64,000 nucleotides of DNA from a virus, in IMG/VR virus record IMGVR_UViG_3300043411_002794, positions 124,001 to 188,000 of that record; one strand, 5' to 3'. Shown here one piece after another: positions 1 to 64,000 of the stretch (position 1 is its first letter; the number at the start of each line of letters is the position of its first letter). The position numbers and the translations under genes were made by a program. The notes beneath the pieces were generated by a model. That model saw only the letters and a list, made by a program, of their open reading frames with translations. It ran no database searches and was not told the origin of the DNA.

Positions 1-134
1 TTCTGAATACCGACGCAGATCTCGCCGTCCACGCGTTCATCGAACAACGATTGCGAGAGCTCGACCTCTCCAGTCGTGGTCGCCCCGCGTAGCGCCAGCA
101 CGTCGTATTGGCGGCCTTGATACGGATTTGTCAT
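1..134 (-). CDS. Partial hypothetical protein (5' end only)
   Basis: An ATG at 134 opens a frame that runs off the left edge after about 44 codons (start MTNPYQGRQYDVLALRG). It overlaps the stop of the preceding gene by 4 nt (ATGA), the coupling seen throughout this tail operon. The visible part is polar and has no recognisable domain. It is probably a further baseplate or tail-region protein, from position only. Confidence 0.6.
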   Translation of the reverse strand, partial: MTNPYQGRQYDVLALRGATTTGEVELSQSLFDERVDGEICVGIQ

Positions 135-625
135 ACGAGTGACGCGGCCTCCTCGGCAGAGATGGTCGGGTCAGGGATGGCTTGGCCGAGTGCTCCTGCA
201 GCGATAAGGTCGGCCGCCATGTTCTCGGCGGCGGCATAGATGCCTGCCTGATGTCCGTGCCCGTCGAGCCGCCCGTGGGCGACGATGATGCAACGTAGCG
301 ACGTGGCATGCCGTAGCCGGAAGGCCCGCTCTTCGGCGGCGTTGAAGTCCACCTGCAGCTTGAGCGACGCGGCGTCGCCGACCGTGCCTGGATCGGATCC
401 GGAGGCCAGCACTTCGTCGTAGTTGGCGTTGATCTCGCTGCGATCGAACGCCGGTTTGTGCAGCGAGGCAATATCCGTCAGCTGTGTCGTCAGTTCGGCG
501 GGCACTTCCCACGGCCGCTGGGCGTCGCCCTTAACGGAGTCGGCCATTTGCTTGGCGCCTTCGCGCAACTGCAGCGTACGCTTGCGGAAAACGTCGTGGA
601 CTTTGCCCTTTTTGCTTCCTTGCAC
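131..625 (-). CDS. Hypothetical protein, tail-operon end
   Basis: A 164-residue soluble protein starting at GTG (625) with a GGAG ribosome site 7 nt upstream. The N-terminus is Lys/Arg rich (QGSKKGKVHDVFRKR), followed by a mostly helical, acidic body. No domain is recognised. It lies 8 nt downstream of the sigma-like gene and overlaps the next gene by 4 nt, so it is co-transcribed with both. The function is unknown; a regulatory or minor structural role is equally possible. Confidence 0.7.
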   Translation of the reverse strand: MQGSKKGKVHDVFRKRTLQLREGAKQMADSVKGDAQRPWEVPAELTTQLTDIASLHKPAFDRSEINANYDEVLASGSDPGTVGDAASLKLQVDFNAAEERAFRLRHATSLRCIIVAHGRLDGHGHQAGIYAAAENMAADLIAAGALGQAIPDPTISAEEAASLV

Positions 626-633
626 GGCTGCTC

Positions 634-1368
634 CTACAAAATGCTGAGGCTTTGACGCATGTCGAGCAACGCCTGAATCTTTGCTGCCCGCTGGCTGACG
701 GCACCGGGCGTGACGCCCAGCTTAGTTGCGATCCCGGAGACCGTCATCTTGCGGCGGCCGTTGCGGCCGAGCAGGTGATCCATCACGGCTCGGTCGGTGT
801 TGCCGAGATCGGCGTACACGAAGTTTTCCCAGGCCTGGTCGGTTTGCTTTAACGCCTGGCTGGCCGGCTCGTAGATGTCGCCTTCGGCATCTTCTACTTG
901 GGTCGTGCCTTCGGCGATCGGTAGGTTGAACTTGCGGAGCTGGGCCAATCGACCGAACGACATCCCAGTGCGGTCTGCCAGCTCGGCATCCGACGGGTCG
1001 CGGCCTAGTTCGTCCCGCAGGTTGTTTTCGGCCTCGTCCAGGTGCTTGCGGTTGAGGGCAACCGCTTCCGGGATGGAGATGATGTTTTGCTCTTGGGCCG
1101 ATTGACGGCGAAGGCCCTGCATCTGGCTGAGCAAATGCGTGCGAAGCGTCCCCCGTGCCGGGTCGTAACTCTGGAAAGCATTCAATGCCGACAGCCGCGC
1201 GCGGCTGCGGAATGTCGGACTGCCGATGCTGCTGCCGCCGTAACTGGTGATCGCCGAGTCGATGACCGGCCGCACCGCCGACAACAGAGTAGAGCTCGTG
1301 CCGGGGTTAGGCGACGCCTTCCAGGCAGTGAACGCAGGCTCGAATTCCTTCTCTAGCAGCGAATCCAT
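634..1368 (-). CDS. Sigma-70-like RNA polymerase sigma factor
   Basis: A 244-residue protein that I read as a phage sigma factor. Residues about 58-102 match sigma region 2 to 3.0: ALNAFQSYDPARGTLRTHLL, then QGLRRQSAQEQ and IPEAV, like the DPERG...F..YA.WWIRQAI...R.IR.P block of sigma-70. Residues about 116-140 (LRDELGRDPSDAELADRTGMS) match region 3. Residues about 205-232 (RKMTVSGIATKLGVTPGAVS) form a region-4-type helix-turn-helix. Region 1 is absent. An upstream ATG exists at 1416, but the ATG at 1368 has an AGAGGTG site and clears the neighbouring gene by 8 nt. It presumably directs a core polymerase, either the phage enzyme at 33-42 kb or the host one. Family assignment is fairly firm; the partner is inferred. 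Confidence 0.78.
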   Translation of the reverse strand: MDSLLEKEFEPAFTAWKASPNPGTSSTLLSAVRPVIDSAITSYGGSSIGSPTFRSRARLSALNAFQSYDPARGTLRTHLLSQMQGLRRQSAQEQNIISIPEAVALNRKHLDEAENNLRDELGRDPSDAELADRTGMSFGRLAQLRKFNLPIAEGTTQVEDAEGDIYEPASQALKQTDQAWENFVYADLGNTDRAVMDHLLGRNGRRKMTVSGIATKLGVTPGAVSQRAAKIQALLDMRQSLSIL

Positions 1369-1376
1369 TCGCACCT

Positions 1377-3020
1377 CTACGCAACAAAGACGTCGGCTAA
1401 CGGAGCACCGGTCCACGCTTTGGTATACAGCGGCGGCAGTTCGACGCTTGAATCATTGCTGGCATTCTCGGCCGCAGTTCGTACATGAGCAAGACTAAAG
1501 GCCGTGCCTGCCTGCTGGTTCTCGCAGTCCAACATAATCGAGGTCCGCAGCACAGTGGCAAAATAGATGACGTTCAGCTGATCGTTCCCGACAGTTTTCC
1601 CGGCCCCGCCCTGAATCTTGAGCGTCGAACCCGGGGCGATGTCGAAGCGGAGCTTACCGGAAATTTCCAGTGTCCGCCCCTTGAGTTGTTCCAACGTGTA
1701 CCAGTGGTGGGCGAAGTTATCGAGAATGTTCTTGAGGCTTTTCACGACAGCCCCGGGTGCGGTCTTCTTCGGCGGAGCTCCACCGCCGGGAGCGGCGGCA
1801 TGCCCGACGCCGTTCGTACGATCGGCATCCGCGGAGTCCGCGGCATAAGTACCGGGCGAAACGGCATTCTGCAGCCAGTTTGGGCTTTCCTTGATAAGGA
1901 CCATTCCCGACGGCCGCGAAGACTGATACCACCCGGCAATGGTCTTGTAGCCGACGTCTTCCGTCTGCGGGGCACCGTTTCCGTTGAGATCCATTGTGGC
2001 CGCGTGCCAGACGCCGACGGCCCGCAGTTGCTGCGTCATGAGATTGACGGAGCTGCTATGCGTATGGTCGTGATCGTTGATCGAGTACTCGTCGCCGTTC
2101 ACTGCGATATACGGCGTACGGAGTGATCCGGCAAACGGAACGACTAACGCATCTTCAATGCGCGGGATGACTGTGAAGAAGTACGACGGCACCCACTCGC
2201 CAATTAGCTTGCCCCAAAGCGTTGTATGTACCCAGCTTTGAAATGACTCGGACGTGAGTGCGTTACGTACGCCGGCCGCTATGGCACCGCCGTCGGCCTT
2301 GGTGAGGTTCATCGCGAGCGGTACGGCAAACTTGGATGCATTCGTCATGCGGGCCAGGGCGGCCTGTGCATCTACATTGCCGTTGGTTGATTCGCCGGGA
2401 AACGTATCTACTTTGGCAATGTCGGCCTGCGCCATCCGCAGCAACCAGGGGTGCAGAATATTTTTCCAAAGGTCGGTTTCGAGGGCGCCGTCCGTGATCG
2501 CGATTTCTTTGTCGTCGATGAGCGGTACCCACGTACGCGTTCCGGCCTCGCCGCCCTTCGTTCGGAGGCCGGGATAAATAGCCCCGTGAGCAAAATCACC
2601 GGAGCTGTGCGGATGTACGACCGAATTCAACGACGAAGGTCCATTGAGATCTTCCAGCCAATGTGTGAGTTGAATCAGCACGGAGGCTTCGTCGAGTGAG
2701 CGGTTGATCGCAACCCCGGCCACGCGACCAAGCCAAATCCGCACCTCGTCCTTTAGATTCAGCAGCGGCTCTTTGAGGTTATCGCTGCCCTGCGGAATGA
2801 CCGTGAGAAAGACTTCCGCCGCGGCGCCGGAAACAATTTTATCGATATTGGCGTGAATCGTTGCAGGGTTGCCGTCAGCATCAGCACCGACGGCCACGAC
2901 CAAGCCGGCTGAAGGCACGGAGCTACCTTCAAACGTACAGCCGAACCGCACGACGTCTTTGAATTCGACGCCGCCGATCTTGGCCCGCACTTTGAAAGCC
3001 AGCTTTGCCCAGGAACTCAT
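1377..3020 (-). CDS. Hypothetical tail/baseplate-region protein
   Basis: A 547-residue soluble protein with no signal peptide or membrane segment. The N-terminal 100 residues are beta-rich (KIGGVEFKDVVRFG...). The middle is mixed alpha/beta with several W-rich stretches (SWVHTTLWGKLIGEWVPSYF). A Pro/Gly/Ala linker near residues 415-430 precedes a beta-rich C-terminus. It overlaps the upstream gene by 4 nt in a run of tail genes after the tape measure, where baseplate proteins normally lie. I do not recognise the family; the baseplate role is inferred from synteny. Confidence 0.7.
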   Translation of the reverse strand: MSSWAKLAFKVRAKIGGVEFKDVVRFGCTFEGSSVPSAGLVVAVGADADGNPATIHANIDKIVSGAAAEVFLTVIPQGSDNLKEPLLNLKDEVRIWLGRVAGVAINRSLDEASVLIQLTHWLEDLNGPSSLNSVVHPHSSGDFAHGAIYPGLRTKGGEAGTRTWVPLIDDKEIAITDGALETDLWKNILHPWLLRMAQADIAKVDTFPGESTNGNVDAQAALARMTNASKFAVPLAMNLTKADGGAIAAGVRNALTSESFQSWVHTTLWGKLIGEWVPSYFFTVIPRIEDALVVPFAGSLRTPYIAVNGDEYSINDHDHTHSSSVNLMTQQLRAVGVWHAATMDLNGNGAPQTEDVGYKTIAGWYQSSRPSGMVLIKESPNWLQNAVSPGTYAADSADADRTNGVGHAAAPGGGAPPKKTAPGAVVKSLKNILDNFAHHWYTLEQLKGRTLEISGKLRFDIAPGSTLKIQGGAGKTVGNDQLNVIYFATVLRTSIMLDCENQQAGTAFSLAHVRTAAENASNDSSVELPPLYTKAWTGAPLADVFVA

Positions 3021-3817
3021 TCTTTCACCAGCAGAGAGTCGAGCCGATACACGTAAGCCGCCAGCGCCGCGCCGAGTCGATACGGCATATGCGGGTGCTT
3101 GAACCAGAGATTCCGGAACGTCTTATACGGTTCGTCGCCATGGAACAGGTAGCCGCTGGCCTGCCCCATCATCAGGGCCTCCAGTTCGAGCATGACCTGT
3201 GAGAGATCCGTCGACACGCGGGCAGTACCGTCCACAAACAGCGACGCGCCGACGATCGTAGAGAGGTCCGACTCACCGCCGACCAGTGTTCCGAGCCGCA
3301 CCGATAGCCCGGAGTCCGGCAGCACAATGGCTTCCGTCAGTCCTCGCGAGATCTCCGGTGTCACGGTCTGCGAAGAGAATCCTTGTAAGCGACGAGTGAC
3401 CGATACCGTTGTGGAGTCGAGCACGGCGACCCGCCAACGATACAGGGCGCGTCCAAGCGGATTGTCCGCCTCCAGTTGGCCGGAGACGAACGCACGACAG
3501 GGAGCACCCGTCTTTGTGATTTGCAGCCGACAACGCCGGTCATACCAGCCGTCGTCGAACGGCTGGTAGGTAATCCGCGGATCCAACGCCCGCACGTATT
3601 CCTCGAGCTCGGTCGAGTGCAAGACCTGCATGTACTGGAACAGCCGCTGATTGATGTAGGCCCGGTCTGGTCGCGTGCCGAACAGCACGTCGTACATACG
3701 CTGCAATATGACGGGCAGCGGGCGCGTAACGAAATCCCGCGGTACGTACTCCGTGCCCAGATCCTCGTCGTTCAGCATCGGGATGTTGCCGAGCAGCGTG
3801 CGGAAGTGGTTGATCAT
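3017..3817 (-). CDS. Hypothetical tail/baseplate-region protein
   Basis: A 266-residue soluble protein. It begins with MINHFRTLLGNIP and a Tyr/Arg-rich first third. The centre is beta-rich (residues about 105-200), and the helical C-terminus contains the hydrophobic stretch AALAAYVYRLDSLLV. Both ends overlap neighbouring genes by 4 nt, which implies translational coupling. No family is recognised. Its place between the tape measure region and a 547-residue protein suggests a baseplate component. Confidence 0.68.
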   Translation of the reverse strand: MINHFRTLLGNIPMLNDEDLGTEYVPRDFVTRPLPVILQRMYDVLFGTRPDRAYINQRLFQYMQVLHSTELEEYVRALDPRITYQPFDDGWYDRRCRLQITKTGAPCRAFVSGQLEADNPLGRALYRWRVAVLDSTTVSVTRRLQGFSSQTVTPEISRGLTEAIVLPDSGLSVRLGTLVGGESDLSTIVGASLFVDGTARVSTDLSQVMLELEALMMGQASGYLFHGDEPYKTFRNLWFKHPHMPYRLGAALAAYVYRLDSLLVKE

Positions 3818-4293
3818 TGTTGCCTCGCATACTTCAACACGGCGAACTGAAGCGTGAAATTACCGAGCGATGCTTGCCCGCCTGCCGCGGCTCCGACGTT
3901 ACATTCGATCAGCATGCAACGATAAAACCAACTCCCTAGTTGGACGCTGACGGCTACATTTTTGGCCCCGAGTTTGTTTCTTTCATAGAAGTCGACGACG
4001 TCATCGAGACCGGTTCCGGCGACGTTATCTTCCGATCCCTGGTCACATAACGAAAAGAATGCGATTCCCGAAACACGCAGCTCACCGATCCGGTTGCCGT
4101 AGCTATGGGCGTAGATCGTGTCGTCAAACGCGTGCAGGAACTGGTGCGCACCGCGAAGCCGGACAGACGCATCGGTGACGATGAAGCGGCCGATGTCCTT
4201 GTCTTCGCCCAGCTGAATACGCATCGCAGCCACCGACTTCCCGGTGACGCGGGCGGCCTGTCCTACGGCGGTAGAGATAATTGCGGTGGGCAT
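3814..4293 (-). CDS. Hypothetical tail-tube-like/baseplate protein
   Basis: A 159-residue, beta-rich protein (MPTAIISTAVGQAARVTGKS...; later GIAFFSLC and AVSVQLGSWFYRCMLIE). Small size, beta content and position directly after the tape measure gene recall tube-initiator or distal-tail proteins of contractile phages, but no diagnostic motif is visible. Translation probably depends on coupling, because its ATG directly follows the stop of the tape measure gene (TAATATG) and no good ribosome site is seen. Confidence 0.6.
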   Translation of the reverse strand: MPTAIISTAVGQAARVTGKSVAAMRIQLGEDKDIGRFIVTDASVRLRGAHQFLHAFDDTIYAHSYGNRIGELRVSGIAFFSLCDQGSEDNVAGTGLDDVVDFYERNKLGAKNVAVSVQLGSWFYRCMLIECNVGAAAGGQASLGNFTLQFAVLKYARQQ

Positions 4294-4294
4294 A

Positions 4295-7132
4295 TTAGGT
4301 GTTGGCGATAGGGGCTTCGTTGGCTCCGACGGGCATACCCTTGAGCTTCATGATCATGCGGTGAAAGTCCTCGGTGATCGACACTTCGCCGGTTATCGTC
4401 ATTTCCCGCTCTTCGGCTTCTGTGCTGAGGTTCTTTTCCAGCTTGTCGACTTCATTTAGCTCCCGCAGCGACAGCCCGGTCAGTGACCCGTCCCGGCGTC
4501 CGGTCAAGAAATTGTCGAGCAACTTTTTCGCTTCACCCTCGGTGTCAACATCCTCGTCGACGAACCCGAGCTTGTCTTTGTGTCGCTTGGCGATTGCCAG
4601 CAGGTCGGTCATGTCGCCGATATTCCGGCCGCCAATCTTGAGCGACTTCCCGGTGCCGAGATCTATGGCTAACCCGGTCGTCCGCATCCGTTCGGTCAAT
4701 GCGCGGGCCGTGCCGCGTTCGGCGGCCTCGATCGGTTTGCCGGGGTTGATTCCGGCGTCCTTGAATATCGATGTATCGAGCCCTTGCTGTTCTGCTAACT
4801 GCAGTGCGGCAACTTTTTCCCATACCGCGCCGCCGCCCGGTCCGGCTGTCTGTCGCACGGCTTGTTCGGTTAAGCCGCTGACATTGAGTCCCAGGCTTTT
4901 GGCGATACTTTCTAGTTCTTTTGTCGCTACTTCGCTGCCGACGCGAAGCGCCTCAATCTGGCGTGCACCTGCTACGCCGCCTTCCTTCAGGGCAGCGCGG
5001 AAGGATTTGATGCGGGGGTCTGCTTCACTAATTTTGTCGATCGACACGTTGCCGATGGCTTCGTTAAGCGCGTCGCCTAGCGTGCCTTTGCTTTGTAACG
5101 CATCAGACAACCGCGCACCGAAGCCGGCACTACCAAGCCCGGCCAACGACGTATCCATCGCCGCCTCGGCTTCTGCCACCGACATAGCCCGGTCGTATGC
5201 TTCCAGCATGGCCGGATTGTTGGCCTGCAGGTAGCCCTGCAGGCCAATCCCGCCGTAGCGTTGATCCATAAGAAACTGATCAGAGCTACCCAGCCCGTTT
5301 GCCGTCATCTGTGCGGCGAGCTGTTGAAGTTTTTCAGGCGGCAAATTGATGCCGCGATCTCGCAGCGTGGTGGTAAGCTTTGCTTCGGCGGCGGCCTGGA
5401 TGGTACTGCGTCGCTTCGCGGGATCCAGCATGTCGTTCGTGTTCATGCCGTTCATCGCCGCTACGGCGGCCGCTCCGACGGCCGCTGACACATCCCGGCG
5501 AGACGCGGCATCGCCGACACCGGCACCGTTCAAGGCGATGTTCGCGGAGCTGGCAAAGATGTTGCGGAGCTGCGGATCGATATCGACCTCGCGCTGCAAC
5601 TTGCGGCCCAGATCCATGGTGCGGTACTGCAGACCCTGCTCTTGGTTGGCGTGCGTCGAACGGAAGGCTTCCCGCAGTACGCCCGGCGCCACGTCGTCGC
5701 CCAGCAGGTTCGTGAGATCGTCTTCGTTCATCGCCACCGAGTGCGTCTTTCCGCCGAACTCGAAGGAGGTTTTGCCCGCCTTGATTGCGTCCGCCATGGC
5801 CTGGGCGGCTCCTCCCTTAATGACGCCCTGGTCCGTAAGACGTAAGATCGCGTTCATACGGTTGACGGCCGGGCTCGCCGCAGAGGCCAGCCGGAGCCGC
5901 TGATCGAACAGAGTCAGCTTATCGGCGTCCAGGTTGCCGTAGGCCTTCGTATTGAGCAGTCCGGTGGCGTCGACCGCCTGACGGCTCGCCAGGGCTCCCT
6001 GCGTCGCCTGGACGGCGTACATCCGATCTAGGCCGAACTGGTCTGCCAGGGCCGCCCCGCCCGCGGAAAGGCCCATTACGCCCTCCAGGCTGACACCGGC
6101 GCCGCGAGCCAGGGCCTGGGTGCGGCGGACCATGTGCTCGATCTGGGCCCCGGTATTGGACGCCATGCTGTTTTGGGTCAGTGCCTCCAGCCCGGCGAAC
6201 AGTTCCTGCATAGGGGCGTCAGGATGCCCGGCGTCGCCGAAGATCTCCCGCATCGCCGATACGGCCCCGGTCATCGACTTGATGGACCGGGAAATCTTCT
6301 CGGCATTGAAGCTGCTGACCATGTCGCCGGTCAGCTTCTGGTCGAACTTGGAGGCATCGAAACCCTGACCCTGCGTGCGTGCCGCGTCTCGGATCTGCTG
6401 GACCTCTGAGACTGGTTTCGCGTTGTCATTGGCGATTCGTCGTACTGTGGCGTCGTCGAGTCCGGCCAGGGCAGCTTGGCGGCTTTCCAGCGGGCCGCCG
6501 GCCAGCCCGCGTTGCCGCATTTGCTCGAGTACGAGGCCAGCCTGCCCGGCGCCGAGACCTTTCATTTCCGCCAAGTTCGCCGACGGCCCGACCAGTCGTT
6601 CGAACAACTCGCGGCGAAGCGCATTCTGGGAGGTGAGCGACATACCGATACGACCGGTCGTCGGATCCGCCATGTTCGTTCCGGCGCGACTGATCGACTG
6701 CGCCAGAACAACCGCTGAACCGCGGCGGCCGTGGGCGGCATCAAATGCCTCCGGGGCAACCTGAGCCAGGAACGGAGACCAGCCAGCGATGTCTCCGGAG
6801 ATCTCGCGGGCAGCATCTTGTTGCTTCCGGCCGACGACTGTGCCGGACTTTTCCGACAGCCCCAAGAACAGCCGTTCATAGGTACGGCGGTCCTGTTGGG
6901 CCGCCATATTCATCATTTCTTTCTGCTGCTCGTAGAACTGGCGAGCCCGAAACTGGTCCGCCATTCCCTGCATCGGCATGAACTGAGCGGGCATGTACCG
7001 CCCGCCCGCCATCTGCTGCTGCAGCAGCGGCATGATCGCTTGCATGAGCATGCCGCTGCTGCCGCCCGCGCCGTACGGGTTGTACGTCGGGTTGTACCCG
7101 CTGGAGAGAGGCGCGCTGTCGAACATACCCAT
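4295..7132 (-). CDS. Probable tape measure protein
   Basis: A 945-residue, strongly helical, Ala/Gln/Met/Leu-rich protein. The N-terminal 70 residues are Gly/Met/Gln rich (QAIMPLLQQQMAGGRYMPAQ), followed by long helical segments and a charged C-terminal coiled coil. Its place supports the call: it directly follows a pair of overlapping small ORFs of the tail-chaperone type and the sheath, tube and spike genes. It would set tail length inside the tube and may be ejected with DNA. There is no obvious long transmembrane stretch and no lytic transglycosylase or peptidase motif. The start ATG has an AGGAAG site. An internal virion protein is the alternative. Confidence 0.6.
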   Translation of the reverse strand: MGMFDSAPLSSGYNPTYNPYGAGGSSGMLMQAIMPLLQQQMAGGRYMPAQFMPMQGMADQFRARQFYEQQKEMMNMAAQQDRRTYERLFLGLSEKSGTVVGRKQQDAAREISGDIAGWSPFLAQVAPEAFDAAHGRRGSAVVLAQSISRAGTNMADPTTGRIGMSLTSQNALRRELFERLVGPSANLAEMKGLGAGQAGLVLEQMRQRGLAGGPLESRQAALAGLDDATVRRIANDNAKPVSEVQQIRDAARTQGQGFDASKFDQKLTGDMVSSFNAEKISRSIKSMTGAVSAMREIFGDAGHPDAPMQELFAGLEALTQNSMASNTGAQIEHMVRRTQALARGAGVSLEGVMGLSAGGAALADQFGLDRMYAVQATQGALASRQAVDATGLLNTKAYGNLDADKLTLFDQRLRLASAASPAVNRMNAILRLTDQGVIKGGAAQAMADAIKAGKTSFEFGGKTHSVAMNEDDLTNLLGDDVAPGVLREAFRSTHANQEQGLQYRTMDLGRKLQREVDIDPQLRNIFASSANIALNGAGVGDAASRRDVSAAVGAAAVAAMNGMNTNDMLDPAKRRSTIQAAAEAKLTTTLRDRGINLPPEKLQQLAAQMTANGLGSSDQFLMDQRYGGIGLQGYLQANNPAMLEAYDRAMSVAEAEAAMDTSLAGLGSAGFGARLSDALQSKGTLGDALNEAIGNVSIDKISEADPRIKSFRAALKEGGVAGARQIEALRVGSEVATKELESIAKSLGLNVSGLTEQAVRQTAGPGGGAVWEKVAALQLAEQQGLDTSIFKDAGINPGKPIEAAERGTARALTERMRTTGLAIDLGTGKSLKIGGRNIGDMTDLLAIAKRHKDKLGFVDEDVDTEGEAKKLLDNFLTGRRDGSLTGLSLRELNEVDKLEKNLSTEAEEREMTITGEVSITEDFHRMIMKLKGMPVGANEAPIANT

Positions 7133-7134
7133 CG

Positions 7135-7575
7135 TTACGCTTCCTGCGTGTCAGCTGACTGGGCGTACATCGCGGCAATTTGGGCGTCGATCGCTTCTTC
7201 GCTGAGCCCTTCCTCGCCGTAAATTTCCTTCCACTTCGCTGCCATCTGGTCTGCCGTCGTCTTGGCCATGTCGTCCCGGGTTTCGACCGACAGCCACGGG
7301 AAATACTTACCGTAGATGTCCTGCAGGCGTGCATAGCACTTGTCGAAAATCAGTTCATAGCCGCCGTCCTTCGTCAGCTCGGGGTTACCGAGTCCGACGC
7401 GGGCCAGCGAGAGTTCGGCCTCCAGATACCTTAAATTCCGATTCCGTAACAGTTCAGACAAAATCCAGCCGGTACGTTTCCACCACCACGCGTCAAAGGG
7501 ATCGGCCTGCGAGAAGTCGACCGCCCGGGTGGCAGCCGCTTCCACCAGCAGGGAAGTTATCCGATCCCTTTCCAA
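7135..7575 (-). CDS. Tail assembly chaperone, frameshift extension ORF (T of a G/GT pair)
   Basis: A 146-codon frame lying -1 relative to the ORF ending at 7557, which it overlaps by 19 nt. It begins exactly at the codon (TTG, 7575) entered after a -1 slip on the AAATTTT heptamer at 7575-7581. No ATG with a ribosome site lies at its beginning. The fusion would be about 522 residues (376 from the upstream ORF plus 146). The protein is helical and Trp-rich near the start (ADPFDAWWWKRTGWILSEL). Its position immediately before the tape measure gene is the classic place for a lambda G/GT-type chaperone. Independent initiation at TTG is the alternative. Confidence 0.62.
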   Translation of the reverse strand: MERDRITSLLVEAAATRAVDFSQADPFDAWWWKRTGWILSELLRNRNLRYLEAELSLARVGLGNPELTKDGGYELIFDKCYARLQDIYGKYFPWLSVETRDDMAKTTADQMAAKWKEIYGEEGLSEEAIDAQIAAMYAQSADTQEA

Positions 7576-8702
7576 AAATTTGGGTCCGCCGTGCGAGCCT
7601 CCAACATTTCTTGCAGCCGTTGGAATCGTTCGTGCTCGCGGCCGAGCAGCCGCAGTAGATCCTCGTGCTCAATACCTTCTTCGCCCAGGAACCAGTCGTG
7701 CAGCTGCACCAGCTCCGTTTGCTTGGTACCCGGGGCCGGCTTCTCGTAGCCGATCTTCTTCAGTTCCGGGATCTTGATCATTTCCGAGTTGTCGGCGCGC
7801 ACGATTGATTCCGTGCCCAACATCAGGCGGTAGATCGACATGCGGGCCAGATATTCCACGTCGGTCGTAACAACGCGATTCTCAACGTCGTAACGGAGTT
7901 GCGTGAAGACGAGCTGTCCTTCGTACGAACTGAGCGTACGGAACGTGACGGCAAGTCGGCCGTCGAACAACGGGACGCGTTTGTAGAAGCGCTTTCCGCT
8001 GAGCACGGCGACGCAAAAGCCGCGGATATCTTCTTCGGTGGCCTCGATGTTGAACGGCACGCGTCGATCCCAGCCGCAGCGATCGCATTCGTGCTTCTCC
8101 GACGCAGCCCCGACTTCTGATGCTGCGGGCGTTTCTACAGGGGCAGGCGGCGGCTCCGGGGCAGCTTCTTCAAAGGTCAGCGGGGCCGTTTGCGAAACTG
8201 CCGGTTGCGGGGCGGCAGGGGCCCGCGGCGGGGCCGTGTCGACGAGAAACTCCGTCTTGGATACGCCTGCCGCCTTTTCTGCGGCCGCCAAGCCCTGGGT
8301 CACGCCCGGGCGCATAGAAGCGTTCTGCGTTTGTTGCTGCTGCCAGTTCTTGGCTTGCTGCATGAAGTTCGTCAGCTCGGCGATCGCGGCCGGCGGTAAC
8401 GAACGGATGTCGACGGGATCCGTGATCTTGAGGCGGTTTGTCGCACCGACGGCGGCAACTTCGGCATCCGCCGCCGCTTTCTGTGCCGCGAACTTCTTGC
8501 TGACAATTTCAACGGCATCCGGCAGTCCTTCGGGAACGTCGTCACCCGGCTGCCAGCCGATCGCCTGCAGCTGCTGACTTGTTTCTTCGGAGATGTAGAC
8601 CTGCGCCGGCTTCAACGGCAACTGGCCGAGATTGGTCTGCGGCAGCAGCGGCTTGGGTTGCGCAGCGGGGGCAACAGGACGGCGGGGAGTTGGAGACGAC
8701 AT
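7557..8702 (-). CDS. Probable tail assembly chaperone (G-like), zero-frame product
   Basis: A 381-residue protein. The N-terminal half is a Pro/Ala/Gln-rich, low-complexity linker (residues 1-200). The C-terminal half is folded, with a CDRCGW zinc-like half-site at about residues 205-210, then a beta/alpha segment that ends in a charged helix. The ORF stops at 7557 just past a slippery AAATTTT, and the -1 frame continues as the 7135-7575 ORF. Together with the tape measure gene immediately downstream, this matches the arrangement of tail assembly chaperones, which coat the tape measure during tail polymerisation. It is longer than typical G proteins because of the linker. An AAGGAAG ribosome site precedes the ATG. 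Confidence 0.6.
   Translation of the reverse strand: MSSPTPRRPVAPAAQPKPLLPQTNLGQLPLKPAQVYISEETSQQLQAIGWQPGDDVPEGLPDAVEIVSKKFAAQKAAADAEVAAVGATNRLKITDPVDIRSLPPAAIAELTNFMQQAKNWQQQQTQNASMRPGVTQGLAAAEKAAGVSKTEFLVDTAPPRAPAAPQPAVSQTAPLTFEEAAPEPPPAPVETPAASEVGAASEKHECDRCGWDRRVPFNIEATEEDIRGFCVAVLSGKRFYKRVPLFDGRLAVTFRTLSSYEGQLVFTQLRYDVENRVVTTDVEYLARMSIYRLMLGTESIVRADNSEMIKIPELKKIGYEKPAPGTKQTELVQLHDWFLGEEGIEHEDLLRLLGREHERFQRLQEMLEARTADPNFWKGIG
7575..7581 (-). promoter_or_regulatory. Predicted -1 ribosomal frameshift slippery site (A AAT TTT)
   Basis: In the zero frame of the 381-residue ORF the minus strand reads CCA AAT TTT TGG, which fits X XXY YYZ. A -1 slip leads directly into the downstream 146-codon frame. 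The zero-frame stop TAA follows 16 nt later at 7557-7559. I did not establish a downstream pseudoknot. Confidence 0.6.
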
Positions 8703-8714
8703 ACTGCTTCCTTT

Positions 8715-11396
8715 TTACTCGTCCGCAATGATGGCATAACCGTCGCGGAGCAGGACGACATTCGGCTCGGCGAAGGCTGGTTCCTCGTAAGCACCGCCAC
8801 GCGGTGATGCAAATCCGGAAACCACAGAGAACAAGGTAACGGGCTGCTCGCAGTAAGCGGCCACAGAATCATAATACTGGGTGCCCGGGTAAGGATACCG
8901 TGTACCGCCGTTGACTGTTTTGACGGGCTTCTCGACCCAAACGCCCAGCTTCTGCCCGGACTCGCGAGCCAGTTGCTGCCAGCGATCTTCGAACAGCCGC
9001 CAATCGCCAGTGCGGTATTCGCCTTCATTGCGAAAGCTAAACTGGGCGGCTTTGAGAATTGGATCGCTGCCAATCTGCCCTTCGCTGTAGAACAGGTCCT
9101 TCGGCGTTTCGTCGAAGTTGTCTTTGGCCTTACGGAGCAGCGTCGCGCCGACAGCGGTTTTCGCGGCGTCGATCTGCTGCCGTACTTCTTCAAGCGCCTG
9201 ATCTTTGAGCGGCGATACGAAGAATTTGGAACTCTCTGCCCGCTGCGTAGCAATGTGCCCGTTAGCAACCAGTACGTGTGAGCCGGCTAGAATAGCTCCA
9301 CCCGTGGTCAACGCCCCGTCGATGGACACCGGCATGCCGAATCGTGCAACACCTTCGTTGAAGGTGATTCCCTTTCGGAAGTTTCCTTCCGTACCGAAGA
9401 TGACGTCGGACGTCTGGCCGATGTACTGCCGCATATTCGCTGCGTAGCACACGATCGACTGCTTGCCGCGGTCGGCGTCAAGCACGATGCTGCCCGGTGT
9501 GATAGCGCCATTGTTGGATCCGGTTCGCAGATAGATGTTGTTGGCGGTCGTGATTACGTCGGACTTCGGCGCGCGGAAGATGATGCCGCTAGCCTCGGTC
9601 TCCTGACCCGGCGAGGTGAAGTCGAACTCTACGCGCTGCGACCGGCATTCAATCAGCACGCTGCCCGACGGTGCCGTAGCCTCGGCGTCTTCACTGTCCG
9701 GGCCGACGCCGCCCAGCATGTGCAAATGTCGCTGAGCTTTGATGCGGCCGTCGTGATTCGTGGCCGTGATGTCGAACGAGTTCTGGGCCCGCGTAATCGA
9801 GTCCCAGCCTGCCCAGGTGTTGACGTTGCGGCCGCTCTTGAGCCAGATATCGCCGGGGGCTGTGATGAAGACAGAGCCGCCCGCCAACCGGATCTCAGCC
9901 CCTTCGCCGTCGCCCATGACCGCGGCGCCGGACGGCAGCAAGCCGCTGTAGGCCATATTCGCATAATACGTTTGCCCGCGGTAACGATCGTCGACCGTCA
10001 GCGACCCGCCGACGACCGGTGAAAGGTACATCGAACCGCGGAGCGTACCGAACTGCGGCACTGCAATGCGGCAGGCCGGGATGTCGCTCTCCTGTGGCAG
10101 CTCCCAGTCGCGGGAGTGGTAGTGGAACGGATGCTCGGCCTGCCAGTTGAACAAGTGGGCGTGCAGATCAAGGATCCCGGCGGCCGTCTGCAACGAGACC
10201 TCGTCGGAGGAGGTTGCGATGTCGCCGGTGACTTTGTGCTCGGGGCCGTCACCCAGCATCCCGCCTGCTTTGTAATTGGTCGGTGCGTCGCCGGTCGGAT
10301 CCGCCGGGTTGCGTTTGTTGACCGGCATCGGCCGCGGCGGCGACTTAACCAGCAGAATCCCCTTGGAAGCCCGGATGCCCCGCCAGCCGTCCAACGTGAC
10401 GACGTCCTGGTGCACGCTCATCAGCTTCGGCGGGCTGCCGCGACGCATCACCTCCGGCGGCGAGGCCGGCGGGATCGCCTGATACTCGAGTCGGCCTTGT
10501 CCCAGGTAGCCGCCGAAGACCTGCCGTCGGTGGAACGGGGCTTGGTCGTCGAACTTCGGCTCCCAGTTGGCATAATGCGGCTTGTTGACCTGGAACTCCA
10601 GCACCGACAGTTCGCGACGCGGATCGCCGCGACTGAACAGACCTAGATTCTCCCAAGGATACGGCGAGCTGCCGTACACGTCGTAGATCTCGTCCTGGTC
10701 GTTGTAGACGTTGTGCTCGCCCGCAGACGTGCGACATTCGTAGTTGTAACCCGCCACACGAAGCATCTGGTCGTGATGGAACGCGAAGACGCCGCACATC
10801 TCGCTGGCGGCGAGCTGCAGCAGGTAATCGTCGATCGAGATCTTACCGCCCTTGGCGTTGAGCCAGCCGGCGTCGCCGCCGAGTCCGTCGAACGGCCGCC
10901 AGGCAATCTTGTTGACGGCCCCGCCCGCCTCAAACATTAGCAACGGCGTACGGTGCGAACTGTCGACGCGGGCACGGGTCGTCTGCGAGAGCTGGTCGAG
11001 GAGCTGCAGCCGAGAATCAAATGCCCACGCGGGATCGACGCCCAGGATATACCCGTAGCGGCCCCGCTCGGTCATCATGACCCAGACGCCGGTGCCGACC
11101 TGCAGGAGATTGATCTGCTTGGGGCCAATGGGGCCGGTCGAAGTGTCGGTCAGCTGAAAGGCCGCGACCGTCGGCATGCCCTGGCTGAGCTGGACCTTGT
11201 AGCAATGAGCGATCGCCGTGTAATCGACGATCGTGCCCCGGACGATGTGGGCGGGGCGGCCGAAGCTGTGTTTGAACGAAGCACCCTGCAGGAGTGCGTC
11301 ACGATGCGGGCGGGTCTGGCCTTCCGCGTTCGGCCACGCCAGTTCCGCGAGGAACTGTGAAACCTGCCGCGCCGCCGGCTCGGGGATATGTGACAT
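8715..11396 (-). CDS. Probable baseplate spike/hub protein
   Basis: An 893-residue protein. Residues about 45-150 look like an OB-fold (IVRGTIVDYTAIAHCYKVQL ... WVMMTERGRYGYILGVDP), as at the start of gpV/gp5-type spikes. The remainder has long, repetitive, beta-rich stretches with Gly turns (EIRLAGGSVFITAPGDIWLK; GSIVLDADRGKQSIVCYA) typical of spike beta-helices, and ends in a mixed C-terminal domain. The gene lies between the tail tube and the chaperone pair. The role would be the central piercing needle or hub of the contractile tail. There is no lysozyme signature. A GAGG site precedes the ATG. Confidence 0.55.
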   Translation of the reverse strand: MSHIPEPAARQVSQFLAELAWPNAEGQTRPHRDALLQGASFKHSFGRPAHIVRGTIVDYTAIAHCYKVQLSQGMPTVAAFQLTDTSTGPIGPKQINLLQVGTGVWVMMTERGRYGYILGVDPAWAFDSRLQLLDQLSQTTRARVDSSHRTPLLMFEAGGAVNKIAWRPFDGLGGDAGWLNAKGGKISIDDYLLQLAASEMCGVFAFHHDQMLRVAGYNYECRTSAGEHNVYNDQDEIYDVYGSSPYPWENLGLFSRGDPRRELSVLEFQVNKPHYANWEPKFDDQAPFHRRQVFGGYLGQGRLEYQAIPPASPPEVMRRGSPPKLMSVHQDVVTLDGWRGIRASKGILLVKSPPRPMPVNKRNPADPTGDAPTNYKAGGMLGDGPEHKVTGDIATSSDEVSLQTAAGILDLHAHLFNWQAEHPFHYHSRDWELPQESDIPACRIAVPQFGTLRGSMYLSPVVGGSLTVDDRYRGQTYYANMAYSGLLPSGAAVMGDGEGAEIRLAGGSVFITAPGDIWLKSGRNVNTWAGWDSITRAQNSFDITATNHDGRIKAQRHLHMLGGVGPDSEDAEATAPSGSVLIECRSQRVEFDFTSPGQETEASGIIFRAPKSDVITTANNIYLRTGSNNGAITPGSIVLDADRGKQSIVCYAANMRQYIGQTSDVIFGTEGNFRKGITFNEGVARFGMPVSIDGALTTGGAILAGSHVLVANGHIATQRAESSKFFVSPLKDQALEEVRQQIDAAKTAVGATLLRKAKDNFDETPKDLFYSEGQIGSDPILKAAQFSFRNEGEYRTGDWRLFEDRWQQLARESGQKLGVWVEKPVKTVNGGTRYPYPGTQYYDSVAAYCEQPVTLFSVVSGFASPRGGAYEEPAFAEPNVVLLRDGYAIIADE

Positions 11397-11426
11397 CCTT
11401 GTACCTCATGGGTCGTCGAGGACCCC

Positions 11427-11446
11427 AGGCGGGCGTGACCCCGCCT
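11427..11446 (-). other. Intergenic hairpin between tail tube and spike genes
   Basis: An inverted repeat AGGCGGG/CCCGCCT with a 6-nt loop lies in the 69-nt gap between the tube gene and the spike gene. No T-run follows on the minus strand, so I read it as an attenuating or RNA-stabilising hairpin rather than a full terminator. It could lower spike expression relative to the tube. Confidence 0.4.
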
Positions 11447-11465
11447 AAAACTACGATGCCTGTGC

Positions 11466-12002
11466 TTAGGCGTCGTACTGCAGGTCGGTAAACATGACCC
11501 CGAGCGTTTCGCTCATGACCACGTCGTTCGAGTTCACGCTGCCGCCAATGGTGGTCAGCACGCAATTCTTGAGGATGTAGTTTACGCTGCCCGAGGTATT
11601 TGAGGGAGCGTTCTCGCATTTCGCCTGAGCACCGCCAAAAGTGCAGTCGCCAGGCGTACAGACGTTGCCGTACTTCTTGAAGAACGACACGAGCAGCTTA
11701 CCGGGACCGACGATACGTTGAATGTTCGCCGTACCCTGGGCATGCCCGGCTACGTAATAGACGTTCGTCGAGCTACCGACCGCCGCTACGCCGCCGGTGT
11801 TACCCGGACCGTTGGCGCCCAGTTCGTACAGCAGTTGCACGCTTTGCTGAAAGTTGAACTGCATGTTCTGAATGAGCATGCCCGACGTGATGTTCGCGTT
11901 CGCCTCGTCACCGGCGAGCGTACCGAATGTCAGCGTCAGCATGTCCGCGCGGAACGAGCCAGCCCACGTTTGGGCCGGCGTGAAAATGGAATTAACGGCC
12001 AT
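11466..12002 (-). CDS. Probable tail tube protein
   Basis: A 178-residue, beta-rich protein (SIFTPAQTWAGSFRADMLTL; MLIQNMQFNFQQSVQLLYEL) encoded directly downstream of the sheath gene, the standard sheath-then-tube order of contractile tails. The pattern of an N-terminal beta arm, an MxIxNMxFNxxQxV segment and a C-terminal beta hairpin (SETLGVMFTDLQYDA) is what I expect of gp19-type tubes. Three cysteines lie between residues 114 and 129. A downstream hairpin separates it from the spike gene, consistent with high tube dosage. Confidence 0.6.
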   Translation of the reverse strand: MAVNSIFTPAQTWAGSFRADMLTLTFGTLAGDEANANITSGMLIQNMQFNFQQSVQLLYELGANGPGNTGGVAAVGSSTNVYYVAGHAQGTANIQRIVGPGKLLVSFFKKYGNVCTPGDCTFGGAQAKCENAPSNTSGSVNYILKNCVLTTIGGSVNSNDVVMSETLGVMFTDLQYDA

Positions 12003-12058
12003 GAACAGACCTCCGTGTCTGAAACGAGCGGTAAGTTGGAATCAGCGGCGTCCCGGGT

Positions 12059-14857
12059 TTAGATCACCAAATGCACGGCGAGGTTGTTGAGCGGTGCCGG
12101 GACTTCCAGGTCCAACACCACTTCCACGCGGTCCTTCAAGGTCGGGTGCTGCGTGAGTGAACGGATCGATCCGGAGATCAACTGACCGCCGATCTCATCG
12201 AGCGTGACCCGTTGAAGATCGTCGAGAATTGCTGTCAGCCGAGTACGAAGCAACCGCAGCAACGTCGGCGTGACGTTGGAACGGCCGATGAACACCTTCA
12301 GTTGCCGATAAATGTAGCCTGAGATCGAATCCACGTTGCGGCGGACCGATTCCGAGCTGCGGTTGAGGTCGGTCGTGTCGGTCGTGACAGCCTTGAGGTT
12401 GTAGATCGTGCCGTCGCGATCTTGCACGACGACCCAGATACCGGCGTCCGACAAGTCTTCAAGCTGGCGGATGGTGAACAACCCGAGCGAACGGCTCAGA
12501 TCGTCGAAGCCCGTCAGCGACGCATTGGTCAGCGGTGCATGCGGGGCAGCGCCGCTGATCTCGCCGGCCACGGCAGCGGCCACGTAGTAGCCGGAAACCG
12601 TTTGATCGGCGATACCGGCTTCGTCCGGCCAGATCGCGACCACGCGGCGGTTGCTGTAGGCGCCCGCCTGGGCCATGAGGTCGGCTTTGACTTCTTCCGA
12701 CGTCAACGTGTGCACGATGCGGATCTTTTCCGCCTCGGTGATGGCCGCGCTGTGCCCCGTAGCCAGCACAAGCGTCTCTTCCGAGAGCACTTCGTCGACC
12801 AGGAATTCAAGCTTGGTTTCATCTCCGAAGCCGTCGACGCTGAACAAGTATTGCACGACGTCGCCGGCATCCACACCGTTGGTGATGAAATTGCCGTCGG
12901 CCGCCGTCAGCAACGTGTATTGCGTGCCGGTAGCGTTCGGGTTGTCGGCCAACGTGGCCAGGACTTCATCGCCGTCGTTGGTGTCCGGGCCGACGAGGGT
13001 GGTGGTCGTCTTGCCTTGCAGCGCGGCGACAACGCCCTTCCAGTTGTTCGCGGTCGACGTGCTTTCGGCGTCGGCCTTATTGACGAACAGGCTGATGATT
13101 TCAGCGCTGAACGTCAACGGCACGAAGTTGTACACATCGTCACGACCGTCGAGGATTGCGAGCGACGTGACCCACGAATCGACGTCATCCGGATCGGCGA
13201 CGCCGAGGATCTTGACGACCGTACCGCCCGAGTTGCCCCAGGCCTTGGATGCGGCGTACTTGAGCGGATTGCGCGGGTGCGTCGGTCCCGGGATTGCCGC
13301 CAGGTCGGCGTCGCTGGAGACTTCGGTAACGCCGTCCGCGGCGGCTTCGAGCCATTCGCGGTAATCGACGTAGATGGTACCGCCGTGCACCGGCAGGGGT
13401 AGCGCGACGTTGTTGCTCGTCCACGTCGAGTGGTAGGCGGTGATGCCTTCCTGCAGACAGACCTGCGTCGCTTCGGTGTAGTAGTTCGTGAGCGGCGGTT
13501 CTTCCGGCCGCTTCTGCGAAACTTCGATGTTGTCCTTGATGAACAACTTCAAGTCGAGGTCCGCCAAGCTGCGAAGCTTGATCGGCAGGTCGTGCTTGAG
13601 GATCAGCTGGCGGACCGGGCCGGCCGCGGCGGCCGTGACCGTGATGTACCACTTGTCGCCCTTGCGGAGGCCGGCAACAGCGTCGGCACCGATCGACACG
13701 TCTGCGTCGCCGCCCTGCGAGCCGAAGAACGAGATCTCGACGCCGTGGGTGCCGATCGGGATAGCGAGATTGCCGTCCGTGACTTCCGTCGGGCCGGAGT
13801 AATCCAGGCCCTTGGCGGTGCGAACGGTGATTTCCGGCAGGTCTTCCCAGAGGCCGCCCTTGGTGCATTCCACGATCAGCACGTCGTTGACGGTGCCGTC
13901 GTACGTGCCGCTGGATAATGCGAGCACGGCTTCGAATGCTTGACGCACGGTAACGACCCAGGTCTGGCCTTCCTGGAAGTCGACCGGAGCCACGCCGTCG
14001 AGCGAGGCCGCCGAGCTGCAGCTGTCGGTACCGTCGTTGTTCCAGGTCACGTACAGGCCGCGGTCGCCGATGGCGGTCGGGGCGCCAAAGGCTTCCGGAA
14101 TGAGTTCATCGACGTCGTCATTACCGCTGGCCGAGCGGACACGGAGCCGCATGGCACCGCAGCCCTGGATCGAACTGCGGACGACCGTGATGGTGTACTC
14201 TTCGGACACGTTGCCGTCGGCCAGGCCGCTGAACGCCGAGCCGTCGACCGTGGCGCCGACGCAGTTGGTCGGGCCGGCCGTCTTTTCGATGGTGGCCGTG
14301 GCCGTGACGGTGGCTTGGTTGCCGCTATCGACCCGCGCGTCGCCGACCTCGGAATCAACCAGCGAACTGGCAAAGCCCTTCACCGACGTTTCGTGGGTGA
14401 CTTCTTCGCAAGCGCCGTCCGGATCGTAGACGCCGCGCAAATGCACGATGTCGTTGACGCGCACGTCGCGATCCTTGAAGACCGCGCTGCGGGGATACCC
14501 CGAGCCGTTCTTCTTGAACGACAGCGAGTCGGATTCGATGCGGTTGGTGTAACCGTCGACGGCCGTGATGGTCGTCTTTTCGCCGACCAGATCTTCGTAG
14601 TACATCAGCAACGCGTCATCGAGGAACACGCGAACCGTGTCCACGTCGACCTTGCTGCCGGCGGTCCGGTCCGGCCAGTTGTAGCACTGATCTTCGGTGT
14701 AGTCGTATTCACCGACGTCGATGGTTTGTTTTTCGTCCGCCTCGCTGTAGCGATGCAGCTGGGCATTCGGACCAACCAGGCACGCGCGAAGCGGGGCCGT
14801 GATTTCGGTCGGGATGAGTTCGAACTCTTGGAAGATCAGGACCTGAGCGCGTGCCAT
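12059..14857 (-). CDS. Tail sheath protein with duplicated beta-domain insertion
   Basis: A 932-residue contractile sheath protein. The C-terminal region carries sheath-like sequence (SGYIYRQLKVFIGRSNVTPT, LLRLLRTRLTAILDDLQ, and an end in VEVVLDLEVPAPLNNLAVHL), which interlocks protomers on contraction. The central domain (about residues 560-800) has NRRVVAIWPDEAG and FSAEIISLFVNKAD. The protein is longer than typical sheaths because of an insertion at about residues 175-415. The insertion contains two related beta-sandwich repeats (about 219-308 and 324-411), each ending in a GxxWxVTV/GDKWYITV motif. These probably decorate the tail surface. An ACGGAGG site precedes the ATG. Confidence 0.85.
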   Translation of the reverse strand: MARAQVLIFQEFELIPTEITAPLRACLVGPNAQLHRYSEADEKQTIDVGEYDYTEDQCYNWPDRTAGSKVDVDTVRVFLDDALLMYYEDLVGEKTTITAVDGYTNRIESDSLSFKKNGSGYPRSAVFKDRDVRVNDIVHLRGVYDPDGACEEVTHETSVKGFASSLVDSEVGDARVDSGNQATVTATATIEKTAGPTNCVGATVDGSAFSGLADGNVSEEYTITVVRSSIQGCGAMRLRVRSASGNDDVDELIPEAFGAPTAIGDRGLYVTWNNDGTDSCSSAASLDGVAPVDFQEGQTWVVTVRQAFEAVLALSSGTYDGTVNDVLIVECTKGGLWEDLPEITVRTAKGLDYSGPTEVTDGNLAIPIGTHGVEISFFGSQGGDADVSIGADAVAGLRKGDKWYITVTAAAAGPVRQLILKHDLPIKLRSLADLDLKLFIKDNIEVSQKRPEEPPLTNYYTEATQVCLQEGITAYHSTWTSNNVALPLPVHGGTIYVDYREWLEAAADGVTEVSSDADLAAIPGPTHPRNPLKYAASKAWGNSGGTVVKILGVADPDDVDSWVTSLAILDGRDDVYNFVPLTFSAEIISLFVNKADAESTSTANNWKGVVAALQGKTTTTLVGPDTNDGDEVLATLADNPNATGTQYTLLTAADGNFITNGVDAGDVVQYLFSVDGFGDETKLEFLVDEVLSEETLVLATGHSAAITEAEKIRIVHTLTSEEVKADLMAQAGAYSNRRVVAIWPDEAGIADQTVSGYYVAAAVAGEISGAAPHAPLTNASLTGFDDLSRSLGLFTIRQLEDLSDAGIWVVVQDRDGTIYNLKAVTTDTTDLNRSSESVRRNVDSISGYIYRQLKVFIGRSNVTPTLLRLLRTRLTAILDDLQRVTLDEIGGQLISGSIRSLTQHPTLKDRVEVVLDLEVPAPLNNLAVHLVI

Positions 14858-14882
14858 GTATCAGCCTCCGTGCTGAGTCTTT

Positions 14883-15578
14883 TTAGCTAAAAAAGCCGTA
14901 TGGGTTAAAGACGACCCGCTTCAACCTTGGAGCGTGCTCTGTCAGCTCCCACGCGTCTTCCGCCGTATACGCAAACGTAACCGGAACAGCGTAATTCTTC
15001 TTGGACTCTTCGACTGCAGCCACTTCTCCGATGTCCACCGGAATGAAGCGATGCAGCCCTGTGTATTGTAGGATCGGATCCGTGTAGCGCTGCAAGGCCG
15101 AAACAGTCTCCCAGGCGAGCAACTCCGCTTCACCTGCCTTCTCGGCCAACGCGAACACTACCTGCGTACCAAACCATAAACCTGCAAACCGTTGCGTCCC
15201 CTCCAACAGATCTTCGCTGACTCTGTCTCCGATCCCCATTCGCTGGTAGTTCCAGCGGCCGCGTTTCAGGAGCAATGCCGGACGCTTCTCCGTCTTCTCC
15301 GGGTCCCACTTAACGGTCTGCTCGATCACCAAACCTGTATTGTCGGACGGCAGCCAGGCGCCCGCCTCAAATGCCGTCCGTAATTTGATCTCCTGCAGGT
15401 GAGTTGGATCGCAGTAGTGCTGGATCAGCAACTGCTGCAACACCCCGCTGATGAAAAACGGCTTCATCCCGTAGGAGCAAATCGGGCCGTGTCGTTCGAC
15501 ACGAACCTCGGGCTCGCTGCCTTCCGGGAAGATCGCTTCTACTTCATCGGGATTCTCGCCCTCACCACACGTACTCAT
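14883..15578 (-). CDS. Hypothetical neck/tail-completion protein
   Basis: A 231-residue soluble protein located immediately upstream of the sheath gene, where neck or tail-terminator proteins usually lie. The N-terminus is acidic. The middle has FFISGVLQQLLIQHYCDP and TGLVIEQTVKWDPEKTEK, and a beta-rich C-terminus ends with VVFNPYGFFS. No family is recognised. Its stop lies inside a perfect TTTTTAGCTAAAAA palindrome (14879-14892 region). Its start overlaps the preceding small gene by 4 nt. Confidence 0.6.
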   Translation of the reverse strand: MSTCGEGENPDEVEAIFPEGSEPEVRVERHGPICSYGMKPFFISGVLQQLLIQHYCDPTHLQEIKLRTAFEAGAWLPSDNTGLVIEQTVKWDPEKTEKRPALLLKRGRWNYQRMGIGDRVSEDLLEGTQRFAGLWFGTQVVFALAEKAGEAELLAWETVSALQRYTDPILQYTGLHRFIPVDIGEVAAVEESKKNYAVPVTFAYTAEDAWELTEHAPRLKRVVFNPYGFFS

Positions 15579-15718
15579 GACCGGCCCTGCAGTGCCTGCC
15601 GAACAGCTTTCATGTCCGGCCGGAACTTATGGATACTGATCGTCTGACGGAGGGAGATCGGTTTCGCGCCTAAAGAACGGATGGCGGCTTGGCGACCATC
15701 CTTGGTCGGTTTAGACAC
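15575..15718 (-). CDS. Small basic hypothetical protein
   Basis: A 47-residue basic protein (MSKPTKDGRQAAIRSLGAKP...). I place the start at GTG 15718 because AAGGAG sits 6 nt upstream; the longer frame reaching 15790 has no ribosome site. It overlaps the next gene by 4 nt. The function is unknown. The size and charge fit a small accessory structural or RNA-binding peptide. Confidence 0.55.
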   Translation of the reverse strand: MSKPTKDGRQAAIRSLGAKPISLRQTISIHKFRPDMKAVRQALQGRS

Positions 15719-15777
15719 GAGCGACTCCTTTCGTTGGCGGATAAGATAAACGGTCCCAGCCGTAGGCTCAACGGCAT

Positions 15778-16941
15778 TTAAGGGTCCCAAATGTTCGACA
15801 CGCTGCTGGAACTCCCGGCCGGCCGCTCCACAGTCAGGGTCACGCGGTCCGGTCCGAAGAAGCCCTGTTTGCGAAATACCAGCAAGTAATCGCCTGGATT
15901 CAGCAATAACGGCGCCGCCCAGTCGCCCGTAATAGACGTGGTCGTGGCAGCCACGGCCAGGGCAATTCGCGGGAGCGCCGGTTCGGCGGCGGTCGCATCA
16001 GATTGTTGAAAAGCAATCACGTCGGCATCGGCGATCGGGTCGCCCTCGGCATCCGTGTACCGAAAAGCCCCGGCCTCGCCGTAGTTGTGATCGACCGTGA
16101 CACAGCCGTCGCCGACACCGGGAAGTTGTTCTTCGGCCGGGCAATTGAACGTGTACGCCTTGTGCGAGTAGGGCAGCAATCCCATCGTCACCTCGACGAC
16201 CAACGGCACGCCGCGGACTTCTGCTTTGTCGTCCGTTTCGTCGACGATGAAGGCTTCACCGCTACGGCCGTCAACCCAGATGTCGTTCTTCCGCAACATC
16301 GGGAAACTGAGGCAACGAGCTTTCTGAACTACGTCGTTGATCGAACCCCGCATCGCTATGTCGGTGCTCTCACGAGACATCCGCTGCGTGATGAACTCCA
16401 GGCACAACGGGTAGGCCGGGTGATAGCCCTCCTGGACGCCGGTGCCGAAGCATTGCGGGCAGTTGGCGTCGGTGGTCTCGCCGGTGAGTTGGTCGCGGCA
16501 CCGCGTGCACTTGGCCCCGTAATGCATCCGCTTGTAAAGCGAACCGGGCCGCCAGCTTTTCTTACGACCACGCAGTTGCTCTTTACGCAGGATCTCGCGA
16601 GCGATAATCAGGTCGGACTCGGTCAGTTCACCGAACACGGAGGCCGGCTGCGAGACGTAGATCCCGCGGCTCGACGTCAGGGCGACCCGGTACGTTGGGG
16701 ACAGCGTCTTACCGAACGCCCGCTGGTCGTCGTCCACGGCCGTGAAGCCGTCTACCACCTCACTGCCGACGTTCTCCCAGCTGCGGGCGTTGGGAGCCCC
16801 ATCGCGGCTCACCTGCAGCTGGAAGGTCAGCGGGCCGGGGTCGTTGAACCGCGGATCCAACCACCACCAGATGCGCGTCCCCCCGCGAACGACATGGTCG
16901 ATCAGGATCCGGCGGAACGGGAAGTCGTGTGTGTTGGGCAT
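15778..16941 (-). CDS. Zinc-ribbon-containing neck/head-completion-like protein
   Basis: A protein of about 387 residues. Residues about 20-100 form a beta domain. A four-cysteine zinc ribbon, CTRCRDQ...CPQCFGTG, lies at about residues 152-173 after a basic helix (RKEQLRGRKKSWRPGSLY). A beta-rich body and a C-terminal carboxypeptidase-regulatory-like fold (LLLNPGDYLLVFRKQGFFGP) follow. The frame extends to 17007, but that would run through the terminator hairpin, so I use the ATG at 16941 even though its ribosome site is weak. It is the first gene after the terminator and lies upstream of the sheath, so a neck or connector role is plausible. Confidence 0.6.
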   Translation of the reverse strand: MPNTHDFPFRRILIDHVVRGGTRIWWWLDPRFNDPGPLTFQLQVSRDGAPNARSWENVGSEVVDGFTAVDDDQRAFGKTLSPTYRVALTSSRGIYVSQPASVFGELTESDLIIAREILRKEQLRGRKKSWRPGSLYKRMHYGAKCTRCRDQLTGETTDANCPQCFGTGVQEGYHPAYPLCLEFITQRMSRESTDIAMRGSINDVVQKARCLSFPMLRKNDIWVDGRSGEAFIVDETDDKAEVRGVPLVVEVTMGLLPYSHKAYTFNCPAEEQLPGVGDGCVTVDHNYGEAGAFRYTDAEGDPIADADVIAFQQSDATAAEPALPRIALAVAATTTSITGDWAAPLLLNPGDYLLVFRKQGFFGPDRVTLTVERPAGSSSSVSNIWDP

Positions 16942-16970
16942 GGGCGTAATAATGCCGTTTCTGATAGCTA

Positions 16971-17011
16971 AAGAAAAGGTGAACTCCCCGGCCGAAGCCG
17001 GGGTCACCTTT
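16971..17011 (-). terminator. Rho-independent terminator (minus strand)
   Basis: An imperfect stem of 8 plus 7 pairs (AAAGGTGA/TCACCTTT and CCCCGGC/GCCGGGG, with a 3-nt bulge) closes a CGAA/TTCG loop. On the minus strand a CTTTTCTTTAG tract follows. It ends transcription entering from the 17-18 kb genes. The distal CTGATAGCTAAA (plus strand, 16961) is shared with the terminator at 57.5 kb. Confidence 0.7.
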
Positions 17012-17042
17012 CCCTTCCGCCTATTAGTTGGCCGGTTTACTT

Positions 17043-17061
17043 CCGTTCATGAGCTGAACGG
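17043..17061 (-). other. Isolated stem-loop in intergenic region
   Basis: A perfect 7-bp inverted repeat CCGTTCA/TGAACGG with a 5-nt loop. It has no T-run and no tRNA architecture. The rest of 17012-17106 shows no coding signal. It may be an RNA processing or operator site. Confidence 0.35.
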
Positions 17062-17106
17062 TACTCCCAGAGCACGCACCTCGTTAGGGCATTAGCGTGT
17101 TGGCAT

Positions 17107-17202
17107 TCAGTGTTTTACCGAGCGCGCCGCTTTGGCTTTGCCCGACACTTTCTCCCAGATGGTCTTGAGGGCTTTCGCCCACGCCTTACGGTCGCCACCC
17201 AT
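17107..17202 (-). CDS. Possible small basic peptide
   Basis: A 31-codon ORF, ATG to TGA, encoding MGGDRKAWAKALKTIWEKVS... It is amphipathic and Lys/Trp rich. No strong ribosome site is visible (ATTCCGGCT upstream). Composition looks coding-like and it occupies the otherwise gene-free 16942-17280 interval. The function is unknown, and it may not be expressed. Confidence 0.35.
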   Translation of the reverse strand: MGGDRKAWAKALKTIWEKVSGKAKAARSVKH

Positions 17203-17280
17203 AGCCGGAATTACACTGTAACCGGCCTCAGACGGACACAACAAACGCAAACACTGGACTGCCGCACAGGCAATCCTCAC

Positions 17281-17676
17281 CTATCCCGGAGACCACTCCG
17301 GCGGGCGTGGGATGTCGGGCATCTTCACGTCCGCCCCGACGGCGTCTACCAGGTACTCGCCGTCATACTCCCACTTGGACCGCACACGCCATTCGTATTC
17401 CCCGTTAATTCGGGAGAACGATCCGCGGGCCACGGCCCAGAGATATGCGGAAAACTTGCCGTTTATTTTCAACGAATAACTGCTCGTGACCTTAACGCGA
17501 TATCGTGCATCGCATTCCTCCCGCTCGTATTCTTCTTCGTCCAGTTCGATCACCACGGTGTGCCCCGCCGTGATGATCGCAGTCACGAGCATCACGGCTG
17601 AAGCCATACAATTAGCCTCAACCAGATGACCTACACCCTCCGCGAGATCTGTAAGTTCTTCTGTTGCACAACTCAT
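17281..17676 (-). CDS. Hypothetical protein with hydrophobic segment
   Basis: A 131-residue protein (MSCATEELTDLAEGVGHLVE...). One hydrophobic stretch (CMASAVMLVTAIITAGHTVV, residues about 23-42) is followed by an acidic helix and a beta-rich C-terminus (YRVKVTSSYSLKINGKFSAY). An earlier in-frame ATG at 17769 is rejected: the ATG at 17676 has an AGAGG site and sits 14 nt after the repeated TTCTAATT element. The function is unknown. Confidence 0.62.
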   Translation of the reverse strand: MSCATEELTDLAEGVGHLVEANCMASAVMLVTAIITAGHTVVIELDEEEYEREECDARYRVKVTSSYSLKINGKFSAYLWAVARGSFSRINGEYEWRVRSKWEYDGEYLVDAVGADVKMPDIPRPPEWSPG

Positions 17677-17689
17677 GGAATCCTCTTGA

Positions 17690-17702
17690 GTAATTAGAAA
17701 CC
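17690..17702. repeat. TTCTAATT leader element, copy 1
   Basis: GTAATTAGAAACC (plus strand), 14 nt upstream of the 17676 start codon. The same core occurs at 29762, 45869 and 60362, always 5-20 nt before a start codon. Confidence 0.5.
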
Positions 17703-17704
17703 AA

Positions 17705-17803
17705 CTAGCGACGACCGCGCTGTTCGCGATCGTCGCCGGGGCTGACTGCCGCCTGGCAAAGCCAAGCAACGAATATCAATCCGACAATGATCGCTTTTAG
17801 CAT
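17705..17803 (-). CDS. Small membrane peptide
   Basis: A 32-residue ORF (MLKAIIVGLIFVAWLCQAAV, then a polar Arg-rich tail). It has one N-terminal hydrophobic helix, or an uncleaved signal, after a Lys. Its ATG overlaps the stop of the 17797-18012 gene by 7 nt, as in coupled translation. Membrane insertion is likely from hydrophobicity; the role is unknown. The cysteine context (WLCQ) is not a convincing lipobox. Confidence 0.5.
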   Translation of the reverse strand: MLKAIIVGLIFVAWLCQAAVSPGDDREQRGRR

Positions 17804-18012
17804 GGTCGTACCAGCCCAAGGATCTCATTCGTCGACAGGCTTTCGAGCCGGCCGATTTGTTCGCCGCGAACTTGGTTCGCTACGAACTGTCGCAGCAGGT
17901 CGGCCGGCACATGGACCGTCCGATCTGCTGAGTCTCGAATCGTCACGTCGCCCTGATAATCACCGTGGTGAAGTATCAGGGCCGTGCTACCGTGCAGCGT
18001 CGTGGTGTGCAT
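17797..18012 (-). CDS. Small hypothetical protein
   Basis: A 71-residue soluble protein (MHTTTLHGSTALILHHGDYQ...), beta-rich at the start with a helical, charged C-terminus (LLRQFVANQVRGEQIGRLE). The frame is open to 18354, but the upstream part is an Arg/Ser/Trp-rich shadow of the next gene. The ATG at 18012 follows a GGTGGG stretch and overlaps the preceding gene by 26 nt. Confidence 0.55.
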   Translation of the reverse strand: MHTTTLHGSTALILHHGDYQGDVTIRDSADRTVHVPADLLRQFVANQVRGEQIGRLESLSTNEILGLVRPC

Positions 18013-18412
18013 CGGCACCCACCAGCTGCAAGCCGCCGTTGGCGTCAACATGCGCCGCCTTGGCTTCCGGTTTATTTTTTTGACCCCAGTTAGGAATCGG
18101 GTGCCCCGCTTCCGCGAGTTGCTGCTCGCCGGCATCACCGACCGAATCCCTACCCGCTTCCCGCTCTTGCTCCAGGACGCGAAGGGCGATGTCCTGGGCA
18201 AACGGTCCGAGGGCCACAGCGAACATTTCTTTGATCTCCGACTGCACCGGCATACGCGGTGCAAGCTGGCATACCGCTCGCACGGTAAAAATCCCAATCG
18301 CCATAATCGCGGCGAGCGCCAGTACACCCACCAACAAAACGATCTCGAAACCAACCGCGGTCAAATGTGCCGCTGTTTCGAGTCCGCGACGAACACGGGA
18401 AGTAATCTTCAT
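17987..18412 (-). CDS. Membrane-anchored hypothetical protein
   Basis: A 141-residue protein with one strong transmembrane helix (FEIVLLVGVLALAAIMAIGI, about residues 22-41), preceded by a basic N-terminus, so the tail is probably exposed outside the cytoplasm or to the lumen. The C-terminal 90 residues are charged and helical, then polar. An AAAGGAG site lies upstream of the ATG. A lysis accessory role is possible from this layout, but it is not shown. Confidence 0.6.
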   Translation of the reverse strand: MKITSRVRRGLETAAHLTAVGFEIVLLVGVLALAAIMAIGIFTVRAVCQLAPRMPVQSEIKEMFAVALGPFAQDIALRVLEQEREAGRDSVGDAGEQQLAEAGHPIPNWGQKNKPEAKAAHVDANGGLQLVGADAHHDAAR

Positions 18413-18500
18413 GCATCTCTCCTTTGAAAAGGTGGTACCGAAAAGCTATTTATCGGTCTACCTTATATGCCTGGAAAAACGCATGTTTTTAGCTGCTGAA
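18413..18500 (-). promoter_or_regulatory. AT-rich intergenic region, possible promoter
   Basis: An 88-nt gap that is unusually AT-rich for this genome. On the minus strand it holds GCATATAAGGTAG and GATAAATAGC, both -10-like, and an inverted repeat AAAAAC-GCAT-GTTTTT at about 18475-18490. It would serve the 18412 gene and those downstream. No -35 box is certain. Confidence 0.3.
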
Positions 18501-19481
18501 TTAGCCTAAACGGCCGTACGGAGAGCTGATACCGCCGTAAAGCTGACTCCAGTTATCGGAAGACTTACGGCGCCGCGTAAAGTCGACCCAGTTCTGCCAG
18601 CGCGTCTGTGCGGCCCGCTCGTAGTTCATCTCGCGGTTCATGTCGTCGACGGCGATGCCGCCGGCCTGGTACTGCAGGTTGTTGGCCCGCTGGTGCTCGG
18701 CGATGAGCATGTAAAGCTGCCCGACGATCGCCTCCAGCCAGTGGAAGCGGTGCGGGAAGTTTTGCGTCGTGTAATGCCGGAGCGGCGGCGGTACCTCATT
18801 CCAGTATTCGATCGGACGAGTGATCGCCATCGCGATTTCCGCGTCGTCGAACTTGATGTTGTCGAGCACGAAGTTTTCCTGCGGGCTCGAGTCGCGCAGG
18901 TGCAGCCGGATCTCGGCGATCGTAGGCGGCCCTCGCATCTTGCAGCGGCCATCGGCCGTAGAGATGCTGCGGTTGATGACCAGGTAGAACATGTTCGAGA
19001 ACAAGACCTGCGGCGTCTCGCTGGTATGGTCGAGCACCTGGGCCTCGGCGAAGTAGACGCCGGGCAGGATCAGCTGTTCCGCAGAGATCGCAAACTGCAG
19101 CTTGCCCGCCTCGGCTTCCACCAGCTCGCCGTAAACCTCATAGAGCTGCGCGGCACCGACGTTCTCGCGAAACTGCAGCCGATAATCCGGGCAGACGCCG
19201 GACGACGCCGACGAGCTGCTGTTATCGCCGCATCCGCACGCGGTAAGATCGACCGGCCGTCCCTCGCGATCGAGCATCGTCCAGCCGACGGTGACGGCCT
19301 GACCACCGGTTACGTAGACCGTACGCAGTCGCTGGGGGATAGGCTGCTGGTGCACGGTCGACAAGTTCGGGGCGACCGACGTTTGGTCGCTGCAGGGTAC
19401 GGCGGCGGGCGCCGGTAGCGCGGCCTGGGCCTCGCAGCACGGGATCTGATCCGCGGCGGCCGGAGTTCCGATGACGGGCAT
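18501..19481 (-). CDS. Hypothetical head-tail connector-region protein
   Basis: A 326-residue protein. The N-terminus is Pro/Ala/Cys rich with a CGCGDNSSSSASSGVC loop. Residues about 55-165 are beta-rich and Ig-like (GQAVTVGWTMLDREGRPVDL), and residues about 185-300 are helical (TIAEIRLHLRDSSPQENFVL; FHWLEAIVGQLYMLIAEHQR). It lies between the capsid genes and the tail module after a terminator, which suggests a connector or joining protein. The family is not recognised. Confidence 0.6.
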   Translation of the reverse strand: MPVIGTPAAADQIPCCEAQAALPAPAAVPCSDQTSVAPNLSTVHQQPIPQRLRTVYVTGGQAVTVGWTMLDREGRPVDLTACGCGDNSSSSASSGVCPDYRLQFRENVGAAQLYEVYGELVEAEAGKLQFAISAEQLILPGVYFAEAQVLDHTSETPQVLFSNMFYLVINRSISTADGRCKMRGPPTIAEIRLHLRDSSPQENFVLDNIKFDDAEIAMAITRPIEYWNEVPPPLRHYTTQNFPHRFHWLEAIVGQLYMLIAEHQRANNLQYQAGGIAVDDMNREMNYERAAQTRWQNWVDFTRRRKSSDNWSQLYGGISSPYGRLG

Positions 19482-19513
19482 GAGCGACTCCTAGCAAAAG
19501 GCCGAGACATATG

Positions 19514-19546
19514 AAAAAAGCGACGACCCAAGACGGGTCGTCGCTT
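19514..19546 (-). terminator. Rho-independent terminator (minus strand)
   Basis: A perfect 11-bp stem AGCGACGACCC/GGGTCGTCGCT with a 5-nt loop, followed on the minus strand by TTTTTT. It lies after the 19578-19940 gene and ends the head transcript. A CTAGGA-containing promoter or ribosome-site candidate follows directly (about 19488-19511). Confidence 0.85.
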
Positions 19547-19577
19547 CGCTTCTGGTCGGGATGAATCATGGCAATGT

Positions 19578-19940
19578 TTAGTTGCCTTCGTCCTCGTGGA
19601 AGTCCGACGACCCGCTCGAATCGTAGCAGGGGTCGACCGTACCGAGCACACCGTCGTTGACGGCGAGCATGCGGGTCTTGTCGGCCGTATCGTCGTAAAT
19701 GAACATGCCGGGCGAGCTGACGAGCGTCAGCGAACCCCGCTTGAGCGACGCCTTCAACGCATTGAAGCGGCGCTTGCTGACCATGGCACCGAGAGTCGCA
19801 ATGAGGTCGCCGGGCACGGCAAAGCTTTGACCGGAGGTCAGCCGCTTACCGCGGGGACCGAGGAACCCGAAGGTACGCTCGACGCCCGACGTGTTCTTCA
19901 CGATCGTGTGCAGGCAGTCCGTAGAAACGATCTCACGCAT
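19578..19940 (-). CDS. Hypothetical head-region protein
   Basis: A 120-residue beta-rich protein (FGFLGPRGKRLTSGQSFAVP; GSLTLVSSPGMFIYDD) with an acidic C-terminus (DSSGSSDFHEDEGN). It lies two genes downstream of the major capsid gene, as head-decoration or vertex proteins often do. There is no recognised domain. An AGGAG site lies upstream of the ATG and a terminator directly downstream. Confidence 0.58.
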   Translation of the reverse strand: MREIVSTDCLHTIVKNTSGVERTFGFLGPRGKRLTSGQSFAVPGDLIATLGAMVSKRRFNALKASLKRGSLTLVSSPGMFIYDDTADKTRMLAVNDGVLGTVDPCYDSSGSSDFHEDEGN

Positions 19941-20009
19941 GGCTTATTGGCTCCTACCGATTACTCGGCGAGGGAAGTGGCAATGGCTTCGGCGAACGTA
20001 CGTCGAAGA

Positions 20010-20378
20010 CTAGGCAGCCGTCTGAGCGGCCTGCAGCATCAGGACGGCCTCGGCCAGATCCGGACGGTTGCGGGCGGCGCCGTGGGCGGCAGCCTTGACT
20101 TGGGTCGTAGTCGGGGCTGCAGCGACGCTGGCAACTCCGGCCGTCTTGAGCAGAGCTTCGATGCGCTTTCCGCCCTTTTCCAGCAGGCTGGCCTGCTTGG
20201 TCGGGGTGGCCGCGTAGACCTGAGCAAGCTGCTCGGCTTGCGTCAACATCGCGACGGCTTCTTGCTCCGTCTTCGGCACGATGCCGTAGTCGTTGGCAAG
20301 CTTTTCAAAGAACGCCGGCACGTGGACCTCGCGGTACAGCGTTGCAGAGGCGTTGTCGATTTCTTGTTGCGTGGGCAT
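20010..20378 (-). CDS. Hypothetical capsid-associated protein
   Basis: A 122-residue, Ala-rich helical protein. Its first residues, MPTQQEIDNASATLYREV, resemble those of the neighbouring capsid protein (MPTQAQIRQLNDTLFEQL), which suggests a shared head-targeting segment or duplication. The C-terminal half is Ala/Thr rich. It follows the capsid gene after a hairpin terminator. The function is inferred as head-associated only. Confidence 0.58.
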   Translation of the reverse strand: MPTQQEIDNASATLYREVHVPAFFEKLANDYGIVPKTEQEAVAMLTQAEQLAQVYAATPTKQASLLEKGGKRIEALLKTAGVASVAAAPTTTQVKAAAHGAARNRPDLAEAVLMLQAAQTAA

Positions 20379-20441
20379 GTGTCCCAGGTCCTAGCACAAA
20401 AAGACGAAAATGGTTTCGTGAACTCTCAAACGACCGAAAGC

Positions 20442-20467
20442 CCGCGCTGCACCGAAGTGCAGCGCGG
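20442..20467 (-). terminator. Hairpin terminator after the capsid gene
   Basis: A perfect 11-bp stem CCGCGCTGCAC/GTGCAGCGCGG with a TTCG tetraloop (minus strand), then GCTTTCGG. The T-tract is weak, so termination may be partial or the hairpin may stabilise the capsid mRNA. Confidence 0.65.
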
Positions 20468-20477
20468 ACTGGATCGG

Positions 20478-21428
20478 TTAAACGAAGTCGGCGCGAGCCA
20501 AGGCGTTGGTGTGACCGAACGCCATGCCGATCGTTTCGTAGCTGAAGTACTCGAGCATGTACGCCTCGCGGCGAATGTACATGGTCGTATCTTCAAGAGC
20601 GAAGTTTTTCCCGATCGTCTTCGGGTCTCCGAACATGAAGAACGACCCATCCGGGATCAGGCCGTCAATCGGATTGGAAGCCGAGCAACGCTTGATGGTC
20701 ACGATCCAGTCGCGATCCATGAAGCGGGTCAGGGCCCAACCGTTCTTGGCGATGTCTTGCGCCATGTCGCCGCCGATCTCGTCACGTCCCCACTTCATCA
20801 TTTCCTTGATGGTGACGTTGTTGAGGAGGATCGTTGCCACTTCGAAGTGGCTCGGCGTCTTCGGCATGATGTTCAGCGCGTCAACGACCGTTTCGCGGGT
20901 GATCCCGCCTTCGATCGTTTCCCACTGCTTCACGCCCGAGAGCGGAACGATTTCGTCCGCACCCATCAGCACGGCGTTAAACGCCTGCACGAATTTGCTG
21001 TCTTCTTCGGCCAACATGTCCTTGATCATGTTGTCGCTGAGGACCTGGCGGATGTCGTACGAGTACGTACGGAGCTGATCGACGTCCTTCGTCGCCCGCG
21101 GCGAAAGGATACGCGCGAAGCTGATGCGGTAGCGCGGTCCGCGGATGTAGAAGTTGATCGGCAACGAGGCGAAGCCCGCCGACACGGCTGCCGGGGAGTC
21201 CGGTTCCTTGTCGATGACCTTCACGGGGTTGTCGGTGTCGACCTGGCGATCCAACTCTTCGTTTTGGATCGTCAGCATGGGGATGATTTTGCGGGCGAAG
21301 CCGTCTTCACGCATTTTGGTACGCGTGTAGTCGTTGACGGCGTCGACGGCTTGCTTCTGCATCCCCGGGTTATCGAGTTGCTCAAAGAGCGTATCGTTGA
21401 GCTGGCGGATTTGAGCTTGCGTCGGCAT
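20478..21428 (-). CDS. Probable major capsid protein (HK97-like)
   Basis: A 316-residue protein with the layout of an HK97-fold capsid subunit. The N-terminal helix (residues about 1-30) is followed by an E-loop-like region, then SPINFYIR-type beta strands (LPINFYIRGPRYRISFARIL). The helical P-domain has LSDNMIKDMLAEEDSKFVQA and VATILLNNVTIKEMMKWGRD, and the C-terminal beta sheet is GSFFMFGDPKTIGKNFALED. The gene lies between scaffold/protease-type genes and tail genes and is flanked by strong hairpins, as expected for the most abundant protein. An AGGGAGG site is upstream. The family call is by pattern and position. Confidence 0.7.
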   Translation of the reverse strand: MPTQAQIRQLNDTLFEQLDNPGMQKQAVDAVNDYTRTKMREDGFARKIIPMLTIQNEELDRQVDTDNPVKVIDKEPDSPAAVSAGFASLPINFYIRGPRYRISFARILSPRATKDVDQLRTYSYDIRQVLSDNMIKDMLAEEDSKFVQAFNAVLMGADEIVPLSGVKQWETIEGGITRETVVDALNIMPKTPSHFEVATILLNNVTIKEMMKWGRDEIGGDMAQDIAKNGWALTRFMDRDWIVTIKRCSASNPIDGLIPDGSFFMFGDPKTIGKNFALEDTTMYIRREAYMLEYFSYETIGMAFGHTNALARADFV

Positions 21429-21457
21429 GGTCGAAATGACCTCCCTGTCTTACGGTT

Positions 21458-21482
21458 GGCAGCCCCGTCTCCCCGGGGCTGA
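21458..21482 (-). other. Hairpin upstream of the capsid gene
   Basis: An inverted repeat CAGCCCC/GGGGCTG in the 102-nt gap between the 199-residue gene and the capsid gene. On the minus strand it is not followed by a T-run. It may be an RNA-stabilising hairpin in the capsid leader, or an attenuator. The surrounding AT-rich stretch (about 21485-21510) could hold a promoter, but I see no clear boxes. Confidence 0.4.
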
Positions 21483-21530
21483 AACATACAAAATGGAACA
21501 ACGAACACGAACAACCGCCCAAACGCGACC

Positions 21531-22130
21531 TTAGTAGGTCGTGCCCGGGAGGTGGTAGGTCCAGTACGCGAGCGTACCGATCCGGTTGTGGTTGAGGTGT
21601 TCGCCCGTGGAGACGATACCGCAAACCGCATTGGTGAAGGCAACCACGGCGCCGCCGCCGCTCTTCTGGTTGGTGAGGACGCCGGCGTAATCTTCGGCCG
21701 CTTCGAGCACGCCCTGACGTGCGGTCAACAACTCGTTGACGGCATAGGTCTGGTCCGCGTCGTATTCGGTCGATTCGATTTCGTAGCCGGCCGTGTGGAC
21801 CAAGCCCGTCAATTCACCACCCGGCATCACGGCCTTGTGCATGAAGTTACCGGCGTTGGTCGTGCCGGCGTTGTTGACGTCGAAATCGGCCGAGCCGTTG
21901 ATGAGGGTCAGCGCCGGACCGGTCGCGTGACAGCCGGGCTTGAAGTAGCTGGTCGGCTTGCCGTTGTCGTCGACATCGACTTCCGCGACGTGGACAATGC
22001 GTCCCGCCGGGAGATCGAATTCGACGTCGTCGTGGAGCTTGGCCTGGAAGTCGAGGGCGGCCATGTCGAACCAGCCCTTCTTCACGTCGATGCCATGCTC
22101 GAACATCAGGTCGGGAAGTTTACGTGCCAT
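21531..22130 (-). CDS. Hypothetical head protein (decoration/stabiliser candidate)
   Basis: A 199-residue soluble protein encoded just upstream of the capsid gene with a strong AAGGAGG site. It is beta-rich with Gly turns (GRIVHVAEVDVDDNGKPTSY; SGGGAVVAFTNAVCGIVSTG), typical of capsid decoration proteins, which often neighbour the capsid gene. No transmembrane helix is present. The family is not recognised; decoration is inferred from position and fold type. Confidence 0.6.
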   Translation of the reverse strand: MARKLPDLMFEHGIDVKKGWFDMAALDFQAKLHDDVEFDLPAGRIVHVAEVDVDDNGKPTSYFKPGCHATGPALTLINGSADFDVNNAGTTNAGNFMHKAVMPGGELTGLVHTAGYEIESTEYDADQTYAVNELLTARQGVLEAAEDYAGVLTNQKSGGGAVVAFTNAVCGIVSTGEHLNHNRIGTLAYWTYHLPGTTY

Positions 22131-22207
22131 GAGGGTGAACCTCCTTGTTCACAAAATCAAATCAAAACGTGGACGATCGGTACTTGAACGGACGCAGGGG
22201 GCAGGAA

Positions 22208-22609
22208 CTATTCGGACGGTGGGACGAGGCCGAGGCCTACCCACAAACGACGATCGGCTTCCGAGAGTCCGCCGCGTCGCGACGTACCACCGGCTGCAGC
22301 CGTCTTTTCGCTATCGATCGGGGTGCCGAGCGACTGCTTCTCGGCGGTGTTGCGATGCTCGGCAAGCTTGGTCAGGAGCTGGAGCACCTGAACCGGGTTT
22401 TCGAGCACCTTGGCACATTTTTCGGCTTCGGAGGGGTCGATCCGCTCGTGCTTCACGAGGGCGGCGACACACGCCGGGATCAAAGCCTTGCAGTCAGCGG
22501 CTTGCTTCTCCATCGCGGTTTGCGCGGCGGCAGCAAGCTTGACGGCCTGATTCGAAAAGCCGACGAGATCGACGATGTCTCGTTCGATCTCAGGGGTTGC
22601 CGTGGGCAT
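22208..22609 (-). CDS. Hypothetical helical head-region protein
   Basis: A 133-residue helical protein (MPTATPEIERDIVDLVGFSN...), Ala/Lys-rich with two cysteines. It ends in a basic Gly/Arg segment (GGTSRRGGLSEADRRLW). The ATG at 22609 has a GGGAGAG site; the longer frame to 22639 is rejected. It lies between the scaffold-like protein and the capsid genes, so a head-assembly role is inferred. Confidence 0.6.
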   Translation of the reverse strand: MPTATPEIERDIVDLVGFSNQAVKLAAAAQTAMEKQAADCKALIPACVAALVKHERIDPSEAEKCAKVLENPVQVLQLLTKLAEHRNTAEKQSLGTPIDSEKTAAAGGTSRRGGLSEADRRLWVGLGLVPPSE

Positions 22610-22686
22610 GTCAAACTCTCCCTGTCTGTAGCAGGCCAAAAATTAAAAGTAACGGAACGGCTTCCTGCCGTAGGCGAGCGGACCCG

Positions 22687-23994
22687 CTAGCTGCGGATCA
22701 TCTCGAGGATTTGTCGCTTCATCAGGTCACGCATGGTACGCGCTTCCTTGGTGGCGGCGGCCTTCATTTGAAAGCGACCGCTCAGCATGAAGTTGCGAGC
22801 CAAGCTGGCGACCTTCATCGGATCGCCCATCGGCGGAGCACCCGCCATGGCAGGATCGGCAGCGGGCGGCATCGCGCCCGGACCACCGGCGCCCGGAGCG
22901 CCGCCCAGGCCCATGTCGCCGCCCGGAGGCGGAGCCATTTCGCCACCCGCACCACCGGCACCTTGTCCGGCTTGGGCGAGCATTTCCGGCGTAATGCCGA
23001 GTTCCATCAGGGCCGCAACGAGTTCTTGCAGGGCGGCTTCGTCGCCGCCTCCGCCCGCACCCGGAGCACCGCCCGGAGCACCGCCGCCCATAGCACCGGC
23101 TAAGCCGGCCATGTCGGCAGGAGGTCCGGCGTCGCCGGCGGGAGCACCGCCGCCCGCACCCGGAGCACCTTCACCACCACCGGCACCCGATCCGCCGGCT
23201 TCTTCGCCGCCGCCGGGGTTGGTGTGGTCTTCGCCTTCGGCTTCCGCTTCATCGGCGGCGAGCTTTTGGTAGAACCCGCCGAGCAAGTCGGCACGTTCGT
23301 AGGCTTCGTTGATGCTGTTTTCGATGACGTCCTCGACGAGGCCGACAGCCGCCGTCTTGTCGAGACCGATGCTGGCGGCCAGGTCGTAACCGGCCAAGAT
23401 GTTCACCGCGGTTTCGGCGGACGCGGCTGCAGGAGCCGCAGCCGTCTTTGCGGCCGGTGCCGCCGCGGGCTTCGCGGCCGGAGCTGCAGCCGTCTTGCGG
23501 GTGTAGCCCAGCGCGACGTCGGCGAGCAACTTGTTGCCGAGAGCGATGACCTTTTCGCTCGCTTGCTTGAAGTTGGCACTACCGTACTTCTGGCCGTCTT
23601 CGGTCGTGGCCGGATGGCTGGTGCCCGGGTCGTCCTTCTTGTCCTTGTAATTGTCTTCGACCGACGGATCATCGCCCGGCATCGACTGGGACATGCCCAG
23701 GTTCAGCGAGTTGTCCTTGTCGGCGCCCGGCGATGCGTCGGCGGTGCTGTCGACGCTTAGAGCACCTTGCTGTTTCTTGACGTCGGCGGTGTTTTCACTC
23801 GACCGTTCGCCTTCGGATGCGGCTTGGGCACCGTTGTCGGCGGAAGCCGTCGGGTGCGAACTCGAGCCGCCTTGGTAGCCGGGGTCGGCAGGCGTCGGTC
23901 CAGCAACTTTCGTCTGGCCGGCAGCTGCCTGCTTTTCAGTGATAATCTCGCTGGCCATCGTGCGGAAGGCAGCGAACAGTTCGGTCTTCGCCAT
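22687..23994 (-). CDS. Gly/Ala/Pro-rich scaffold-like protein
   Basis: A 435-residue protein of low complexity. Residues about 15-120 are polar and Gly/Ser/Asp rich. A helical Ala/Lys block (AAAPAAK repeats) lies at about 170-200, a folded helical segment at about 210-260, then a long Gly/Pro/Ala tract. The basic helical C-terminus (TKEARTMRDLMKRQILEMIR) is of the kind scaffolds use to bind capsid protein. It lies directly after the prohead protease gene, the usual scaffold position. The start at 23994 has an AAGGAG site. It shares a MAPPPGGD motif with the protein at 35337-36140. Confidence 0.55.
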   Translation of the reverse strand: MAKTELFAAFRTMASEIITEKQAAAGQTKVAGPTPADPGYQGGSSSHPTASADNGAQAASEGERSSENTADVKKQQGALSVDSTADASPGADKDNSLNLGMSQSMPGDDPSVEDNYKDKKDDPGTSHPATTEDGQKYGSANFKQASEKVIALGNKLLADVALGYTRKTAAAPAAKPAAAPAAKTAAAPAAASAETAVNILAGYDLAASIGLDKTAAVGLVEDVIENSINEAYERADLLGGFYQKLAADEAEAEGEDHTNPGGGEEAGGSGAGGGEGAPGAGGGAPAGDAGPPADMAGLAGAMGGGAPGGAPGAGGGGDEAALQELVAALMELGITPEMLAQAGQGAGGAGGEMAPPPGGDMGLGGAPGAGGPGAMPPAADPAMAGAPPMGDPMKVASLARNFMLSGRFQMKAAATKEARTMRDLMKRQILEMIRS

Positions 23995-24046
23995 CGTAGC
24001 GTCACTCCTTGACTTGGCGTGGCAGCACTTCTCCAGGCACTGCACC

Positions 24047-26641
24047 TCAACGGGCGTGATTGTGCAGTGAAACTCGTTGTGCTGTCAACGGGAAGTCGTG
24101 TGAAGGGTTCGGAATACTTTGCAAGAACGCGAGTTGGTAGAGGCAGTACTGCTTCGCCAACTCTGCAGCCGGTCCGCCGACTGCAGCAAGTTTTTCGGCC
24201 TGCTGCACATCACCTCGCTGGATCCGCTCGTTGCGGAAAGCAGCCAGGTGCAAGCGCCGCGTGAAATGCGGCTCCGCCAAGGAAATGGCGGAAGCCTGTT
24301 TTTCGGCCCAAAAATGCAGATCCTGAGTCGCCGACGGGGCCGGCGAGTAGGGATTTGTTTGGAGCATGCTCGGCAGGTTTTGATCCTGCGTCATCCGCGT
24401 GAAGGCGCACGGCAAGTAGCACGTGACGACGTCCGCCACGGCGGCCGCTTGCTTCTCGTCGTAGTCGGTGACGAGCCGCACGAAATCGCGCGGCGTCAGC
24501 ATGCAGCGGATGTCGGCCAAGGCACGGAGCACTTGAGCAAATTTTTCACGGCCGCCGGGCGGCATGGCGATCGGCGGCTGCACGCTGGCGGCGAACGCTA
24601 ATTTCGCGTTCTCGGCGGACGTGGTTTGTTCCAGGTCGGCCATCCGGAAGGCCAGCTTCAGGAGCTCGGCCGTCTTGGCGGGCAGCTCCTGCTCGATCAT
24701 GAGGGTGTACGGGACCGTCAGACCCAAGGCTTCCGCCAACTCGGCGCCGGAGACGACGTGCCCGGCTGAAGCGGCCTTTTGCAGGACGCCGGAAACGTAG
24801 GCAATGCGATCGGCGGGCCGGAAAACGTGGCTGATGTCGAAGAAGGTCGGCTCGGTGTTGTCGGCATGCAGTTGGTGCGTGTCGCCGTCAACCTGTACCG
24901 TCCGGCCGATGTTCTTGCTGAGGCCGCCTGCCTTGCAGAGACCGCCGTCAGCGACGTCGTGGCAGTACTGGTTACGCGTCGGAGCTTGGTTGCCGCAGTA
25001 CGAGCAAACATCGAAGGGTACGCGGCAGTTATGCACGGCTAGGCCGAACGCCGTAAAGCTCTCATCTTCTTCGACGGAAATGTCGTAAACGGGCGTGCGT
25101 TCGACGACCGTGGTTACAGCCTTGACCGGGATCGCCAAGTAGTCACCGGTGATGAACACCGTTGTTTTGCCGGTCTGCGTCGCGCGTACCGCCGCCTTGG
25201 AGCGTCCGGCAAACATGCCGGAGAACCGATTGGAGACGTTGATCGTGTACTCGATTCCGTCGCCGGTCCGCAGCAGGCCGTGCGGTAGGTCGCTCGTGTG
25301 ATCGATACGATAGACGGACGCCGGGATACCGATCGACGCAAGCAGCATCTGCAGTTCGATGGAAAGCCCGCGAGAGCACGTACTCCAATGGAGTCCTTTC
25401 CCGTCTTGCCAACCGTCGCCGTTGAACCAGGCGGCAACGAACTCCAGCTTGATGTCAGCCGTCGCGTCGTAGATTTCCTGCGGAATGACCTTGTTGCGGA
25501 CGCCGCAACCGACTGCGGCAGTGATCGTCGACGTCAGCGGCTTGTCGTACACCATGACGTTGATCGCTTCGTCCGATGCCGAATGCGGATTTTCGCTGAT
25601 CGACGCAGTCGTCAACTGCGGCAGTTCTTCAGGCAACGCGTCGGCCTTGTTGCACGTGTAGCAGAGGTAGCCGTCGCCGGTTCGGGAGCCTTCGGCGACG
25701 TAGTACCCGAGTAGGCGGGCCCGCTTGACGTCGGTCGTAGCGCTGCCGTCGCCGCGATAGATCGGCATCAACAACAAATCGCCGGACGCGAGTTCGCCGC
25801 ACGGAAGCCAGCGAGCGCTGGCGTGCAACTGGTCGCGATATTTTTTCCGGAAATTGCGGCTGAAGCCGCTACGGTCCGCCGAGCGGAGCCCATTACGCGA
25901 CTTTGATCGCGGGATGTCTTTCCACCGACCGACGTAGAACTCGTGATCCGGCGTAAATTCCAGGACCTGCCGGCCGTAATACTCCGTTTCGATGCGTACG
26001 AAGCTCGGCTTCTCTCGCTGCATTGCCGCGTAGACCGGACGGTAGCGTCCGCGATGCGTGAGGACCTCGTCGCCAGGTACGATCGCCTCCACCGGAGTAA
26101 AGCCGCGACGGAGTTTGACGAGCGTACCGGCCAGCGCACACGCCATCGAGACGGCGATATCGTCGCCACGGGCCAGCTTTTCCATTTCACGATCGGCGAG
26201 CAGGCCACCATTGCGTTCGGCGGCTTCTTTGGTCGCATTGAGGGCGCAGATCAGCTCCACGCGGCTCATCGGCTCGTGGTAGGCCGAGAGCTTCACGATG
26301 CCGTAGCTCTTGGACGGATCTTTGTTGAGGTGGTCGCGGTAGAAGCGGCCGTATTTCACGAACGTCGGATGCGTCCGTCGCAGAGCGGCTTCACGGAAAC
26401 CGTCGCCGTTACGGTTCATGCCGAACTTTTCGGTCGAACCGACGGCCAACAGGTGGATCAGCTCTTCGCCGGGATCTCGCGGGATCTTGTCGAGCTCGTA
26501 AAGGAACTGCGCACCGGCACGCTTCTCGAGTAACGAGCGATCGTTCCCGATAAGACGGCCGCGACTGCCGCGCTTGATCAGCGTCGCGACGACGTCACCG
26601 AACTCTTGGGAACCCGGCGTGATGATTTTCAGAATGCTCAT
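24047..26641 (-). CDS. Probable prohead protease interrupted by an intein
   Basis: An 864-residue precursor. Exteins are residues 1-167 and 539-864 (493 residues after splicing); the intein is 168-538. The N-extein has HLLAVGSTEKFGMNRNGDGF, then a candidate catalytic His104 (FYRDHLNKD) and Ser165 (AVSMA), a spacing and context I associate with phage prohead serine proteases. The C-extein starts CRVPFDVCSYCGNQ, with more Cys/His (YCHDVADGGLC) that may bind zinc. A second, helical half (residues about 620-864) resembles a scaffold-protease fusion. The role would be maturation of the prohead by cleaving scaffold and capsid proteins. The place just before the scaffold-like and capsid genes fits. 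Protease identity is moderate; the intein is strong. Confidence 0.68.
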   Translation of the reverse strand: MSILKIITPGSQEFGDVVATLIKRGSRGRLIGNDRSLLEKRAGAQFLYELDKIPRDPGEELIHLLAVGSTEKFGMNRNGDGFREAALRRTHPTFVKYGRFYRDHLNKDPSKSYGIVKLSAYHEPMSRVELICALNATKEAAERNGGLLADREMEKLARGDDIAVSMACALAGTLVKLRRGFTPVEAIVPGDEVLTHRGRYRPVYAAMQREKPSFVRIETEYYGRQVLEFTPDHEFYVGRWKDIPRSKSRNGLRSADRSGFSRNFRKKYRDQLHASARWLPCGELASGDLLLMPIYRGDGSATTDVKRARLLGYYVAEGSRTGDGYLCYTCNKADALPEELPQLTTASISENPHSASDEAINVMVYDKPLTSTITAAVGCGVRNKVIPQEIYDATADIKLEFVAAWFNGDGWQDGKGLHWSTCSRGLSIELQMLLASIGIPASVYRIDHTSDLPHGLLRTGDGIEYTINVSNRFSGMFAGRSKAAVRATQTGKTTVFITGDYLAIPVKAVTTVVERTPVYDISVEEDESFTAFGLAVHNCRVPFDVCSYCGNQAPTRNQYCHDVADGGLCKAGGLSKNIGRTVQVDGDTHQLHADNTEPTFFDISHVFRPADRIAYVSGVLQKAASAGHVVSGAELAEALGLTVPYTLMIEQELPAKTAELLKLAFRMADLEQTTSAENAKLAFAASVQPPIAMPPGGREKFAQVLRALADIRCMLTPRDFVRLVTDYDEKQAAAVADVVTCYLPCAFTRMTQDQNLPSMLQTNPYSPAPSATQDLHFWAEKQASAISLAEPHFTRRLHLAAFRNERIQRGDVQQAEKLAAVGGPAAELAKQYCLYQLAFLQSIPNPSHDFPLTAQRVSLHNHAR
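25028..26140 (-). other. Intein with LAGLIDADG homing endonuclease (in prohead protease gene)
   Basis: A 371-residue in-frame intein. Splicing block A starts at Cys168 (CALAGTLVKL). Block B-like TPDHEFYVG lies at about 230-238. The endonuclease motifs are LLGYYVAEG (about 310-318) and FVAAWFNGDG (about 401-410). Block F is VYDISVEEDESFTAFGLAVH, ending in His-Asn538, and the +1 extein residue is Cys539. All residues for canonical splicing (Cys1, HN, Cys+1) are present. Both DOD acidic residues are visible (E in VAEG, D in NGDG), so the endonuclease may be active. Insertion lies two residues after the candidate catalytic Ser165. Confidence 0.93.
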
Positions 26642-27489
26642 TGTTTAGCGTCCCCGCGTCCTGGCACGAGTCCTTCGTAAGATTGGTGGCCGGCGGCGGC
26701 ACCTGCCAGCGTGCCGATCAGTCGCGGCAAAATGAACTTCAGAATGCCGGTCCGTTTTCCGACTGCTGGTAGCGGGGCGCCCTTCGCGGCTACGGCCTTT
26801 ACAGCATCCGGCGTAATTTTCGGAGTACCCTTCGGCATATTGATCCAGTGTCGGCCGATGCCTCCGGCACGCGATCCTGCGTACAAACCAACGGCACCGC
26901 CGATCGCCGACATTACGCCTTGCGGCATGGTCGTGTCTGCGATGCTGAGCGCCGTACGTTGCACGGAACCCGGCACGTTCGGATCGTTAGCGATGCCGTA
27001 CCCCAGGCTTTTCACGACATTTGGCGATGTGTCTGCAGCTGCGTCGGCTTGTTCGCCTGTTGCGTGCACTCGCTCCCGTAACGCATCCAGCTTGGACGGC
27101 TGGGCGCCGAGCCCGTTGAAATCTTCTTGGAAGACGGCCGGAGCGGCGGCATTGCCGCTGTTGACGAGGTGCCGCCAGGCCAGCGTACCGCCGCCACCCA
27201 ACATGCCGCCCAGCATCGCCTTGTCGAGGATCTTGCTGTAGTTGCGTTCCTTTTCCGGCCGGTTCAGTTCGCTGACGCCACCGGCGATGCCGCCCGCACC
27301 AAGTCCGATGAGAGCGTTACGAAGCGTCTCGGCCGTGACGTTGGGCGTACCGTTCGCGTGGACCGGATTCTGCAACGACGCAAAGATGCCGCCGCCGGCA
27401 AGCTTCGTGAATTCGAGTTGATGCGTGAGCACGGCCGCCGCAGCCTGCGGCGAGTACCGACTATACGCCAGCGCGTCCGAGACTTGCAC
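26638..27489 (-). CDS. Gly-rich hydrophobic structural protein
   Basis: A 283-residue protein starting at GTG (27489) with a GAGGTG site. It has two Gly-zipper-like hydrophobic blocks (NALIGLGAGGIAGGVS, about 59-74; AMLGGMLGGGGTLAW, about 90-104) and another near VMSAIGGAVGLYAGSRAG. Such segments suggest membrane interaction, as in ejected internal proteins. It overlaps the protease gene by 4 nt and the preceding gene by 29 nt. The family is not recognised. Confidence 0.6.
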   Translation of the reverse strand: MQVSDALAYSRYSPQAAAAVLTHQLEFTKLAGGGIFASLQNPVHANGTPNVTAETLRNALIGLGAGGIAGGVSELNRPEKERNYSKILDKAMLGGMLGGGGTLAWRHLVNSGNAAAPAVFQEDFNGLGAQPSKLDALRERVHATGEQADAAADTSPNVVKSLGYGIANDPNVPGSVQRTALSIADTTMPQGVMSAIGGAVGLYAGSRAGGIGRHWINMPKGTPKITPDAVKAVAAKGAPLPAVGKRTGILKFILPRLIGTLAGAAAGHQSYEGLVPGRGDAKQ

Positions 27490-28789
27490 TGGGCACCTCG
27501 TTGACTTGTCGCAATTTGTTTTCCGAACCCAGCAGTTGGTCGATGTCGAAGTCCGCCAAGCGACCCTGCTGCAAGTACTTGGCGAGTGCGGCGCGCATGG
27601 CGGCCGGTTGTTCGGACAACCGCGGGGCCATCGTGGTGATCTCGTTGAACCGGCCCATCACCTGGTCCTGCGGATAGCCGCTAATGACGTCGTCCTCGGT
27701 CATCAGATTCTGCAGCATCGACTGCAGGCGGATGTTGCGTAAATCGGCTTCGTGCTGAGGATCCGTGAGATCCTTCAGCACGCTGTTGACGGCATCGGTG
27801 TTCGGTGCCGACACCGAGTTGGCGATGCTGTCGATGATGTTCTTACCGTAATTCCCGGCCACGTTTTGAGTGAACGGCGAGCCCCAGAAGTTGGCTCGCT
27901 TGACGTCCTCACCCAAGATGGATCGTGTCCGGGGTTCTGCGAAAGGGCGGAGGGCGTCCGCAGCCCGCGCCTCCAGTTCCGGCTGTGCGTGATCGTAGGC
28001 CGCTTGCTTTTCGGCATAGCGATCCAGTTGGGCGAACACTGCCTCCAGCAACGGGAAAGCCCCGCCGCGCGCCGGTCGCAGCAGCTTGTCGGAAGCCTGC
28101 TTGGCCAGGTGCGGGTGAGCCTCGACCAGCATGCCGCAGACCTGCTCGGCCTTGCGGCCGTGCAGCATGGCAGCCTTCTCCCGGAACCAGCCGAAAGGCA
28201 CGGCGCCGGTGGTCATGAAGTACTGGCCCAGGTCGTCCATCCGGGCGAGCAGCCGATCGTAAGCCGCCGACTTTTCGCGGCGAACCTCATCCAGCTCGCG
28301 CTTGGCTCGCTCGGCCGTCGCGTAAGCCTTGCGAATGCTGAACTCTTCGTCGGCCGGCAGCGGAGCCGGTTTCGGGCACAACGGCGGCAGCGTAACGGTC
28401 GCGGCTGCTCGCTTCTCTTCGTCGGCCGCTTTGTGGGCGAGAATCGTGGCCGGTCGCAGCATGTAATCCGGCGAGAGAACGCACTCCCGTCGCAACTGGG
28501 CAGCGGTCTTCGGTTGCGTCGGGTAGATGGTCTCCAACACGACGGCCGGATCCACGAGCGGGAAATCGGCAGCCTTTTCGAAGACGTCCGTACCGGCCAT
28601 CCGGTGGTGCGTTGTTTGCCCAGTGTTATACGCGCGGGCCAACATACTGATTTCGCCGGGACGCAGTTGGGCGGCAGTCGCCACCTTGATGACCGCGTCC
28701 GTCGGCGTGAGCCCGTCACCGACCAGCTCAGCGGTCTTTTCGACCGCCGCTAGCATTCGGGCCTCGGCATCCGTGCCAAGTGGTTTCAT
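27461..28789 (-). CDS. Hypothetical helical structural protein
   Basis: A 442-residue, mostly helical protein. The N-terminus resembles other short helical starts here (EARMLAAVEKTAELVGDGLT), with a coiled-coil-like middle (AYATAERAKRELDEVRREKS) and a Gln/Asp-rich C-terminal domain with a NYGKNIIDSIANSVS segment. A GAGGAG site lies upstream. It sits between a conserved-looking 323-residue protein and the Gly-rich protein in the head cluster. The function is unknown; an internal head protein is plausible. Confidence 0.62.
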   Translation of the reverse strand: MKPLGTDAEARMLAAVEKTAELVGDGLTPTDAVIKVATAAQLRPGEISMLARAYNTGQTTHHRMAGTDVFEKAADFPLVDPAVVLETIYPTQPKTAAQLRRECVLSPDYMLRPATILAHKAADEEKRAAATVTLPPLCPKPAPLPADEEFSIRKAYATAERAKRELDEVRREKSAAYDRLLARMDDLGQYFMTTGAVPFGWFREKAAMLHGRKAEQVCGMLVEAHPHLAKQASDKLLRPARGGAFPLLEAVFAQLDRYAEKQAAYDHAQPELEARAADALRPFAEPRTRSILGEDVKRANFWGSPFTQNVAGNYGKNIIDSIANSVSAPNTDAVNSVLKDLTDPQHEADLRNIRLQSMLQNLMTEDDVISGYPQDQVMGRFNEITTMAPRLSEQPAAMRAALAKYLQQGRLADFDIDQLLGSENKLRQVNEVPSASLGRAGV

Positions 28790-29757
28790 TGTGACACTTG
28801 CTCCTCTGCGTTCTCGGTCGTCGGTTTCGTATGCTCAGGGAACGTCGTAGCCAACAACGCCTCTCGTTCCTTCAACTCTTCGCCGGTTCCGATCAACAAC
28901 AATTGATCGACCGTCAGTTCGACGGCCGACACATCGTAGTCGTAAGCCGGACCCGCCGGCGGCCCCGCCACGCCTGCCCGTTTCCACGGCAGCGACGTGA
29001 GGATGGTGTTGAGGTCCGAGATAACTTGATCTTGTACCTTGCCGGCCGATTCCGTGGTACGCTCGATTTCGACGAATTTTACGAATGTTGCCAGCAAATC
29101 GAGCTGCGTGTTCGTGTTGACGTCGACCGTCATGGCGGCCAAGGCGGCCTTTTTCTTGATCGTACTGAGGGCGGCTTCTTGGAAGAAGCTGGGGACGTGC
29201 TCTGGGTTGTTCACCCAGTTCGGCGTCGTCAACTTGCTCATAGCCGCGTCCAGCACGTGCGGGCCGCCGGCGTAGCCGAGCAGCTTCCAAATCATGCTGT
29301 AATTGCGTTCGCGGACGATCTCCTGCGTCTTATGGCCGAAAATCACCGAATTGACGTAGTCTTTGCGGTTCAAGTTCTCCCGCACGTCGAAAAACAGGGC
29401 CTCGTAGGCGTGCACGATTTCGACAGCACAATTGCTGTAAAAGCCGATGTTCGTCGGGGTGTCGCGGGCCATTACCCGGGCCTCGATGATCGCCTTCGCC
29501 GGGTGCTCCTGCTCCATGTACGCCCAGTGGGCCCAGAACAGGTCCGGCTCGTCCATCGCCAGCGACATCCGACTGAAGTCGTCCTGACAGGTGATGTACG
29601 CTTCCAGGTACGCAACCGTGCGATTGATCCACTTGTAGCCGTCCTTGCCGTCGCGACGTGCCGTCGTTCCCGGTTGGCGGCCTTCCACGATTCCCAGCGC
29701 GCGGCCCCAGCGCCAGTGCGGGGCACGCCACGGATTTGAACGGGCAAACTGCAGCAT
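28786..29757 (-). CDS. Hypothetical head-module protein
   Basis: A 323-residue, Trp/Tyr-rich helical protein. The first 30 residues are basic and aromatic (RSNPWRAPHWRWGRALGIVE). The middle holds DDFSRMSLAMDEPDLFWAHW and NVGFYSN-like segments. The end is acidic (VDQLLLIGTGEELKEREA). The start codon lacks a ribosome site and is preceded 5 nt away by the TTCTAATT element, which may control initiation. It lies between a large portal-position protein and the protease. The family is not recognised. Confidence 0.62.
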   Translation of the reverse strand: MLQFARSNPWRAPHWRWGRALGIVEGRQPGTTARRDGKDGYKWINRTVAYLEAYITCQDDFSRMSLAMDEPDLFWAHWAYMEQEHPAKAIIEARVMARDTPTNIGFYSNCAVEIVHAYEALFFDVRENLNRKDYVNSVIFGHKTQEIVRERNYSMIWKLLGYAGGPHVLDAAMSKLTTPNWVNNPEHVPSFFQEAALSTIKKKAALAAMTVDVNTNTQLDLLATFVKFVEIERTTESAGKVQDQVISDLNTILTSLPWKRAGVAGPPAGPAYDYDVSAVELTVDQLLLIGTGEELKEREALLATTFPEHTKPTTENAEEQVSQ

Positions 29758-29761
29758 AGCT

Positions 29762-29785
29762 GGGTTTCTAATTACCGAATTAGAA
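29762..29785. repeat. TTCTAATT leader element, copy 2, with extended hairpin
   Basis: GGGTTTCTAATTACC (29762-29776, plus strand) lies 5 nt before the 29757 start. Here it continues into an inverted repeat TTCTAATT...AATTAGAA (29766-29785) that can form an 8-bp hairpin, overlapping the upstream stop codon. The other copies lack this second arm. Confidence 0.55.
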
Positions 29786-30172
29786 CTGCGGCGGAGCCAT
29801 CGTCAGCGACAAGCTGATCGTTTTACTGCCGGTGCCAGTGGCGACGACGCGGGCGTAGAGCTTACGCACGTGATTGCACGCGTCGCCTTCGGTGTTTTTG
29901 TATTCGGTGAAAATGTCCCCGCTGGCAAACGTGTTGCCGGACAGGGTGAACTCTTTGATGAGCTTCATCATGTCGGGGTTGGCGGCGTCGACTTCGGCAG
30001 AGAACAGTTGCAGCGTCCCACCGACGCCGGACGCCCCGTCGCCGTTGACAATTACGGCGTTGAGCCGACGCAAGATCCCGCGATGCGGGTAGCCGAGCGT
30101 ATGCACCGACGCCGTGCCGCCGACAATCGCGATGTCGTCAAACTGACGGGTGTAAGGAGCAGCACAGCTCAC
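29780..30172 (-). CDS. Small beta-rich structural protein
   Basis: A 130-residue beta-rich protein starting at GTG (30172) with a TTAGGAG site. Alternating hydrophobic/polar strands with Gly/Asp turns (GGTASVHTLGYPHRGILRRL; TGTGSKTISLSLTMAPPQF) suggest a jelly-roll or decoration-type fold. It lies directly after the 848-residue structural gene in the head module. The role is inferred from fold type and position. Confidence 0.6.
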   Translation of the reverse strand: MSCAAPYTRQFDDIAIVGGTASVHTLGYPHRGILRRLNAVIVNGDGASGVGGTLQLFSAEVDAANPDMMKLIKEFTLSGNTFASGDIFTEYKNTEGDACNHVRKLYARVVATGTGSKTISLSLTMAPPQF

Positions 30173-30185
30173 GATAAACTCCTAA

Positions 30186-32729
30186 TTAGTTTCCTGCGAT
30201 CGGAGCCAGATCCACTTCGCCCGAGGACTCTTCGGGGTACGGTTCGACGGACTTCTGCTTGAGGAAGATCACGACGTCGCCGAGACCTTCGAACGAATTG
30301 CGAAGTGCGTCTTCCAGCTCCGGCATGTCTTGCTTACCGAACCGCTCGGCGAACCGATCGCCGTGCCAGTAGAACATGAACAAGATCCGGCCCAGGCTAT
30401 CAAGGCCTTTAGCAAGCGGACCCATGTAACGATCGATCATCGTATCGTCACGGACCGCCTTGAGCATCGAGCCGATGGCCGACGCGTCGAAGACTTCCGT
30501 CTGGTCGCTGCCGCCGGCTTGTTGCATGGTTCCGGCATCTTGCGGGCCGATCGGTTTGTCGTACTTCGGGTTCGGGTTGTAGACCTGCGGATCCGTGAGC
30601 CAGCCTTGCAGCCCCGGGACTTCGCTGATTTGGGTGTCCGAGTAGCGCGTGCGGGCGCTATCATGCATGAAATTGCCGCTTTCCGGCTGCGGCTCGTTGT
30701 AAGGCGGCGAGCCGACCGACGAGTCCGTCAGATACGGCGAATTGCCCTGCTGGGCGTAGCCGTACTTCACGTGGAACGAGAAGGCACTGCGGTGCTGGGC
30801 CCGGCCCATCAGCTCGCGGGCTTCTTTCTCCCGGAAGCCGTGATCACGCACCAGGTGCACCAACGCGTCACGGTGATGCAGCGAGCGTTCGTTGACGGTG
30901 ACTGTCGGGCCGTCGACCTTGATGCTCATGAGCGGGAATTCGTTCGCCAGTGCGACCTTCAGTTGCTTCGGCGTACCGAGTTCGAACGCTTCCTTGGTCG
31001 TCTTCTCCGCCTCGGAGTGCGGCTTGAAGTTCTGCGTGAACATGTGCATCTGCACGTCGACGAGATTGCCCGGGCTGATCGGCGGCTTTTTGCTGGCGCC
31101 GTCGAGCGGACCGCTGACGTCCACGTCGTTGCTGTCGCTGCTGCGGACAAGGTCGTATCGCGAGGATTCGACCGTCAGCAGCTTGAAGCCCTTCGGGACG
31201 TACATGTCGCCGCGCTGGGACGTGATCTTCGTGCCCTGCTTGGCGTCGAGGTGGATCCGTTGCCCGTCGCGGTACGAACAGTACGAATCGTCGGACCATT
31301 CCGGCGAAACGCGCGGACCGCCCGTGTTGAACTGGCGGTCGACGTACGTATCGAAATCGACGTCGTAGCACTTATCGTTTTCATCGAGCCCGAGTTCGCC
31401 GCGGACGCGGAACGGAACCGTAGCGTCGCCCTCAGGCCCGATCAGGATGTAGCGGGTGTAACCCTTGCTCAGCGTGCCCGGCTCCGACAGCGACTCGAAC
31501 CACGACTTGAATTCGCTCTTGTCGTATTCTTTGCCGACCCAGACGGCCGCCGTCGCGCAGTTGATCCAGTCCTTACCGCCGCCGTCGAGACGGACGACGG
31601 TGCAACCGCCCAGCCGCTTATCCGGCCCGGCACCGTGGACCACCACCAAGCACTTCTCGAACTTGTTCGGTTTGACGAGCACGTCGAACAGCCCGGTTTC
31701 GCTGGGGTTTTGCAGGCGTTGTTCAACCTGCAGGCTGTACGCGACCGAGACTTCCTCGGCCTTCCGCTCGTCTTTGATCAGCAGCTTGTCGCGGGCCAGT
31801 CGTTCAGCCTCTTCATCCGAGATCCCGGCCGGCCGCACGGGATTACTCGAGCTGTCGTAGGTCATGATCTGCAACGCACCGGTTTTAATCGGGTGCGGGA
31901 TCGCTTCTTCGGCCAACAGGGAGCCGGTCTTGATGCGGAGCGGCTCCTTGACCGGCGTCAGGATGCTGCGGGTGCGGGCACGGGCGCCGGCCAGCTTGAT
32001 CGCTTCGTTGATCACGCCGAGACCGTGGAACCGATCGAACGACTGACCGATCTCCGGATAGTCTTGGAACGTCTCCACCAAGCGGCCGAGCATTTGCAGC
32101 CCAGCTTGCTTGAGAAACGTCGGCAAATGCAGATTGGCGTGCAGCTTCTTGAACTCGGCGTCGATGTCGGTCGTGGCAGCGCGGGCCAGCGCGGGCATCG
32201 CCTCGGCCATTTCTTCGGCAAACGAGCCTTGCTTGAGCGACGGCGAATTGCTGAGCCGGCTGAGGTCCGGCGTCAACATACCGAGCAACGACGAGTTACG
32301 GCCGACGCCGGAGCCCATGATATTGGGCTTCTTGTTGAGAATGTCGTTGACCCAGTTTTCCTGCAGCGGCACGAACACGTCCTGATTTTTCAGGTACAAA
32401 AGCTCATGGCCTTTGAGCGTGCCGTTGAGGAAGAACACCGGGGCCAGCAGGAGGCTGCTGCCGACGCGGAAACCGAAGACACCGATCGCTTTGTTATTGT
32501 CTTCGTTGCGATCGAGCAGCTGGAAGCCAATTTCGTGGTCCAGCAACGTCGGGGCAGAGTCCCGCAGGTACGCATGAGCGAGATTGCTGAAGGCCTGTTC
32601 GAACGGAACGTCGTTACCAGCCTGACTGGCACTAGCGGTCTTAGCGATCGCCAGCTCCCCGTGAGGGATCGCGAACGTCGCCATCTTCGTCAACCAGAAA
32701 CGAACTGCAGGCGATTGAGCCTTACGCAT
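30186..32729 (-). CDS. Large head structural protein (portal-position candidate)
   Basis: A protein of about 847 residues; the frame opens at 32765, but the ATG at 32729 has a GGAG site. Residues about 85-125 include a hydrophobic stretch (GSSLLLAPVFFLNGTLKGHE). The middle is polar mixed alpha/beta, residues about 540-610 include SPGNLVDVQMHMFTQNFKPH, and the C-terminus is helical and aromatic (SLGRILFMFYWHGDRFAERF). Gene order (this gene, small proteins, protease, scaffold, capsid) places it where a portal would lie, but I see no portal signature, so that is synteny only. The alternative is a large inner-virion protein. Confidence 0.55.
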   Translation of the reverse strand: MRKAQSPAVRFWLTKMATFAIPHGELAIAKTASASQAGNDVPFEQAFSNLAHAYLRDSAPTLLDHEIGFQLLDRNEDNNKAIGVFGFRVGSSLLLAPVFFLNGTLKGHELLYLKNQDVFVPLQENWVNDILNKKPNIMGSGVGRNSSLLGMLTPDLSRLSNSPSLKQGSFAEEMAEAMPALARAATTDIDAEFKKLHANLHLPTFLKQAGLQMLGRLVETFQDYPEIGQSFDRFHGLGVINEAIKLAGARARTRSILTPVKEPLRIKTGSLLAEEAIPHPIKTGALQIMTYDSSSNPVRPAGISDEEAERLARDKLLIKDERKAEEVSVAYSLQVEQRLQNPSETGLFDVLVKPNKFEKCLVVVHGAGPDKRLGGCTVVRLDGGGKDWINCATAAVWVGKEYDKSEFKSWFESLSEPGTLSKGYTRYILIGPEGDATVPFRVRGELGLDENDKCYDVDFDTYVDRQFNTGGPRVSPEWSDDSYCSYRDGQRIHLDAKQGTKITSQRGDMYVPKGFKLLTVESSRYDLVRSSDSNDVDVSGPLDGASKKPPISPGNLVDVQMHMFTQNFKPHSEAEKTTKEAFELGTPKQLKVALANEFPLMSIKVDGPTVTVNERSLHHRDALVHLVRDHGFREKEARELMGRAQHRSAFSFHVKYGYAQQGNSPYLTDSSVGSPPYNEPQPESGNFMHDSARTRYSDTQISEVPGLQGWLTDPQVYNPNPKYDKPIGPQDAGTMQQAGGSDQTEVFDASAIGSMLKAVRDDTMIDRYMGPLAKGLDSLGRILFMFYWHGDRFAERFGKQDMPELEDALRNSFEGLGDVVIFLKQKSVEPYPEESSGEVDLAPIAGN

Positions 32730-32824
32730 GTCGTGCTCCATCCATGGAACAAGGTCCGCGCTCATGTTGAGGCGGCGCTACGGCGAATAACTTAACAACT
32801 TCTAGGCAGTGACTCTACAGGAGA

Positions 32825-33274
32825 TCACCCGCCCGGGGTTTGTGACGCCGCCGCGGCTTGCTGGCCAAAATCCTTCGCGGACGGGCCGTCAAACAGCGGA
32901 GCCATCGTATTTTTACCACGAACGAACCCGGCCATCCCGGCAATTGCAGGCAGTCCGCCGCTTCGCAAGACGCCGCCCATCGGCATCAGCGCATGCAGCA
33001 ATTGCGGGGCCGCCTTCTGTAAAGCCGGCATAACCGAGGACATCAAACCGGCCTGCTGCAGCTGCGGCGCGACGGCCTTACCGGCGTCGGAGACGGCGTT
33101 GACGCCCTTGTTCAACCACTGCAAACCAGTGTCCGCCACGTCACGAAAACTCCAGCCGCCGGACGGTGCCGGGGTTGCTGGTGCGGGCGGCGGAGACGCA
33201 GGCGATGCCGCGGGCGCAATGCTCGGTGTCTTGGCAATCGGCTGCGATAGCGGCTGAATTCCAGGCGTCTCCAT
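32825..33274 (-). CDS. Pro/Ala-rich hypothetical protein
   Basis: A protein of about 149 residues. The N-terminal 45 residues are Pro/Ala/Ser-rich linker (SIAPAASPASPPPAPATPAP). Residues about 50-125 are helical and moderately hydrophobic with several Gly-Met pairs. The ATG at 33274 follows AAGGGATGG and lies 2 nt past the stop of beta-prime C. It is the last gene of the polymerase cluster before the 32.8 kb gap. The function is unknown. Confidence 0.55.
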   Translation of the reverse strand: METPGIQPLSQPIAKTPSIAPAASPASPPPAPATPAPSGGWSFRDVADTGLQWLNKGVNAVSDAGKAVAPQLQQAGLMSSVMPALQKAAPQLLHALMPMGGVLRSGGLPAIAGMAGFVRGKNTMAPLFDGPSAKDFGQQAAAASQTPGG

Positions 33275-33276
33275 AG

Positions 33277-35148
33277 TTACCATCCCTTAGTCGGGCCGGT
33301 GAGCCCGAAGTCTTTTCCTTCCGCAAGCGACGGCACGAAGCTGGTTCCGGCGGTGTCCGAAACGTCTCCGCGATGCACGGCCTTGAGGAGTCCCTTTTGC
33401 TGATACGAACCAAGTCCGCGAACCATCCAGTCCTGATCCTGGGAAACGCTGGCCATCCCGCGAATCATCTCCGGCGAGAACGGCGGCGGATCCTTATGCG
33501 CATGCACGGCATTCACGCCGAATTGCTGCAGCTCGTCGAGCATCTTCTTACCGATCTTCGTCCCGATCGTGTAGTGCAACACGGGTTTTTCGAGGTAATG
33601 CCCGACCACGGTGTTCGGCGGGGCCACGTAGTAACCGGGCCGCGGTTCCCAGTGTTTTTCTATGCTGGAGTACGGCACAACGTCGCCTGGTGCCCAGTCG
33701 CCAAGCTCGTCGTCGAGGCGGACGTGATTGATGAGGCCGCGCGCCACCAGCTCGATATTCCGTCGGTTTCCGTAGGTACTGCTGTTTTTGAGCGTATCCC
33801 GAAATGAATTGACGAAGTAGCGGCGACCTTCGCCAATCCCTTTGTGATGCACGATTTCAGCCGGGTTCGGCACGCCTTCAGACAGCACGTCCCCGGCTTC
33901 AACCATGTCGCCTTTCTTGACGCGAAGCGGTAGCTCGGCGGGCACGTAATGCTTGGCGTCGCCGACGATCACGAAATGCCCGCCCTGCGGGGCCGGATTG
34001 ATCGCGTGGACCTTACCTTCGAGTTGTGCGTGCGTTGCCCCGTTCGGAAAGACCTCGGGCACTTGCACCAGGGCGTTGATTGCCTTGAAGCCGCCGACGG
34101 CACCCGCCGTGGCACCAGCGACGCCGCCGGAGTGCTTAGAGCTGATCGTGGCTTGTGTGACCGGTTCTGAGAGGGCGTTGGCGGCGGCAATCCCGACATA
34201 ATCGCCCAACGGCGACAGGCCTTGGCGTTCCCGGTACCCGGCGTCGCGCGCATACACGCCGCCGTCCGACGGACCGCCGACGGCCGCCGAGCGAACCAAA
34301 ATGCGGCTGATACCTGCTGCCTGCAGATCTTTCAGCACGCGGGGCGTTAAATGCGTATTTCGCGGGTAATTGGCGGCCGGATGCGCCAGTAAGGCGCCTT
34401 CATTATCGGCATCGTTGACGTCCACAGGGTAACCGCGGGGCGACGCTTCATCGTACGGATCGTCGTCATCGTCGGCCGTGACCAGGAGTCGATGGGCCGC
34501 CTGCATGAGCTGTTTGGCGAAGAACCCGGCGTCCGACGTACCGGCCTTCAAGTCGATCACGCCTTTGCGCGTACCGAAGGCACCGGCAAAGTATTCGGCC
34601 GGCGTCAGGCCTTCGCTGTAGCTGTGCATCACCGGAATCGGGATCGGTCGTCCCCGGTGGTCTTCGTAGAGCAGGTCGGCCCCGCGCAGGCTGTTCAGCG
34701 ACGAAGCGTTGCCGCGACCGGCCCCGGCCAGCTGACTCGCCAGCGGGTTATCTTCGGCCTGGCTCTCCGCCAACACGTCGTCCACGAGCTTCGGCCGCAC
34801 CTTCTGGATGGCGGCTACGATCGCATCGTTCCGGGCATCGCCGTCGAGCTCCGGGTTGTTCAGGATCTTCTGGATCGCTGGTTCGAGCTGCTGTTTGGCG
34901 AGCCGCGCGGACAGCGCGGGGCGAATTGCCCGCAGACCGAAAGAGTTGCCGTTGCTGAGATAGGCGGCCCGGCTGCCGACTTTCGAGAGCCGGAACATGA
35001 TGTCCCGGTACTTCTCCGGATGCTTCTCGGCGATCAGGTCGCCGAGGTCCACTATGGTCTTCTTGTTGACGACCCGGTCGTAGTCCCTGATGTCTTCGGG
35101 CAGCACCGAATTAACTAAGAGCTGACCTAAAGTCGTTTCAAGGGGCAT
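33277..35148 (-). CDS. rpoC (C-terminal): RNA polymerase beta-prime subunit, C-terminal part
   Basis: A 623-residue protein that continues beta-prime exactly where the fused beta/beta-prime protein stops. Its start (ETTLGQLLVNSVLPEDI) matches the TTVGRxxLxxxVPxGL segment of bacterial RpoC. The bridge helix is at about 186-213 (GTRKGVIDLKAGTSDAGFF), and the trigger loop at about 315-344 (GDYVGIAAANALSEPVTQAT, then SSKHSGG). A C-terminal clamp segment includes VKKGDMVEAGDVLSEGVPNP. The second RpoC zinc site, four cysteines before the trigger loop, is replaced by VRSAAVGGPSDGGVYARDAG, so it is lost. It would form the active-site half of a two-piece beta-prime. Confidence is high. Confidence 0.93.
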   Translation of the reverse strand: MPLETTLGQLLVNSVLPEDIRDYDRVVNKKTIVDLGDLIAEKHPEKYRDIMFRLSKVGSRAAYLSNGNSFGLRAIRPALSARLAKQQLEPAIQKILNNPELDGDARNDAIVAAIQKVRPKLVDDVLAESQAEDNPLASQLAGAGRGNASSLNSLRGADLLYEDHRGRPIPIPVMHSYSEGLTPAEYFAGAFGTRKGVIDLKAGTSDAGFFAKQLMQAAHRLLVTADDDDDPYDEASPRGYPVDVNDADNEGALLAHPAANYPRNTHLTPRVLKDLQAAGISRILVRSAAVGGPSDGGVYARDAGYRERQGLSPLGDYVGIAAANALSEPVTQATISSKHSGGVAGATAGAVGGFKAINALVQVPEVFPNGATHAQLEGKVHAINPAPQGGHFVIVGDAKHYVPAELPLRVKKGDMVEAGDVLSEGVPNPAEIVHHKGIGEGRRYFVNSFRDTLKNSSTYGNRRNIELVARGLINHVRLDDELGDWAPGDVVPYSSIEKHWEPRPGYYVAPPNTVVGHYLEKPVLHYTIGTKIGKKMLDELQQFGVNAVHAHKDPPPFSPEMIRGMASVSQDQDWMVRGLGSYQQKGLLKAVHRGDVSDTAGTSFVPSLAEGKDFGLTGPTKGW

Positions 35149-35155
35149 GTTTCGC

Positions 35156-35368
35156 TCATTTGCGCTGCACTAACGGCAGGTGATATTCTTTGGCGGTTTT
35201 CGCAAAAGTGGGATCGCCGAAGTTGGCACAGATATAGCTTCGCGGACCAACCTCCAAAACGAAGTTGATCAGATTACCGAAGTCGTCGTACACCAGGACA
35301 TTGCCGGTAGTTTTGGTCTCTATCGGCTTGAGGCCGTCACGCAGTTCCACTTGCATTGGCATGAGCAC
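35156..35368 (-). CDS. Small hypothetical protein between polymerase genes
   Basis: A 70-codon frame with possible starts at GTG 35368, ATG 35362 and ATG 35356; none has a good ribosome site, so it may be coupled to the gene it overlaps. It is a small beta-rich protein (TGNVLVYDDFGNLINFVLEV). It lies 7 nt upstream of beta-prime C. A polymerase-associated accessory protein is possible, but nothing in the sequence proves it. Confidence 0.5.
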   Translation of the reverse strand: MLMPMQVELRDGLKPIETKTTGNVLVYDDFGNLINFVLEVGPRSYICANFGDPTFAKTAKEYHLPLVQRK

Positions 35369-36140
35369 GCTGCCGAGATTGGAGGAGACGCATCACCGTC
35401 GCCGCCTTGGCAATCCCTGAATCGGGATCGTCGGCCATTGCGTGCGGACTGATACGCGAAACCGGATCGCCGATGTAGGAGTCGGCCTGCTTCTCATCTT
35501 CGAGCTGATGCTGCTCGTCGAGAATGCGCTGGGCAAGCATGGTACCGAACGCTGCTGCCTTGGACGCCGGGGCGGCACCTTGCATCGGTTCGACGGGTGA
35601 GATGGCGCCCGTATCGCCGCCGGCAGCCGGTTGTTGTACCGGACCTGGATCCATGGGACCGCCGGGGACTGCAGTCTCCGCGACCGGGGCGGACGTCATA
35701 CCGGGCGGCAATACGAGCACGCCAGGCGGCAGGGTGATGCCGTGGTGATTCATGATCGCCGTCACTTGCTGCTGGATGTTGTACAACCGCGTGTCCAACA
35801 TCTGCATCATTTGTTCGGGCTTGAGCTTTTGCTGGGCGGGAGCAGCCGGGGCCGCCGGAGCGCCGCCAGGCATCGAGCCGGGCAGCGGCTGAGCCGGTGC
35901 CGCCGGAGCAGGCGGAGGCATCCCACCACCGGCCATTGCAGCCGGGTCGCCAGGTGGGGGCGGAGGCATTCCACCAGCCATCGCAGCCGGGTCACCGGGA
36001 GGCGGCATTCCGCCTGCAGCCGCTGGGTCGCCGCCCGGAGGCGGAGCCATTCCGCCGCCCGGAGGTACGAACGCACGCTTTTCCGGATTACTCAACCGGT
36101 GCAGCGCCATCGTCATCAGTGTGTCGTCGATGCCTTCCAT
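35337..36140 (-). CDS. Pro/Gly/Ala/Met-rich protein between RNA polymerase genes
   Basis: A 267-residue protein starting at ATG 36140 with a strong GGAGG site; the frame to 36308 is an artefact. A short helical N-terminus (DDTLMTMALHRLSNPEKRAF) is followed by about 90 residues of PPGGDPAA/MAGGMPPP low-complexity repeats. A folded helical block (KLKPEQMMQMLDTRLYNIQQ) follows, then a polar C-terminus. The MAPPPGGD motif also occurs in the scaffold-like protein at 22.7 kb. Its place inside the polymerase operon is odd for a structural protein and supports a link between polymerase and virion. Confidence 0.6.
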   Translation of the reverse strand: MEGIDDTLMTMALHRLSNPEKRAFVPPGGGMAPPPGGDPAAAGGMPPPGDPAAMAGGMPPPPPGDPAAMAGGGMPPPAPAAPAQPLPGSMPGGAPAAPAAPAQQKLKPEQMMQMLDTRLYNIQQQVTAIMNHHGITLPPGVLVLPPGMTSAPVAETAVPGGPMDPGPVQQPAAGGDTGAISPVEPMQGAAPASKAAAFGTMLAQRILDEQHQLEDEKQADSYIGDPVSRISPHAMADDPDSGIAKAATVMRLLQSRQRAHANASGTA

Positions 36141-36198
36141 GGAACACTTCCTCCTGTGGGCGTAGTTGTACCGCGTCGCTGTAACTGACGGAAGCTCA

Positions 36199-39100
36199 CT
36201 AGGGACGCATGATCTTAATCCGTCGCGAGCCGTCGATTTCACCGCGTTCGTAAGCCCGTAATGCGTCCGCCGGGGTTTCGAACACCGTCGGGCGGTTGTG
36301 GGTATCAATTCGCGACGTCAAATGATACATGCCGCCGACGTATTCCTGACTCGGCAGGTAATGCGTACGGAATTTGGCGACGCTGAACAGGTTCTTGCTG
36401 GGGAGCATTTTCTCGGCCATTTCTTTGGCCGCTTCATCGTCTGCGGGCAAATGGAACTGCATGGCGTCACCGTCGAAGTCGGCGTTAAAGCCGCCGACCA
36501 CGAGCGGCGAGATCTGCATCGTGTGCCCCTTCATGATCTTCGGCCAGAAGGCCATCACGCCATAGCGGTGCAACACCGGGGCGCGATCGATCATCACCGG
36601 CCGCTGACCCATCTCCGACACTAGCGCTTCACGCGCAACCGGATGCTTGTTTTTAACGAGCTGGGCCGCTTGCAGTCGCGGCATCCCGCGGCGAACCAGG
36701 TGCCGCACGGTGTACGGCGTGTAAAGATCCCAGGCCTTTTCCTCCGGAAGCCCGACGCTGTCCATGTCCAGATCCGGGTTGGGCGTAATCGTCGCTCGCC
36801 CGACAAGATCGGTGGTCGTGCTGAGCAACTTGCGCTGAATCATGCCGAACTTCGGACTCGAGCCGAAGATCTGCTTGAGTAGACCTTTGACGCCCCGCTC
36901 CTGATTCTTCGGATGCTGCGGCTCACCGAGGCCCGACACCGCCTTCATCGCGTCGTACGTCGCCAGCCGTTCGTCACCGACGTCATCAACCTTGTCGGAC
37001 ATCTGCTTGAGCACGTCGTTGGCGTCGAACAATTCTTTGTAAAGATAGTTGGCATCGGCCACGAGCGGCAGCTTCTTCTGACCCATCGTCGTCACGGGGC
37101 GGAAGCGGGGCGGCAGCACCGGCACTTTACCCATGATCCAGTCTTTGGGGTGCACGCCGGTGCGGGCGGCCGCCGTCAGGAAGCCGAATTTGCGAATGGC
37201 TTCATCACGCTGGGTCTTCCGCGCGCTCTTGAGCGACAAACGGGTTTGTTCGATCTCGCGATCGAGATCGATGTTGGACAAGGCCTTGACGATTCCCTGC
37301 GGACCGCTGACGCCGTGCAGCGACTCACGGCCGGCCAGTACGTCCCGCATCTTGTTCTCAGTCAGCCCGAGAACGCGGCGAATCGGCTCTTCCATCACAG
37401 GGTTCGGCATCGGCTCATGCAGCCGAATAGCGGACCACCGCGTGCCTTCGTGGCCGCCGGTGATAGCCTCATCAAATAGACCGCCCCGCTTCGGCTTGAG
37501 GCCGTTCTTCCAGTCCACCGTCTCGGTGTTTTGGATCTCGCGGCCGCCGGTCAGCTCGTCGACCTTAGCCGGACTCATAGCCATCAGCTGCGTCCGTGTC
37601 CCGTCTTTAACTGGATGGATCCCGGCGCCCTGCAGCATCCCAATGAACTTTTCGTAGGTCTTCGGGATTCGCGGCGTCGTCGGCTGATAGCCGGACATGA
37701 ACTGCGACCAGAACTCAGGATTCGCCTGGCCCCGAATCATCTTCGCTTCACGAATGACCTTCCCGGCGCCGTGCGACAACAGGGCACCGAGGTTGAGCAT
37801 GCCGATCCGCTTAGCGCCGCTCTCGCCGCCCTTGGCCGGAGCACCTTCGCTGGTGTAGCCGCCGATGCCGCGGCCCTGGGCCTTGGCTTCCGACGTGTGA
37901 TGCAGCTTCATGAACCAACGATTCCCGGCAAAGACGTTCGGGATCTTCTTGCCGGTCTCCGGATCGATAACCGAATCCAGGTCGCTGAGGTTGTGCTTTC
38001 GCAGTTCGCTCATCGCAAACTCGACGGCATCGGTCGCCGTTCGGAACGGCACCTTATACGGCTTGCCGGTGACGGCCGCCACTTTGCCGAGAGCCGCCTC
38101 GATCATTTGGGCGGCGTTCACGCGGCTGATGACGCCGAGCGGATTGGTGAGGATCTCGTAGGGTTTGCCTTGTGCGTCAGTCGGCATCTCGTCGTCGGGA
38201 ACGATCATCGAAATGACGCCCTTGTCGCCGTAGCGACCACTGAGCTTGTCGCCGACTTCAGATGGAACAGTGGCCTTCACGACGACTGTGGCGCCTTTGT
38301 CGGTGTTGACGACGTCAGTTACAGTTCCCGGGGCATGATGGTCCCAGGTGATGCTGCTATCAATGACCTCCGGTCGTCGACCACGATGGATCGCTCCATG
38401 TGTCCGTTCGCGTTCTGTGATACTAAGTACCAGGGGATCGCCGTAACGGATCTCTGTTCCTGGTTTGACGACTCCGTCGTCGGTGAACTGGTCGAGGACG
38501 GCACGATGAAATCTTCCAGGAAAGTTTGACAGGAAGGCATTCTTGCCGCGGCGGACGTCGGGTCCCCATTCGGCGACATGCTGATAGGCATGCTCGGAAG
38601 ATAATCGCTTGGCAGCGCTCTCGCTGATGACGTTGGCGTCTTCAAAATTGGCTCCGCGGAAGGGCAAATATGCGACGCGCAGGTTTTTACCCAGCGCAGT
38701 AACGCCCTGACCGTCCGTGAAATTGGAGCGCGCCAAAAGCTGCCCCGGCTGAACCACGTCGCCCGGTTTGACGACAGCGGTCTGCGTGATGAGGGTGTTG
38801 TGCACGATGAGCCCGTGGTCGACACCGAACACCTCCGATTCAGCAACGCAGAAATCGTAAACATGGGCTTCGTGCGGGATTGCCTCCACGGCGACTACCG
38901 TATCCCACATAACGTCGGACGCACCCCACTTGCCGAAGTTGCCGGTACCTGCGACCAGCCGATGCTTGGCCACAGCGCCCTTACCAGCGGTCTTGTAAAC
39001 ATAATTGGACGACTGCGGCAGTTCGGCATACAGCGACTTTCGGGCAAGCTTAGACACGATCGGCACCATGTCGTACGGCGACGCCCGGTACGCCCGACGA

Positions 39101-41850
39101 AGCAGTTCGCGGAAAAGCTGCTCGCGATCGTCGTAGAAGAACCAGCGGGAGAGCCGTGAGAGGTGGCTGCTGATGATGCGGAAGCCGTACGCGTCGTTCC
39201 AGTTATCGTTGAGGTGTTGCCGCGGGGCGTCGAACAGCGTCGAAAAAATCTGCAGCGAGGCGGCCAGCGTCACCAGTCCGTCGCGAAGTCGGCGGGACGT
39301 GCTAACGGCCTGGACTTGAATCGCCCCGCCGGCGTCTGCCCAAAGGCACCCGTCTCCGGCGAAATAGCCGCTCAGCAGGCAACTCCGCGCGTCACTTTGC
39401 CACGTGAGCACCTCCGGCGAAATAAACTTACCGCCGGAGGTGCAGCCGAAATTCGTCAGGAGCCATGCGCGTAGTTCGTGCGACGTAAAGCAAACCTCAC
39501 CGCCGACGCGATAAGGCGACGTCCCGAGCCGCTGCAGTAATTCCAGGATCTGTGCTGCGCGAATATCGGGCTCAACCGCAATTTTTACGAGCCCTGCCTG
39601 CTCTGGCAGGTGTCCTTCGGCAAGATATAGGCCCGCAAGCGAGGCGAGATCAGTAGATACTTGTGCGTCGCCGTCGCACGGCACCATGGCGACTGGCAGC
39701 CGCGTGCGATTGATTACCACGTCAGCAGGAAAGATTGGCGACAGGTTCCCGGCTGCATCCAGCGTCACCAAACTATGATCGATCGTAATGTCGACTGCAC
39801 GGCCGGACGCAGTCCGAACACGAACGAGCCGCTTATCGTTGTCGTGCCGAATAAATCCGGTAATTCGGCACCACTTTGATTTTTTCGTAAGCGGGTCGAC
39901 AGAAAGTACGTCGTCGCCGGCGTGCGCGACATACTCAGAAATTGGACCTTCCCAGTACCCACCGTTACGCCGAATCAGTACGCGAGTACGCCCGGTAACG
40001 CTTTTACGGTTGTACGGCATGTTGTCATAGAGATCGACTCGCTTCTTGCTGCCGTCGGCATGCTTGAGCACGATGCCGTTACGATCGACACTGACGACGC
40101 TGGCCGGTTGATCGGCGTGCACGGCGCCCATGTGCTTGGCATATTCTTCTTCGAAGCTGCGTTCGGCGTTCTCGGGCATCGCACTCTGTACGAGCGGAGC
40201 TTCGCCATCCTGCAACGGCAACGCTTGGGTCACCATTCGCGCGGCCATCACCGCCCGCTGGCCCTTGACCATCGACTTGAGCGGAATGAGGTTCGCCAAC
40301 GGCGAGAACGTGTCTTCGATCGCCGGCAGCACGTAGTCGACCTTGTCGGCTCGTTCGTACCGCATTTTGCCGCCGGCGAGCACGTTGACGAACGTGTTGC
40401 CGCCGTACTGCACTGGACCCGTTTTCCGTCCGTCGCCGCCCCAGAACTTTTTGGCGGGCGGCTCCGGTCCGTTTGGGTTCACCGGTGCTTGCGGCACGGG
40501 CTCGAAAGCAATGACGGAATCGGCCAGATCCCGGGCAGACTTGTATTCTGTCTGCCCAGATTTCGCGTTCTGCAGCGGGAAGTACAGAAAGCCGTCGTCG
40601 CCTTTGACGGCTTTGCGGGCCAGCCGCATGTCGACGCCCACTTTTCCGGATTCCGGAGTCCGCAAAAAGTCAACGAAGCCCAGGTGCGTCGGCTGCACGG
40701 CCCGCGATTCCTCGGGCACGGCGTCGAGGCTGCTGATACCGCCTTCGCCCATACGGGTCAGGCGGCTTTGCTGGTCGAAGATTTCGGCCGGATTGATTTC
40801 TTCAATCGGAGCGCCGAGGCCACTACCGATGATCGCGGACTGAATCGCACGATCGAAGAAGCCGGGTTGCACGCCGTCAAGATTCTGGCGGGCCGATACC
40901 TTCCAGAGCAGCTTGCGCAACTCGCCGCCGCTCTTTTCCAGCCGCTCCGCCAGCAGGTTCTCCGGCCCGAGCACATGCTGATAGGCCATGTGGTCGCGGT
41001 CGTCGGGCTCCGCTTCGCCGCGATTGATATCCAGCAGCTTCTTGGTGGTCGCCAGTATCGTCGGCAGGTCCAGCTTGGTCGACTTGTGCTTCAGCGTGCG
41101 ATTGGTGACGAAGTCGTCGAGCTCCATACCGCCGAATGATTCAGCAACGGCCTTTGCCATTACCTCCGGGTCCGCTCCTTCGACCCGGTTGCGGGCGACG
41201 CGGTCGTACAACTTGCGGATCACCGTGTTGTCGGCCTTGGCGGCGTTGATGCCGGCCAGGTCGTTGCCCCAGGTGTCGCGGAGCTGCTGATCGGTGGCGC
41301 CCATTGCCCGCAGCAACGGATAGAGCGGCATGTTGGCCTGCGCCATGTTCAGTTTGAACACGCCCGACTCCGGATCCATGAAGATCCGGTGCCCGCGGCC
41401 CTTGCCTGGCAGCACGTTGACGTGTGCTTCCAGCTCGCCGTTCTGCTTCTTACGGGCGAAAATCCCCGGTGCGAGCCGGAGCTGGTGGGCCAACGTATAT
41501 CCCACGCCGCGGTTAATAAACAAACCGTCGTCGATCAGGTACGGGACATTTGCCAGCGTCGCCCGTCGCTCCGCAATCGATTTCCCGGTCGCGTTGTCGC
41601 TCAGTTGCCAGGTACCGCGTAAACGTCGTGTTAGCGACGTACCGCTCAACACGGCCCGCTTCACGTCCTGCTTGCTGTACTCTTCCGGGCCCTCGTAGGC
41701 GACGTCGGCGAGCTGCAGCGTATGTCGCTGGTTCTGGACCGGCTTCAGTGCCGTGGCTGCCTTGAAGACGTTGTCGAAGATCAGCTTGCGCGTCGTGGGC
41801 GCATCGCCGAAGTTTCGGAACGACGGGGCGACTGGCAGTAATTCGGACAT
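36199..41850 (-). CDS. rpoB-rpoC (N-terminal) fusion: RNA polymerase beta fused to N-terminal half of beta-prime, with intein
   Basis: An 1883-residue precursor; removing the intein (617-1018) leaves 1481. Beta landmarks: FINRGVGYTLAHQLRLAPG (about 111-129), QPTHLGFVDFLRTPESGKVG (386-405), GKNLRVAYLPFRGANFEDAN (1054-1073), GDKLSGRYGDKG (1200-1211), NPLGVISRVNAAQM (1236-1249). Beta ends near 1396-1414 (KTYEKFIGMLQGAGIHPV) and beta-prime starts near 1425 (SPAKVDELTGGREIQNTETV) with only about 10 linking residues. Beta-prime landmarks: GLFDEAITGG, VLPPRFRPV (1578-1586), LVGRATI, RPVMIDRAPVLHRYG, and the catalytic NADFDGD at 1789-1795. The beta-prime N-terminal zinc ribbon is missing. It ends in the loop before the beta-prime C gene. 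An AGGAG site precedes the ATG. Confidence 0.95.
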   Translation of the reverse strand: MSELLPVAPSFRNFGDAPTTRKLIFDNVFKAATALKPVQNQRHTLQLADVAYEGPEEYSKQDVKRAVLSGTSLTRRLRGTWQLSDNATGKSIAERRATLANVPYLIDDGLFINRGVGYTLAHQLRLAPGIFARKKQNGELEAHVNVLPGKGRGHRIFMDPESGVFKLNMAQANMPLYPLLRAMGATDQQLRDTWGNDLAGINAAKADNTVIRKLYDRVARNRVEGADPEVMAKAVAESFGGMELDDFVTNRTLKHKSTKLDLPTILATTKKLLDINRGEAEPDDRDHMAYQHVLGPENLLAERLEKSGGELRKLLWKVSARQNLDGVQPGFFDRAIQSAIIGSGLGAPIEEINPAEIFDQQSRLTRMGEGGISSLDAVPEESRAVQPTHLGFVDFLRTPESGKVGVDMRLARKAVKGDDGFLYFPLQNAKSGQTEYKSARDLADSVIAFEPVPQAPVNPNGPEPPAKKFWGGDGRKTGPVQYGGNTFVNVLAGGKMRYERADKVDYVLPAIEDTFSPLANLIPLKSMVKGQRAVMAARMVTQALPLQDGEAPLVQSAMPENAERSFEEEYAKHMGAVHADQPASVVSVDRNGIVLKHADGSKKRVDLYDNMPYNRKSVTGRTRVLIRRNGGYWEGPISEYVAHAGDDVLSVDPLTKKSKWCRITGFIRHDNDKRLVRVRTASGRAVDITIDHSLVTLDAAGNLSPIFPADVVINRTRLPVAMVPCDGDAQVSTDLASLAGLYLAEGHLPEQAGLVKIAVEPDIRAAQILELLQRLGTSPYRVGGEVCFTSHELRAWLLTNFGCTSGGKFISPEVLTWQSDARSCLLSGYFAGDGCLWADAGGAIQVQAVSTSRRLRDGLVTLAASLQIFSTLFDAPRQHLNDNWNDAYGFRIISSHLSRLSRWFFYDDREQLFRELLRRAYRASPYDMVPIVSKLARKSLYAELPQSSNYVYKTAGKGAVAKHRLVAGTGNFGKWGASDVMWDTVVAVEAIPHEAHVYDFCVAESEVFGVDHGLIVHNTLITQTAVVKPGDVVQPGQLLARSNFTDGQGVTALGKNLRVAYLPFRGANFEDANVISESAAKRLSSEHAYQHVAEWGPDVRRGKNAFLSNFPGRFHRAVLDQFTDDGVVKPGTEIRYGDPLVLSITERERTHGAIHRGRRPEVIDSSITWDHHAPGTVTDVVNTDKGATVVVKATVPSEVGDKLSGRYGDKGVISMIVPDDEMPTDAQGKPYEILTNPLGVISRVNAAQMIEAALGKVAAVTGKPYKVPFRTATDAVEFAMSELRKHNLSDLDSVIDPETGKKIPNVFAGNRWFMKLHHTSEAKAQGRGIGGYTSEGAPAKGGESGAKRIGMLNLGALLSHGAGKVIREAKMIRGQANPEFWSQFMSGYQPTTPRIPKTYEKFIGMLQGAGIHPVKDGTRTQLMAMSPAKVDELTGGREIQNTETVDWKNGLKPKRGGLFDEAITGGHEGTRWSAIRLHEPMPNPVMEEPIRRVLGLTENKMRDVLAGRESLHGVSGPQGIVKALSNIDLDREIEQTRLSLKSARKTQRDEAIRKFGFLTAAARTGVHPKDWIMGKVPVLPPRFRPVTTMGQKKLPLVADANYLYKELFDANDVLKQMSDKVDDVGDERLATYDAMKAVSGLGEPQHPKNQERGVKGLLKQIFGSSPKFGMIQRKLLSTTTDLVGRATITPNPDLDMDSVGLPEEKAWDLYTPYTVRHLVRRGMPRLQAAQLVKNKHPVAREALVSEMGQRPVMIDRAPVLHRYGVMAFWPKIMKGHTMQISPLVVGGFNADFDGDAMQFHLPADDEAAKEMAEKMLPSKNLFSVAKFRTHYLPSQEYVGGMYHLTSRIDTHNRPTVFETPADALRAYERGEIDGSRRIKIMRP
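38797..40002 (-). other. Intein with LAGLIDADG motifs (in RNA polymerase beta region)
   Basis: A 402-residue intein, Ser617 to Asn1018. Block A is SVTGRTRVLI. The endonuclease-type motifs are LAGLYLAEG (738-746) and LLSGYFAGDG (825-834). Block F is HVYDFCVAESEVFGVDHGLI, ending VHN1018, and the +1 extein residue is Thr1019. It is a Ser1/Thr+1 intein, so a different residue class from the Cys1/Cys+1 intein in the protease gene. The insertion lies in beta between DLYDNMPYNRK and TLITQTAVVKPGDVV, at the position of the conserved RSNQNTxINQ segment of RpoB. Confidence 0.93.
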
Positions 41851-41858
41851 AGTCGCTC

Positions 41859-42737
41859 CTACGCGGCCATTGCAGGCTCTTCCGGCATCGTCGGCGCCAC
41901 CGGCATGGCGGCGACGGTCTGCGGTGCCCGTTGCCAGATCAGGCGGGATCGCTCGCGGAGGGCTTTGTCGAGCAGGTGAGCCTTGCTGCGATTTTTCGTC
42001 CAGTTGTACATACCGTACGCACTCCCGCCGCTGAGCAGGCCCAGCGCAGTGAGGTACATGCCGAACGGCACGGAGGCCGCGTCGGCGACGTTGGCTTCCT
42101 TGGTCTGCGTTTCGGCCGTCTTTTCCAGCATATCGAACAACTGGTCGAGCCGATCGCCAAGCGATTCGTCGGCGGCCGCCTTAATAGAGGGGCGCGCGGC
42201 CTGGGCCTGGGCCATCAAAGCGGCCTGAAACTCGTCCTTGGCCTGCTGCAGCTGGGAGTCGACATGGGACCGGCGACGCTTCTTGAGCATCCAGTCGGCC
42301 AGCGACCAACCGCCGACGGTGCCCGTAGCGGCGGCGCCCAGTGAGAGCGGCATCATGGCCGGAGCGTACTGCGGATCCGAGACGTTGCGACCGACCCAGC
42401 CGGTCATGCCGGTAACGTCGAGCGGGAAGTTCTCGGCAAACGTGCGGAAGCCGTTGGCGAGTTGCTGATCGCTGAAGATCGCTTCCTTGGCCAGCTCGGC
42501 AGCAAACTTGGCGAGCCCCGGCGGCTTTCCGTCAGCATCGTTGGCCACCACCGGAATCGGTAGCGTCGACGGTCCCGGCGATACGAACGGCACGTCAGGA
42601 ATGCCTTCGGGCTGCATCATGTGCAACAGGCCGCGGCCGAACATCCCGACACCGGCGCCGCCGGCCATCAGCCGAAACAGCGTCTTCACGGCGGCCGCGC
42701 GCTGCACGTCGCGAGGACTCATCTCAGAAATTGGCAT
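41859..42737 (-). CDS. Hydrophobic internal/structural protein
   Basis: A protein of about 292 residues (start MPISEMSPRDVQRAA, with a GAAGGGAG site; the longer frame to 42809 is rejected). It has Gly-rich hydrophobic segments at about 19-35 (LFRLMAGGAGVGMFGRGLL) and 130-150 (MPLSLGAAATGTVGGWSLAD), a Lys/Arg-rich helix (LKKRRRSHVDSQLQQAKDEF), then a third hydrophobic segment and a Pro/Met-rich tail. It resembles the other Gly-zipper proteins in the window. It lies directly upstream of the RNA polymerase fusion gene, 8 nt apart. The function is unknown; virion membrane-active ejection proteins have this look. Confidence 0.6.
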   Translation of the reverse strand: MPISEMSPRDVQRAAAVKTLFRLMAGGAGVGMFGRGLLHMMQPEGIPDVPFVSPGPSTLPIPVVANDADGKPPGLAKFAAELAKEAIFSDQQLANGFRTFAENFPLDVTGMTGWVGRNVSDPQYAPAMMPLSLGAAATGTVGGWSLADWMLKKRRRSHVDSQLQQAKDEFQAALMAQAQAARPSIKAAADESLGDRLDQLFDMLEKTAETQTKEANVADAASVPFGMYLTALGLLSGGSAYGMYNWTKNRSKAHLLDKALRERSRLIWQRAPQTVAAMPVAPTMPEEPAMAA

Positions 42738-43086
42738 CGGACGGACTCCCTTCCGCGTAAATTTCGCCCCATTCCAAGAACGTCTTGATCGAGCCGTCCG
42801 GCTGATCAATATCCTTTTGCCGGTACTCGACGTACAGGCCGTTCTTGATCTTGTCCTTAATGCGGCAGTACTCTTCCAACTCTTGCGGCTGTGCCAGATT
42901 GAACCATTTCGCGTGAAAGTTCAACTGATATCGGATGTCGTCGATTTCCGAACCACGAAGATTCGGAATCACTTTTCCGGCGTAGGGAATTCCGTCAGGA
43001 GTCCCTGGCCAGACTAGCGGAGTACCGTCACTTAATTTGCTTTCGTGATAGTACTTACGACGACTTATTCGGTCGAAAAGGCTCAA
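42724..43086 (-). CDS. Hypothetical protein
   Basis: A 120-residue, Tyr/Trp/Lys-rich soluble protein (MSLFDRISRRKYYHESKLSD...). It overlaps the neighbouring genes by 4 and 14 nt. It contains IDDIRYQLNFHAKWFNLAQP and RIKDKIKNGLYVEYRQKDID. No family is recognised. The context is an operon leading to the RNA polymerase fusion. Confidence 0.58.
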   Translation of the reverse strand: MSLFDRISRRKYYHESKLSDGTPLVWPGTPDGIPYAGKVIPNLRGSEIDDIRYQLNFHAKWFNLAQPQELEEYCRIKDKIKNGLYVEYRQKDIDQPDGSIKTFLEWGEIYAEGSPSDANF

Positions 43087-43487
43087 TGAGCACCCATCAA
43101 TTGCGGTGATCGTACCGATGGAGCGGCGGTACGCAACAGCAACCGCTGCGCAGAGCGGTTAGCTTGTGCTGCGTGCTGCCGCAAAGCGGCGATCAGCTCC
43201 ATCTTCTTGTACTCCTCGGCATCAACGTCCGGCTCGGTCATACGGGCGGCCAGATATCCGGTTCCAGCGCCCGCACCGACACCCGCCGCCAGGCCCCAGC
43301 CGCCGAGATGCTGCAGGCCGGTCAACAGGTCCTTACCTTTGCCCCAGATCCCGATTCCGTCGGCAGCGATCTTTTCGATCGCCTCGTCGACGAACGCACG
43401 AGTACCGGCAGCGTCGAGCCCCAGCTCCGCACATTTCAACAGGAAACCGAACTTGAACGCCTCGCGGCGCGACATGGTCTCGGGCAT
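43083..43487 (-). CDS. Hypothetical protein with helical N-terminal segment
   Basis: A 134-residue protein. The N-terminal segment MSRREAFKFGFLLKCAELGL recurs in style in several proteins here (short helix with F..GFL.KCAE). A Gly/Ala-rich hydrophobic segment (WGLAAGVGAGAGTGYLAA) lies at about 64-82, then a basic tail. It is possibly membrane-active. It overlaps the next gene by 4 nt. The function is unknown. Confidence 0.58.
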   Translation of the reverse strand: MPETMSRREAFKFGFLLKCAELGLDAAGTRAFVDEAIEKIAADGIGIWGKGKDLLTGLQHLGGWGLAAGVGAGAGTGYLAARMTEPDVDAEEYKKMELIAALRQHAAQANRSAQRLLLRTAAPSVRSPQLMGAH

Positions 43488-43498
43488 AGCGTCCTCGC

Positions 43499-44041
43499 TT
43501 AGTACAGTGCGTTCGGCAGAATCAACTTTGGTCGTGCCTTCCGCGATTGAATAACGCGATCGGGTCGAATCGTGTCGGCGTTCATGCGGCCTCGCGGCAA
43601 GCCGACGCCACGAGACATCTGAGCCATCGCCGCCTGGGCGCTGCCGGCTACAACACCCGCCGGAGCACCGACCGCGAAGTTGGCGGCACCGTTCATCGAG
43701 ACCACGCTCCGCTTCCAGGGCGCATGGCGGGTAAACCAGGCGGCCACTACCGGATCGGTCTGGTCGCCCTGGTCCTTGGCTTCCTGCAGACAGGCGGCGA
43801 GCTTGTGCAGGTAATCTTTGATCTCGGCGATTCGCTCGCCTTCCGAGAGACCGTCGGCGGCCTTATGCGACGTGACTTCCGCACGAAGGGCCGCGTATAC
43901 GGCCAGCAGATCTCGCCGGGTCTTCACATAGAATTCCCCGGTAACTTCATCGTGCACGCAGATTCCGCCGTTCATGGCGTAAAACTGCAGATCCTTCCAA
44001 CGGTAGTTCTTTCCTGCAACGAATGCGAGTTTGACGGCCAC
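43499..44041 (-). CDS. Hypothetical protein
   Basis: A 180-residue protein starting at GTG (44041) with a TCAGGAGG site 8 nt upstream. The alternative ATG at 44092 has no ribosome site. Residues about 10-60 hold VAGKNYRWKDLQFYAMNGGI and FYVKTRRDLL, residues 60-110 are helical and acidic, residues 120-150 are Ala/Gly-rich, and the C-terminus is basic (RPDRVIQSRKARPKL). No domain is recognised. Confidence 0.57.
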   Translation of the reverse strand: MAVKLAFVAGKNYRWKDLQFYAMNGGICVHDEVTGEFYVKTRRDLLAVYAALRAEVTSHKAADGLSEGERIAEIKDYLHKLAACLQEAKDQGDQTDPVVAAWFTRHAPWKRSVVSMNGAANFAVGAPAGVVAGSAQAAMAQMSRGVGLPRGRMNADTIRPDRVIQSRKARPKLILPNALY

Positions 44042-44121
44042 TGCGGCGTCCTCCTGACTAGACCGGCCCCTTCCCTTGGTGCGGCCGATCATACAGCAGC
44101 AGCGGAAATCGTTCCAGCGAA

Positions 44122-44742
44122 CTACCGCCCGAGGAAACGACTGAATAGCCGCCCGCTGCTCGTCGGGCAGTTTCCGCCTGGGCAGTTGCTTCGCGACGCC
44201 GTTGGCTGCGGGGCGGACTTATCGACGGGCTTAGCCGCTGGTTGCGGTCGCACAACGTACTCCCACTTGGTCCGCCCTTCGTGATGGTCGGAGTGCAGAG
44301 ATTGCACTTCCTCATGCGTCAGGCTGGCCAGCCAAGCTGAATCGAACAGCCCGGCGTGCTGCCCGACGGTGAGATGCCGCCAGCTGCCACAACCGCTCCA
44401 CCAACGACTACGGATCGGATAATGCACCCGCTCTTCCGGCTGCGGTGTGACTTCCGGGACGTCCGGCGTAATGACCGCCGGAGCATCGCCCGGCTTTTTC
44501 TTCTTGCCGGTGCCGTCGCACTCCGGACAAGTCACGAAAACGGTGCCGTCGCCGAGCTTACCCTTACCGTTGCACTCCGGACAGGTGTCGGAAGTCGGCG
44601 ACGGGGTTGGAGTCGGGATGACCGGCGCCGGTGTGGCCGCCCGCAGGGCGAGGATCCCGTAGGCCAGATCGAGGAACTCGCCGGCAGCCGACTGTCCGAC
44701 GAGCCCCGTAAAGATCACGAGACTTAACAGAATCCGTTTCAT
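44122..44742 (-). CDS. Secreted protein with DnaJ-type zinc-finger motifs
   Basis: A 206-residue protein. A signal peptide (MKRILLSLVIFTGLVGQSAA, likely cleaved after AAG near residue 21) is followed by a Pro/Thr linker, then two CPECxGxGK repeats (residues about 54-62 and 72-80), the motif of the DnaJ cysteine-rich domain. The C-terminal region contains HHEGRTKWEYVVRP and a Cys-containing end. There is no J domain. DnaJ fingers usually bind protein substrates in the cytoplasm, so an exported version is unusual. An AAGGACGGG site precedes the ATG. It is next to the cysteine peptidase gene. Confidence 0.68.
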   Translation of the reverse strand: MKRILLSLVIFTGLVGQSAAGEFLDLAYGILALRAATPAPVIPTPTPSPTSDTCPECNGKGKLGDGTVFVTCPECDGTGKKKKPGDAPAVITPDVPEVTPQPEERVHYPIRSRWWSGCGSWRHLTVGQHAGLFDSAWLASLTHEEVQSLHSDHHEGRTKWEYVVRPQPAAKPVDKSAPQPTASRSNCPGGNCPTSSGRLFSRFLGR

Positions 44743-44760
44743 AGTCCCGTCCTTGAGCTA

Positions 44761-45849
44761 TTAGCCGACGATTAAATCCAACGGCGGCAGTTGCTTCGTC
44801 GGCCAGCCGTTGGTGCCGCTAAGCGCCAACATGCTGCGATTCCGCACTGCCGACCACGGCGTCCAGAACGCGCCTTCCGGAATGTCGATGTCCGTACCGA
44901 GAATCCGGCGGCCGCCCTTGTTCCACTTGCCCCAGCTGTTGAGGATGAGAACAAGCGGTTCTTTGTACTTTTGCTTGATGATGTCACGATCGTCGACGCC
45001 GATGAGGGCCATGGCGTGCGACCAACTGCCTTTGCGGTAGCTGACGCCGTTTTCGTCGCGGGTGTTCGACCAACCCTCGCCGCCGCAGGTGCTGATGCCG
45101 TAGCCGTTGGCGAGATAGTCTCGCACGTCGGCGAACGTGCGCACGCGCGTGGCTTGCCGCACCAGATGCTTGCGGCCGACGGACGTAATCGACTCCGGCG
45201 GAGCAGAGCGGCCGTACTTGTGCGCCAACGATCCGCTGTAGCGGGTCAAGTCGATGCCGAGTTCCGGGTACGCGTTACGGAGCCACAAAGCGGACCGCGT
45301 AATAGCGACGTTTGCAGCAGCCTCGCAACTCCAGCCGTCGCCGGAGTAGCCGCGATACCAGTAGATGGCCTCGCTCGACAACGCCCCCTGCAAAATGCCG
45401 GTCGGGTCGATCACCGGTACGCCTTCAACCTGCCCGGTTTCTTCATCCGGCTTGCCGGACACGATATCGCACGACATTGTGGTCAGGGCGGCGTTCTTCG
45501 TGTCGTGCGACACGCAGTCGCCGACTTGTTGGGCCGCTCCCGGCCAGCAACCAGGGAACAGCCGCATGACGAACACGAACGGAGCGACAAGCCGCCCTTC
45601 TCCGCTGCCCGACAGTCCGTTCGCCTTGGCGACGCTCTCGCCGTCCAGGTTACCACCGCTGCCGACGATCATGTTCTCGAAGTCGGCGATCGCGACCGGA
45701 TCGTGCCAGACGCCCGCGTTACCGTCGGCGTACATCTGAGCAATCTCATCGGGCGATTGCGCGACGCGATCACCCGACCAAAATTGAAACTGCCGCTCAC
45801 CGGCAACATTGATAAGCTGCGCGCTGTCCGGACGGAGTAACGTCGTCAT
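44761..45849 (-). CDS. C1-family (papain-like) cysteine peptidase
   Basis: A 362-residue protein with the papain-type catalytic pattern in order: oxyanion-hole Gln107/108 and nucleophile Cys112 in QQVGDCVSHDTKN, His278 in SWSHAMALIGVDD, and Asn304 in LILNSWGKWNKGG. The first 90 residues are a distinct N-terminal extension with no signal peptide. Extra cysteines (C101, C127, C175, C255) could form disulfides. It could cleave a virion precursor, a host surface protein or an inhibitor. It follows the TTCTAATT element, with a GGGAAGG ribosome site. The catalytic assignment is strong; the substrate is unknown. Confidence 0.8.
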   Translation of the reverse strand: MTTLLRPDSAQLINVAGERQFQFWSGDRVAQSPDEIAQMYADGNAGVWHDPVAIADFENMIVGSGGNLDGESVAKANGLSGSGEGRLVAPFVFVMRLFPGCWPGAAQQVGDCVSHDTKNAALTTMSCDIVSGKPDEETGQVEGVPVIDPTGILQGALSSEAIYWYRGYSGDGWSCEAAANVAITRSALWLRNAYPELGIDLTRYSGSLAHKYGRSAPPESITSVGRKHLVRQATRVRTFADVRDYLANGYGISTCGGEGWSNTRDENGVSYRKGSWSHAMALIGVDDRDIIKQKYKEPLVLILNSWGKWNKGGRRILGTDIDIPEGAFWTPWSAVRNRSMLALSGTNGWPTKQLPPLDLIVG

Positions 45850-45868
45850 AGCAAACCTTCCCTGGTTC

Positions 45869-45883
45869 GGTAATTAGAAACCC
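45869..45883. repeat. TTCTAATT leader element, copy 3
   Basis: GGTAATTAGAAACCC (plus strand), 20 nt upstream of the peptidase start at 45849. The GGT/ACC arms can pair around an 8-nt loop. Confidence 0.5.
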
Positions 45884-45891
45884 GCGAACAA

Positions 45892-46797
45892 CTAGCGGGC
45901 ACAAGCCCAGGCGACGGCCTGGACATACTCAACGGCCTTCACGGGATCGAGTTTACCGTCTTGCTTGCCGAGATAGCCCTGCAATGCCTGTGTGGCGGCC
46001 GTGCTAAACCCAGGGAAAGCGCCGGCCAGCTCCGCCTTAATGGCGACAGCGTTCAGGAACGTCGCAAGCGTGCCCTGAAACTCGAGGACCGTGGTTGGCG
46101 GCATCACCCGCAAAGCCACGGCCAGGTCGCTCCACGCCGACGAAAACCGATTAGCTTTCACAGGATCAGCGGTAGCCATCAATTGCTTCAACGGGGCGAC
46201 CAGTGTTTGCAGCTCCGCCGACGGCGCCGGAATAGCGGGCGTAACAGGAGTTACCGGCGTAACGGGAGTTACTGGTGTCACCGGAGTCACCGGCGTAACA
46301 GGAGTCACCGGCGTAACAGGCGTTACCGGTGTCGGCGAGTACGGCAAAATCGAAAAGCTGTACTTCCAAAGCAGCGACTTCCCTTCACGAAGCCCGCCGG
46401 CGAGTACGACGTATTCACCCGCCGTGTCGGTACTGACCTGCAGCGTGCGATTACTGTCGGTGTACGCTTCCGTCAGTTTCGGCGGCACGATCGCCCACTG
46501 CGGTTCAGTGACGTTATCGGGCAACTTGAACGTACAAAGAGCGCCGAACTTCACGGGACCGGCGGGCCCGGCAATGTCGCCGGTATTGGTGACAGCCGTC
46601 GCTGTGCCCGTTGCCGTCGGCGTCGGGATCGCGAGTACCGGTTTGCCCTGCTGATCGACCACAACAACGGTCGTCGGCTTGGCGGGTACGTCGAACAGCT
46701 CTTTGCGGCCGGCGAATACAAGACCGACGCTCAACAAAACAGCAGCGAGCGGAAGCCATTGGCCCAGCGGGCCTTTGGTAGGTGCGGGAAGCGGCAT
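45892..46797 (-). CDS. Membrane-anchored protein with Thr-Pro-Val repeat linker
   Basis: A 301-residue protein starting at ATG 46797 (AAGGAA site). One N-terminal transmembrane helix ([17 protein letters not shown], about residues 14-30) is followed by a Val/Thr-rich beta domain (about 45-155) and ten perfect TPV units (about residues 156-187), then a helical C-terminal domain (about 195-301). The extended Pro-rich spacer would hold the C-terminal domain away from the membrane or periplasmic face. A cell-envelope role is inferred. The function is unknown. Confidence 0.62.
46243..46332 (-). repeat. Tandem 9-nt repeat encoding (TPV)10
   Basis: Ten consecutive nonamers encode Thr-Pro-Val, with varied synonymous codons (ACA/ACG/ACT, CCG/CCT/CCA/CCC, GTA/GTG/GTT). 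Identity is higher at protein than DNA level. The repeat may vary in copy number by slippage. Confidence 0.85.
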
Positions 46798-46839
46798 GGG
46801 TACATTCCTTGCGAGTGACGAAACCTGCGGCACTGTGCC

Positions 46840-47193
46840 TCAGGCGTTGGTGAGTTGCTGCAGAAAGAGATCAGCTTCTTCAGGCGTCGCGTTCTGGCCG
46901 ACGTCGACAAGAGCTTGCACGATCTCGGGGCCGAGTTTCTTGAACTGGGTCCGGCCGAGTTCTTTGATGATCTTACGACGCACGACCAACTGCTGGCCGA
47001 GCATCGGGCGACGCAGCGACGCAGCGATCACCGGGCGGTCGGTTTTCTTCTTGAGGCACTCTTGGACGACTTCCAGCACGGCCGAGAGTAACGCCAACCA
47101 CGTGGTCGGGTCGAGCTTCACCGCGGCCCCGTTTTCGCCGGGCAACTGAGCCTCGACGCGGGTCCGGACTTCACTCAACATGTCGGTGGCCAT
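46840..47193 (-). CDS. Hypothetical small soluble protein
   Basis: A 117-residue helical protein (MATDMLSEVRTRVEAQLPGE...), with a hydrophobic middle helix (TTWLALLSAVLEVVQECLKK), then basic (RRPMLGQQLVVRRKIIKELG) and acidic ends. An AAAGGATAG site lies upstream. It sits between a holin-like gene and the TPV-repeat protein. The function is unknown. Confidence 0.58.
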   Translation of the reverse strand: MATDMLSEVRTRVEAQLPGENGAAVKLDPTTWLALLSAVLEVVQECLKKKTDRPVIAASLRRPMLGQQLVVRRKIIKELGRTQFKKLGPEIVQALVDVGQNATPEEADLFLQQLTNA

Positions 47194-47199
47194 AACGAA

Positions 47200-47529
47200 C
47201 TATCCTTTAGACTTTGTCTCCGCAATGGTGGCGGACTGCATCAGCACCAGCTGACGCTGTAGTTCGGTTGCCGCCACGGCCTGCTTGAGACTGGTACGAG
47301 ACGAAATGTAATGCCACAAAATCCAGGTGTTGGTTAGCAACACCGGAATCGTCGTGTAGAGGTCGCTGAAAGCGGCATTGAGCTGCTTCGCTTGTTCTGG
47401 CGTCAGGCGGCCGACGATGGTCAGCACGACGATGACATTACCGACGAGGCCTGCCAGCGTCGTCCAGAACTCGGTGGTGAGATAGCCCGGCTTGATCTCG
47501 GGCGTCGGTACGTCGTCCGTGGCGGCCAT
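47200..47529 (-). CDS. Putative holin-like membrane protein
   Basis: A 109-residue protein; the ATG at 47529 has an AAGGAAG site and the longer frame is rejected. Two hydrophobic segments, FWTTLAGLVGNVIVVLTIVG (about 21-40) and LYTTIPVLLTNTWILWHYIS (about 57-76), are separated by a polar EQAKQLNAA turn, with a short charged C-terminus. Size and layout match class II holins, which make the membrane lesion for lysis. There is no endolysin next to it, so this is a fold-type call only. The 118-residue membrane protein at 49.9-50.2 kb is an alternative holin. Confidence 0.5.
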   Translation of the reverse strand: MAATDDVPTPEIKPGYLTTEFWTTLAGLVGNVIVVLTIVGRLTPEQAKQLNAAFSDLYTTIPVLLTNTWILWHYISSRTSLKQAVAATELQRQLVLMQSATIAETKSKG

Positions 47530-47608
47530 ATGTTTGCTTCCTTGCAAATAGGCAAAAGTGAATGCCAACTAACGTAACGCGCAGGCAGGGCGACAGGCAA
47601 CTAGAATC

Positions 47609-48712
47609 TTAGGCCTGAAACAACGGCGGGATCACGGCCGTCAGTATCCCGGCGAAAATCCCGGCGTCCTGCAGCTTGTCTTGTGCCTGCGGCGCCAGCC
47701 CGGCCAGGGCACCGATAGCCTTTCCCGCCAGGGTCGCGGCGGCCAGCCCGCCAGCGGCACCGGCGACACCGCGAACAAGACTGTCAACGCTAATGAGCGA
47801 CGATCCGAGTTGCTGCGCGACTCCTGATGTAATGGCGGTCGTCGCGGCCGCAACTTGCGGAGGTGTGTGCAGTTGCTGCGTGTTGTCGCCCCACGGGCTC
47901 TTAGATCCGTAGGGATTGAACTCGGCCGACATGACGCCCTTCCGTGCATCTCGCCAGACCATGCGATTGAACGCATCGACGGGAATGCTGGGGATTCCGA
48001 TGTTACCCCCCAATCCCGTCATGCCGAAGGCGAGCTTTTCCAACATCGCTGGAACCGGCACACCGCGAAGCAGCTCGGCGGCCTTTGCTGTCGGATAGTC
48101 GCTGCTGATGAGTCCTTGCGCGGGGTTCGTACCATCGACGCGGCCGTAGAGATCCGCCTTGTACAGGCCAGGGATCGCGCCGACGGCTGCGCCGGTCAGT
48201 CCGAGCGTCTTCCGCAGCTTCCCTCGCTCCATGTAGCGATCGGGGAAGAGGTGCTCCATCACGGTCCCGGCGCCGTAGCCCAGCGTGCCTGCCAGCAACG
48301 AGCCGACGATCGCGTCGGTCAACGGGTACGGGCCGCCGATCGCCTTCCCGGCCGTCTGATAAGCTTGCCGGGGATCGAGCCAGTTCGCCGCGGCGGTCTT
48401 CACCGGGACGTTGTCCTTGGGGACCCACTCGCGATCGATCCAGATGTTTTCAACACCCCGCACGTCTTTGAGTCGGTTGTGCCAGGCGTTCTCCGCCGCA
48501 GCGTCGGCTTTGTCGGGCAACGAGATGTTGAGCGTCTTGCGCTGCTTGTCCCAGTAAACGCGGGTGTCGGCGGTATGCGGCAGGCCGACCAGCAGCTTGC
48601 GGACGGAGCCGGCAACGAACGCAGCCTCTTTCAACGAAGCCACGACCATCCCGGGAACTTCCTCCCAGGCGTTCAGCTCGGCGGCGACTTTGATTGTGGT
48701 AAGGGCATCCAT
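47609..48712 (-). CDS. Hypothetical structural/membrane-active protein
   Basis: A 367-residue protein. Soluble N-terminal part (about 1-110, VPGMVVASLKEAAFVAG...). Gly-rich hydrophobic segments follow at about 131-155 (TDAIVGSLLAGTLGYGAGTV), 175-190 and 318-345 (GAAGGLAAATLAGKAIGALA). Middle polar region with YGSKSPWGDNTQQL. A CGGAGG site lies upstream. It resembles the Gly-zipper proteins at 26.6 and 41.9 kb, so it may be a related internal/ejection-type protein. No domain is recognised. Confidence 0.6.
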   Translation of the reverse strand: MDALTTIKVAAELNAWEEVPGMVVASLKEAAFVAGSVRKLLVGLPHTADTRVYWDKQRKTLNISLPDKADAAAENAWHNRLKDVRGVENIWIDREWVPKDNVPVKTAAANWLDPRQAYQTAGKAIGGPYPLTDAIVGSLLAGTLGYGAGTVMEHLFPDRYMERGKLRKTLGLTGAAVGAIPGLYKADLYGRVDGTNPAQGLISSDYPTAKAAELLRGVPVPAMLEKLAFGMTGLGGNIGIPSIPVDAFNRMVWRDARKGVMSAEFNPYGSKSPWGDNTQQLHTPPQVAAATTAITSGVAQQLGSSLISVDSLVRGVAGAAGGLAAATLAGKAIGALAGLAPQAQDKLQDAGIFAGILTAVIPPLFQA

Positions 48713-48724
48713 GCCGGGCCTCCG

Positions 48725-49351
48725 TTAAGCGGGCGGCCGTAGCGTACGCGATAACGCCGACTTTACCAACGGAGAAGGACGTGCCAGGGCTGCCTTGAGC
48801 GCCGGAGAGACATTTTCCCAGGCCAGCGGACACGGATCCAGGTGCCGCACGAAGTCGAGCAGTGAGGCGGCCTTGGAAGTCGGATTGCTTCGCAAAACGC
48901 CGACTTTCCGCACGGCGAAGGTGATGTGAAATTCGTACGTGTCGTTGGGCAGACTGCTCAGCCCGTACGTCCGTCGCAATGCCTTGAGCTCGGGACTCTG
49001 CACTTCGATAAACCAGACGCGGCTAACACCATCCCAAGTACCCGGCACCACGGTCTTCACCGGCCCGAGCGTGTAGTGAAAGTCCTTGCCGCGTTCGGTG
49101 ATCTTGTCGATGCCGCCGATCTGCTGCAGCTCTTCGGGACGCATCACGCTGATATGCGCGTTGTACGTCTCCGCGTCGCCGCTGGTCGGCAGCGAGATCC
49201 CGGGTTCATTGAGCGCCTTGAACGCAGCCCGACCAATGTCGTTTGGGGCCTGGAGCAGCAGCCAGCCGCTCTTAGAGGCGTACAGCTTACCGGCCAGCCC
49301 ATACGACAACTCCGGCGCGCCCGCCGCCTTAATTGGCTCGGAGTGAATCAA
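48725..49351 (-). CDS. 2H phosphoesterase superfamily-like protein (anti-defence candidate)
   Basis: A protein of 208 residues starting at TTG (49351), which follows AAGGAGCC; the frame to 49483 is otherwise an Arg-rich shadow. It has two HxS/T motifs, NAHISVM (His66-Ser68 by this start) and EFHITFAV (His142-Thr144), 76 residues apart, the hallmark of 2H phosphoesterases (2',3'-cyclic nucleotide or 2'-5' ligase type). The same superfamily includes phage Acb1, which cleaves cyclic oligonucleotide signals of CBASS. Substrate choice (tRNA end, cyclic oligonucleotide, other) cannot be read from sequence alone. It overlaps the PAS gene by 23 nt. Confidence 0.62.
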   Translation of the reverse strand: MIHSEPIKAAGAPELSYGLAGKLYASKSGWLLLQAPNDIGRAAFKALNEPGISLPTSGDAETYNAHISVMRPEELQQIGGIDKITERGKDFHYTLGPVKTVVPGTWDGVSRVWFIEVQSPELKALRRTYGLSSLPNDTYEFHITFAVRKVGVLRSNPTSKAASLLDFVRHLDPCPLAWENVSPALKAALARPSPLVKSALSRTLRPPA

Positions 49352-49895
49352 AGATCGGCTCCTTCGGGACGTTGTCAGGCCGAATGAACGCAACAAACTC
49401 CGGCGCACCGTCGACCATGAACCCGCGGCAAAAAATGGACACGTGCAACGACGTGCCGTCTTTCTTTTTGGCGTCGCCGTCAAAGTGCGATTTCACTTCG
49501 CGCGTCTGTGCCGTAAATTTCTGCGGCGCCTTTGCCATGTATTCGACGTGTGTTTTCCGAAACGCGTCGGCGACCAGTAACGAAGACGGTTTGCCGAGCA
49601 ACTCGGCAGGCTTATAGCCGAGCATATCGGCCAGCGTCTTATTCACCGCGGTAATGTTGCCGCGACTATCACACACCACGGCACCGACGGGCGAGCTGTC
49701 CATAACTATCCCGAAACGACGCTGCTGCATTTTCAGCAATTCTTCGTACTCGTCGACCTTGGCCTTGAGTTCGTTCTCTCGCGACAGTTGTGCGTCGCGG
49801 ACGTACGAAAAACGGTAGCCGTTGACGATGATGAGTACGATCATCACCACGAGCATACCGCCGGCTAGTAAAAACCGCGGACTACGCTTGTTCAT
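49329..49895 (-). CDS. Membrane-anchored PAS domain protein
   Basis: A 188-residue protein. An N-terminal transmembrane helix (FLLAGGMLVVMIVLIIVNGY, about 8-27) is followed by a coiled-coil linker (about 33-60) and one PAS domain (about 61-172) with the typical start MDSSPVGAVVCDSRGNITAV, MLGYKPAELLGKP, and KKKDGTSLHVSIFC. No kinase, cyclase or HTH output domain follows. PAS domains sense ligands or redox state and can dimerise. An encoded standalone PAS could interfere with host signalling by mixed oligomers, but that is inference. A GGAGGAGAAGG site precedes the ATG. Confidence 0.8.
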   Translation of the reverse strand: MNKRSPRFLLAGGMLVVMIVLIIVNGYRFSYVRDAQLSRENELKAKVDEYEELLKMQQRRFGIVMDSSPVGAVVCDSRGNITAVNKTLADMLGYKPAELLGKPSSLLVADAFRKTHVEYMAKAPQKFTAQTREVKSHFDGDAKKKDGTSLHVSIFCRGFMVDGAPEFVAFIRPDNVPKEPIFDSLRAN

Positions 49896-50248
49896 CCTTC
49901 TCCTCCGGGCTGTTCGCCCTTGCCGTTTTGCCCGTTCTTATTACTGCCTATGCGCAAGCTGAACCCGCCATTCTCCTGCACAGTTCGCCAGAGATCGAAG
50001 ATGCTGACGCCGCCCAGGCCGCCGGCAGCACTTACGCCGAGCAAAAAATAAATGTTCCCCTCTTCGCGATACTTGTTGTACCAGATCAGCGCGATCGTGA
50101 TACCGGTCATGCCGCTGTAGAGCACAGCGGCAACCACGGCCTTTTTCGTCAACTTTTTCGTGCTATGGAGCAGCCCGGCCAGTCCTCCGACCGCAGCTAA
50201 AGCGAAGGCACTCAACATCACACGCAAAGGATCAAACTGCTCTTCCAT
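49892..50248 (-). CDS. Putative holin (multi-helix membrane protein)
   Basis: A 118-residue protein with three hydrophobic segments: VMLSAFALAAVGGLAGLLHS (about 10-29), KAVVAAVLYSGMTGITIALI (about 36-55) and YFLLGVSAAGGLGGVSIFDL (about 67-86). Its hydrophilic, Gly/Asn/Lys-rich tail is typical of three-TM holins (LydA-like). A AAAGGAAA site lies upstream of the ATG. It overlaps the PAS protein gene by 4 nt. It is a better holin candidate than the 47.2 kb gene, but no adjacent endolysin is seen. Confidence 0.58.
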   Translation of the reverse strand: MEEQFDPLRVMLSAFALAAVGGLAGLLHSTKKLTKKAVVAAVLYSGMTGITIALIWYNKYREEGNIYFLLGVSAAGGLGGVSIFDLWRTVQENGGFSLRIGSNKNGQNGKGEQPGGEG

Positions 50249-50538
50249 GAAATTTCCTTTGCAACACAGTTTGCGTCCCTGAGATCCCCTTCCTCAGGTC
50301 CAGACGCCGAGGTTACCCCCAGCGTTAATTGCAACAACCAGTACGGCGTCCCCGCCGTAGACACCGATCGTTACTCCTCCAAGCCCCGGGTCGCGGCCTT
50401 AACCATGACCAGAGGCGTCCCGGTATGAACCTATGCATCCTGCATCGAGCTCGTACCTCCTAACCAGCCAGTGTCATGACTAACGCACCGTGTGCCGTCG
50501 AATGATAAAAAAGCGGCCGCAGAAAACCAAGAGACGTT
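50249..50538 (-). other. 290-nt gene-poor interval with possible recoded ORF
   Basis: No standard ORF spans this gap. From ATG 50445 (AGGAGGT upstream) a frame reads MQDA, amber, then a protein-like segment (VHTGTPLVMVKAATRGLEE). At TTGGAGGAG a shift to the -1 frame would give GGVTIGVYGGDAVLVVAINA and end at 50294. It could be a broken small gene or a recoded one. A CCTGAG/CTCAGG inverted repeat lies near 50278-50298. A GCGGCCGC palindrome with A6/T6 at about 50504-50515 is not a clear terminator. Confidence 0.35.
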
Positions 50539-51687
50539 CTACTCCCAGGCAGAAAGGGTTTCACAGACATTGGATACGGCCGCCGAAGTCGTAAAGGGAG
50601 AGATCGCGAGATAGATGCCATGCTGCTGTACGTGGCGGGCGTTCGTAAGCGGTGACAGGTTCCGAATACCAAATCGCTGCATAAACGGCTGCATCGCTAA
50701 ATTTCCGGCAACAATCGGCCTCGTGGCAATCTCAGCCAGCTGGAAATGATTCACCAATGCGTGCCGGCGTGCAACGCCACCTTCTGCAAGCACCAGCGGA
50801 TACGCGAACCAAGAATGACGACCTTCGCCGATTTTATATCGTAAAAATCCATCCGGCGTGGCTTGACGAATCTGCGTGGCAATGTTGAACCGACGCGTCT
50901 GCCACTCCTCAACAAAGGGTAGTTGTTTAAGGCCCAGCTCCCCTTGAATCTCCATCGGTCGGACGTTGTAGCCGAGCGTCGGGAACAAGAACCGTGGATC
51001 CAATTCCGGATGGCGATCCGCCCAAAACTTCATCCGCTCCGCCCCGAGATCCCGGATCCAGCCATGCGCGCGCTGCATCACGAGTTCTTCGTACAGCTCC
51101 GGTGAATTCGTCGTCACCATCCCGCCCTCGATCGTGACGAGGTGGTGGCTATAGAAGAAGCTGAACGTACCCATGTCGCAGTCGGAGCCGACATGCCGAC
51201 CTGTGCCGAACGTATCGCGACCTGCCGGGCCGTAGTGCGTGCCGAGTGCTTCACAGCAGTCCTCGATCACATACTTGAACGTGCCTGTGTCCACTTGGGG
51301 CGGCTGCCCGAGCAAATGGCAGTTGAACAGCACATCGCACCGCTCGTCGACGTGCTGGCGAAGCACCAGCGTCGAGAGATCTACGTCGAGCAGAATCGGC
51401 TTCAACCCGAGCTGCACGACCGGGGCGATCGTGGTACTCCAGTTGACGGCCGGAATACCGACCGTCTCGATCTCCGGGTGCAGCGTCTTGAGTGCGCTGA
51501 TCGACAACAGGTTGGCGGACGAGCCGCTGTTGACCATAACGGCGTACTCGGTACCGACATATCGGGCAAACTCGGTCTCAAACGCTTTCACGAACCGGCC
51601 CATCGACAACTCGCCGGAACGAATGCACTCCAGTTGCTGCAGCGTTTCCGGGCCGAAGGGCGGGTTAGGTACTAGCTGGTCCTTCAT
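50539..51687 (-). CDS. DegT/DnrJ/EryC1/StrS-family PLP enzyme, ColD-like (3-dehydratase candidate)
   Basis: A 382-residue fold-type I PLP enzyme. It has GTEYAVMVNSGSSANLLSIS (about 45-64, phosphate-binding), FKYVIEDCCEALGTHYG (about 137-153), and FSFFYSHHLVTIEGGMV (about 175-191). In the aminotransferases of this family the last segment carries the Schiff-base Lys; here the equivalent spot is SHH with no Lys. His at this position is the signature of the GDP-4-keto-6-deoxymannose 3-dehydratase (ColD) type. It would therefore make 3,6-dideoxy sugar intermediates. It sits at the end of the glycosyltransferase cluster. The substrate is inferred. Confidence 0.8.
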   Translation of the reverse strand: MKDQLVPNPPFGPETLQQLECIRSGELSMGRFVKAFETEFARYVGTEYAVMVNSGSSANLLSISALKTLHPEIETVGIPAVNWSTTIAPVVQLGLKPILLDVDLSTLVLRQHVDERCDVLFNCHLLGQPPQVDTGTFKYVIEDCCEALGTHYGPAGRDTFGTGRHVGSDCDMGTFSFFYSHHLVTIEGGMVTTNSPELYEELVMQRAHGWIRDLGAERMKFWADRHPELDPRFLFPTLGYNVRPMEIQGELGLKQLPFVEEWQTRRFNIATQIRQATPDGFLRYKIGEGRHSWFAYPLVLAEGGVARRHALVNHFQLAEIATRPIVAGNLAMQPFMQRFGIRNLSPLTNARHVQQHGIYLAISPFTTSAAVSNVCETLSAWE

Positions 51688-52015
51688 GAGCTTTCCATGC
51701 CTCGTGGTTGTGCAATCGCGGGCGGCAGTCGGCTAACAGGATCTGCCGCGGACGCCACCGCATGCCGCGAAAACATTGAATTCCTACAACTTTGGTGACG
51801 GGATCATAAAAGCGAACAACTACATAGTGGCTCCGTCCAGCAGGTACATTCTTGGCGAAGACTTCCTCTCCGCATTTTGGAATCCATCCGGACGGAAACG
51901 GCCTCGCAAATACCTCCGCCAGCTCCGCCCCTTCTTTCCTAGCCTTCGATAACTGAGCCTTCCTGGCTGCGCGTTCCGGCGTCTCCCTCGCCAGCGGTCG
52001 CGTTACTCGCGGCAT
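51665..52015 (-). CDS. Small basic hypothetical protein
   Basis: A 116-residue basic protein starting at ATG 52015 with a GGAG site (the frame to 52087 is rejected). An Arg/Lys/Ala-rich helical N-terminus (RPLARETPERAARKAQLSKA) is followed by a beta-rich part (SHYVVVRFYDPVTKVVGIQC) and RGMRWRPRQ. It overlaps the glycosyltransferase gene by 77 nt and the DegT gene by 23 nt. It may be an RNA- or DNA-binding accessory; there is no clear family. Confidence 0.5.
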   Translation of the reverse strand: MPRVTRPLARETPERAARKAQLSKARKEGAELAEVFARPFPSGWIPKCGEEVFAKNVPAGRSHYVVVRFYDPVTKVVGIQCFRGMRWRPRQILLADCRPRLHNHEAWKAHEGPAST

Positions 52016-52757
52016 ACGTGCTCCAGTCGGTAAGGTTGATCTCTTCCGGCCAGACTTCGTCCAACCCGCAGATCTCAGGGTGGGCATCGTACCACGCCTT
52101 CACAGAACCCCGCCACCGTTCGCAATACTCCTGTCGCGTGCCGAGTTCGTCTCGGCCCTTCCCGGCCTCGTGCGTGATCTGCAGATCGTCGACCACGATG
52201 TTCTGCAGACCGAGCATGCGAGCGCGAATGCTAATCGCCCGATCGATGTGGCCGTAGTATTCCATCGGACACAGGTTCACCATGTCTTGCAGCAGCCGCG
52301 GCCCGTACCACGGCGCGATCGTCTCAATGAAATTGCATCGCCGGGCGCCGGTGCCTTGCTTTTCCATCGTCGGCCAGACCGTGCCGCCGAGTTTGATCGC
52401 CGGAGTGATGATCCCGCGGCGATGCGCACTGATGTCTTGAACGGCGGCCGCCAGTTGCTGAATGAAGTTCGGGGCGTAGTCGTAGGTGTCGTTGTTGATC
52501 ATGCCCACGAGATCGTACCCGGCCACCTGCGGCTGTCCGCAGAGCAGCTGTTTCAAGACGTAATCGATCATGCCGCCGTGTCCGCGATTGTCGGAGCCGA
52601 TATGCTGCGTGTGCGGCGTCTGCGGGATCAGATCTTCCCGGCTGTTGTCCAGAATCACCAGCTTGTGCCAGTCGGGACAGCCGATCAACAGCTCGTTGTA
52701 GCAACGCATCGTGCGGGCGGGCGTGTTGTACGAAAAGATGACGGTCAGGATCTTCAT
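51939..52757 (-). CDS. GT2-like glycosyltransferase
   Basis: A 272-residue GT-A type transferase. The nucleotide-sugar fold starts KILTVIFSYNTPARTMRCYN, followed by VILDNSRED (about 34-42), GSDNRGHGGMIDYVL (54-68) and GMINNDTYDYAP (85-96), the DxD-like metal site. A C-terminal region with YGHIDRAISIRARML reads like acceptor-specific elements. It transfers an unknown sugar. It overlaps the two neighbouring genes in the glycan cluster. The mechanism (inverting GT2) is a family-level call. Confidence 0.75.
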   Translation of the reverse strand: MKILTVIFSYNTPARTMRCYNELLIGCPDWHKLVILDNSREDLIPQTPHTQHIGSDNRGHGGMIDYVLKQLLCGQPQVAGYDLVGMINNDTYDYAPNFIQQLAAAVQDISAHRRGIITPAIKLGGTVWPTMEKQGTGARRCNFIETIAPWYGPRLLQDMVNLCPMEYYGHIDRAISIRARMLGLQNIVVDDLQITHEAGKGRDELGTRQEYCERWRGSVKAWYDAHPEICGLDEVWPEEINLTDWSTYAASNATAGEGDAGTRSQEGSVIEG

Positions 52758-53269
52758 GATACTTTCCGAAGGTTAGTGACACGGGACGGAAGAATGACGC
52801 GAAGTCGCTGTGGCCAGCGGGCAATGAAGGCCCCAAGCGGATTGGCCAGCTTATGGTTAAACCACGGCCGCCGTCGCTGTAGTCGCACATCGTCGGCGTG
52901 GAATAAGAAGAAATCGGTCGGCTGCAGCTCGGCCGCCAGGTGCAGATGCCCGTGGCGAAATGCGCCGGTGCACAGCGGCTCGGTCTCCGGCATGCTGAGC
53001 TGCGGCTGCAACACGAGCATCCAACCTTCGCGGCCCAGCATCTTGATGCCGGTTTCCAGCGGGCAGCCGCGATTGAGCGGTACGTCGGTGACGAAACAGC
53101 GGACGCCCCGCGAATAGTAATCGCGGCAAAGTAGTTGCGTCTTATGATCCGCAGGATGCGTGACCACAAGTAGCGAAGCGAGTTGGCGTACGTTCTGCGG
53201 TAGGGCGGCTGCGAGAACCTCGTCCTCTCCATAACACCAAACTAAACCGCGAACGGGGCTAATCGTCAT
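52754..53269 (-). CDS. Short glycosyltransferase-like protein
   Basis: A 171-residue protein starting at ATG 53269 with a GGAG site; the upstream frame to 53353 is not used. It looks like a small or divergent GT2 fold (LASLLVVTHPADHKTQLLCR; CFVTDVPLNRGCPLETGIKM; DFFLFHADDVRLQ), with a DxD-like ADD. It may be a truncated transferase or a helper of the next GT2 gene, which it overlaps by 4 nt. Confidence 0.5.
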   Translation of the reverse strand: MTISPVRGLVWCYGEDEVLAAALPQNVRQLASLLVVTHPADHKTQLLCRDYYSRGVRCFVTDVPLNRGCPLETGIKMLGREGWMLVLQPQLSMPETEPLCTGAFRHGHLHLAAELQPTDFFLFHADDVRLQRRRPWFNHKLANPLGAFIARWPQRLRVILPSRVTNLRKVS

Positions 53270-53353
53270 GATCGACTCCGTTTGTCGCTTTGTAACCGTC
53301 GTGGTACTCTGCGGCAACTCGCAACAGCCTACAATATCCCTCACGAGTGGCAA

Positions 53354-54076
53354 ATGGATCCGCTGATTCGTGCCGTCATGATCACCGGCAAGCCGGGACG
53401 CGAATACTTAGCCCGCATGGCGATCACGTCCTTCCTCGAGCAGAAGTATCCGCGCAAACAACTCCTTATCGTCAACGACGGCGAACCGCTGCTCAAAGAT
53501 CCCGTCGAAGACGTGATCGAACACCGGATCCCCGGCGGACTGACGCTCGGCGCCCTCCGCAATCTGGCCCTCGATCTCTCCCCGCCTGAGGTCGACTACC
53601 TCGTGCAATGGGACGACGACGATTATTCACACCCGCAACGGCTTCGCTGGCAAATCGATGCCACGCCGACAGGTGCGGCCAGCGTGCTCCGTTACACGAC
53701 CAATATCTGCCTCGGCCGCAAAGCACCGCGGATCTGCACGCCGACGCGCGTTCCCGGATACGGCTTTGCCGGTACGATCATGCACCCGGCAAAAACCGCC
53801 TTCCGGTATCCCGAAGAAGCCAAAGGCGAAGATTCAAAATTCTCGCGGCAATGGAGGAATGCCGGACGCATGCACGTGCTGCATAACGTCCAGATGCCCG
53901 CACTCTATCTGCGGTTCTTCCACGGAAATAACACATGGTCGGAGCGGCATATCCTGGGCTTCCCGCGGGCTCCCATTTCACTCTCGCCCACAGAACGCAC
54001 CCGCGTGCTCAAGCTCGTCAACACGTACGCTAATGCTTCTGCAAAATCATGCAGTCGTGGACCAGGCGAATCTTAG
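53354..54076 (+). CDS. GT2 glycosyltransferase (only plus-strand gene)
   Basis: A 240-residue GT2-family transferase. It has PRKQLLIVNDGEPLLKDPVE (about 33-52), GALRNLALDLS and the metal motif QWDDDDYSHPQR (about 85-96), then a C-terminal part with FHGNNTWSERHILGF. It starts at ATG 53354 with a weak GAGTGG site. It is the only gene on this strand in the window: its start is divergent from the 53269 gene and its end overlaps the methyltransferase gene by 47 nt convergently. Such an orientation island is typical of a recently inserted gene or of separate control. The donor and acceptor are unknown. Confidence 0.8.
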   Translation: MDPLIRAVMITGKPGREYLARMAITSFLEQKYPRKQLLIVNDGEPLLKDPVEDVIEHRIPGGLTLGALRNLALDLSPPEVDYLVQWDDDDYSHPQRLRWQIDATPTGAASVLRYTTNICLGRKAPRICTPTRVPGYGFAGTIMHPAKTAFRYPEEAKGEDSKFSRQWRNAGRMHVLHNVQMPALYLRFFHGNNTWSERHILGFPRAPISLSPTERTRVLKLVNTYANASAKSCSRGPGES

Positions 54077-54656
54077 CGCAGTGTTCCAGTAGGTACACGA
54101 TCGCCTTCCGCGTCGTCGGCTCGTCGTGCCCGTCGGTCCACCATACGTCGTCGAAGAAGACGATCCCGCCGGACTGCACCTTCGGTAACCACAGCGTGGC
54201 GTCCTTGTAGGCCGGCAGCTCCGCGTGGTTGCCGTCGATATGCAGCATGCCAATCGACGCGTCGGCAAAGGAGTTGACGACGTTCTCGGCCTTATCGCGA
54301 ATCAGGTGGCAATACTGCGCGACGCCGTACTTCTTGATGTTGCCTTCGCAATGACGGTAAACCGACTCCAGGTCTTGCTTGCCCCACCATTCGATGTTGC
54401 GGCTGTCGTTCATCTCTTCCAGGGCCGCGTCGGTCTTCCACGGGTCAATACCGACGACCCGCCCCTTACCGAGATCCTTGAGCGCCAACGCCTGCGGGAT
54501 CAACGAACTGCCGCCGAAGACGCCGAGCTCGACGCACAACTCCGGCTGACGCGACAGGATTGTTTCTACGAGGGCCTGGGCCTTCTCCGGCTTGCACCAA
54601 CCAGAGATCTCCGGCAGGGCCTTCGAGACTTCGGCGAGGACGGAATCAAGCGACAT
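54030..54656 (-). CDS. Class I SAM-dependent methyltransferase
   Basis: A 208-residue methyltransferase. Motif I is CVELGVFGGSSLIPQALAL (about 41-59). VVGIDPWK (about 66-73) is the acidic post-I loop. GMLHIDGNHAELPAYKD (about 135-151) and GGIVFFDDVWWTDG (about 163-176) complete the Rossmann core; it resembles the Methyltransf_24 group found in sugar and cephalosporin hydroxylase-like clusters. It sits among glycosyltransferases, so a sugar O-methylation is likely. It overlaps the plus-strand gene at its 3' end by 47 nt and the upstream GT2 gene by 11 nt. Start site GGAAGCAAT. Confidence 0.72.
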   Translation of the reverse strand: MSLDSVLAEVSKALPEISGWCKPEKAQALVETILSRQPELCVELGVFGGSSLIPQALALKDLGKGRVVGIDPWKTDAALEEMNDSRNIEWWGKQDLESVYRHCEGNIKKYGVAQYCHLIRDKAENVVNSFADASIGMLHIDGNHAELPAYKDATLWLPKVQSGGIVFFDDVWWTDGHDEPTTRKAIVYLLEHCAKIRLVHDCMILQKH

Positions 54657-55728
54657 ATTGCTTCCACTCCGGGGTGTTGCGAAGGGCCGCCCATTGGGCC
54701 TTCAAATCGAAGGTCGGCGTGCCCTTCCAGATGGTCAGCTTATCCGCGTGCTCGGGAGCCAGCGGATCAAAGAACCGATACTTGAGCGTGTCGGCCTGAA
54801 TGATGGCAAAGTGCTCCGGGGTCAGCGGATTTTTGTTCGCGACGATGTCGAGTAACTCTCCACCACAGCGATACATCCCGTGATTTTCGACGGCAATGAA
54901 GTTGTCGATCCGCTTACGGATAATCGCCGGTTGCGGCGTCTCCTGTCGATCCCCGCCATCCCGCACCTCACCAGGTATTTGTGCGGCGGCAGGATCGTCG
55001 GCGTAACTGCCGTGGTCGAGAATGTACAGAAACCCTTCCGGATCCAGCGCAAAGGAACGGGACAACAGCCGCAGCCGGTTGCCGAAGTCGGCATCCTCCA
55101 AGCTCTTGCAGCCATCCATTCGCTCGTTGTACCCGTTAAGCATCATCGCATCGGCCAGGGAGAACGACGTTCCGGCATAACACATGGCGCCGTGTCGATG
55201 CTGAATAGGCTGCTTGCCGCTCAATCGTTTCCAGCGGTGGTCGTTGACGTACTCATCACCGCAGATCGGCAGGTCCGGAATGCCGTCGCCAGCCGAGATC
55301 GACCGCAGCCGTTTGTGCAGAGCATGCATGTACCGCCCGCAAGACTTGTAATGATGCCAGTAGGCGGCCAGGAACTTTTGCGGGAAGAACTCGGCGTCGT
55401 CGCAGCTGATGCACAGCTCGCCGTCGGCCCACAGAATCCCGGTGTTCTTCGCGGCCGAGATGTAGCAGTAGCCCTGGTCATACCAGTAGCGGTGCTCCGG
55501 ATGCACCGGCACGTGCTTCACCTTGAAGTTCTTCGTCGACTCTTCGCAGTACCGTCGGAAGGTCGCCTGATTGGCTTCGTGGTACGTGTCGACGTAAACC
55601 AGTTCGAAGTCCTGGAACGATTGATTCTCCAGGTTCCACAGCAGCGCGTTGAAATAGCTGGGCAACCCCTGCGAAGCCAGGAAGTCGTCCACGGACGCAG
55701 TGTGAATCAGTAAGCTGACTTTCGGCAT
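54646..55728 (-). CDS. GT2-like glycosyltransferase
   Basis: A 360-residue transferase. GT-A fold elements are MPKVSLLIHT (1-10), DFELVYVDTYHEAN (40-53), KNTGILWADGELCISCDDAE (94-113, containing the metal-binding CDD), and a downstream CKSLEDADFGNRL acceptor-side ED motif. It resembles the chondroitin-synthase/GalNAc-transferase style of GT2. An Asn/Glu-containing C-terminus of about 100 residues is less clear. It overlaps the methyltransferase gene by 11 nt. Donor sugar not determined. Confidence 0.72.
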   Translation of the reverse strand: MPKVSLLIHTASVDDFLASQGLPSYFNALLWNLENQSFQDFELVYVDTYHEANQATFRRYCEESTKNFKVKHVPVHPEHRYWYDQGYCYISAAKNTGILWADGELCISCDDAEFFPQKFLAAYWHHYKSCGRYMHALHKRLRSISAGDGIPDLPICGDEYVNDHRWKRLSGKQPIQHRHGAMCYAGTSFSLADAMMLNGYNERMDGCKSLEDADFGNRLRLLSRSFALDPEGFLYILDHGSYADDPAAAQIPGEVRDGGDRQETPQPAIIRKRIDNFIAVENHGMYRCGGELLDIVANKNPLTPEHFAIIQADTLKYRFFDPLAPEHADKLTIWKGTPTFDLKAQWAALRNTPEWKQYVA

Positions 55729-55730
55729 CG

Positions 55731-55931
55731 TTACTTCTTACGCGAGGAGGTGGCGGCAAACCCGACGATCAAAAAGAGGGCGAACACAATACCGACCGTT
55801 ACGAAGAGCGCGGTGTCGTCGATATGCCCGCCCGGCCCGTCGCTGTCGTTGATCGCCGCCATGTTCGCCGGATTCATCGGCGAGATCGGGTTGGTCGGAT
55901 TCAAGAAATTAGAGGGAGAACTGAAGTCCAC
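55731..55931 (-). CDS. Small single-TM membrane protein
   Basis: A 66-residue protein starting at GTG (55931) with an AAAGGG site. A polar, Asn/Pro-rich N-terminal half is followed by one C-terminal transmembrane helix (ALFVTVGIVFALFLIVGFAA, about 41-60) and a basic end (SSRKK). The layout is tail-anchored or N-out. It lies 2 nt before the GT2 gene. The function is unknown, possibly anchoring or phage-membrane related. Confidence 0.58.
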   Translation of the reverse strand: MDFSSPSNFLNPTNPISPMNPANMAAINDSDGPGGHIDDTALFVTVGIVFALFLIVGFAATSSRKK

Positions 55932-55935
55932 GTGG

Positions 55936-56499
55936 TTACCCTTTGTCTTTGATCAGCCACGCCACGATCTGTCGCATCGAGTCGCTGGTCACGTACACGT
56001 CGAAGCCGAGCTCTTTCAGATCGGAGATCTTCGGCTGTGCGACGTACGCTTGATGTTTGTTGATCTTTTCAATCGCCGCCTGCTCGGGGCCGACGTGATG
56101 CATCTCATCGGCCGACGAGATGAACACGGCCTTCTTCGCCACGCGGACGAGCTGCTCCAACGCCCGGCGAGTGTCCGGCACATGTTCGAGCACTTCGCAG
56201 CATTGCACGAAGTCGAACTCGTTGGCGGCGTAATGCTTGTCGAGCTCGCAAACATCGACGCCGATCTTCGTCGTCCAGTCGGGCGGCATATCCCGAATCC
56301 AGTGGATGTCACATGCCTCCTTGCGGACGATCCCGGCCGAGCTCTCCCAGTACTGCAGGTCGAACACGCCGCCATGCCCGGCGCCGACATCCAGGATCGA
56401 GTACCGCGGGACGTTTTTGAACACGCCCTTCGGTCCGTTGATCTTGGACTCGGGATACGGGTAATAATCGAACGCAGGAACGTCGGTGTAGATGGGCAT
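55936..56499 (-). CDS. SAM-dependent methyltransferase
   Basis: A 187-residue protein (start MPIYTDVPAFDYYPY; ATGA overlap with the upstream stop). Motif I is SILDVGAGHGGVFDLQY (about 34-50). CCEVLEHVPDTRRALEQLV (about 106-124) is the post-III segment typical of class I methyltransferases. It lies in the glycan cluster directly after a GH130-like protein, so it is likely to modify a sugar or an envelope component. The frame extends to 56703 but the start at 56499 fits the ATGA coupling. Confidence 0.72.
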   Translation of the reverse strand: MPIYTDVPAFDYYPYPESKINGPKGVFKNVPRYSILDVGAGHGGVFDLQYWESSAGIVRKEACDIHWIRDMPPDWTTKIGVDVCELDKHYAANEFDFVQCCEVLEHVPDTRRALEQLVRVAKKAVFISSADEMHHVGPEQAAIEKINKHQAYVAQPKISDLKELGFDVYVTSDSMRQIVAWLIKDKG

Positions 56500-57494
56500 C
56501 AGTAAAGCTCTACGGTGGTTGCCAGCATGGCGGAAACAGACGTCTCCATGATCTTCACAGAGCTGTCGTTGTCGCCATAACTGATGAGAAGTCGGTTGTC
56601 TTGTCTGACCATGCCGACCGGAAAACAAACCTGAATCAACCCGGCCTTGCGAAAGTGCGGCTCTACCGCCGCTTCGGCCGGCAGGTAAGTGCGACGACCA
56701 CACCGCAGCACGCGAAACGGCGGCTTCCCGTCAAAGACGTAGCAGCCGTTGTCGTAGAAGTGCAGCTTGCCGGACGGCTTCGCCACCGTGTGAAACGTCC
56801 CCAAGAACGTCCCGTCCTGCAACGCAACCGGCGGCGTGTTACCGCGGAAAAATTCATCATGAAACCACGGTGAATCCCATTCCGTTTCGCAGTACGGCTG
56901 GGCAAAGCAACCGGGCTCCCGTAATTCGTACACAGCGTGCGGCCGAATCGACGCGATCAAAAACAGTCGATTGTCCTGGCCGATAAACGGCGTCCAATTC
57001 TTTTGCCGCGCTTCCCCGGGCATACTAACGCGGAACGGCTCCGGCGGCTTCCACATCAACTCCGGCCCGACACCCGCATAATGCTCGGCGAGCACGGCGG
57101 CCCGAATACATTCATTCTTAAACGTACCGGTGTCATGCGACGAGTAGACCATCAATAGTTGCCGCTTCCACCAGATCAAACGCGGATCGGCACAGTTGGT
57201 AATCCCGAGCGGTCGCTGCGTGCCGGGAATCACACGAAGGTCATTCGTCAATCGGCACGCCGTGAAACTACGTTCGTCGGGACGGTAGACACAGATGTAT
57301 CCGCCGTGCACCGGATCTTCGACCAGTCCGGCGTTGAAACATCCGTGCGGCAGATCCAATCGCGTAACCTGCGACGGATCAAGCAAACTCGTCAGCACTT
57401 CGGTGGGCGGCCGCTTAACGTGCGGAGCGGGCGGTGGTCGTTTGACGATTCCCGGCCTAAACCGTGCCGGCTGTCCCTTTCCCGGTGTAGCCAT
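56499..57494 (-). CDS. GH130-like beta-propeller protein (glycoside phosphorylase-type)
   Basis: A 331-residue protein starting at ATG 57494 (AGGGATGTT site); the longer frame is rejected. It has an ITNCADPRLIWWKRQLLMVY pattern (98-117) and QKNWTPFIGQDNRLFLIASI (164-183), with further repeats of beta-blades, which I associate with five-bladed propellers such as GH130 mannoside phosphorylases and related glycosidases. The enzyme would act on a mannoside or similar glycan, or bind one. It is the first gene after a terminator and promoter candidate in the glycan cluster. Catalytic Asp residues are not identified with certainty. Confidence 0.6.
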   Translation of the reverse strand: MATPGKGQPARFRPGIVKRPPPAPHVKRPPTEVLTSLLDPSQVTRLDLPHGCFNAGLVEDPVHGGYICVYRPDERSFTACRLTNDLRVIPGTQRPLGITNCADPRLIWWKRQLLMVYSSHDTGTFKNECIRAAVLAEHYAGVGPELMWKPPEPFRVSMPGEARQKNWTPFIGQDNRLFLIASIRPHAVYELREPGCFAQPYCETEWDSPWFHDEFFRGNTPPVALQDGTFLGTFHTVAKPSGKLHFYDNGCYVFDGKPPFRVLRCGRRTYLPAEAAVEPHFRKAGLIQVCFPVGMVRQDNRLLISYGDNDSSVKIMETSVSAMLATTVELY

Positions 57495-57526
57495 AACATC
57501 CCTGCATGTGAGTTGAGAACGTGATA

Positions 57527-57548
57527 AGCCTAGTCGCGTCGCCAAAAT
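57527..57548 (-). promoter_or_regulatory. Promoter candidate (ATTTTGG-N8-CTAGGCT)
   Basis: On the minus strand: ATTTTGG, 8 nt, CTAGGCT, ending 33 nt before the ATG at 57494 and located just downstream of a terminator. Two other copies with the same N8 spacing lie at 60383 and 60772. Confidence 0.5.
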
Positions 57549-57559
57549 GTTGCAACTTG

Positions 57560-57608
57560 GCTGATAGCTAAAAGAAAGAAGAGGCGGCCGGGAGTTACCC
57601 CGGCCGCC
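57560..57608 (-). terminator. Rho-independent terminator (minus strand)
   Basis: A 10-bp GC stem GGCGGCCGGG/CCCGGCCGCC (57583-57592, 57599-57608) with a 6-nt loop, followed on the minus strand by TCTTCTTTCTTTTAGC. It separates the CAP-domain gene from the GH130-like gene. It shares CTGATAGCTAAA at its distal end with the 16.97 kb terminator. Confidence 0.8.
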
Positions 57609-57616
57609 CCAATTAC

Positions 57617-58084
57617 TTAACGGAAACGCTGGCACCAATAGGTGCGGCCGTAGAGCACGACACCACCGATGCCGATCTTCGTGCCGCGGCAGAGAATGTT
57701 GGCGCAGTGCCCGCTGGAATTCATCCAAGTTCGCATCACAGCGTCGCTATGCGGCTGGCCGCAAGCAATGTTCTCCCGCCAACCCGGGGCGTGATACATG
57801 CTCCGCCGCGTCGCCATGTGCAAGGCCCACGCGCGGGCGCCTTCCATCAACACCGGACACGGTTCCAGTGGGTTCAAGCCGCGGCGGGCTCGTTCGGCAT
57901 TCACACGATCAAGCACTTCTTGTTCGTGCGGGGCCAAAACCACTTCCGGCTCGGCCGACGAAAAAGCCTGAGCAGGCGGGGCGATAACCTGCTCAGGCCG
58001 TTTGTCCTGACTATAAGCCAGGTCGCCGGACAGAATAACCGAGACCACCAGAAACGCAAGTCCGCAAACGAATCCATTCTTCAT
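57617..58084 (-). CDS. Secreted CAP-domain (SCP/PR1) protein
   Basis: A 155-residue protein starting at ATG 58084 with a GGAGG site. The signal peptide (MKNGFVCGLAFLVVSVILSG, then DLAYSQ) is followed by a Pro/Glu-rich linker and a CAP domain (about 53-155). Hallmarks are EVLDRVNAERARRGLNPLE (about 56-74), His98 (SMYHAPGW), GWRENIACGQ (101-110) and MNSSGHCANILCRGTKIGIG (121-140), including the four CAP-cavity residues. The last 20 residues contain CQRFR. CAP proteins are secreted and have varied roles (binding sterols, glycans, metal). In a phage this is unusual. The 57.6 kb terminator follows. Confidence 0.85.
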   Translation of the reverse strand: MKNGFVCGLAFLVVSVILSGDLAYSQDKRPEQVIAPPAQAFSSAEPEVVLAPHEQEVLDRVNAERARRGLNPLEPCPVLMEGARAWALHMATRRSMYHAPGWRENIACGQPHSDAVMRTWMNSSGHCANILCRGTKIGIGGVVLYGRTYWCQRFR

Positions 58085-59166
58085 CACAACAATCCTCCAC
58101 AGGCTGCACAGAGTCGATCACGACCGTCGTAATCGACCAAACTACTACACCATCGACATCGGACGACACCGGCTTGGTCCGGGTGAGCGCCGATTGCATT
58201 CATGCTATCCAGGGACGGCGCACCGCTGTCTCGCTGGATGAGAGAAACAATTTCATGCCGCGAGTTAGACACGTTTTCCGACGGATACGGCCAATTCACC
58301 TGCGGGTTGTAGTCGCTGGCAATCCGAATCAGCACCAGATGCGCGGCAAGAATTTGCTCGCTGCTGTACCCGTCGGGGTTGACGTAAGTTGAAAGCGACG
58401 CCGTCACGTACGACGGAGCCGTCATCACAAAACACGGAAGCATGAACAGCGTGCGTTCGGCCGGCGTCGGCTGTCTTTGTGCGACGAACGGCGCTGGTGT
58501 ATTGCGATACGACTGCCACGTGCGGCGAAGCCTCGCAAGACTGTACGCCATAAACCTGCGCATGTTAGTACCAACTGTCGGCACAAATGCATCGGCCGTC
58601 GGATACTCGTGGAGATCCTTCAACACATCGAACAAATTAGGCAGCAAGTCTTCATAAGTTTGCGGCCAGGTATCCTCATTCGCCGTTACCTGCTCGCGAT
58701 ACTCTTCCATCTCCGTCATTGCTGTTCGCTCGTACTCAGCCTGCGTCGGTACGACCTCATCGAGCTGAATGCTCCGACGCGGTGTGTCTGCCGCGGCTTG
58801 CGTCGGTTGCCGCAGTTCTTCTTGCTGCGACGCCGTTTGCATCATTTCTTGCGTCACCGACGGCTCCGCCAGTTCCTCCTCCAACGACGCATGCGACATA
58901 GTCGCAGAACTGTTGCCAAACAGCACTTCGCGTAAGTGAGCCATTCGTGCCGCACGTGACGATATTACGAATGATCCCGGCAAACCAATGTTCGGCGGGA
59001 TCGAACCCAGTGCCCGCGAAGCAATCTGCGGATCTTCCACCAAGATCGAAAGGATGCCGGTTCGCAGTAGGTCGCGATCGTCAATCTGTAGTATGTGCGT
59101 AGTCGGCGGCAGGCCGAGCAGGTCTGCGAAGTGGCCGGCTATTAACGTCAGTTGTTTGGTCCGCAT
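58084..59166 (-). CDS. Hypothetical protein with C-terminal zinc ribbon
   Basis: A 360-residue protein starting at ATG 59166 (overlapping the upstream stop as TAATG). The first 95 residues are mixed alpha/beta (LIAGHFADLLGLPPTTHILQ). An acidic, Glu/Gln-rich helical linker lies at about 95-180, a globular middle at about 190-300, and a zinc-ribbon-like CRWCSSLVDYDGRDRLCAAC at the very C-terminus. No catalytic domain is recognised. It is translated with the CAP protein (TGATG junction) and GT4 gene. Confidence 0.6.
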   Translation of the reverse strand: MRTKQLTLIAGHFADLLGLPPTTHILQIDDRDLLRTGILSILVEDPQIASRALGSIPPNIGLPGSFVISSRAARMAHLREVLFGNSSATMSHASLEEELAEPSVTQEMMQTASQQEELRQPTQAAADTPRRSIQLDEVVPTQAEYERTAMTEMEEYREQVTANEDTWPQTYEDLLPNLFDVLKDLHEYPTADAFVPTVGTNMRRFMAYSLARLRRTWQSYRNTPAPFVAQRQPTPAERTLFMLPCFVMTAPSYVTASLSTYVNPDGYSSEQILAAHLVLIRIASDYNPQVNWPYPSENVSNSRHEIVSLIQRDSGAPSLDSMNAIGAHPDQAGVVRCRWCSSLVDYDGRDRLCAACGGLL

Positions 59167-60341
59167 TACGGGTTCAACCAATCGAGATTGCTGCGATCCG
59201 CGTGCAGCGTGTGCCATCCCTGCGGATCCCAGAGATCAGCGATCATGGAAAAATATTCCTGGTACATGTGACGTATCCGATAGATGCTCCACTTACGGTG
59301 TGCTCGCTCGTAGATGTACGCGCGATCGAGATTAGCCGCTTGTCGTACGGCGTAGACGTATTGATCAAGCGTCCGACAACGGAAGCCGGTCCGCCCGTGC
59401 TCGACGGTCTCGGGGAAGGCGCCCCAGTCGCTGGTGATGACCGGCGTCCCGCACATCTGGGCTTCGACGTTGACGCCGCCGAAGGGTTCCAGGTACACGG
59501 TCGGCACGATCACGGCCGCTGCCTCGCCCATCAGGCGAGCTCTGGTTGCAACATCCACGTGACCGACGAACCGCATCCGATCGCAACGGTATTCGCCGTC
59601 CGACGTCCGCAGGATGCCGCTCGTGTCGACGTTGCGGGTGAACACGCCGCCTTGCCCGGCAACCACCAATTCCATCCCGGCGGCGTTGGCGACGGCACAG
59701 GCCGTGTCGATGCCCTTGCGGGAGATCAAGCGACCGAGAAAGAACAAGTACGGCCGGGCTGCCCGCTGGGCGGTGTAGGGGAAGTCCGCCGGATCGAAGT
59801 AATTGGGAATGACGACGTGATAGTTGTCGCCGTTCGGGTCGTCGCCGCCCTGGTGCCCGTAGCACTTCGCCTGATGGGCGTAGGACTCGTAGCAGCGGAA
59901 ACGAGCAAACGTCCCGCCATAACCGATCCCATACTCGACGACGGCACAGTTGTCGCCGGCCGCGGCAGCAATCGGCTGCTGGCAAAGGCCACCAATAATG
60001 CCGATGAAGTCGCGAGGCTGCTTCCGCTCGTTAATCGCGGCCGCAATCCGCTGGTTATGCGTAACCCAGATCGGCTCGACCGGCGACCACTTGAGGTGCG
60101 ACGGCTGCTGCGTTCGGTAGTCGTACGGCCCGAGCAGGGCATCGATTTCAGCCTGTGAAATGACCTGGACGTGCTCGTCACACTCGACTTCGCTTCCCTC
60201 CGCCCCGTAATGAATCACCGTGTGTCCGAGCGATTTCATCATCTTGCAGAAGTTCAGCACCTTCTGCGTATAGGCACAGGCGCAGTTACGCTTATGCGTG
60301 GCCAAGTGGGGCAAAGCCGGGATGTGGAAGCGGTACGGCAT
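59166..60341 (-). CDS. GT4-type glycosyltransferase (GT-B fold)
   Basis: A 391-residue GT-B glycosyltransferase. The N-domain begins RFHIPALPHLATHKRNCACA, and the C-domain has PYLFFLGRLISRKGIDTACA (about 197-216) and TVYLEPFGGVNVEAQMCGTP (281-300), with the E-x7-E nucleotide-sugar motif. It ends with SDWGAFPETVEHGRTGF. The retaining GT4 call is by this motif. The product is unknown; a phage might glycosylate its virion or the host surface. It follows the 60.38 kb promoter candidate and the TTCTAATT element. Confidence 0.85.
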   Translation of the reverse strand: MPYRFHIPALPHLATHKRNCACAYTQKVLNFCKMMKSLGHTVIHYGAEGSEVECDEHVQVISQAEIDALLGPYDYRTQQPSHLKWSPVEPIWVTHNQRIAAAINERKQPRDFIGIIGGLCQQPIAAAAGDNCAVVEYGIGYGGTFARFRCYESYAHQAKCYGHQGGDDPNGDNYHVVIPNYFDPADFPYTAQRAARPYLFFLGRLISRKGIDTACAVANAAGMELVVAGQGGVFTRNVDTSGILRTSDGEYRCDRMRFVGHVDVATRARLMGEAAAVIVPTVYLEPFGGVNVEAQMCGTPVITSDWGAFPETVEHGRTGFRCRTLDQYVYAVRQAANLDRAYIYERAHRKWSIYRIRHMYQEYFSMIADLWDPQGWHTLHADRSNLDWLNP

Positions 60342-60361
60342 GATGACGGTTCCGGTGGGTT

Positions 60362-60377
60362 GGGTTTCTAATTACCC
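60362..60377. repeat. TTCTAATT leader element, copy 4
   Basis: GGGTTTCTAATTACCC (plus strand): perfect GGGT/ACCC arms around an 8-nt loop, 20 nt before the start at 60341 and directly after a promoter candidate at 60383. Confidence 0.55.
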
Positions 60378-60382
60378 AAACA

Positions 60383-60406
60383 AGCCTAGCAAACAAACCG
60401 AAAATT
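60383..60406 (-). promoter_or_regulatory. Promoter candidate (AATTTTCGG-N8-CTAGGCT)
   Basis: On the minus strand: AATTTTCGG, 8 nt, CTAGGCT, in the leader of the GT4 gene 42 nt upstream of its ATG, immediately after a terminator hairpin. Same spacing as at 57527 and 60772. Confidence 0.5.
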
Positions 60407-60415
60407 GTCAGTCAA

Positions 60416-60445
60416 TGAAAAGGGCCGCGGATTGCTCCGCGGCCC
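60416..60445 (-). terminator. Rho-independent terminator (minus strand)
   Basis: A perfect 10-bp stem GGGCCGCGGA/TCCGCGGCCC (60421-60430, 60435-60444) with a 4-nt loop, followed on the minus strand by TTTTC. It ends the transcript of the small Cys-rich gene. Confidence 0.82.
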
Positions 60446-60471
60446 TCGTTCCTCGTAGGTCCGTTACGAAC

Positions 60472-60717
60472 TTACTTGGTGCACGAGTTGCCGTTGCAAG
60501 TCCCGCGGACCACCGTGCGCTCGCGCTTCACGATCGTCTTGGACTCGCTCTTCGCGCCGCAGCTATTCGTGCACTTCGCCGCACAGCTGCAGACGGCACT
60601 ACGCACGACGTGCACAGTGCGCGCGAGCAGGTGCGGGCGGCAGCGGCAGGCGGCATCCGCATTCGAGGCACACACCGCCAACAGCATCACCGCCACGAGC
60701 ATCGAAACGTACTTCAT
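60472..60717 (-). CDS. Small secreted cysteine-rich protein
   Basis: An 81-residue protein with a cleavable signal peptide (MKYVSMLVAVMLLAVCASNA, predicted after DA near residue 22). The mature part has nine cysteines (CRCRP, VCSCAAKCTNSCG, CNGNSC), Lys/Arg-rich. No family recognised; it looks like a disulfide-bonded secreted peptide such as a toxin or defensin-like fold, which is inference only. AGAAGGAG site and an own promoter candidate and terminator make it a single-gene unit. Confidence 0.68.
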   Translation of the reverse strand: MKYVSMLVAVMLLAVCASNADAACRCRPHLLARTVHVVRSAVCSCAAKCTNSCGAKSESKTIVKRERTVVRGTCNGNSCTK

Positions 60718-60771
60718 TACAAGCTCCTTCTACCGAGTAACGAAACATCCTAAAACGCAAACAAGAAAAGT

Positions 60772-60793
60772 AGGCTAGACACCGAGCCAAAAA
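60772..60793 (-). promoter_or_regulatory. Promoter candidate (TTTTTGG-N8-CTAGCCT)
   Basis: On the minus strand: TTTTTGG, 8 nt, CTAGCCT, 55 nt before the ATG of the Cys-rich gene. Third copy of the motif; matches the other two except for one base in the downstream box. Confidence 0.48.
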
Positions 60794-60804
60794 CACGCAA
60801 CCCG

Positions 60805-61209
60805 CTAAAGCTCGATCATGCGGCGATTTTCAGGTTCCTGCCCTGCGTCGCTGTCTATCTCGGCAGGCTGGGCGTGCTTGGCAAATTCTTTCAGCAGTTT
60901 AATCATGCGATCGTCACCGCGTTGCAGCGTCGCGATCGTGTGATAGCACTCAACAGCAATGTGCAATAACGTGCGTCGCTCGACGTCGGTTATGTAATCG
61001 CGCATCGTCGCCGGCACGATGATCGCAAGGAAGCCGTTGGTTTCCGCCTTGCCTGCCATACGTGTCCGTGTGAATTTCACGCGCAGCTCAGGCCGCCATT
61101 TTTCTTCCTGCAACTTCGTAAACAACTGCATGAACGCACCCGCGTCGTTCCGTGCGTTCATCTTGTGGCCGAGGCGGTAATATTCACGAGCCTTGTCTAA
61201 AGACATCAT
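60805..61209 (-). CDS. Hypothetical helical protein with shared C-terminal peptide
   Basis: A 134-residue helical protein (start MMSLDKAREYYRLGHKMNAR) chosen at ATG 61209, adjacent to the upstream stop; the frame runs to 61365. Middle part FTRTRMAGKAETNGFLAIIV and VECYHTIATLQRGDD. It ends PENRRMIEL, nearly the same as the ends of the next two proteins upstream. The function is unknown. Confidence 0.55.
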   Translation of the reverse strand: MMSLDKAREYYRLGHKMNARNDAGAFMQLFTKLQEEKWRPELRVKFTRTRMAGKAETNGFLAIIVPATMRDYITDVERRTLLHIAVECYHTIATLQRGDDRMIKLLKEFAKHAQPAEIDSDAGQEPENRRMIEL

Positions 61210-61967
61210 GTGATATCCACCCGTCGTCGATGCTCCGGTGCTGTCGTAATTGTCGCGTCTCCGTCGCTTTGCTCCGTTCGCGATCGGCGTCGTTCCCGTT
61301 GCGGAAACAGTTCCGCCAACGTACTCCCGACATTCGTGCGGCCGCGGATCATGTAGCTCAAGCACGTCTCACTGGTAACAGGCGGCTCCTGGGAAGCGTC
61401 CACGGTGTGCACGGTCATTTCGATCCGATACATGTGTCGATCAACCGACATCCCTTCCGTGCCTTCGGCCGTCGGCGTGATCCGCACGATCGGTACATGG
61501 TGGGCCGCCAGCAGGGTTTCGAACAGTTGCCCGAACTCGACGGCACTGGTTTCACGGTGATCAATTCGCAGCGGCACGATGTCATGCAAGCTGCTGGCCG
61601 TCCGCCGGAATTCGTACGCCTCCATGTTCTGGATTCGCATCCGACACGTACGATGGAACGACTCCATACGCGAGGTAACCTGCTCCGCGATCTGTGCGTT
61701 AGCGGCAGCTGTTACACGTTCCGTGATTTCTCGCCGATGCTCGTCAAGATTCTCCCGTTGGGTTCGTACGGCAGCCTCGCGTAACTCCGCCGCCTCATTG
61801 CGCAGCTTATGCGCTTCGAACTTTATGTTCTCGGCTCTCTCGACGAGCCCGGCCGCTTCGCCTTGCCCGAGTCGACGACCGTATGCACCGCCCGCCAGGT
61901 ACACGAAGCCCAGCGTAGCGAGCCAGCCGAGCACAAAGATGCCGAGCTGTATGGCGGTAAACGTCAT
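61206..61967 (-). CDS. TM-anchored coiled-coil protein
   Basis: A 253-residue protein. An N-terminal TM helix (AIQLGIFVLGWLATLGFVYL, about 5-24) is followed by a long coiled coil (about 35-115) and a beta-rich domain (about 120-215: YRIEMTVHTVDASQEPPVTS). It ends EHRRRVDIT, a variant of the shared C-terminal peptide. It overlaps both neighbours by 4 nt. Function is unknown; the topology is a membrane-tethered, rod-bearing protein. Confidence 0.62.
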   Translation of the reverse strand: MTFTAIQLGIFVLGWLATLGFVYLAGGAYGRRLGQGEAAGLVERAENIKFEAHKLRNEAAELREAAVRTQRENLDEHRREITERVTAAANAQIAEQVTSRMESFHRTCRMRIQNMEAYEFRRTASSLHDIVPLRIDHRETSAVEFGQLFETLLAAHHVPIVRITPTAEGTEGMSVDRHMYRIEMTVHTVDASQEPPVTSETCLSYMIRGRTNVGSTLAELFPQRERRRSRTEQSDGDATITTAPEHRRRVDIT

Positions 61968-62410
61968 AGCTCAATACGCCGACGATGCTCGACGGGCGGA
62001 CTAGGTGGTGGCGGTGGTGGTTCCGGCGGAGGTGTTGCTGCCGCGGTACGGCCGCCGGACCCCTGAGGAGGACGCGGCCGCGGCAGTGCTGGTGGCGGTA
62101 CATGACCCATAGTCGACATCCTCGTATCGATAATCGCGTCCATGCGGGGCAGCAGACCATCCAAGCCGGGATCGCCTGCAGGTCCGCAGACAAGCCAAGA
62201 ACCGGGATCGTCATTCAGCAGATCATCTGCAGCTTGCGGTCCCGTAGAAATTGTAAACGTGCCGTCGAGCGTTCGCTGCCACCGTGCTCGATTCTGAATG
62301 ATCGCATCCCACGGGTCTCGCGATTTACGTTTGATCGTTCTCGCCAGCAACCCCAGCGAGACGATGCAAAGCACGACGCTGATGAGGGAAACAATAATGG
62401 GATCAGGCAC
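61964..62410 (-). CDS. TM protein with Pro-rich tail
   Basis: A 148-residue protein. An N-terminal TM helix (IVSLISVVLCIVSLGLLAR, about 6-24) is followed by a small domain (about 30-100) and a Pro-rich tail (PPPEPPPPPPSPP). It ends VEHRRRIEL, matching the two downstream genes. It overlaps the 62403 gene by 8 nt. Function unknown. Confidence 0.6.
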   Translation of the reverse strand: MPDPIIVSLISVVLCIVSLGLLARTIKRKSRDPWDAIIQNRARWQRTLDGTFTISTGPQAADDLLNDDPGSWLVCGPAGDPGLDGLLPRMDAIIDTRMSTMGHVPPPALPRPRPPQGSGGRTAAATPPPEPPPPPPSPPVEHRRRIEL

Positions 62411-62624
62411 TGAACGTCTCGTCGAGTTGTTCCCCGGATGCGGCCCGCAGCAACAATCGCCGACGAGCCTCTGCCTCCGCTTCAGCGCGTTGCCGCTGCC
62501 TACGCGTGATCCGTTTGGCCTTGTCGATTTCCTTCTGCGGCGGCTGCTTCGACAACACTTCCTTGTTGTACTTGGCCACCTTCACCGCGAGTTCCTTCTT
62601 GGTCAGTTTCTTCCGGCTTGCCAT
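62403..62624 (-). CDS. Small basic protein overlapping the 62500-63201 gene
   Basis: A 73-residue, Lys/Arg-rich helical protein (MASRKKLTKKELAVKVAKYN...). It starts inside the preceding gene (125-nt out-of-frame overlap) at an ATG after GAGAAGAACC. Strongly basic, ending GEQLDETFSA. Could bind nucleic acids. The long overlap makes it less certain than other calls, but the codon pattern is protein-like. Confidence 0.5.
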   Translation of the reverse strand: MASRKKLTKKELAVKVAKYNKEVLSKQPPQKEIDKAKRITRRQRQRAEAEAEARRRLLLRAASGEQLDETFSA

Positions 62625-63201
62625 GGTTCTTCTCAAAGTCCTCTGCGTGAGTGTGAAGAAGCGTAATATGAAGCGGTACAGCTGCGGCGGAGTCGCCGAA
62701 CTGCACAAAAACAGTATCCTCTTCGCGGTGGAGCATCACCCCAAAACGCGTTTGTTGATCGCACATTGCCAAGAACGCCGCCGGAAAGCAATTCCGCACG
62801 ACGTCGGCGTGCTGCGATGGAAACATGACGCGATTGCCGACGACCGGCGGCATGTGCACGTACTTAACGGCGTCATCGTGCGGCAGCTCCTGCAAGATCT
62901 CGTGCGGCGATCGCGGATCCGTCAACCACGGATCCCGGCGTGCAATCTGGAACGCCGCCAGTTCATTCTCCGGATAAGTGCGGATCGCCAGCACCATCAG
63001 CGCGTCTTGCGACAGCACCATGTTCAAAAGGTCCAGCGGGCACACCGTCGACGGACTGCCTGCCGTCTGCGCGTAATGCGTCAGGCCGCGAATGCCGCCC
63101 AACTGCCCGACGGCAAACCGTGCCCCTGTCAGGCGTTCGACGGCGTCCTCGTCGCGGCGGAGCAATTCATTGAGGTCTTCAATCAAACGATCCGGATCCA
63201 T
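62500..63201 (-). CDS. Hypothetical protein
   Basis: A 233-residue protein with a GGGAG site before the ATG. Residues about 1-190 are a folded mixed alpha/beta domain (DRLIEDLNELLRRDEDAVER; ALMVLAIRTYPENELAAFQI; LHREEDTVFVQFGDSAAAVP). The last about 40 residues (EDFEKNHGKPEETDQEGTRG...) lie in the overlap with the basic-protein gene and are low complexity, so the true fold ends earlier. No family is recognised. Confidence 0.58.
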   Translation of the reverse strand: MDPDRLIEDLNELLRRDEDAVERLTGARFAVGQLGGIRGLTHYAQTAGSPSTVCPLDLLNMVLSQDALMVLAIRTYPENELAAFQIARRDPWLTDPRSPHEILQELPHDDAVKYVHMPPVVGNRVMFPSQHADVVRNCFPAAFLAMCDQQTRFGVMLHREEDTVFVQFGDSAAAVPLHITLLHTHAEDFEKNHGKPEETDQEGTRGEGGQVQQGSVVEAAAAEGNRQGQTDHA

Positions 63202-63217
63202 GTGGACTCCCGTAATG

Positions 63218-63256
63218 AAAAAGGCTCACGGCACCTAGTGTACCGTGAGCCTTAAA
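63218..63256 (-). terminator. Bidirectional-looking terminator
   Basis: A perfect 11-bp stem AAGGCTCACGG/CCGTGAGCCTT (63221-63231, 63243-63253) with an 11-nt loop, followed on the minus strand by TTTTTC and on the plus strand preceded by A-runs. It ends transcription from the right-edge gene and leaves only about 17 nt to the next gene start at 63201. Confidence 0.82.
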
Positions 63257-63500
63257 AAATGCGCGGGCAGGGGGTCGCCGCCAGGAATGCCGATCGTACA
63301 TCCCTTGTGGTCGCGTGCGCTGGAAAGTCGGCGTAGGCTGCCGAGAAAGGCGCGAGCGGCGAATTAAGAGTTACCTCCCCTCGGGACGCATCGACTTACC
63401 TACGTACGTCCCATCACAGTCATGTTGAACCCTGCTGCAACCTGCTTCAGCTGCAGACCGTATCTAGTCTCCCGGCGTCGGATACGGCCGACCTGCACCG
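63257..63500. other. Intergenic interval without a clear gene
   Basis: About 240 nt with no convincing ORF on either strand. A GGGGAGG stretch (minus strand, about 63376) is not followed by a start codon, and the only frames are short, Arg-rich shadows. It may hold regulatory sequence for the genes around 63 kb, but I see no box clearly matching the other promoter candidates. Confidence 0.5.
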
Positions 63501-64000
63501 CTAAGCGATCTGCGGGATATTCGGGTTCGGTCCCGCCCGCAGTTGTTGGTATCGATCGAGATCCGCCCCGCGGACGGCCGCCAGCATTTGCTGCTGGTCT
63601 CGCGAAACAGGTTGCATGTTTGTAGACGAGAGCAGCGGATCGGTGACTGCCTTCGTGGCGTTCTGCACGCCCTCTCCCAGCATACCGCCGTGAGCTGCCG
63701 CACCAAGGGCCATCGTGCCGCCCAGCACCGCCGCCAACGTACTGCCGAGACCGCCGCCGTTCTCGTCGGTCAGCGACGTGAGCAGTCCGATCGCGGCGAG
63801 GCCGACACCGGCGCCCAGCAGCCACTTCTGGCCGGGGGTCAGTTTGTCCCACATGCCTGGCTCGGGCGGAGCACCGGTTTCTTTGGTGATGTTTTCGACG
63901 GCCTGCTGCTCCATTTGCGGATCAACCTGGCCGGACGCTTCCGCGGCTTCGGCGCCATCGACTAACTGCTTCGGTTCGACGCCCGTCTTAGCAACGGCCG
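63501..64000 (-). CDS. Partial Gly-rich hydrophobic protein (5' end beyond window)
   Basis: The frame is open beyond 64000, ending at 63501; about 166 residues are visible. After a polar segment there is a Gly/Ala hydrophobic block (WLLGAGVGLAAIGLLTSL, then GGGLGSTLAAVLGGTMALGA), similar to other Gly-zipper proteins in the window. The Gln-rich end (RDQQQMLAAVRGADLDRYQQ) is soluble. An internal ATG at MEQQAVENITKE exists, but the open frame upstream (EPKQLVDGAEAAEASGQVDP) looks coding. Role is unknown. Confidence 0.6.
   Translation of the reverse strand, partial: AVAKTGVEPKQLVDGAEAAEASGQVDPQMEQQAVENITKETGAPPEPGMWDKLTPGQKWLLGAGVGLAAIGLLTSLTDENGGGLGSTLAAVLGGTMALGAAAHGGMLGEGVQNATKAVTDPLLSSTNMQPVSRDQQQMLAAVRGADLDRYQQLRAGPNPNIPQIA

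Follow-up and report, generated by a model that had tools for sequence, protein, structure and literature searches.

A beta/beta-prime fusion RNA polymerase in a widespread group of tailed phages, with a separate beta-prime C-terminal chain and a probable single-chain ancestor

The window studied here is a 64,000-nucleotide stretch of viral DNA that spans bases 124001-188000 of a virus record 192,194 bases long (IMG/VR: IMGVR_UViG_3300043411_002794). On its minus strand, where all window features described below lie, positions 36199..41850 form one open frame encoding the beta subunit of RNA polymerase (RNAP), an intein and the N-terminal half of beta-prime (beta-prime-N), with 1883 amino acids before splicing and 1481 after. 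Along this ORF the Pfam matches follow the order Rpb2_3, Intein_splicing, LAGLIDADG_3, Rpb2_6, Rpb1_1 and Rpb1_2, with the Rpb2_3 and Rpb1_1 matches under the curated cut-off. The beta N-terminal part (N-extein, residues 1-616; 40003..41850) ends at the extein/intein boundary NRK|SVTG. The beta C-terminal part (C-extein, residues 1019-1414; 37609..38796) aligns to Salmonella RpoB with equivalents of the catalytic E813/D814, K1065/K1073, R1106 and H1237, and its last residues, GAGIHPV up to residue 1414, are the equivalent of the bacterial beta C-terminus. An earlier reading of the sequence alone (the sequence-only reading) had proposed that beta is joined in one frame to the N-terminal half of beta-prime, with a junction of about 10 residues from IHPV to SPAKVDEL. 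The Pfam order and the open frame bear out the join, and by alignment nine residues, KDGTRTQLM (37582..37608), separate the beta end (IHPV) from the beta-prime start (AMSPAKV). Since AMSPAKVDEL aligns with bacterial LASPDMIRSW, about 22 N-terminal beta-prime residues are missing from the fusion. The beta-prime half (residues 1424-1883; 36202..37581) matches E. coli beta-prime 160-549 in the PDB profile comparison, contains the catalytic Mg-binding motif NADFDGD (36466..36486) and ends at the equivalent of E. coli K549. The fusion in the window phage is real; chance is excluded by the main Pfam matches of 1e-20 to 1e-49 and by recurrence in about 150 distinct sequences.

The remainder of beta-prime is encoded by a separate gene, as the sequence-only reading had also recognised. 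This gene (beta-prime-C; 33277..35148) encodes 623 amino acids with a match to Rpb1_5 (7.1e-21), and its family profile matches PDB beta-prime at 4e-105. Because the fusion stops at the K549 equivalent and beta-prime-C resumes at the equivalent of E. coli T572, the cut in beta-prime lies in the loop 549-572. Beta-prime-C contains the bridge helix (residues 183-218; 34495..34602), which is one unbroken helix in the AlphaFold2 model (mean pLDDT 87.2), followed by the ZN2 region and the trigger loop, whose N-terminal helix was placed at residues 318-342 (34123..34197) by model and alignment. Between the two RNAP pieces are an ORF for a proline-rich protein with no match in the family search (35337..36308) and a small, purely mechanical ORF (35156..35368).

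In the alignments, the beta catalytic residues R678, Q688, E813, D814, K1065, K1073, R1106 and H1237 are kept and identical to those of enteric RNAP. The catalytic residues R352, R425, N458, D460/462/464 and the trigger-loop His (E. coli H936) of beta-prime are likewise kept, and R933 is replaced by Ser. The rifampicin pocket carries the changes Q513A, D516E, H526Q and S531T, which suggests that the polymerase of the window phage is insensitive to rifampicin. The AlphaFold2 model of the fusion part after the intein (865 amino acids, pLDDT 86.8) has PDB matches among beta-prime/gamma chains (E 3e-30), the best being cyanobacterial gamma chains, and to a beta chain, 8gzh_C (3.5e-27); the model of beta-prime-C (623 amino acids) has T. 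thermophilus beta-prime as its best match (E 5e-26, TM 0.77). Structure prediction, which had been proposed as a check on the earlier reading, supports complete active-centre parts on the two pieces in models of each single chain. By alignment and model, the Asp triad, the Lys pair of the two barrels, the bridge helix, the trigger loop and the overall fold are those of a bacterial-type enzyme. ZN1 and ZN2, the zinc sites that beta-prime has in this type, are missing.

The title of the sequence-only reading was right about the fusion and left out the 402-residue intein with its LAGLIDADG domain (residues 617-1018; 38797..40002), which on its own matches Intein_splicing at 1.7e-12 and LAGLIDADG_3 at 4.8e-9. 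The intein is inserted between NRK and TLITQ, corresponding by alignment to E. coli beta N762/T763. It is missing from most relatives, and an insert of similar size is found at the same place in the loci L063 and L064. The chain of the window phage would be matured by protein splicing. Another ORF of the window (24047-26641, 864 amino acids), with Hint/Intein_splicing and LAGLIDADG_3 matches, is a second intein-bearing gene.

The fused RNAP genes of the clade (L059, L063, L065, L087, L172, L195, L203, L227 and others) have big inserts, probably mostly inteins, in a wide variety of places, including the vicinity of the catalytic motif and of the trigger loop, and some genes seemingly have three. 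In Vibrio phage D181 (L004:8899-14413) an insert of about 950 bases that contains a homing-endonuclease gene, probably an intron, breaks the beta part of the fusion gene, unlike the whole gene of its relative D69. In two divergent phages (L087:5790-5830, L086:776-830 and L090:11560-11620) an RNAP intein after GDKM is followed by a TGA five residues into the downstream extein (SGRYG). The remainder of the polymerase after the TGA has no obvious start codon and is in-frame in L086 and L087 and in another frame in L090. This might reflect readthrough or frameshifting, a scar left by repair, or a gene that is genuinely split.

The window also encodes a phage sigma factor of 260 amino acids (634..1416), orthologous to the virion protein gp10 of Salmonella phage Arash (gp10-orthologue profile 3e-81 at record positions 124652-125353). 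It has a Sigma70_r3 match (2.6e-6), and the profile of its family matches SigA among the PDB sequences at 1e-14. Orthologues were found in 32 of 34 viral records, namely in all 12 records with a full beta/beta-prime fusion and in 20 of 22 of the split group, the two misses being L009, a 33-kb fragment, and the L084 record. Profile searches in which the positive controls worked covered 14 phage records for alpha domains and 10 for omega, and detected neither. Protein and PF00623 searches found one recognisable RNAP set in the window genome.

Among the other genes of the window, a 932-residue tail-sheath-like protein (12059-14857; PHROG 279, 1e-11) supports a contractile tail. A further protein (45892-46833) has about ten TPV repeats in a run. 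The region 48725-60341 holds genes for a 2H phosphoesterase, a PAS domain, a DegT aminotransferase, a methyltransferase, a glycoside phosphorylase-like protein and a glycosyltransferase, perhaps for glycan synthesis or modification.

A search of phage genomes for the same fusion and split, also proposed with the earlier reading, showed that the layout recurs. Scans of IMG/VR gave 84 loci, most at 51-63% identity and some at 42-43%. The group also has members in culture, namely Salmonella phage Arash (gp206 and gp216; OQ632216) and Vibrio phages D69, D181 and D148. The window phage has 59-63% identity to its nearest kin, and about 35% (fusion part) and 27-28% (beta-prime-C) to Arash and D69. 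Beta and beta-prime-N share one ORF in all 87 split-type loci (the 84 from IMG/VR plus Arash, D69 and D181), and the profile of the beta N-terminal part matches this same ORF in 83 of them. A beta-prime-C ORF was found in the stretch around the fusion in 77 of the 87, always on the same strand and with a median gap of 966 bases. Two fetched loci are interrupted inside the beta part. No viral locus among those fetched has separate intact beta and beta-prime-N genes, a result that in part reflects how the queries selected loci. The sequence-only reading had left open whether the arrangement is new to databases: the layout is clade-wide and not new to them, since it lies unrecognised in the deposited isolates (Arash gp206 and gp216, D69/D181).

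In the GTDB scan we found a partial copy in a Planctomycetaceae MAG and, on a Deltaproteobacteria MAG contig, a single ORF of 2167 amino acids comprising beta, beta-prime-N and beta-prime-C. This lead, pursued in IMG/VR, gave a second group, called full fusions here, of 88 ORFs including the MAG one (80 distinct, median 2131 amino acids), in which whole beta and whole beta-prime form one chain of about 2,100 residues; one scan reported at least 484 relatives. Other MAG contigs (L129-L132 and L134-L137; Poribacteria, Armatimonadetes, Hydrogenedentota and others) carry ORFs of about 890-1,135 amino acids with beta and beta-prime barrel matches; these short chains are a compact RNAP type, unlike the window fusion. 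OR844998, OR846602, CAKLQF020000005 and similar phage-labelled records are apparently pieces of bacterial chromosomes with cellular rpoB/rpoC, adjoined by ribosomal protein genes in CAKLQF020000005, and are a contamination trap for searches for phage RNAP.

The two zinc sites differ in their distribution. In the window phage ZN1 (E. coli C70/72/85/88) is deleted, its place being taken by GGLFDEAITGGHEGTRW (37435..37485), and ZN2 (C814/888/895/898) is represented by non-Cys residues or gaps, with none of the four cysteines in the corresponding region (34231..34470). The ZN1 stretch is without cysteine in all scored split rows except L059, which has one, and in all 53 scored full fusions; a further 35 full fusions were unscored by the regular expression, and their printed sequences have no cysteines there. 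A ZN1 cysteine cluster was therefore seen in neither the split nor the full-fusion group. ZN2 is all-or-none: all four cysteines are present in 82 of the 88 full fusions and in eight split loci (Arash, D69, D181, L062-L065 and L088), and the other 67 sequences, including the window, have zero. As ZN1 is missing in both groups and ZN2 is kept in most full fusions and some split loci, the loss of ZN1 is old and that of ZN2 later. ZN2 was perhaps lost more than once, because L084 is also without it and branches, with weak support, among the keepers. The claim of the earlier reading that both zinc sites are lost is true for this genome, but two separate events are involved, ZN1 being absent clade-wide and ZN2 mainly within the split clade; a joint loss is ruled out by the different depth and distribution.

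We built a careful tree from 35 sequences and 1376 columns, with six bacteria as the only cellular rows and no archaea. All phage sequences form one clade apart from the six bacteria (100/100). Within it the split forms are one clade (97/98), with the full fusions around its base in an unsettled branching order. A quick tree of 63 rows shows a pair of sister groups, each modestly supported (84 and 91), and the split clade is recovered by a tree of beta-prime only (90) and not by one of beta only. The full fusions may be either a sister clade or paraphyletic. As the split forms are one clade, full fusion was probably the ancestral state and the cut came second. Beta-prime is undivided in bacteria and in the full fusions alike, so a single cut in the split lineage gives the most economical history. 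The ancestor would have been a phage polymerase with beta and all of beta-prime in one chain of about 2,100 residues, already without ZN1; beta-prime-C would have been freed when the chain was afterwards cut in the 549-572 loop (E. coli numbering), and ZN2 would have been lost later still. The 'half beta-prime' of the sequence-only reading is thus correct as to the split, and its origin is best explained by a later cut in a single-chain ancestor.

The opposite order, in which beta-beta-prime-N with a separate beta-prime-C (or phiKZ-like pieces) was ancestral and the full fusions were joined again later, is quite unlikely. It would fit the beta-prime of phiKZ and AR9, likewise cut after the catalytic barrel, and some of the trees give little support to the basal branching of full against split forms. 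However, with bacteria and full fusions uncut, a primitive cut requires two changes rather than one; the split clade is supported at 97/98, and its basal members keep ZN2, like most full fusions. A recent capture of host rpoBC accompanied by gene fusion, or an artefact of assembly or annotation, is extremely improbable. Among cellular organisms, Helicobacter and Wolbachia have rpoB-rpoC fusions, with beta and beta-prime joined head to tail in the manner of the sister full-fusion phages, in enzymes that have alpha and no secondary cut in beta-prime. Yet the deep phage clade apart from the six bacteria rules out a recent host capture, and an artefact is ruled out by the same fusion in 87 loci from independent contigs and from isolates, cultured phages among them.

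Closest to the window phage are Arash, D69, D181 and D148, whose fusions have the same end point, with a separate beta-prime-C and no ZN1; Arash and D69 also share the sigma orthologue. They differ from the window in the kept ZN2, the missing intein at the window site, the motif AADYDGD and an identity of about 35%, and their genes are annotated only as 'beta' or hypothetical. The mReC described by Weinheimer and Aylward in 2020 are uncultured tailed phages with beta and beta-prime in a deep clade (PMC7481178). The sequences studied here likewise come from tailed-phage contigs, many of them from IMG/VR, with beta and beta-prime alignable to those of cells and in a clade apart from bacteria. 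The window phage itself is tailed, has beta and beta-prime homology and NADxDGD, and lies apart from the six bacteria. Compared by description, the mReC paper treats beta and beta-prime as subunits, and is silent on any fusion, splitting, inteins or loss of zinc sites in them (PMC7481178). None of its contigs was among our IMG/VR matches, though adjacent sample numbers appeared. A major capsid protein of PF07068 was reported in the eight mReC where a capsid was found (PMC7481178); no PF07068 (gp23-type capsid) match was detected in the window record and 11 relatives (T4 control 1.6e-122), so that a link through this capsid was rejected for the 12 records. The sequences here likely overlap with mReC.

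The phiKZ and AR9 polymerases (vRNAP and nvRNAP) resemble that of the window phage in the absence of alpha and omega and in the cut of beta-prime after the catalytic barrel; one of their forms is packaged in the virion (PMC7598289), as is proposed below for the window enzyme. They have a cut beta not joined to beta-prime, two sets per phage and no recognisable sigma (PMC7598289, PMC7824862), whereas the window phage has an unbroken beta fused to beta-prime within a single ORF, one enzyme that was found and a sigma-70-family factor. The arrangement therefore does differ from the usual jumbo-phage split, as the earlier reading had said. In cyanobacteria and plastids beta-prime also consists of two chains (gamma and beta-prime), cut after the catalytic barrel. 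There beta is unfused and gamma extends about 69 residues beyond the phage end point, which rules out convergence on the exact cyanobacterial cut. The phage enzymes crAss-like gp66, YonO and P23-45 gp64/gp96 have both barrels in one chain and some are packaged in the virion, but they have little similarity to cellular RNAP, whereas the window beta and beta-prime are mostly alignable (PMC10770324). The same paper mentions multisubunit derivatives 'with fused DPBB domains', unnamed in its text, and may thereby give earlier notice of the full fusion (PMC10770324). The passages covered of a 2026 jumbo-phage review do not describe the arrangement (PMC13282480), and no description of a beta/beta-prime-N fusion in phages was found in the literature covered, whose scope excluded supplements, preprints and most subscription papers. 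The arrangement is real, coherent and widespread and, as far as the literature covered shows, undescribed.

For the function of the enzyme the virion proteome of Arash is a lead. Gp206 tops all proteins there with 3516 spectra, 128 unique peptides and 100% coverage, and Gp216 (40 unique peptides, 1210 spectra), the sigma factor Gp10 (24 and 467) and the helicase Gp217 (1148 spectra) were also detected (PMC10585845). The authors named Gp206 beta and Gp216 beta-prime and proposed early transcription or carry-over (PMC10585845). By alignment Gp206 is the beta/beta-prime-N fusion, a one-chain state that bottom-up spectrometry does not prove, and its gene is one ORF away from the portal gene. From the proteome and this identity we propose that the enzyme is an early polymerase packaged in the virion together with a sigma of its own. 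The function is carried over a distance to the window phage, given the identities of only about 35% and 27-28% to Arash and D69. Its core would consist of two polypeptides, the spliced beta/beta-prime-N fusion and beta-prime-C, working with the phage's own small sigma and without phage alpha or omega; the covalent link between beta and beta-prime probably substitutes for alpha, the assembly platform that is missing. The complex is most likely packaged in the virion and would enter the cell with the DNA and transcribe early phage genes, so that early expression may not need the host RNAP.

Two points of this proposal can be read differently. The polymerase may be made after infection for middle or late genes, with its detection in Arash particles due to carry-over. 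Carry-over of abundant intracellular protein was raised by the Arash authors for the particle enzymes, and many enzymes, including DNA ligase and ribonucleotide reductase, are among the 116 virion proteins (PMC10585845); the single RNAP gene set found in the window genome, against two in phiKZ-type phages (PMC7598289), points the same way. We regard this as unlikely: the spectra of the Arash fusion, which is also the larger protein, exceed those of the major capsid protein (3516 vs 1333), beta-prime-C, sigma and the neighbouring helicase are also high in the particles, and the fusion gene has the portal gene as its near neighbour. Host alpha or omega may instead join the phage chains, the fusion then being no substitute for alpha. 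Alpha is the assembly platform of cellular multisubunit enzymes (PMC7598289), and neither subunit was found in the phage records searched, but the non-virion enzyme of AR9 needs no alpha for its activity (PMC7598289), and we give such host dependence a similarly low probability. It is likely, on balance, that the window phage encodes a two-chain bacterial-type RNAP with its own sigma, packaged in the virion for early genes and descended from a single-chain ancestor. The broader reading is slightly favoured, namely that a widespread lineage of large tailed phages packages a complete bacterial-type RNAP with a single-chain ancestor, a dedicated virion sigma and no need of alpha, omega or ZN1, and that in one branch, to which the window phage belongs, the chain was cut again behind the active site, near the cyanobacterial site and distinct from it.

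With the Arash fusion identified by sequence as the most detected particle protein, the lead from virion proteomics is now testable. The two chains with sigma, and possibly one chain with sigma in the sister group, are a compact system for testing the need for alpha, omega and the zinc sites, which would address assembly and initiation. A bacterial-type polymerase is seen here going through fusion and re-splitting in nature with its catalytic residues retained, which bears directly on how the RNAP of jumbo phages and of cyanobacteria could have come to be scattered in pieces.
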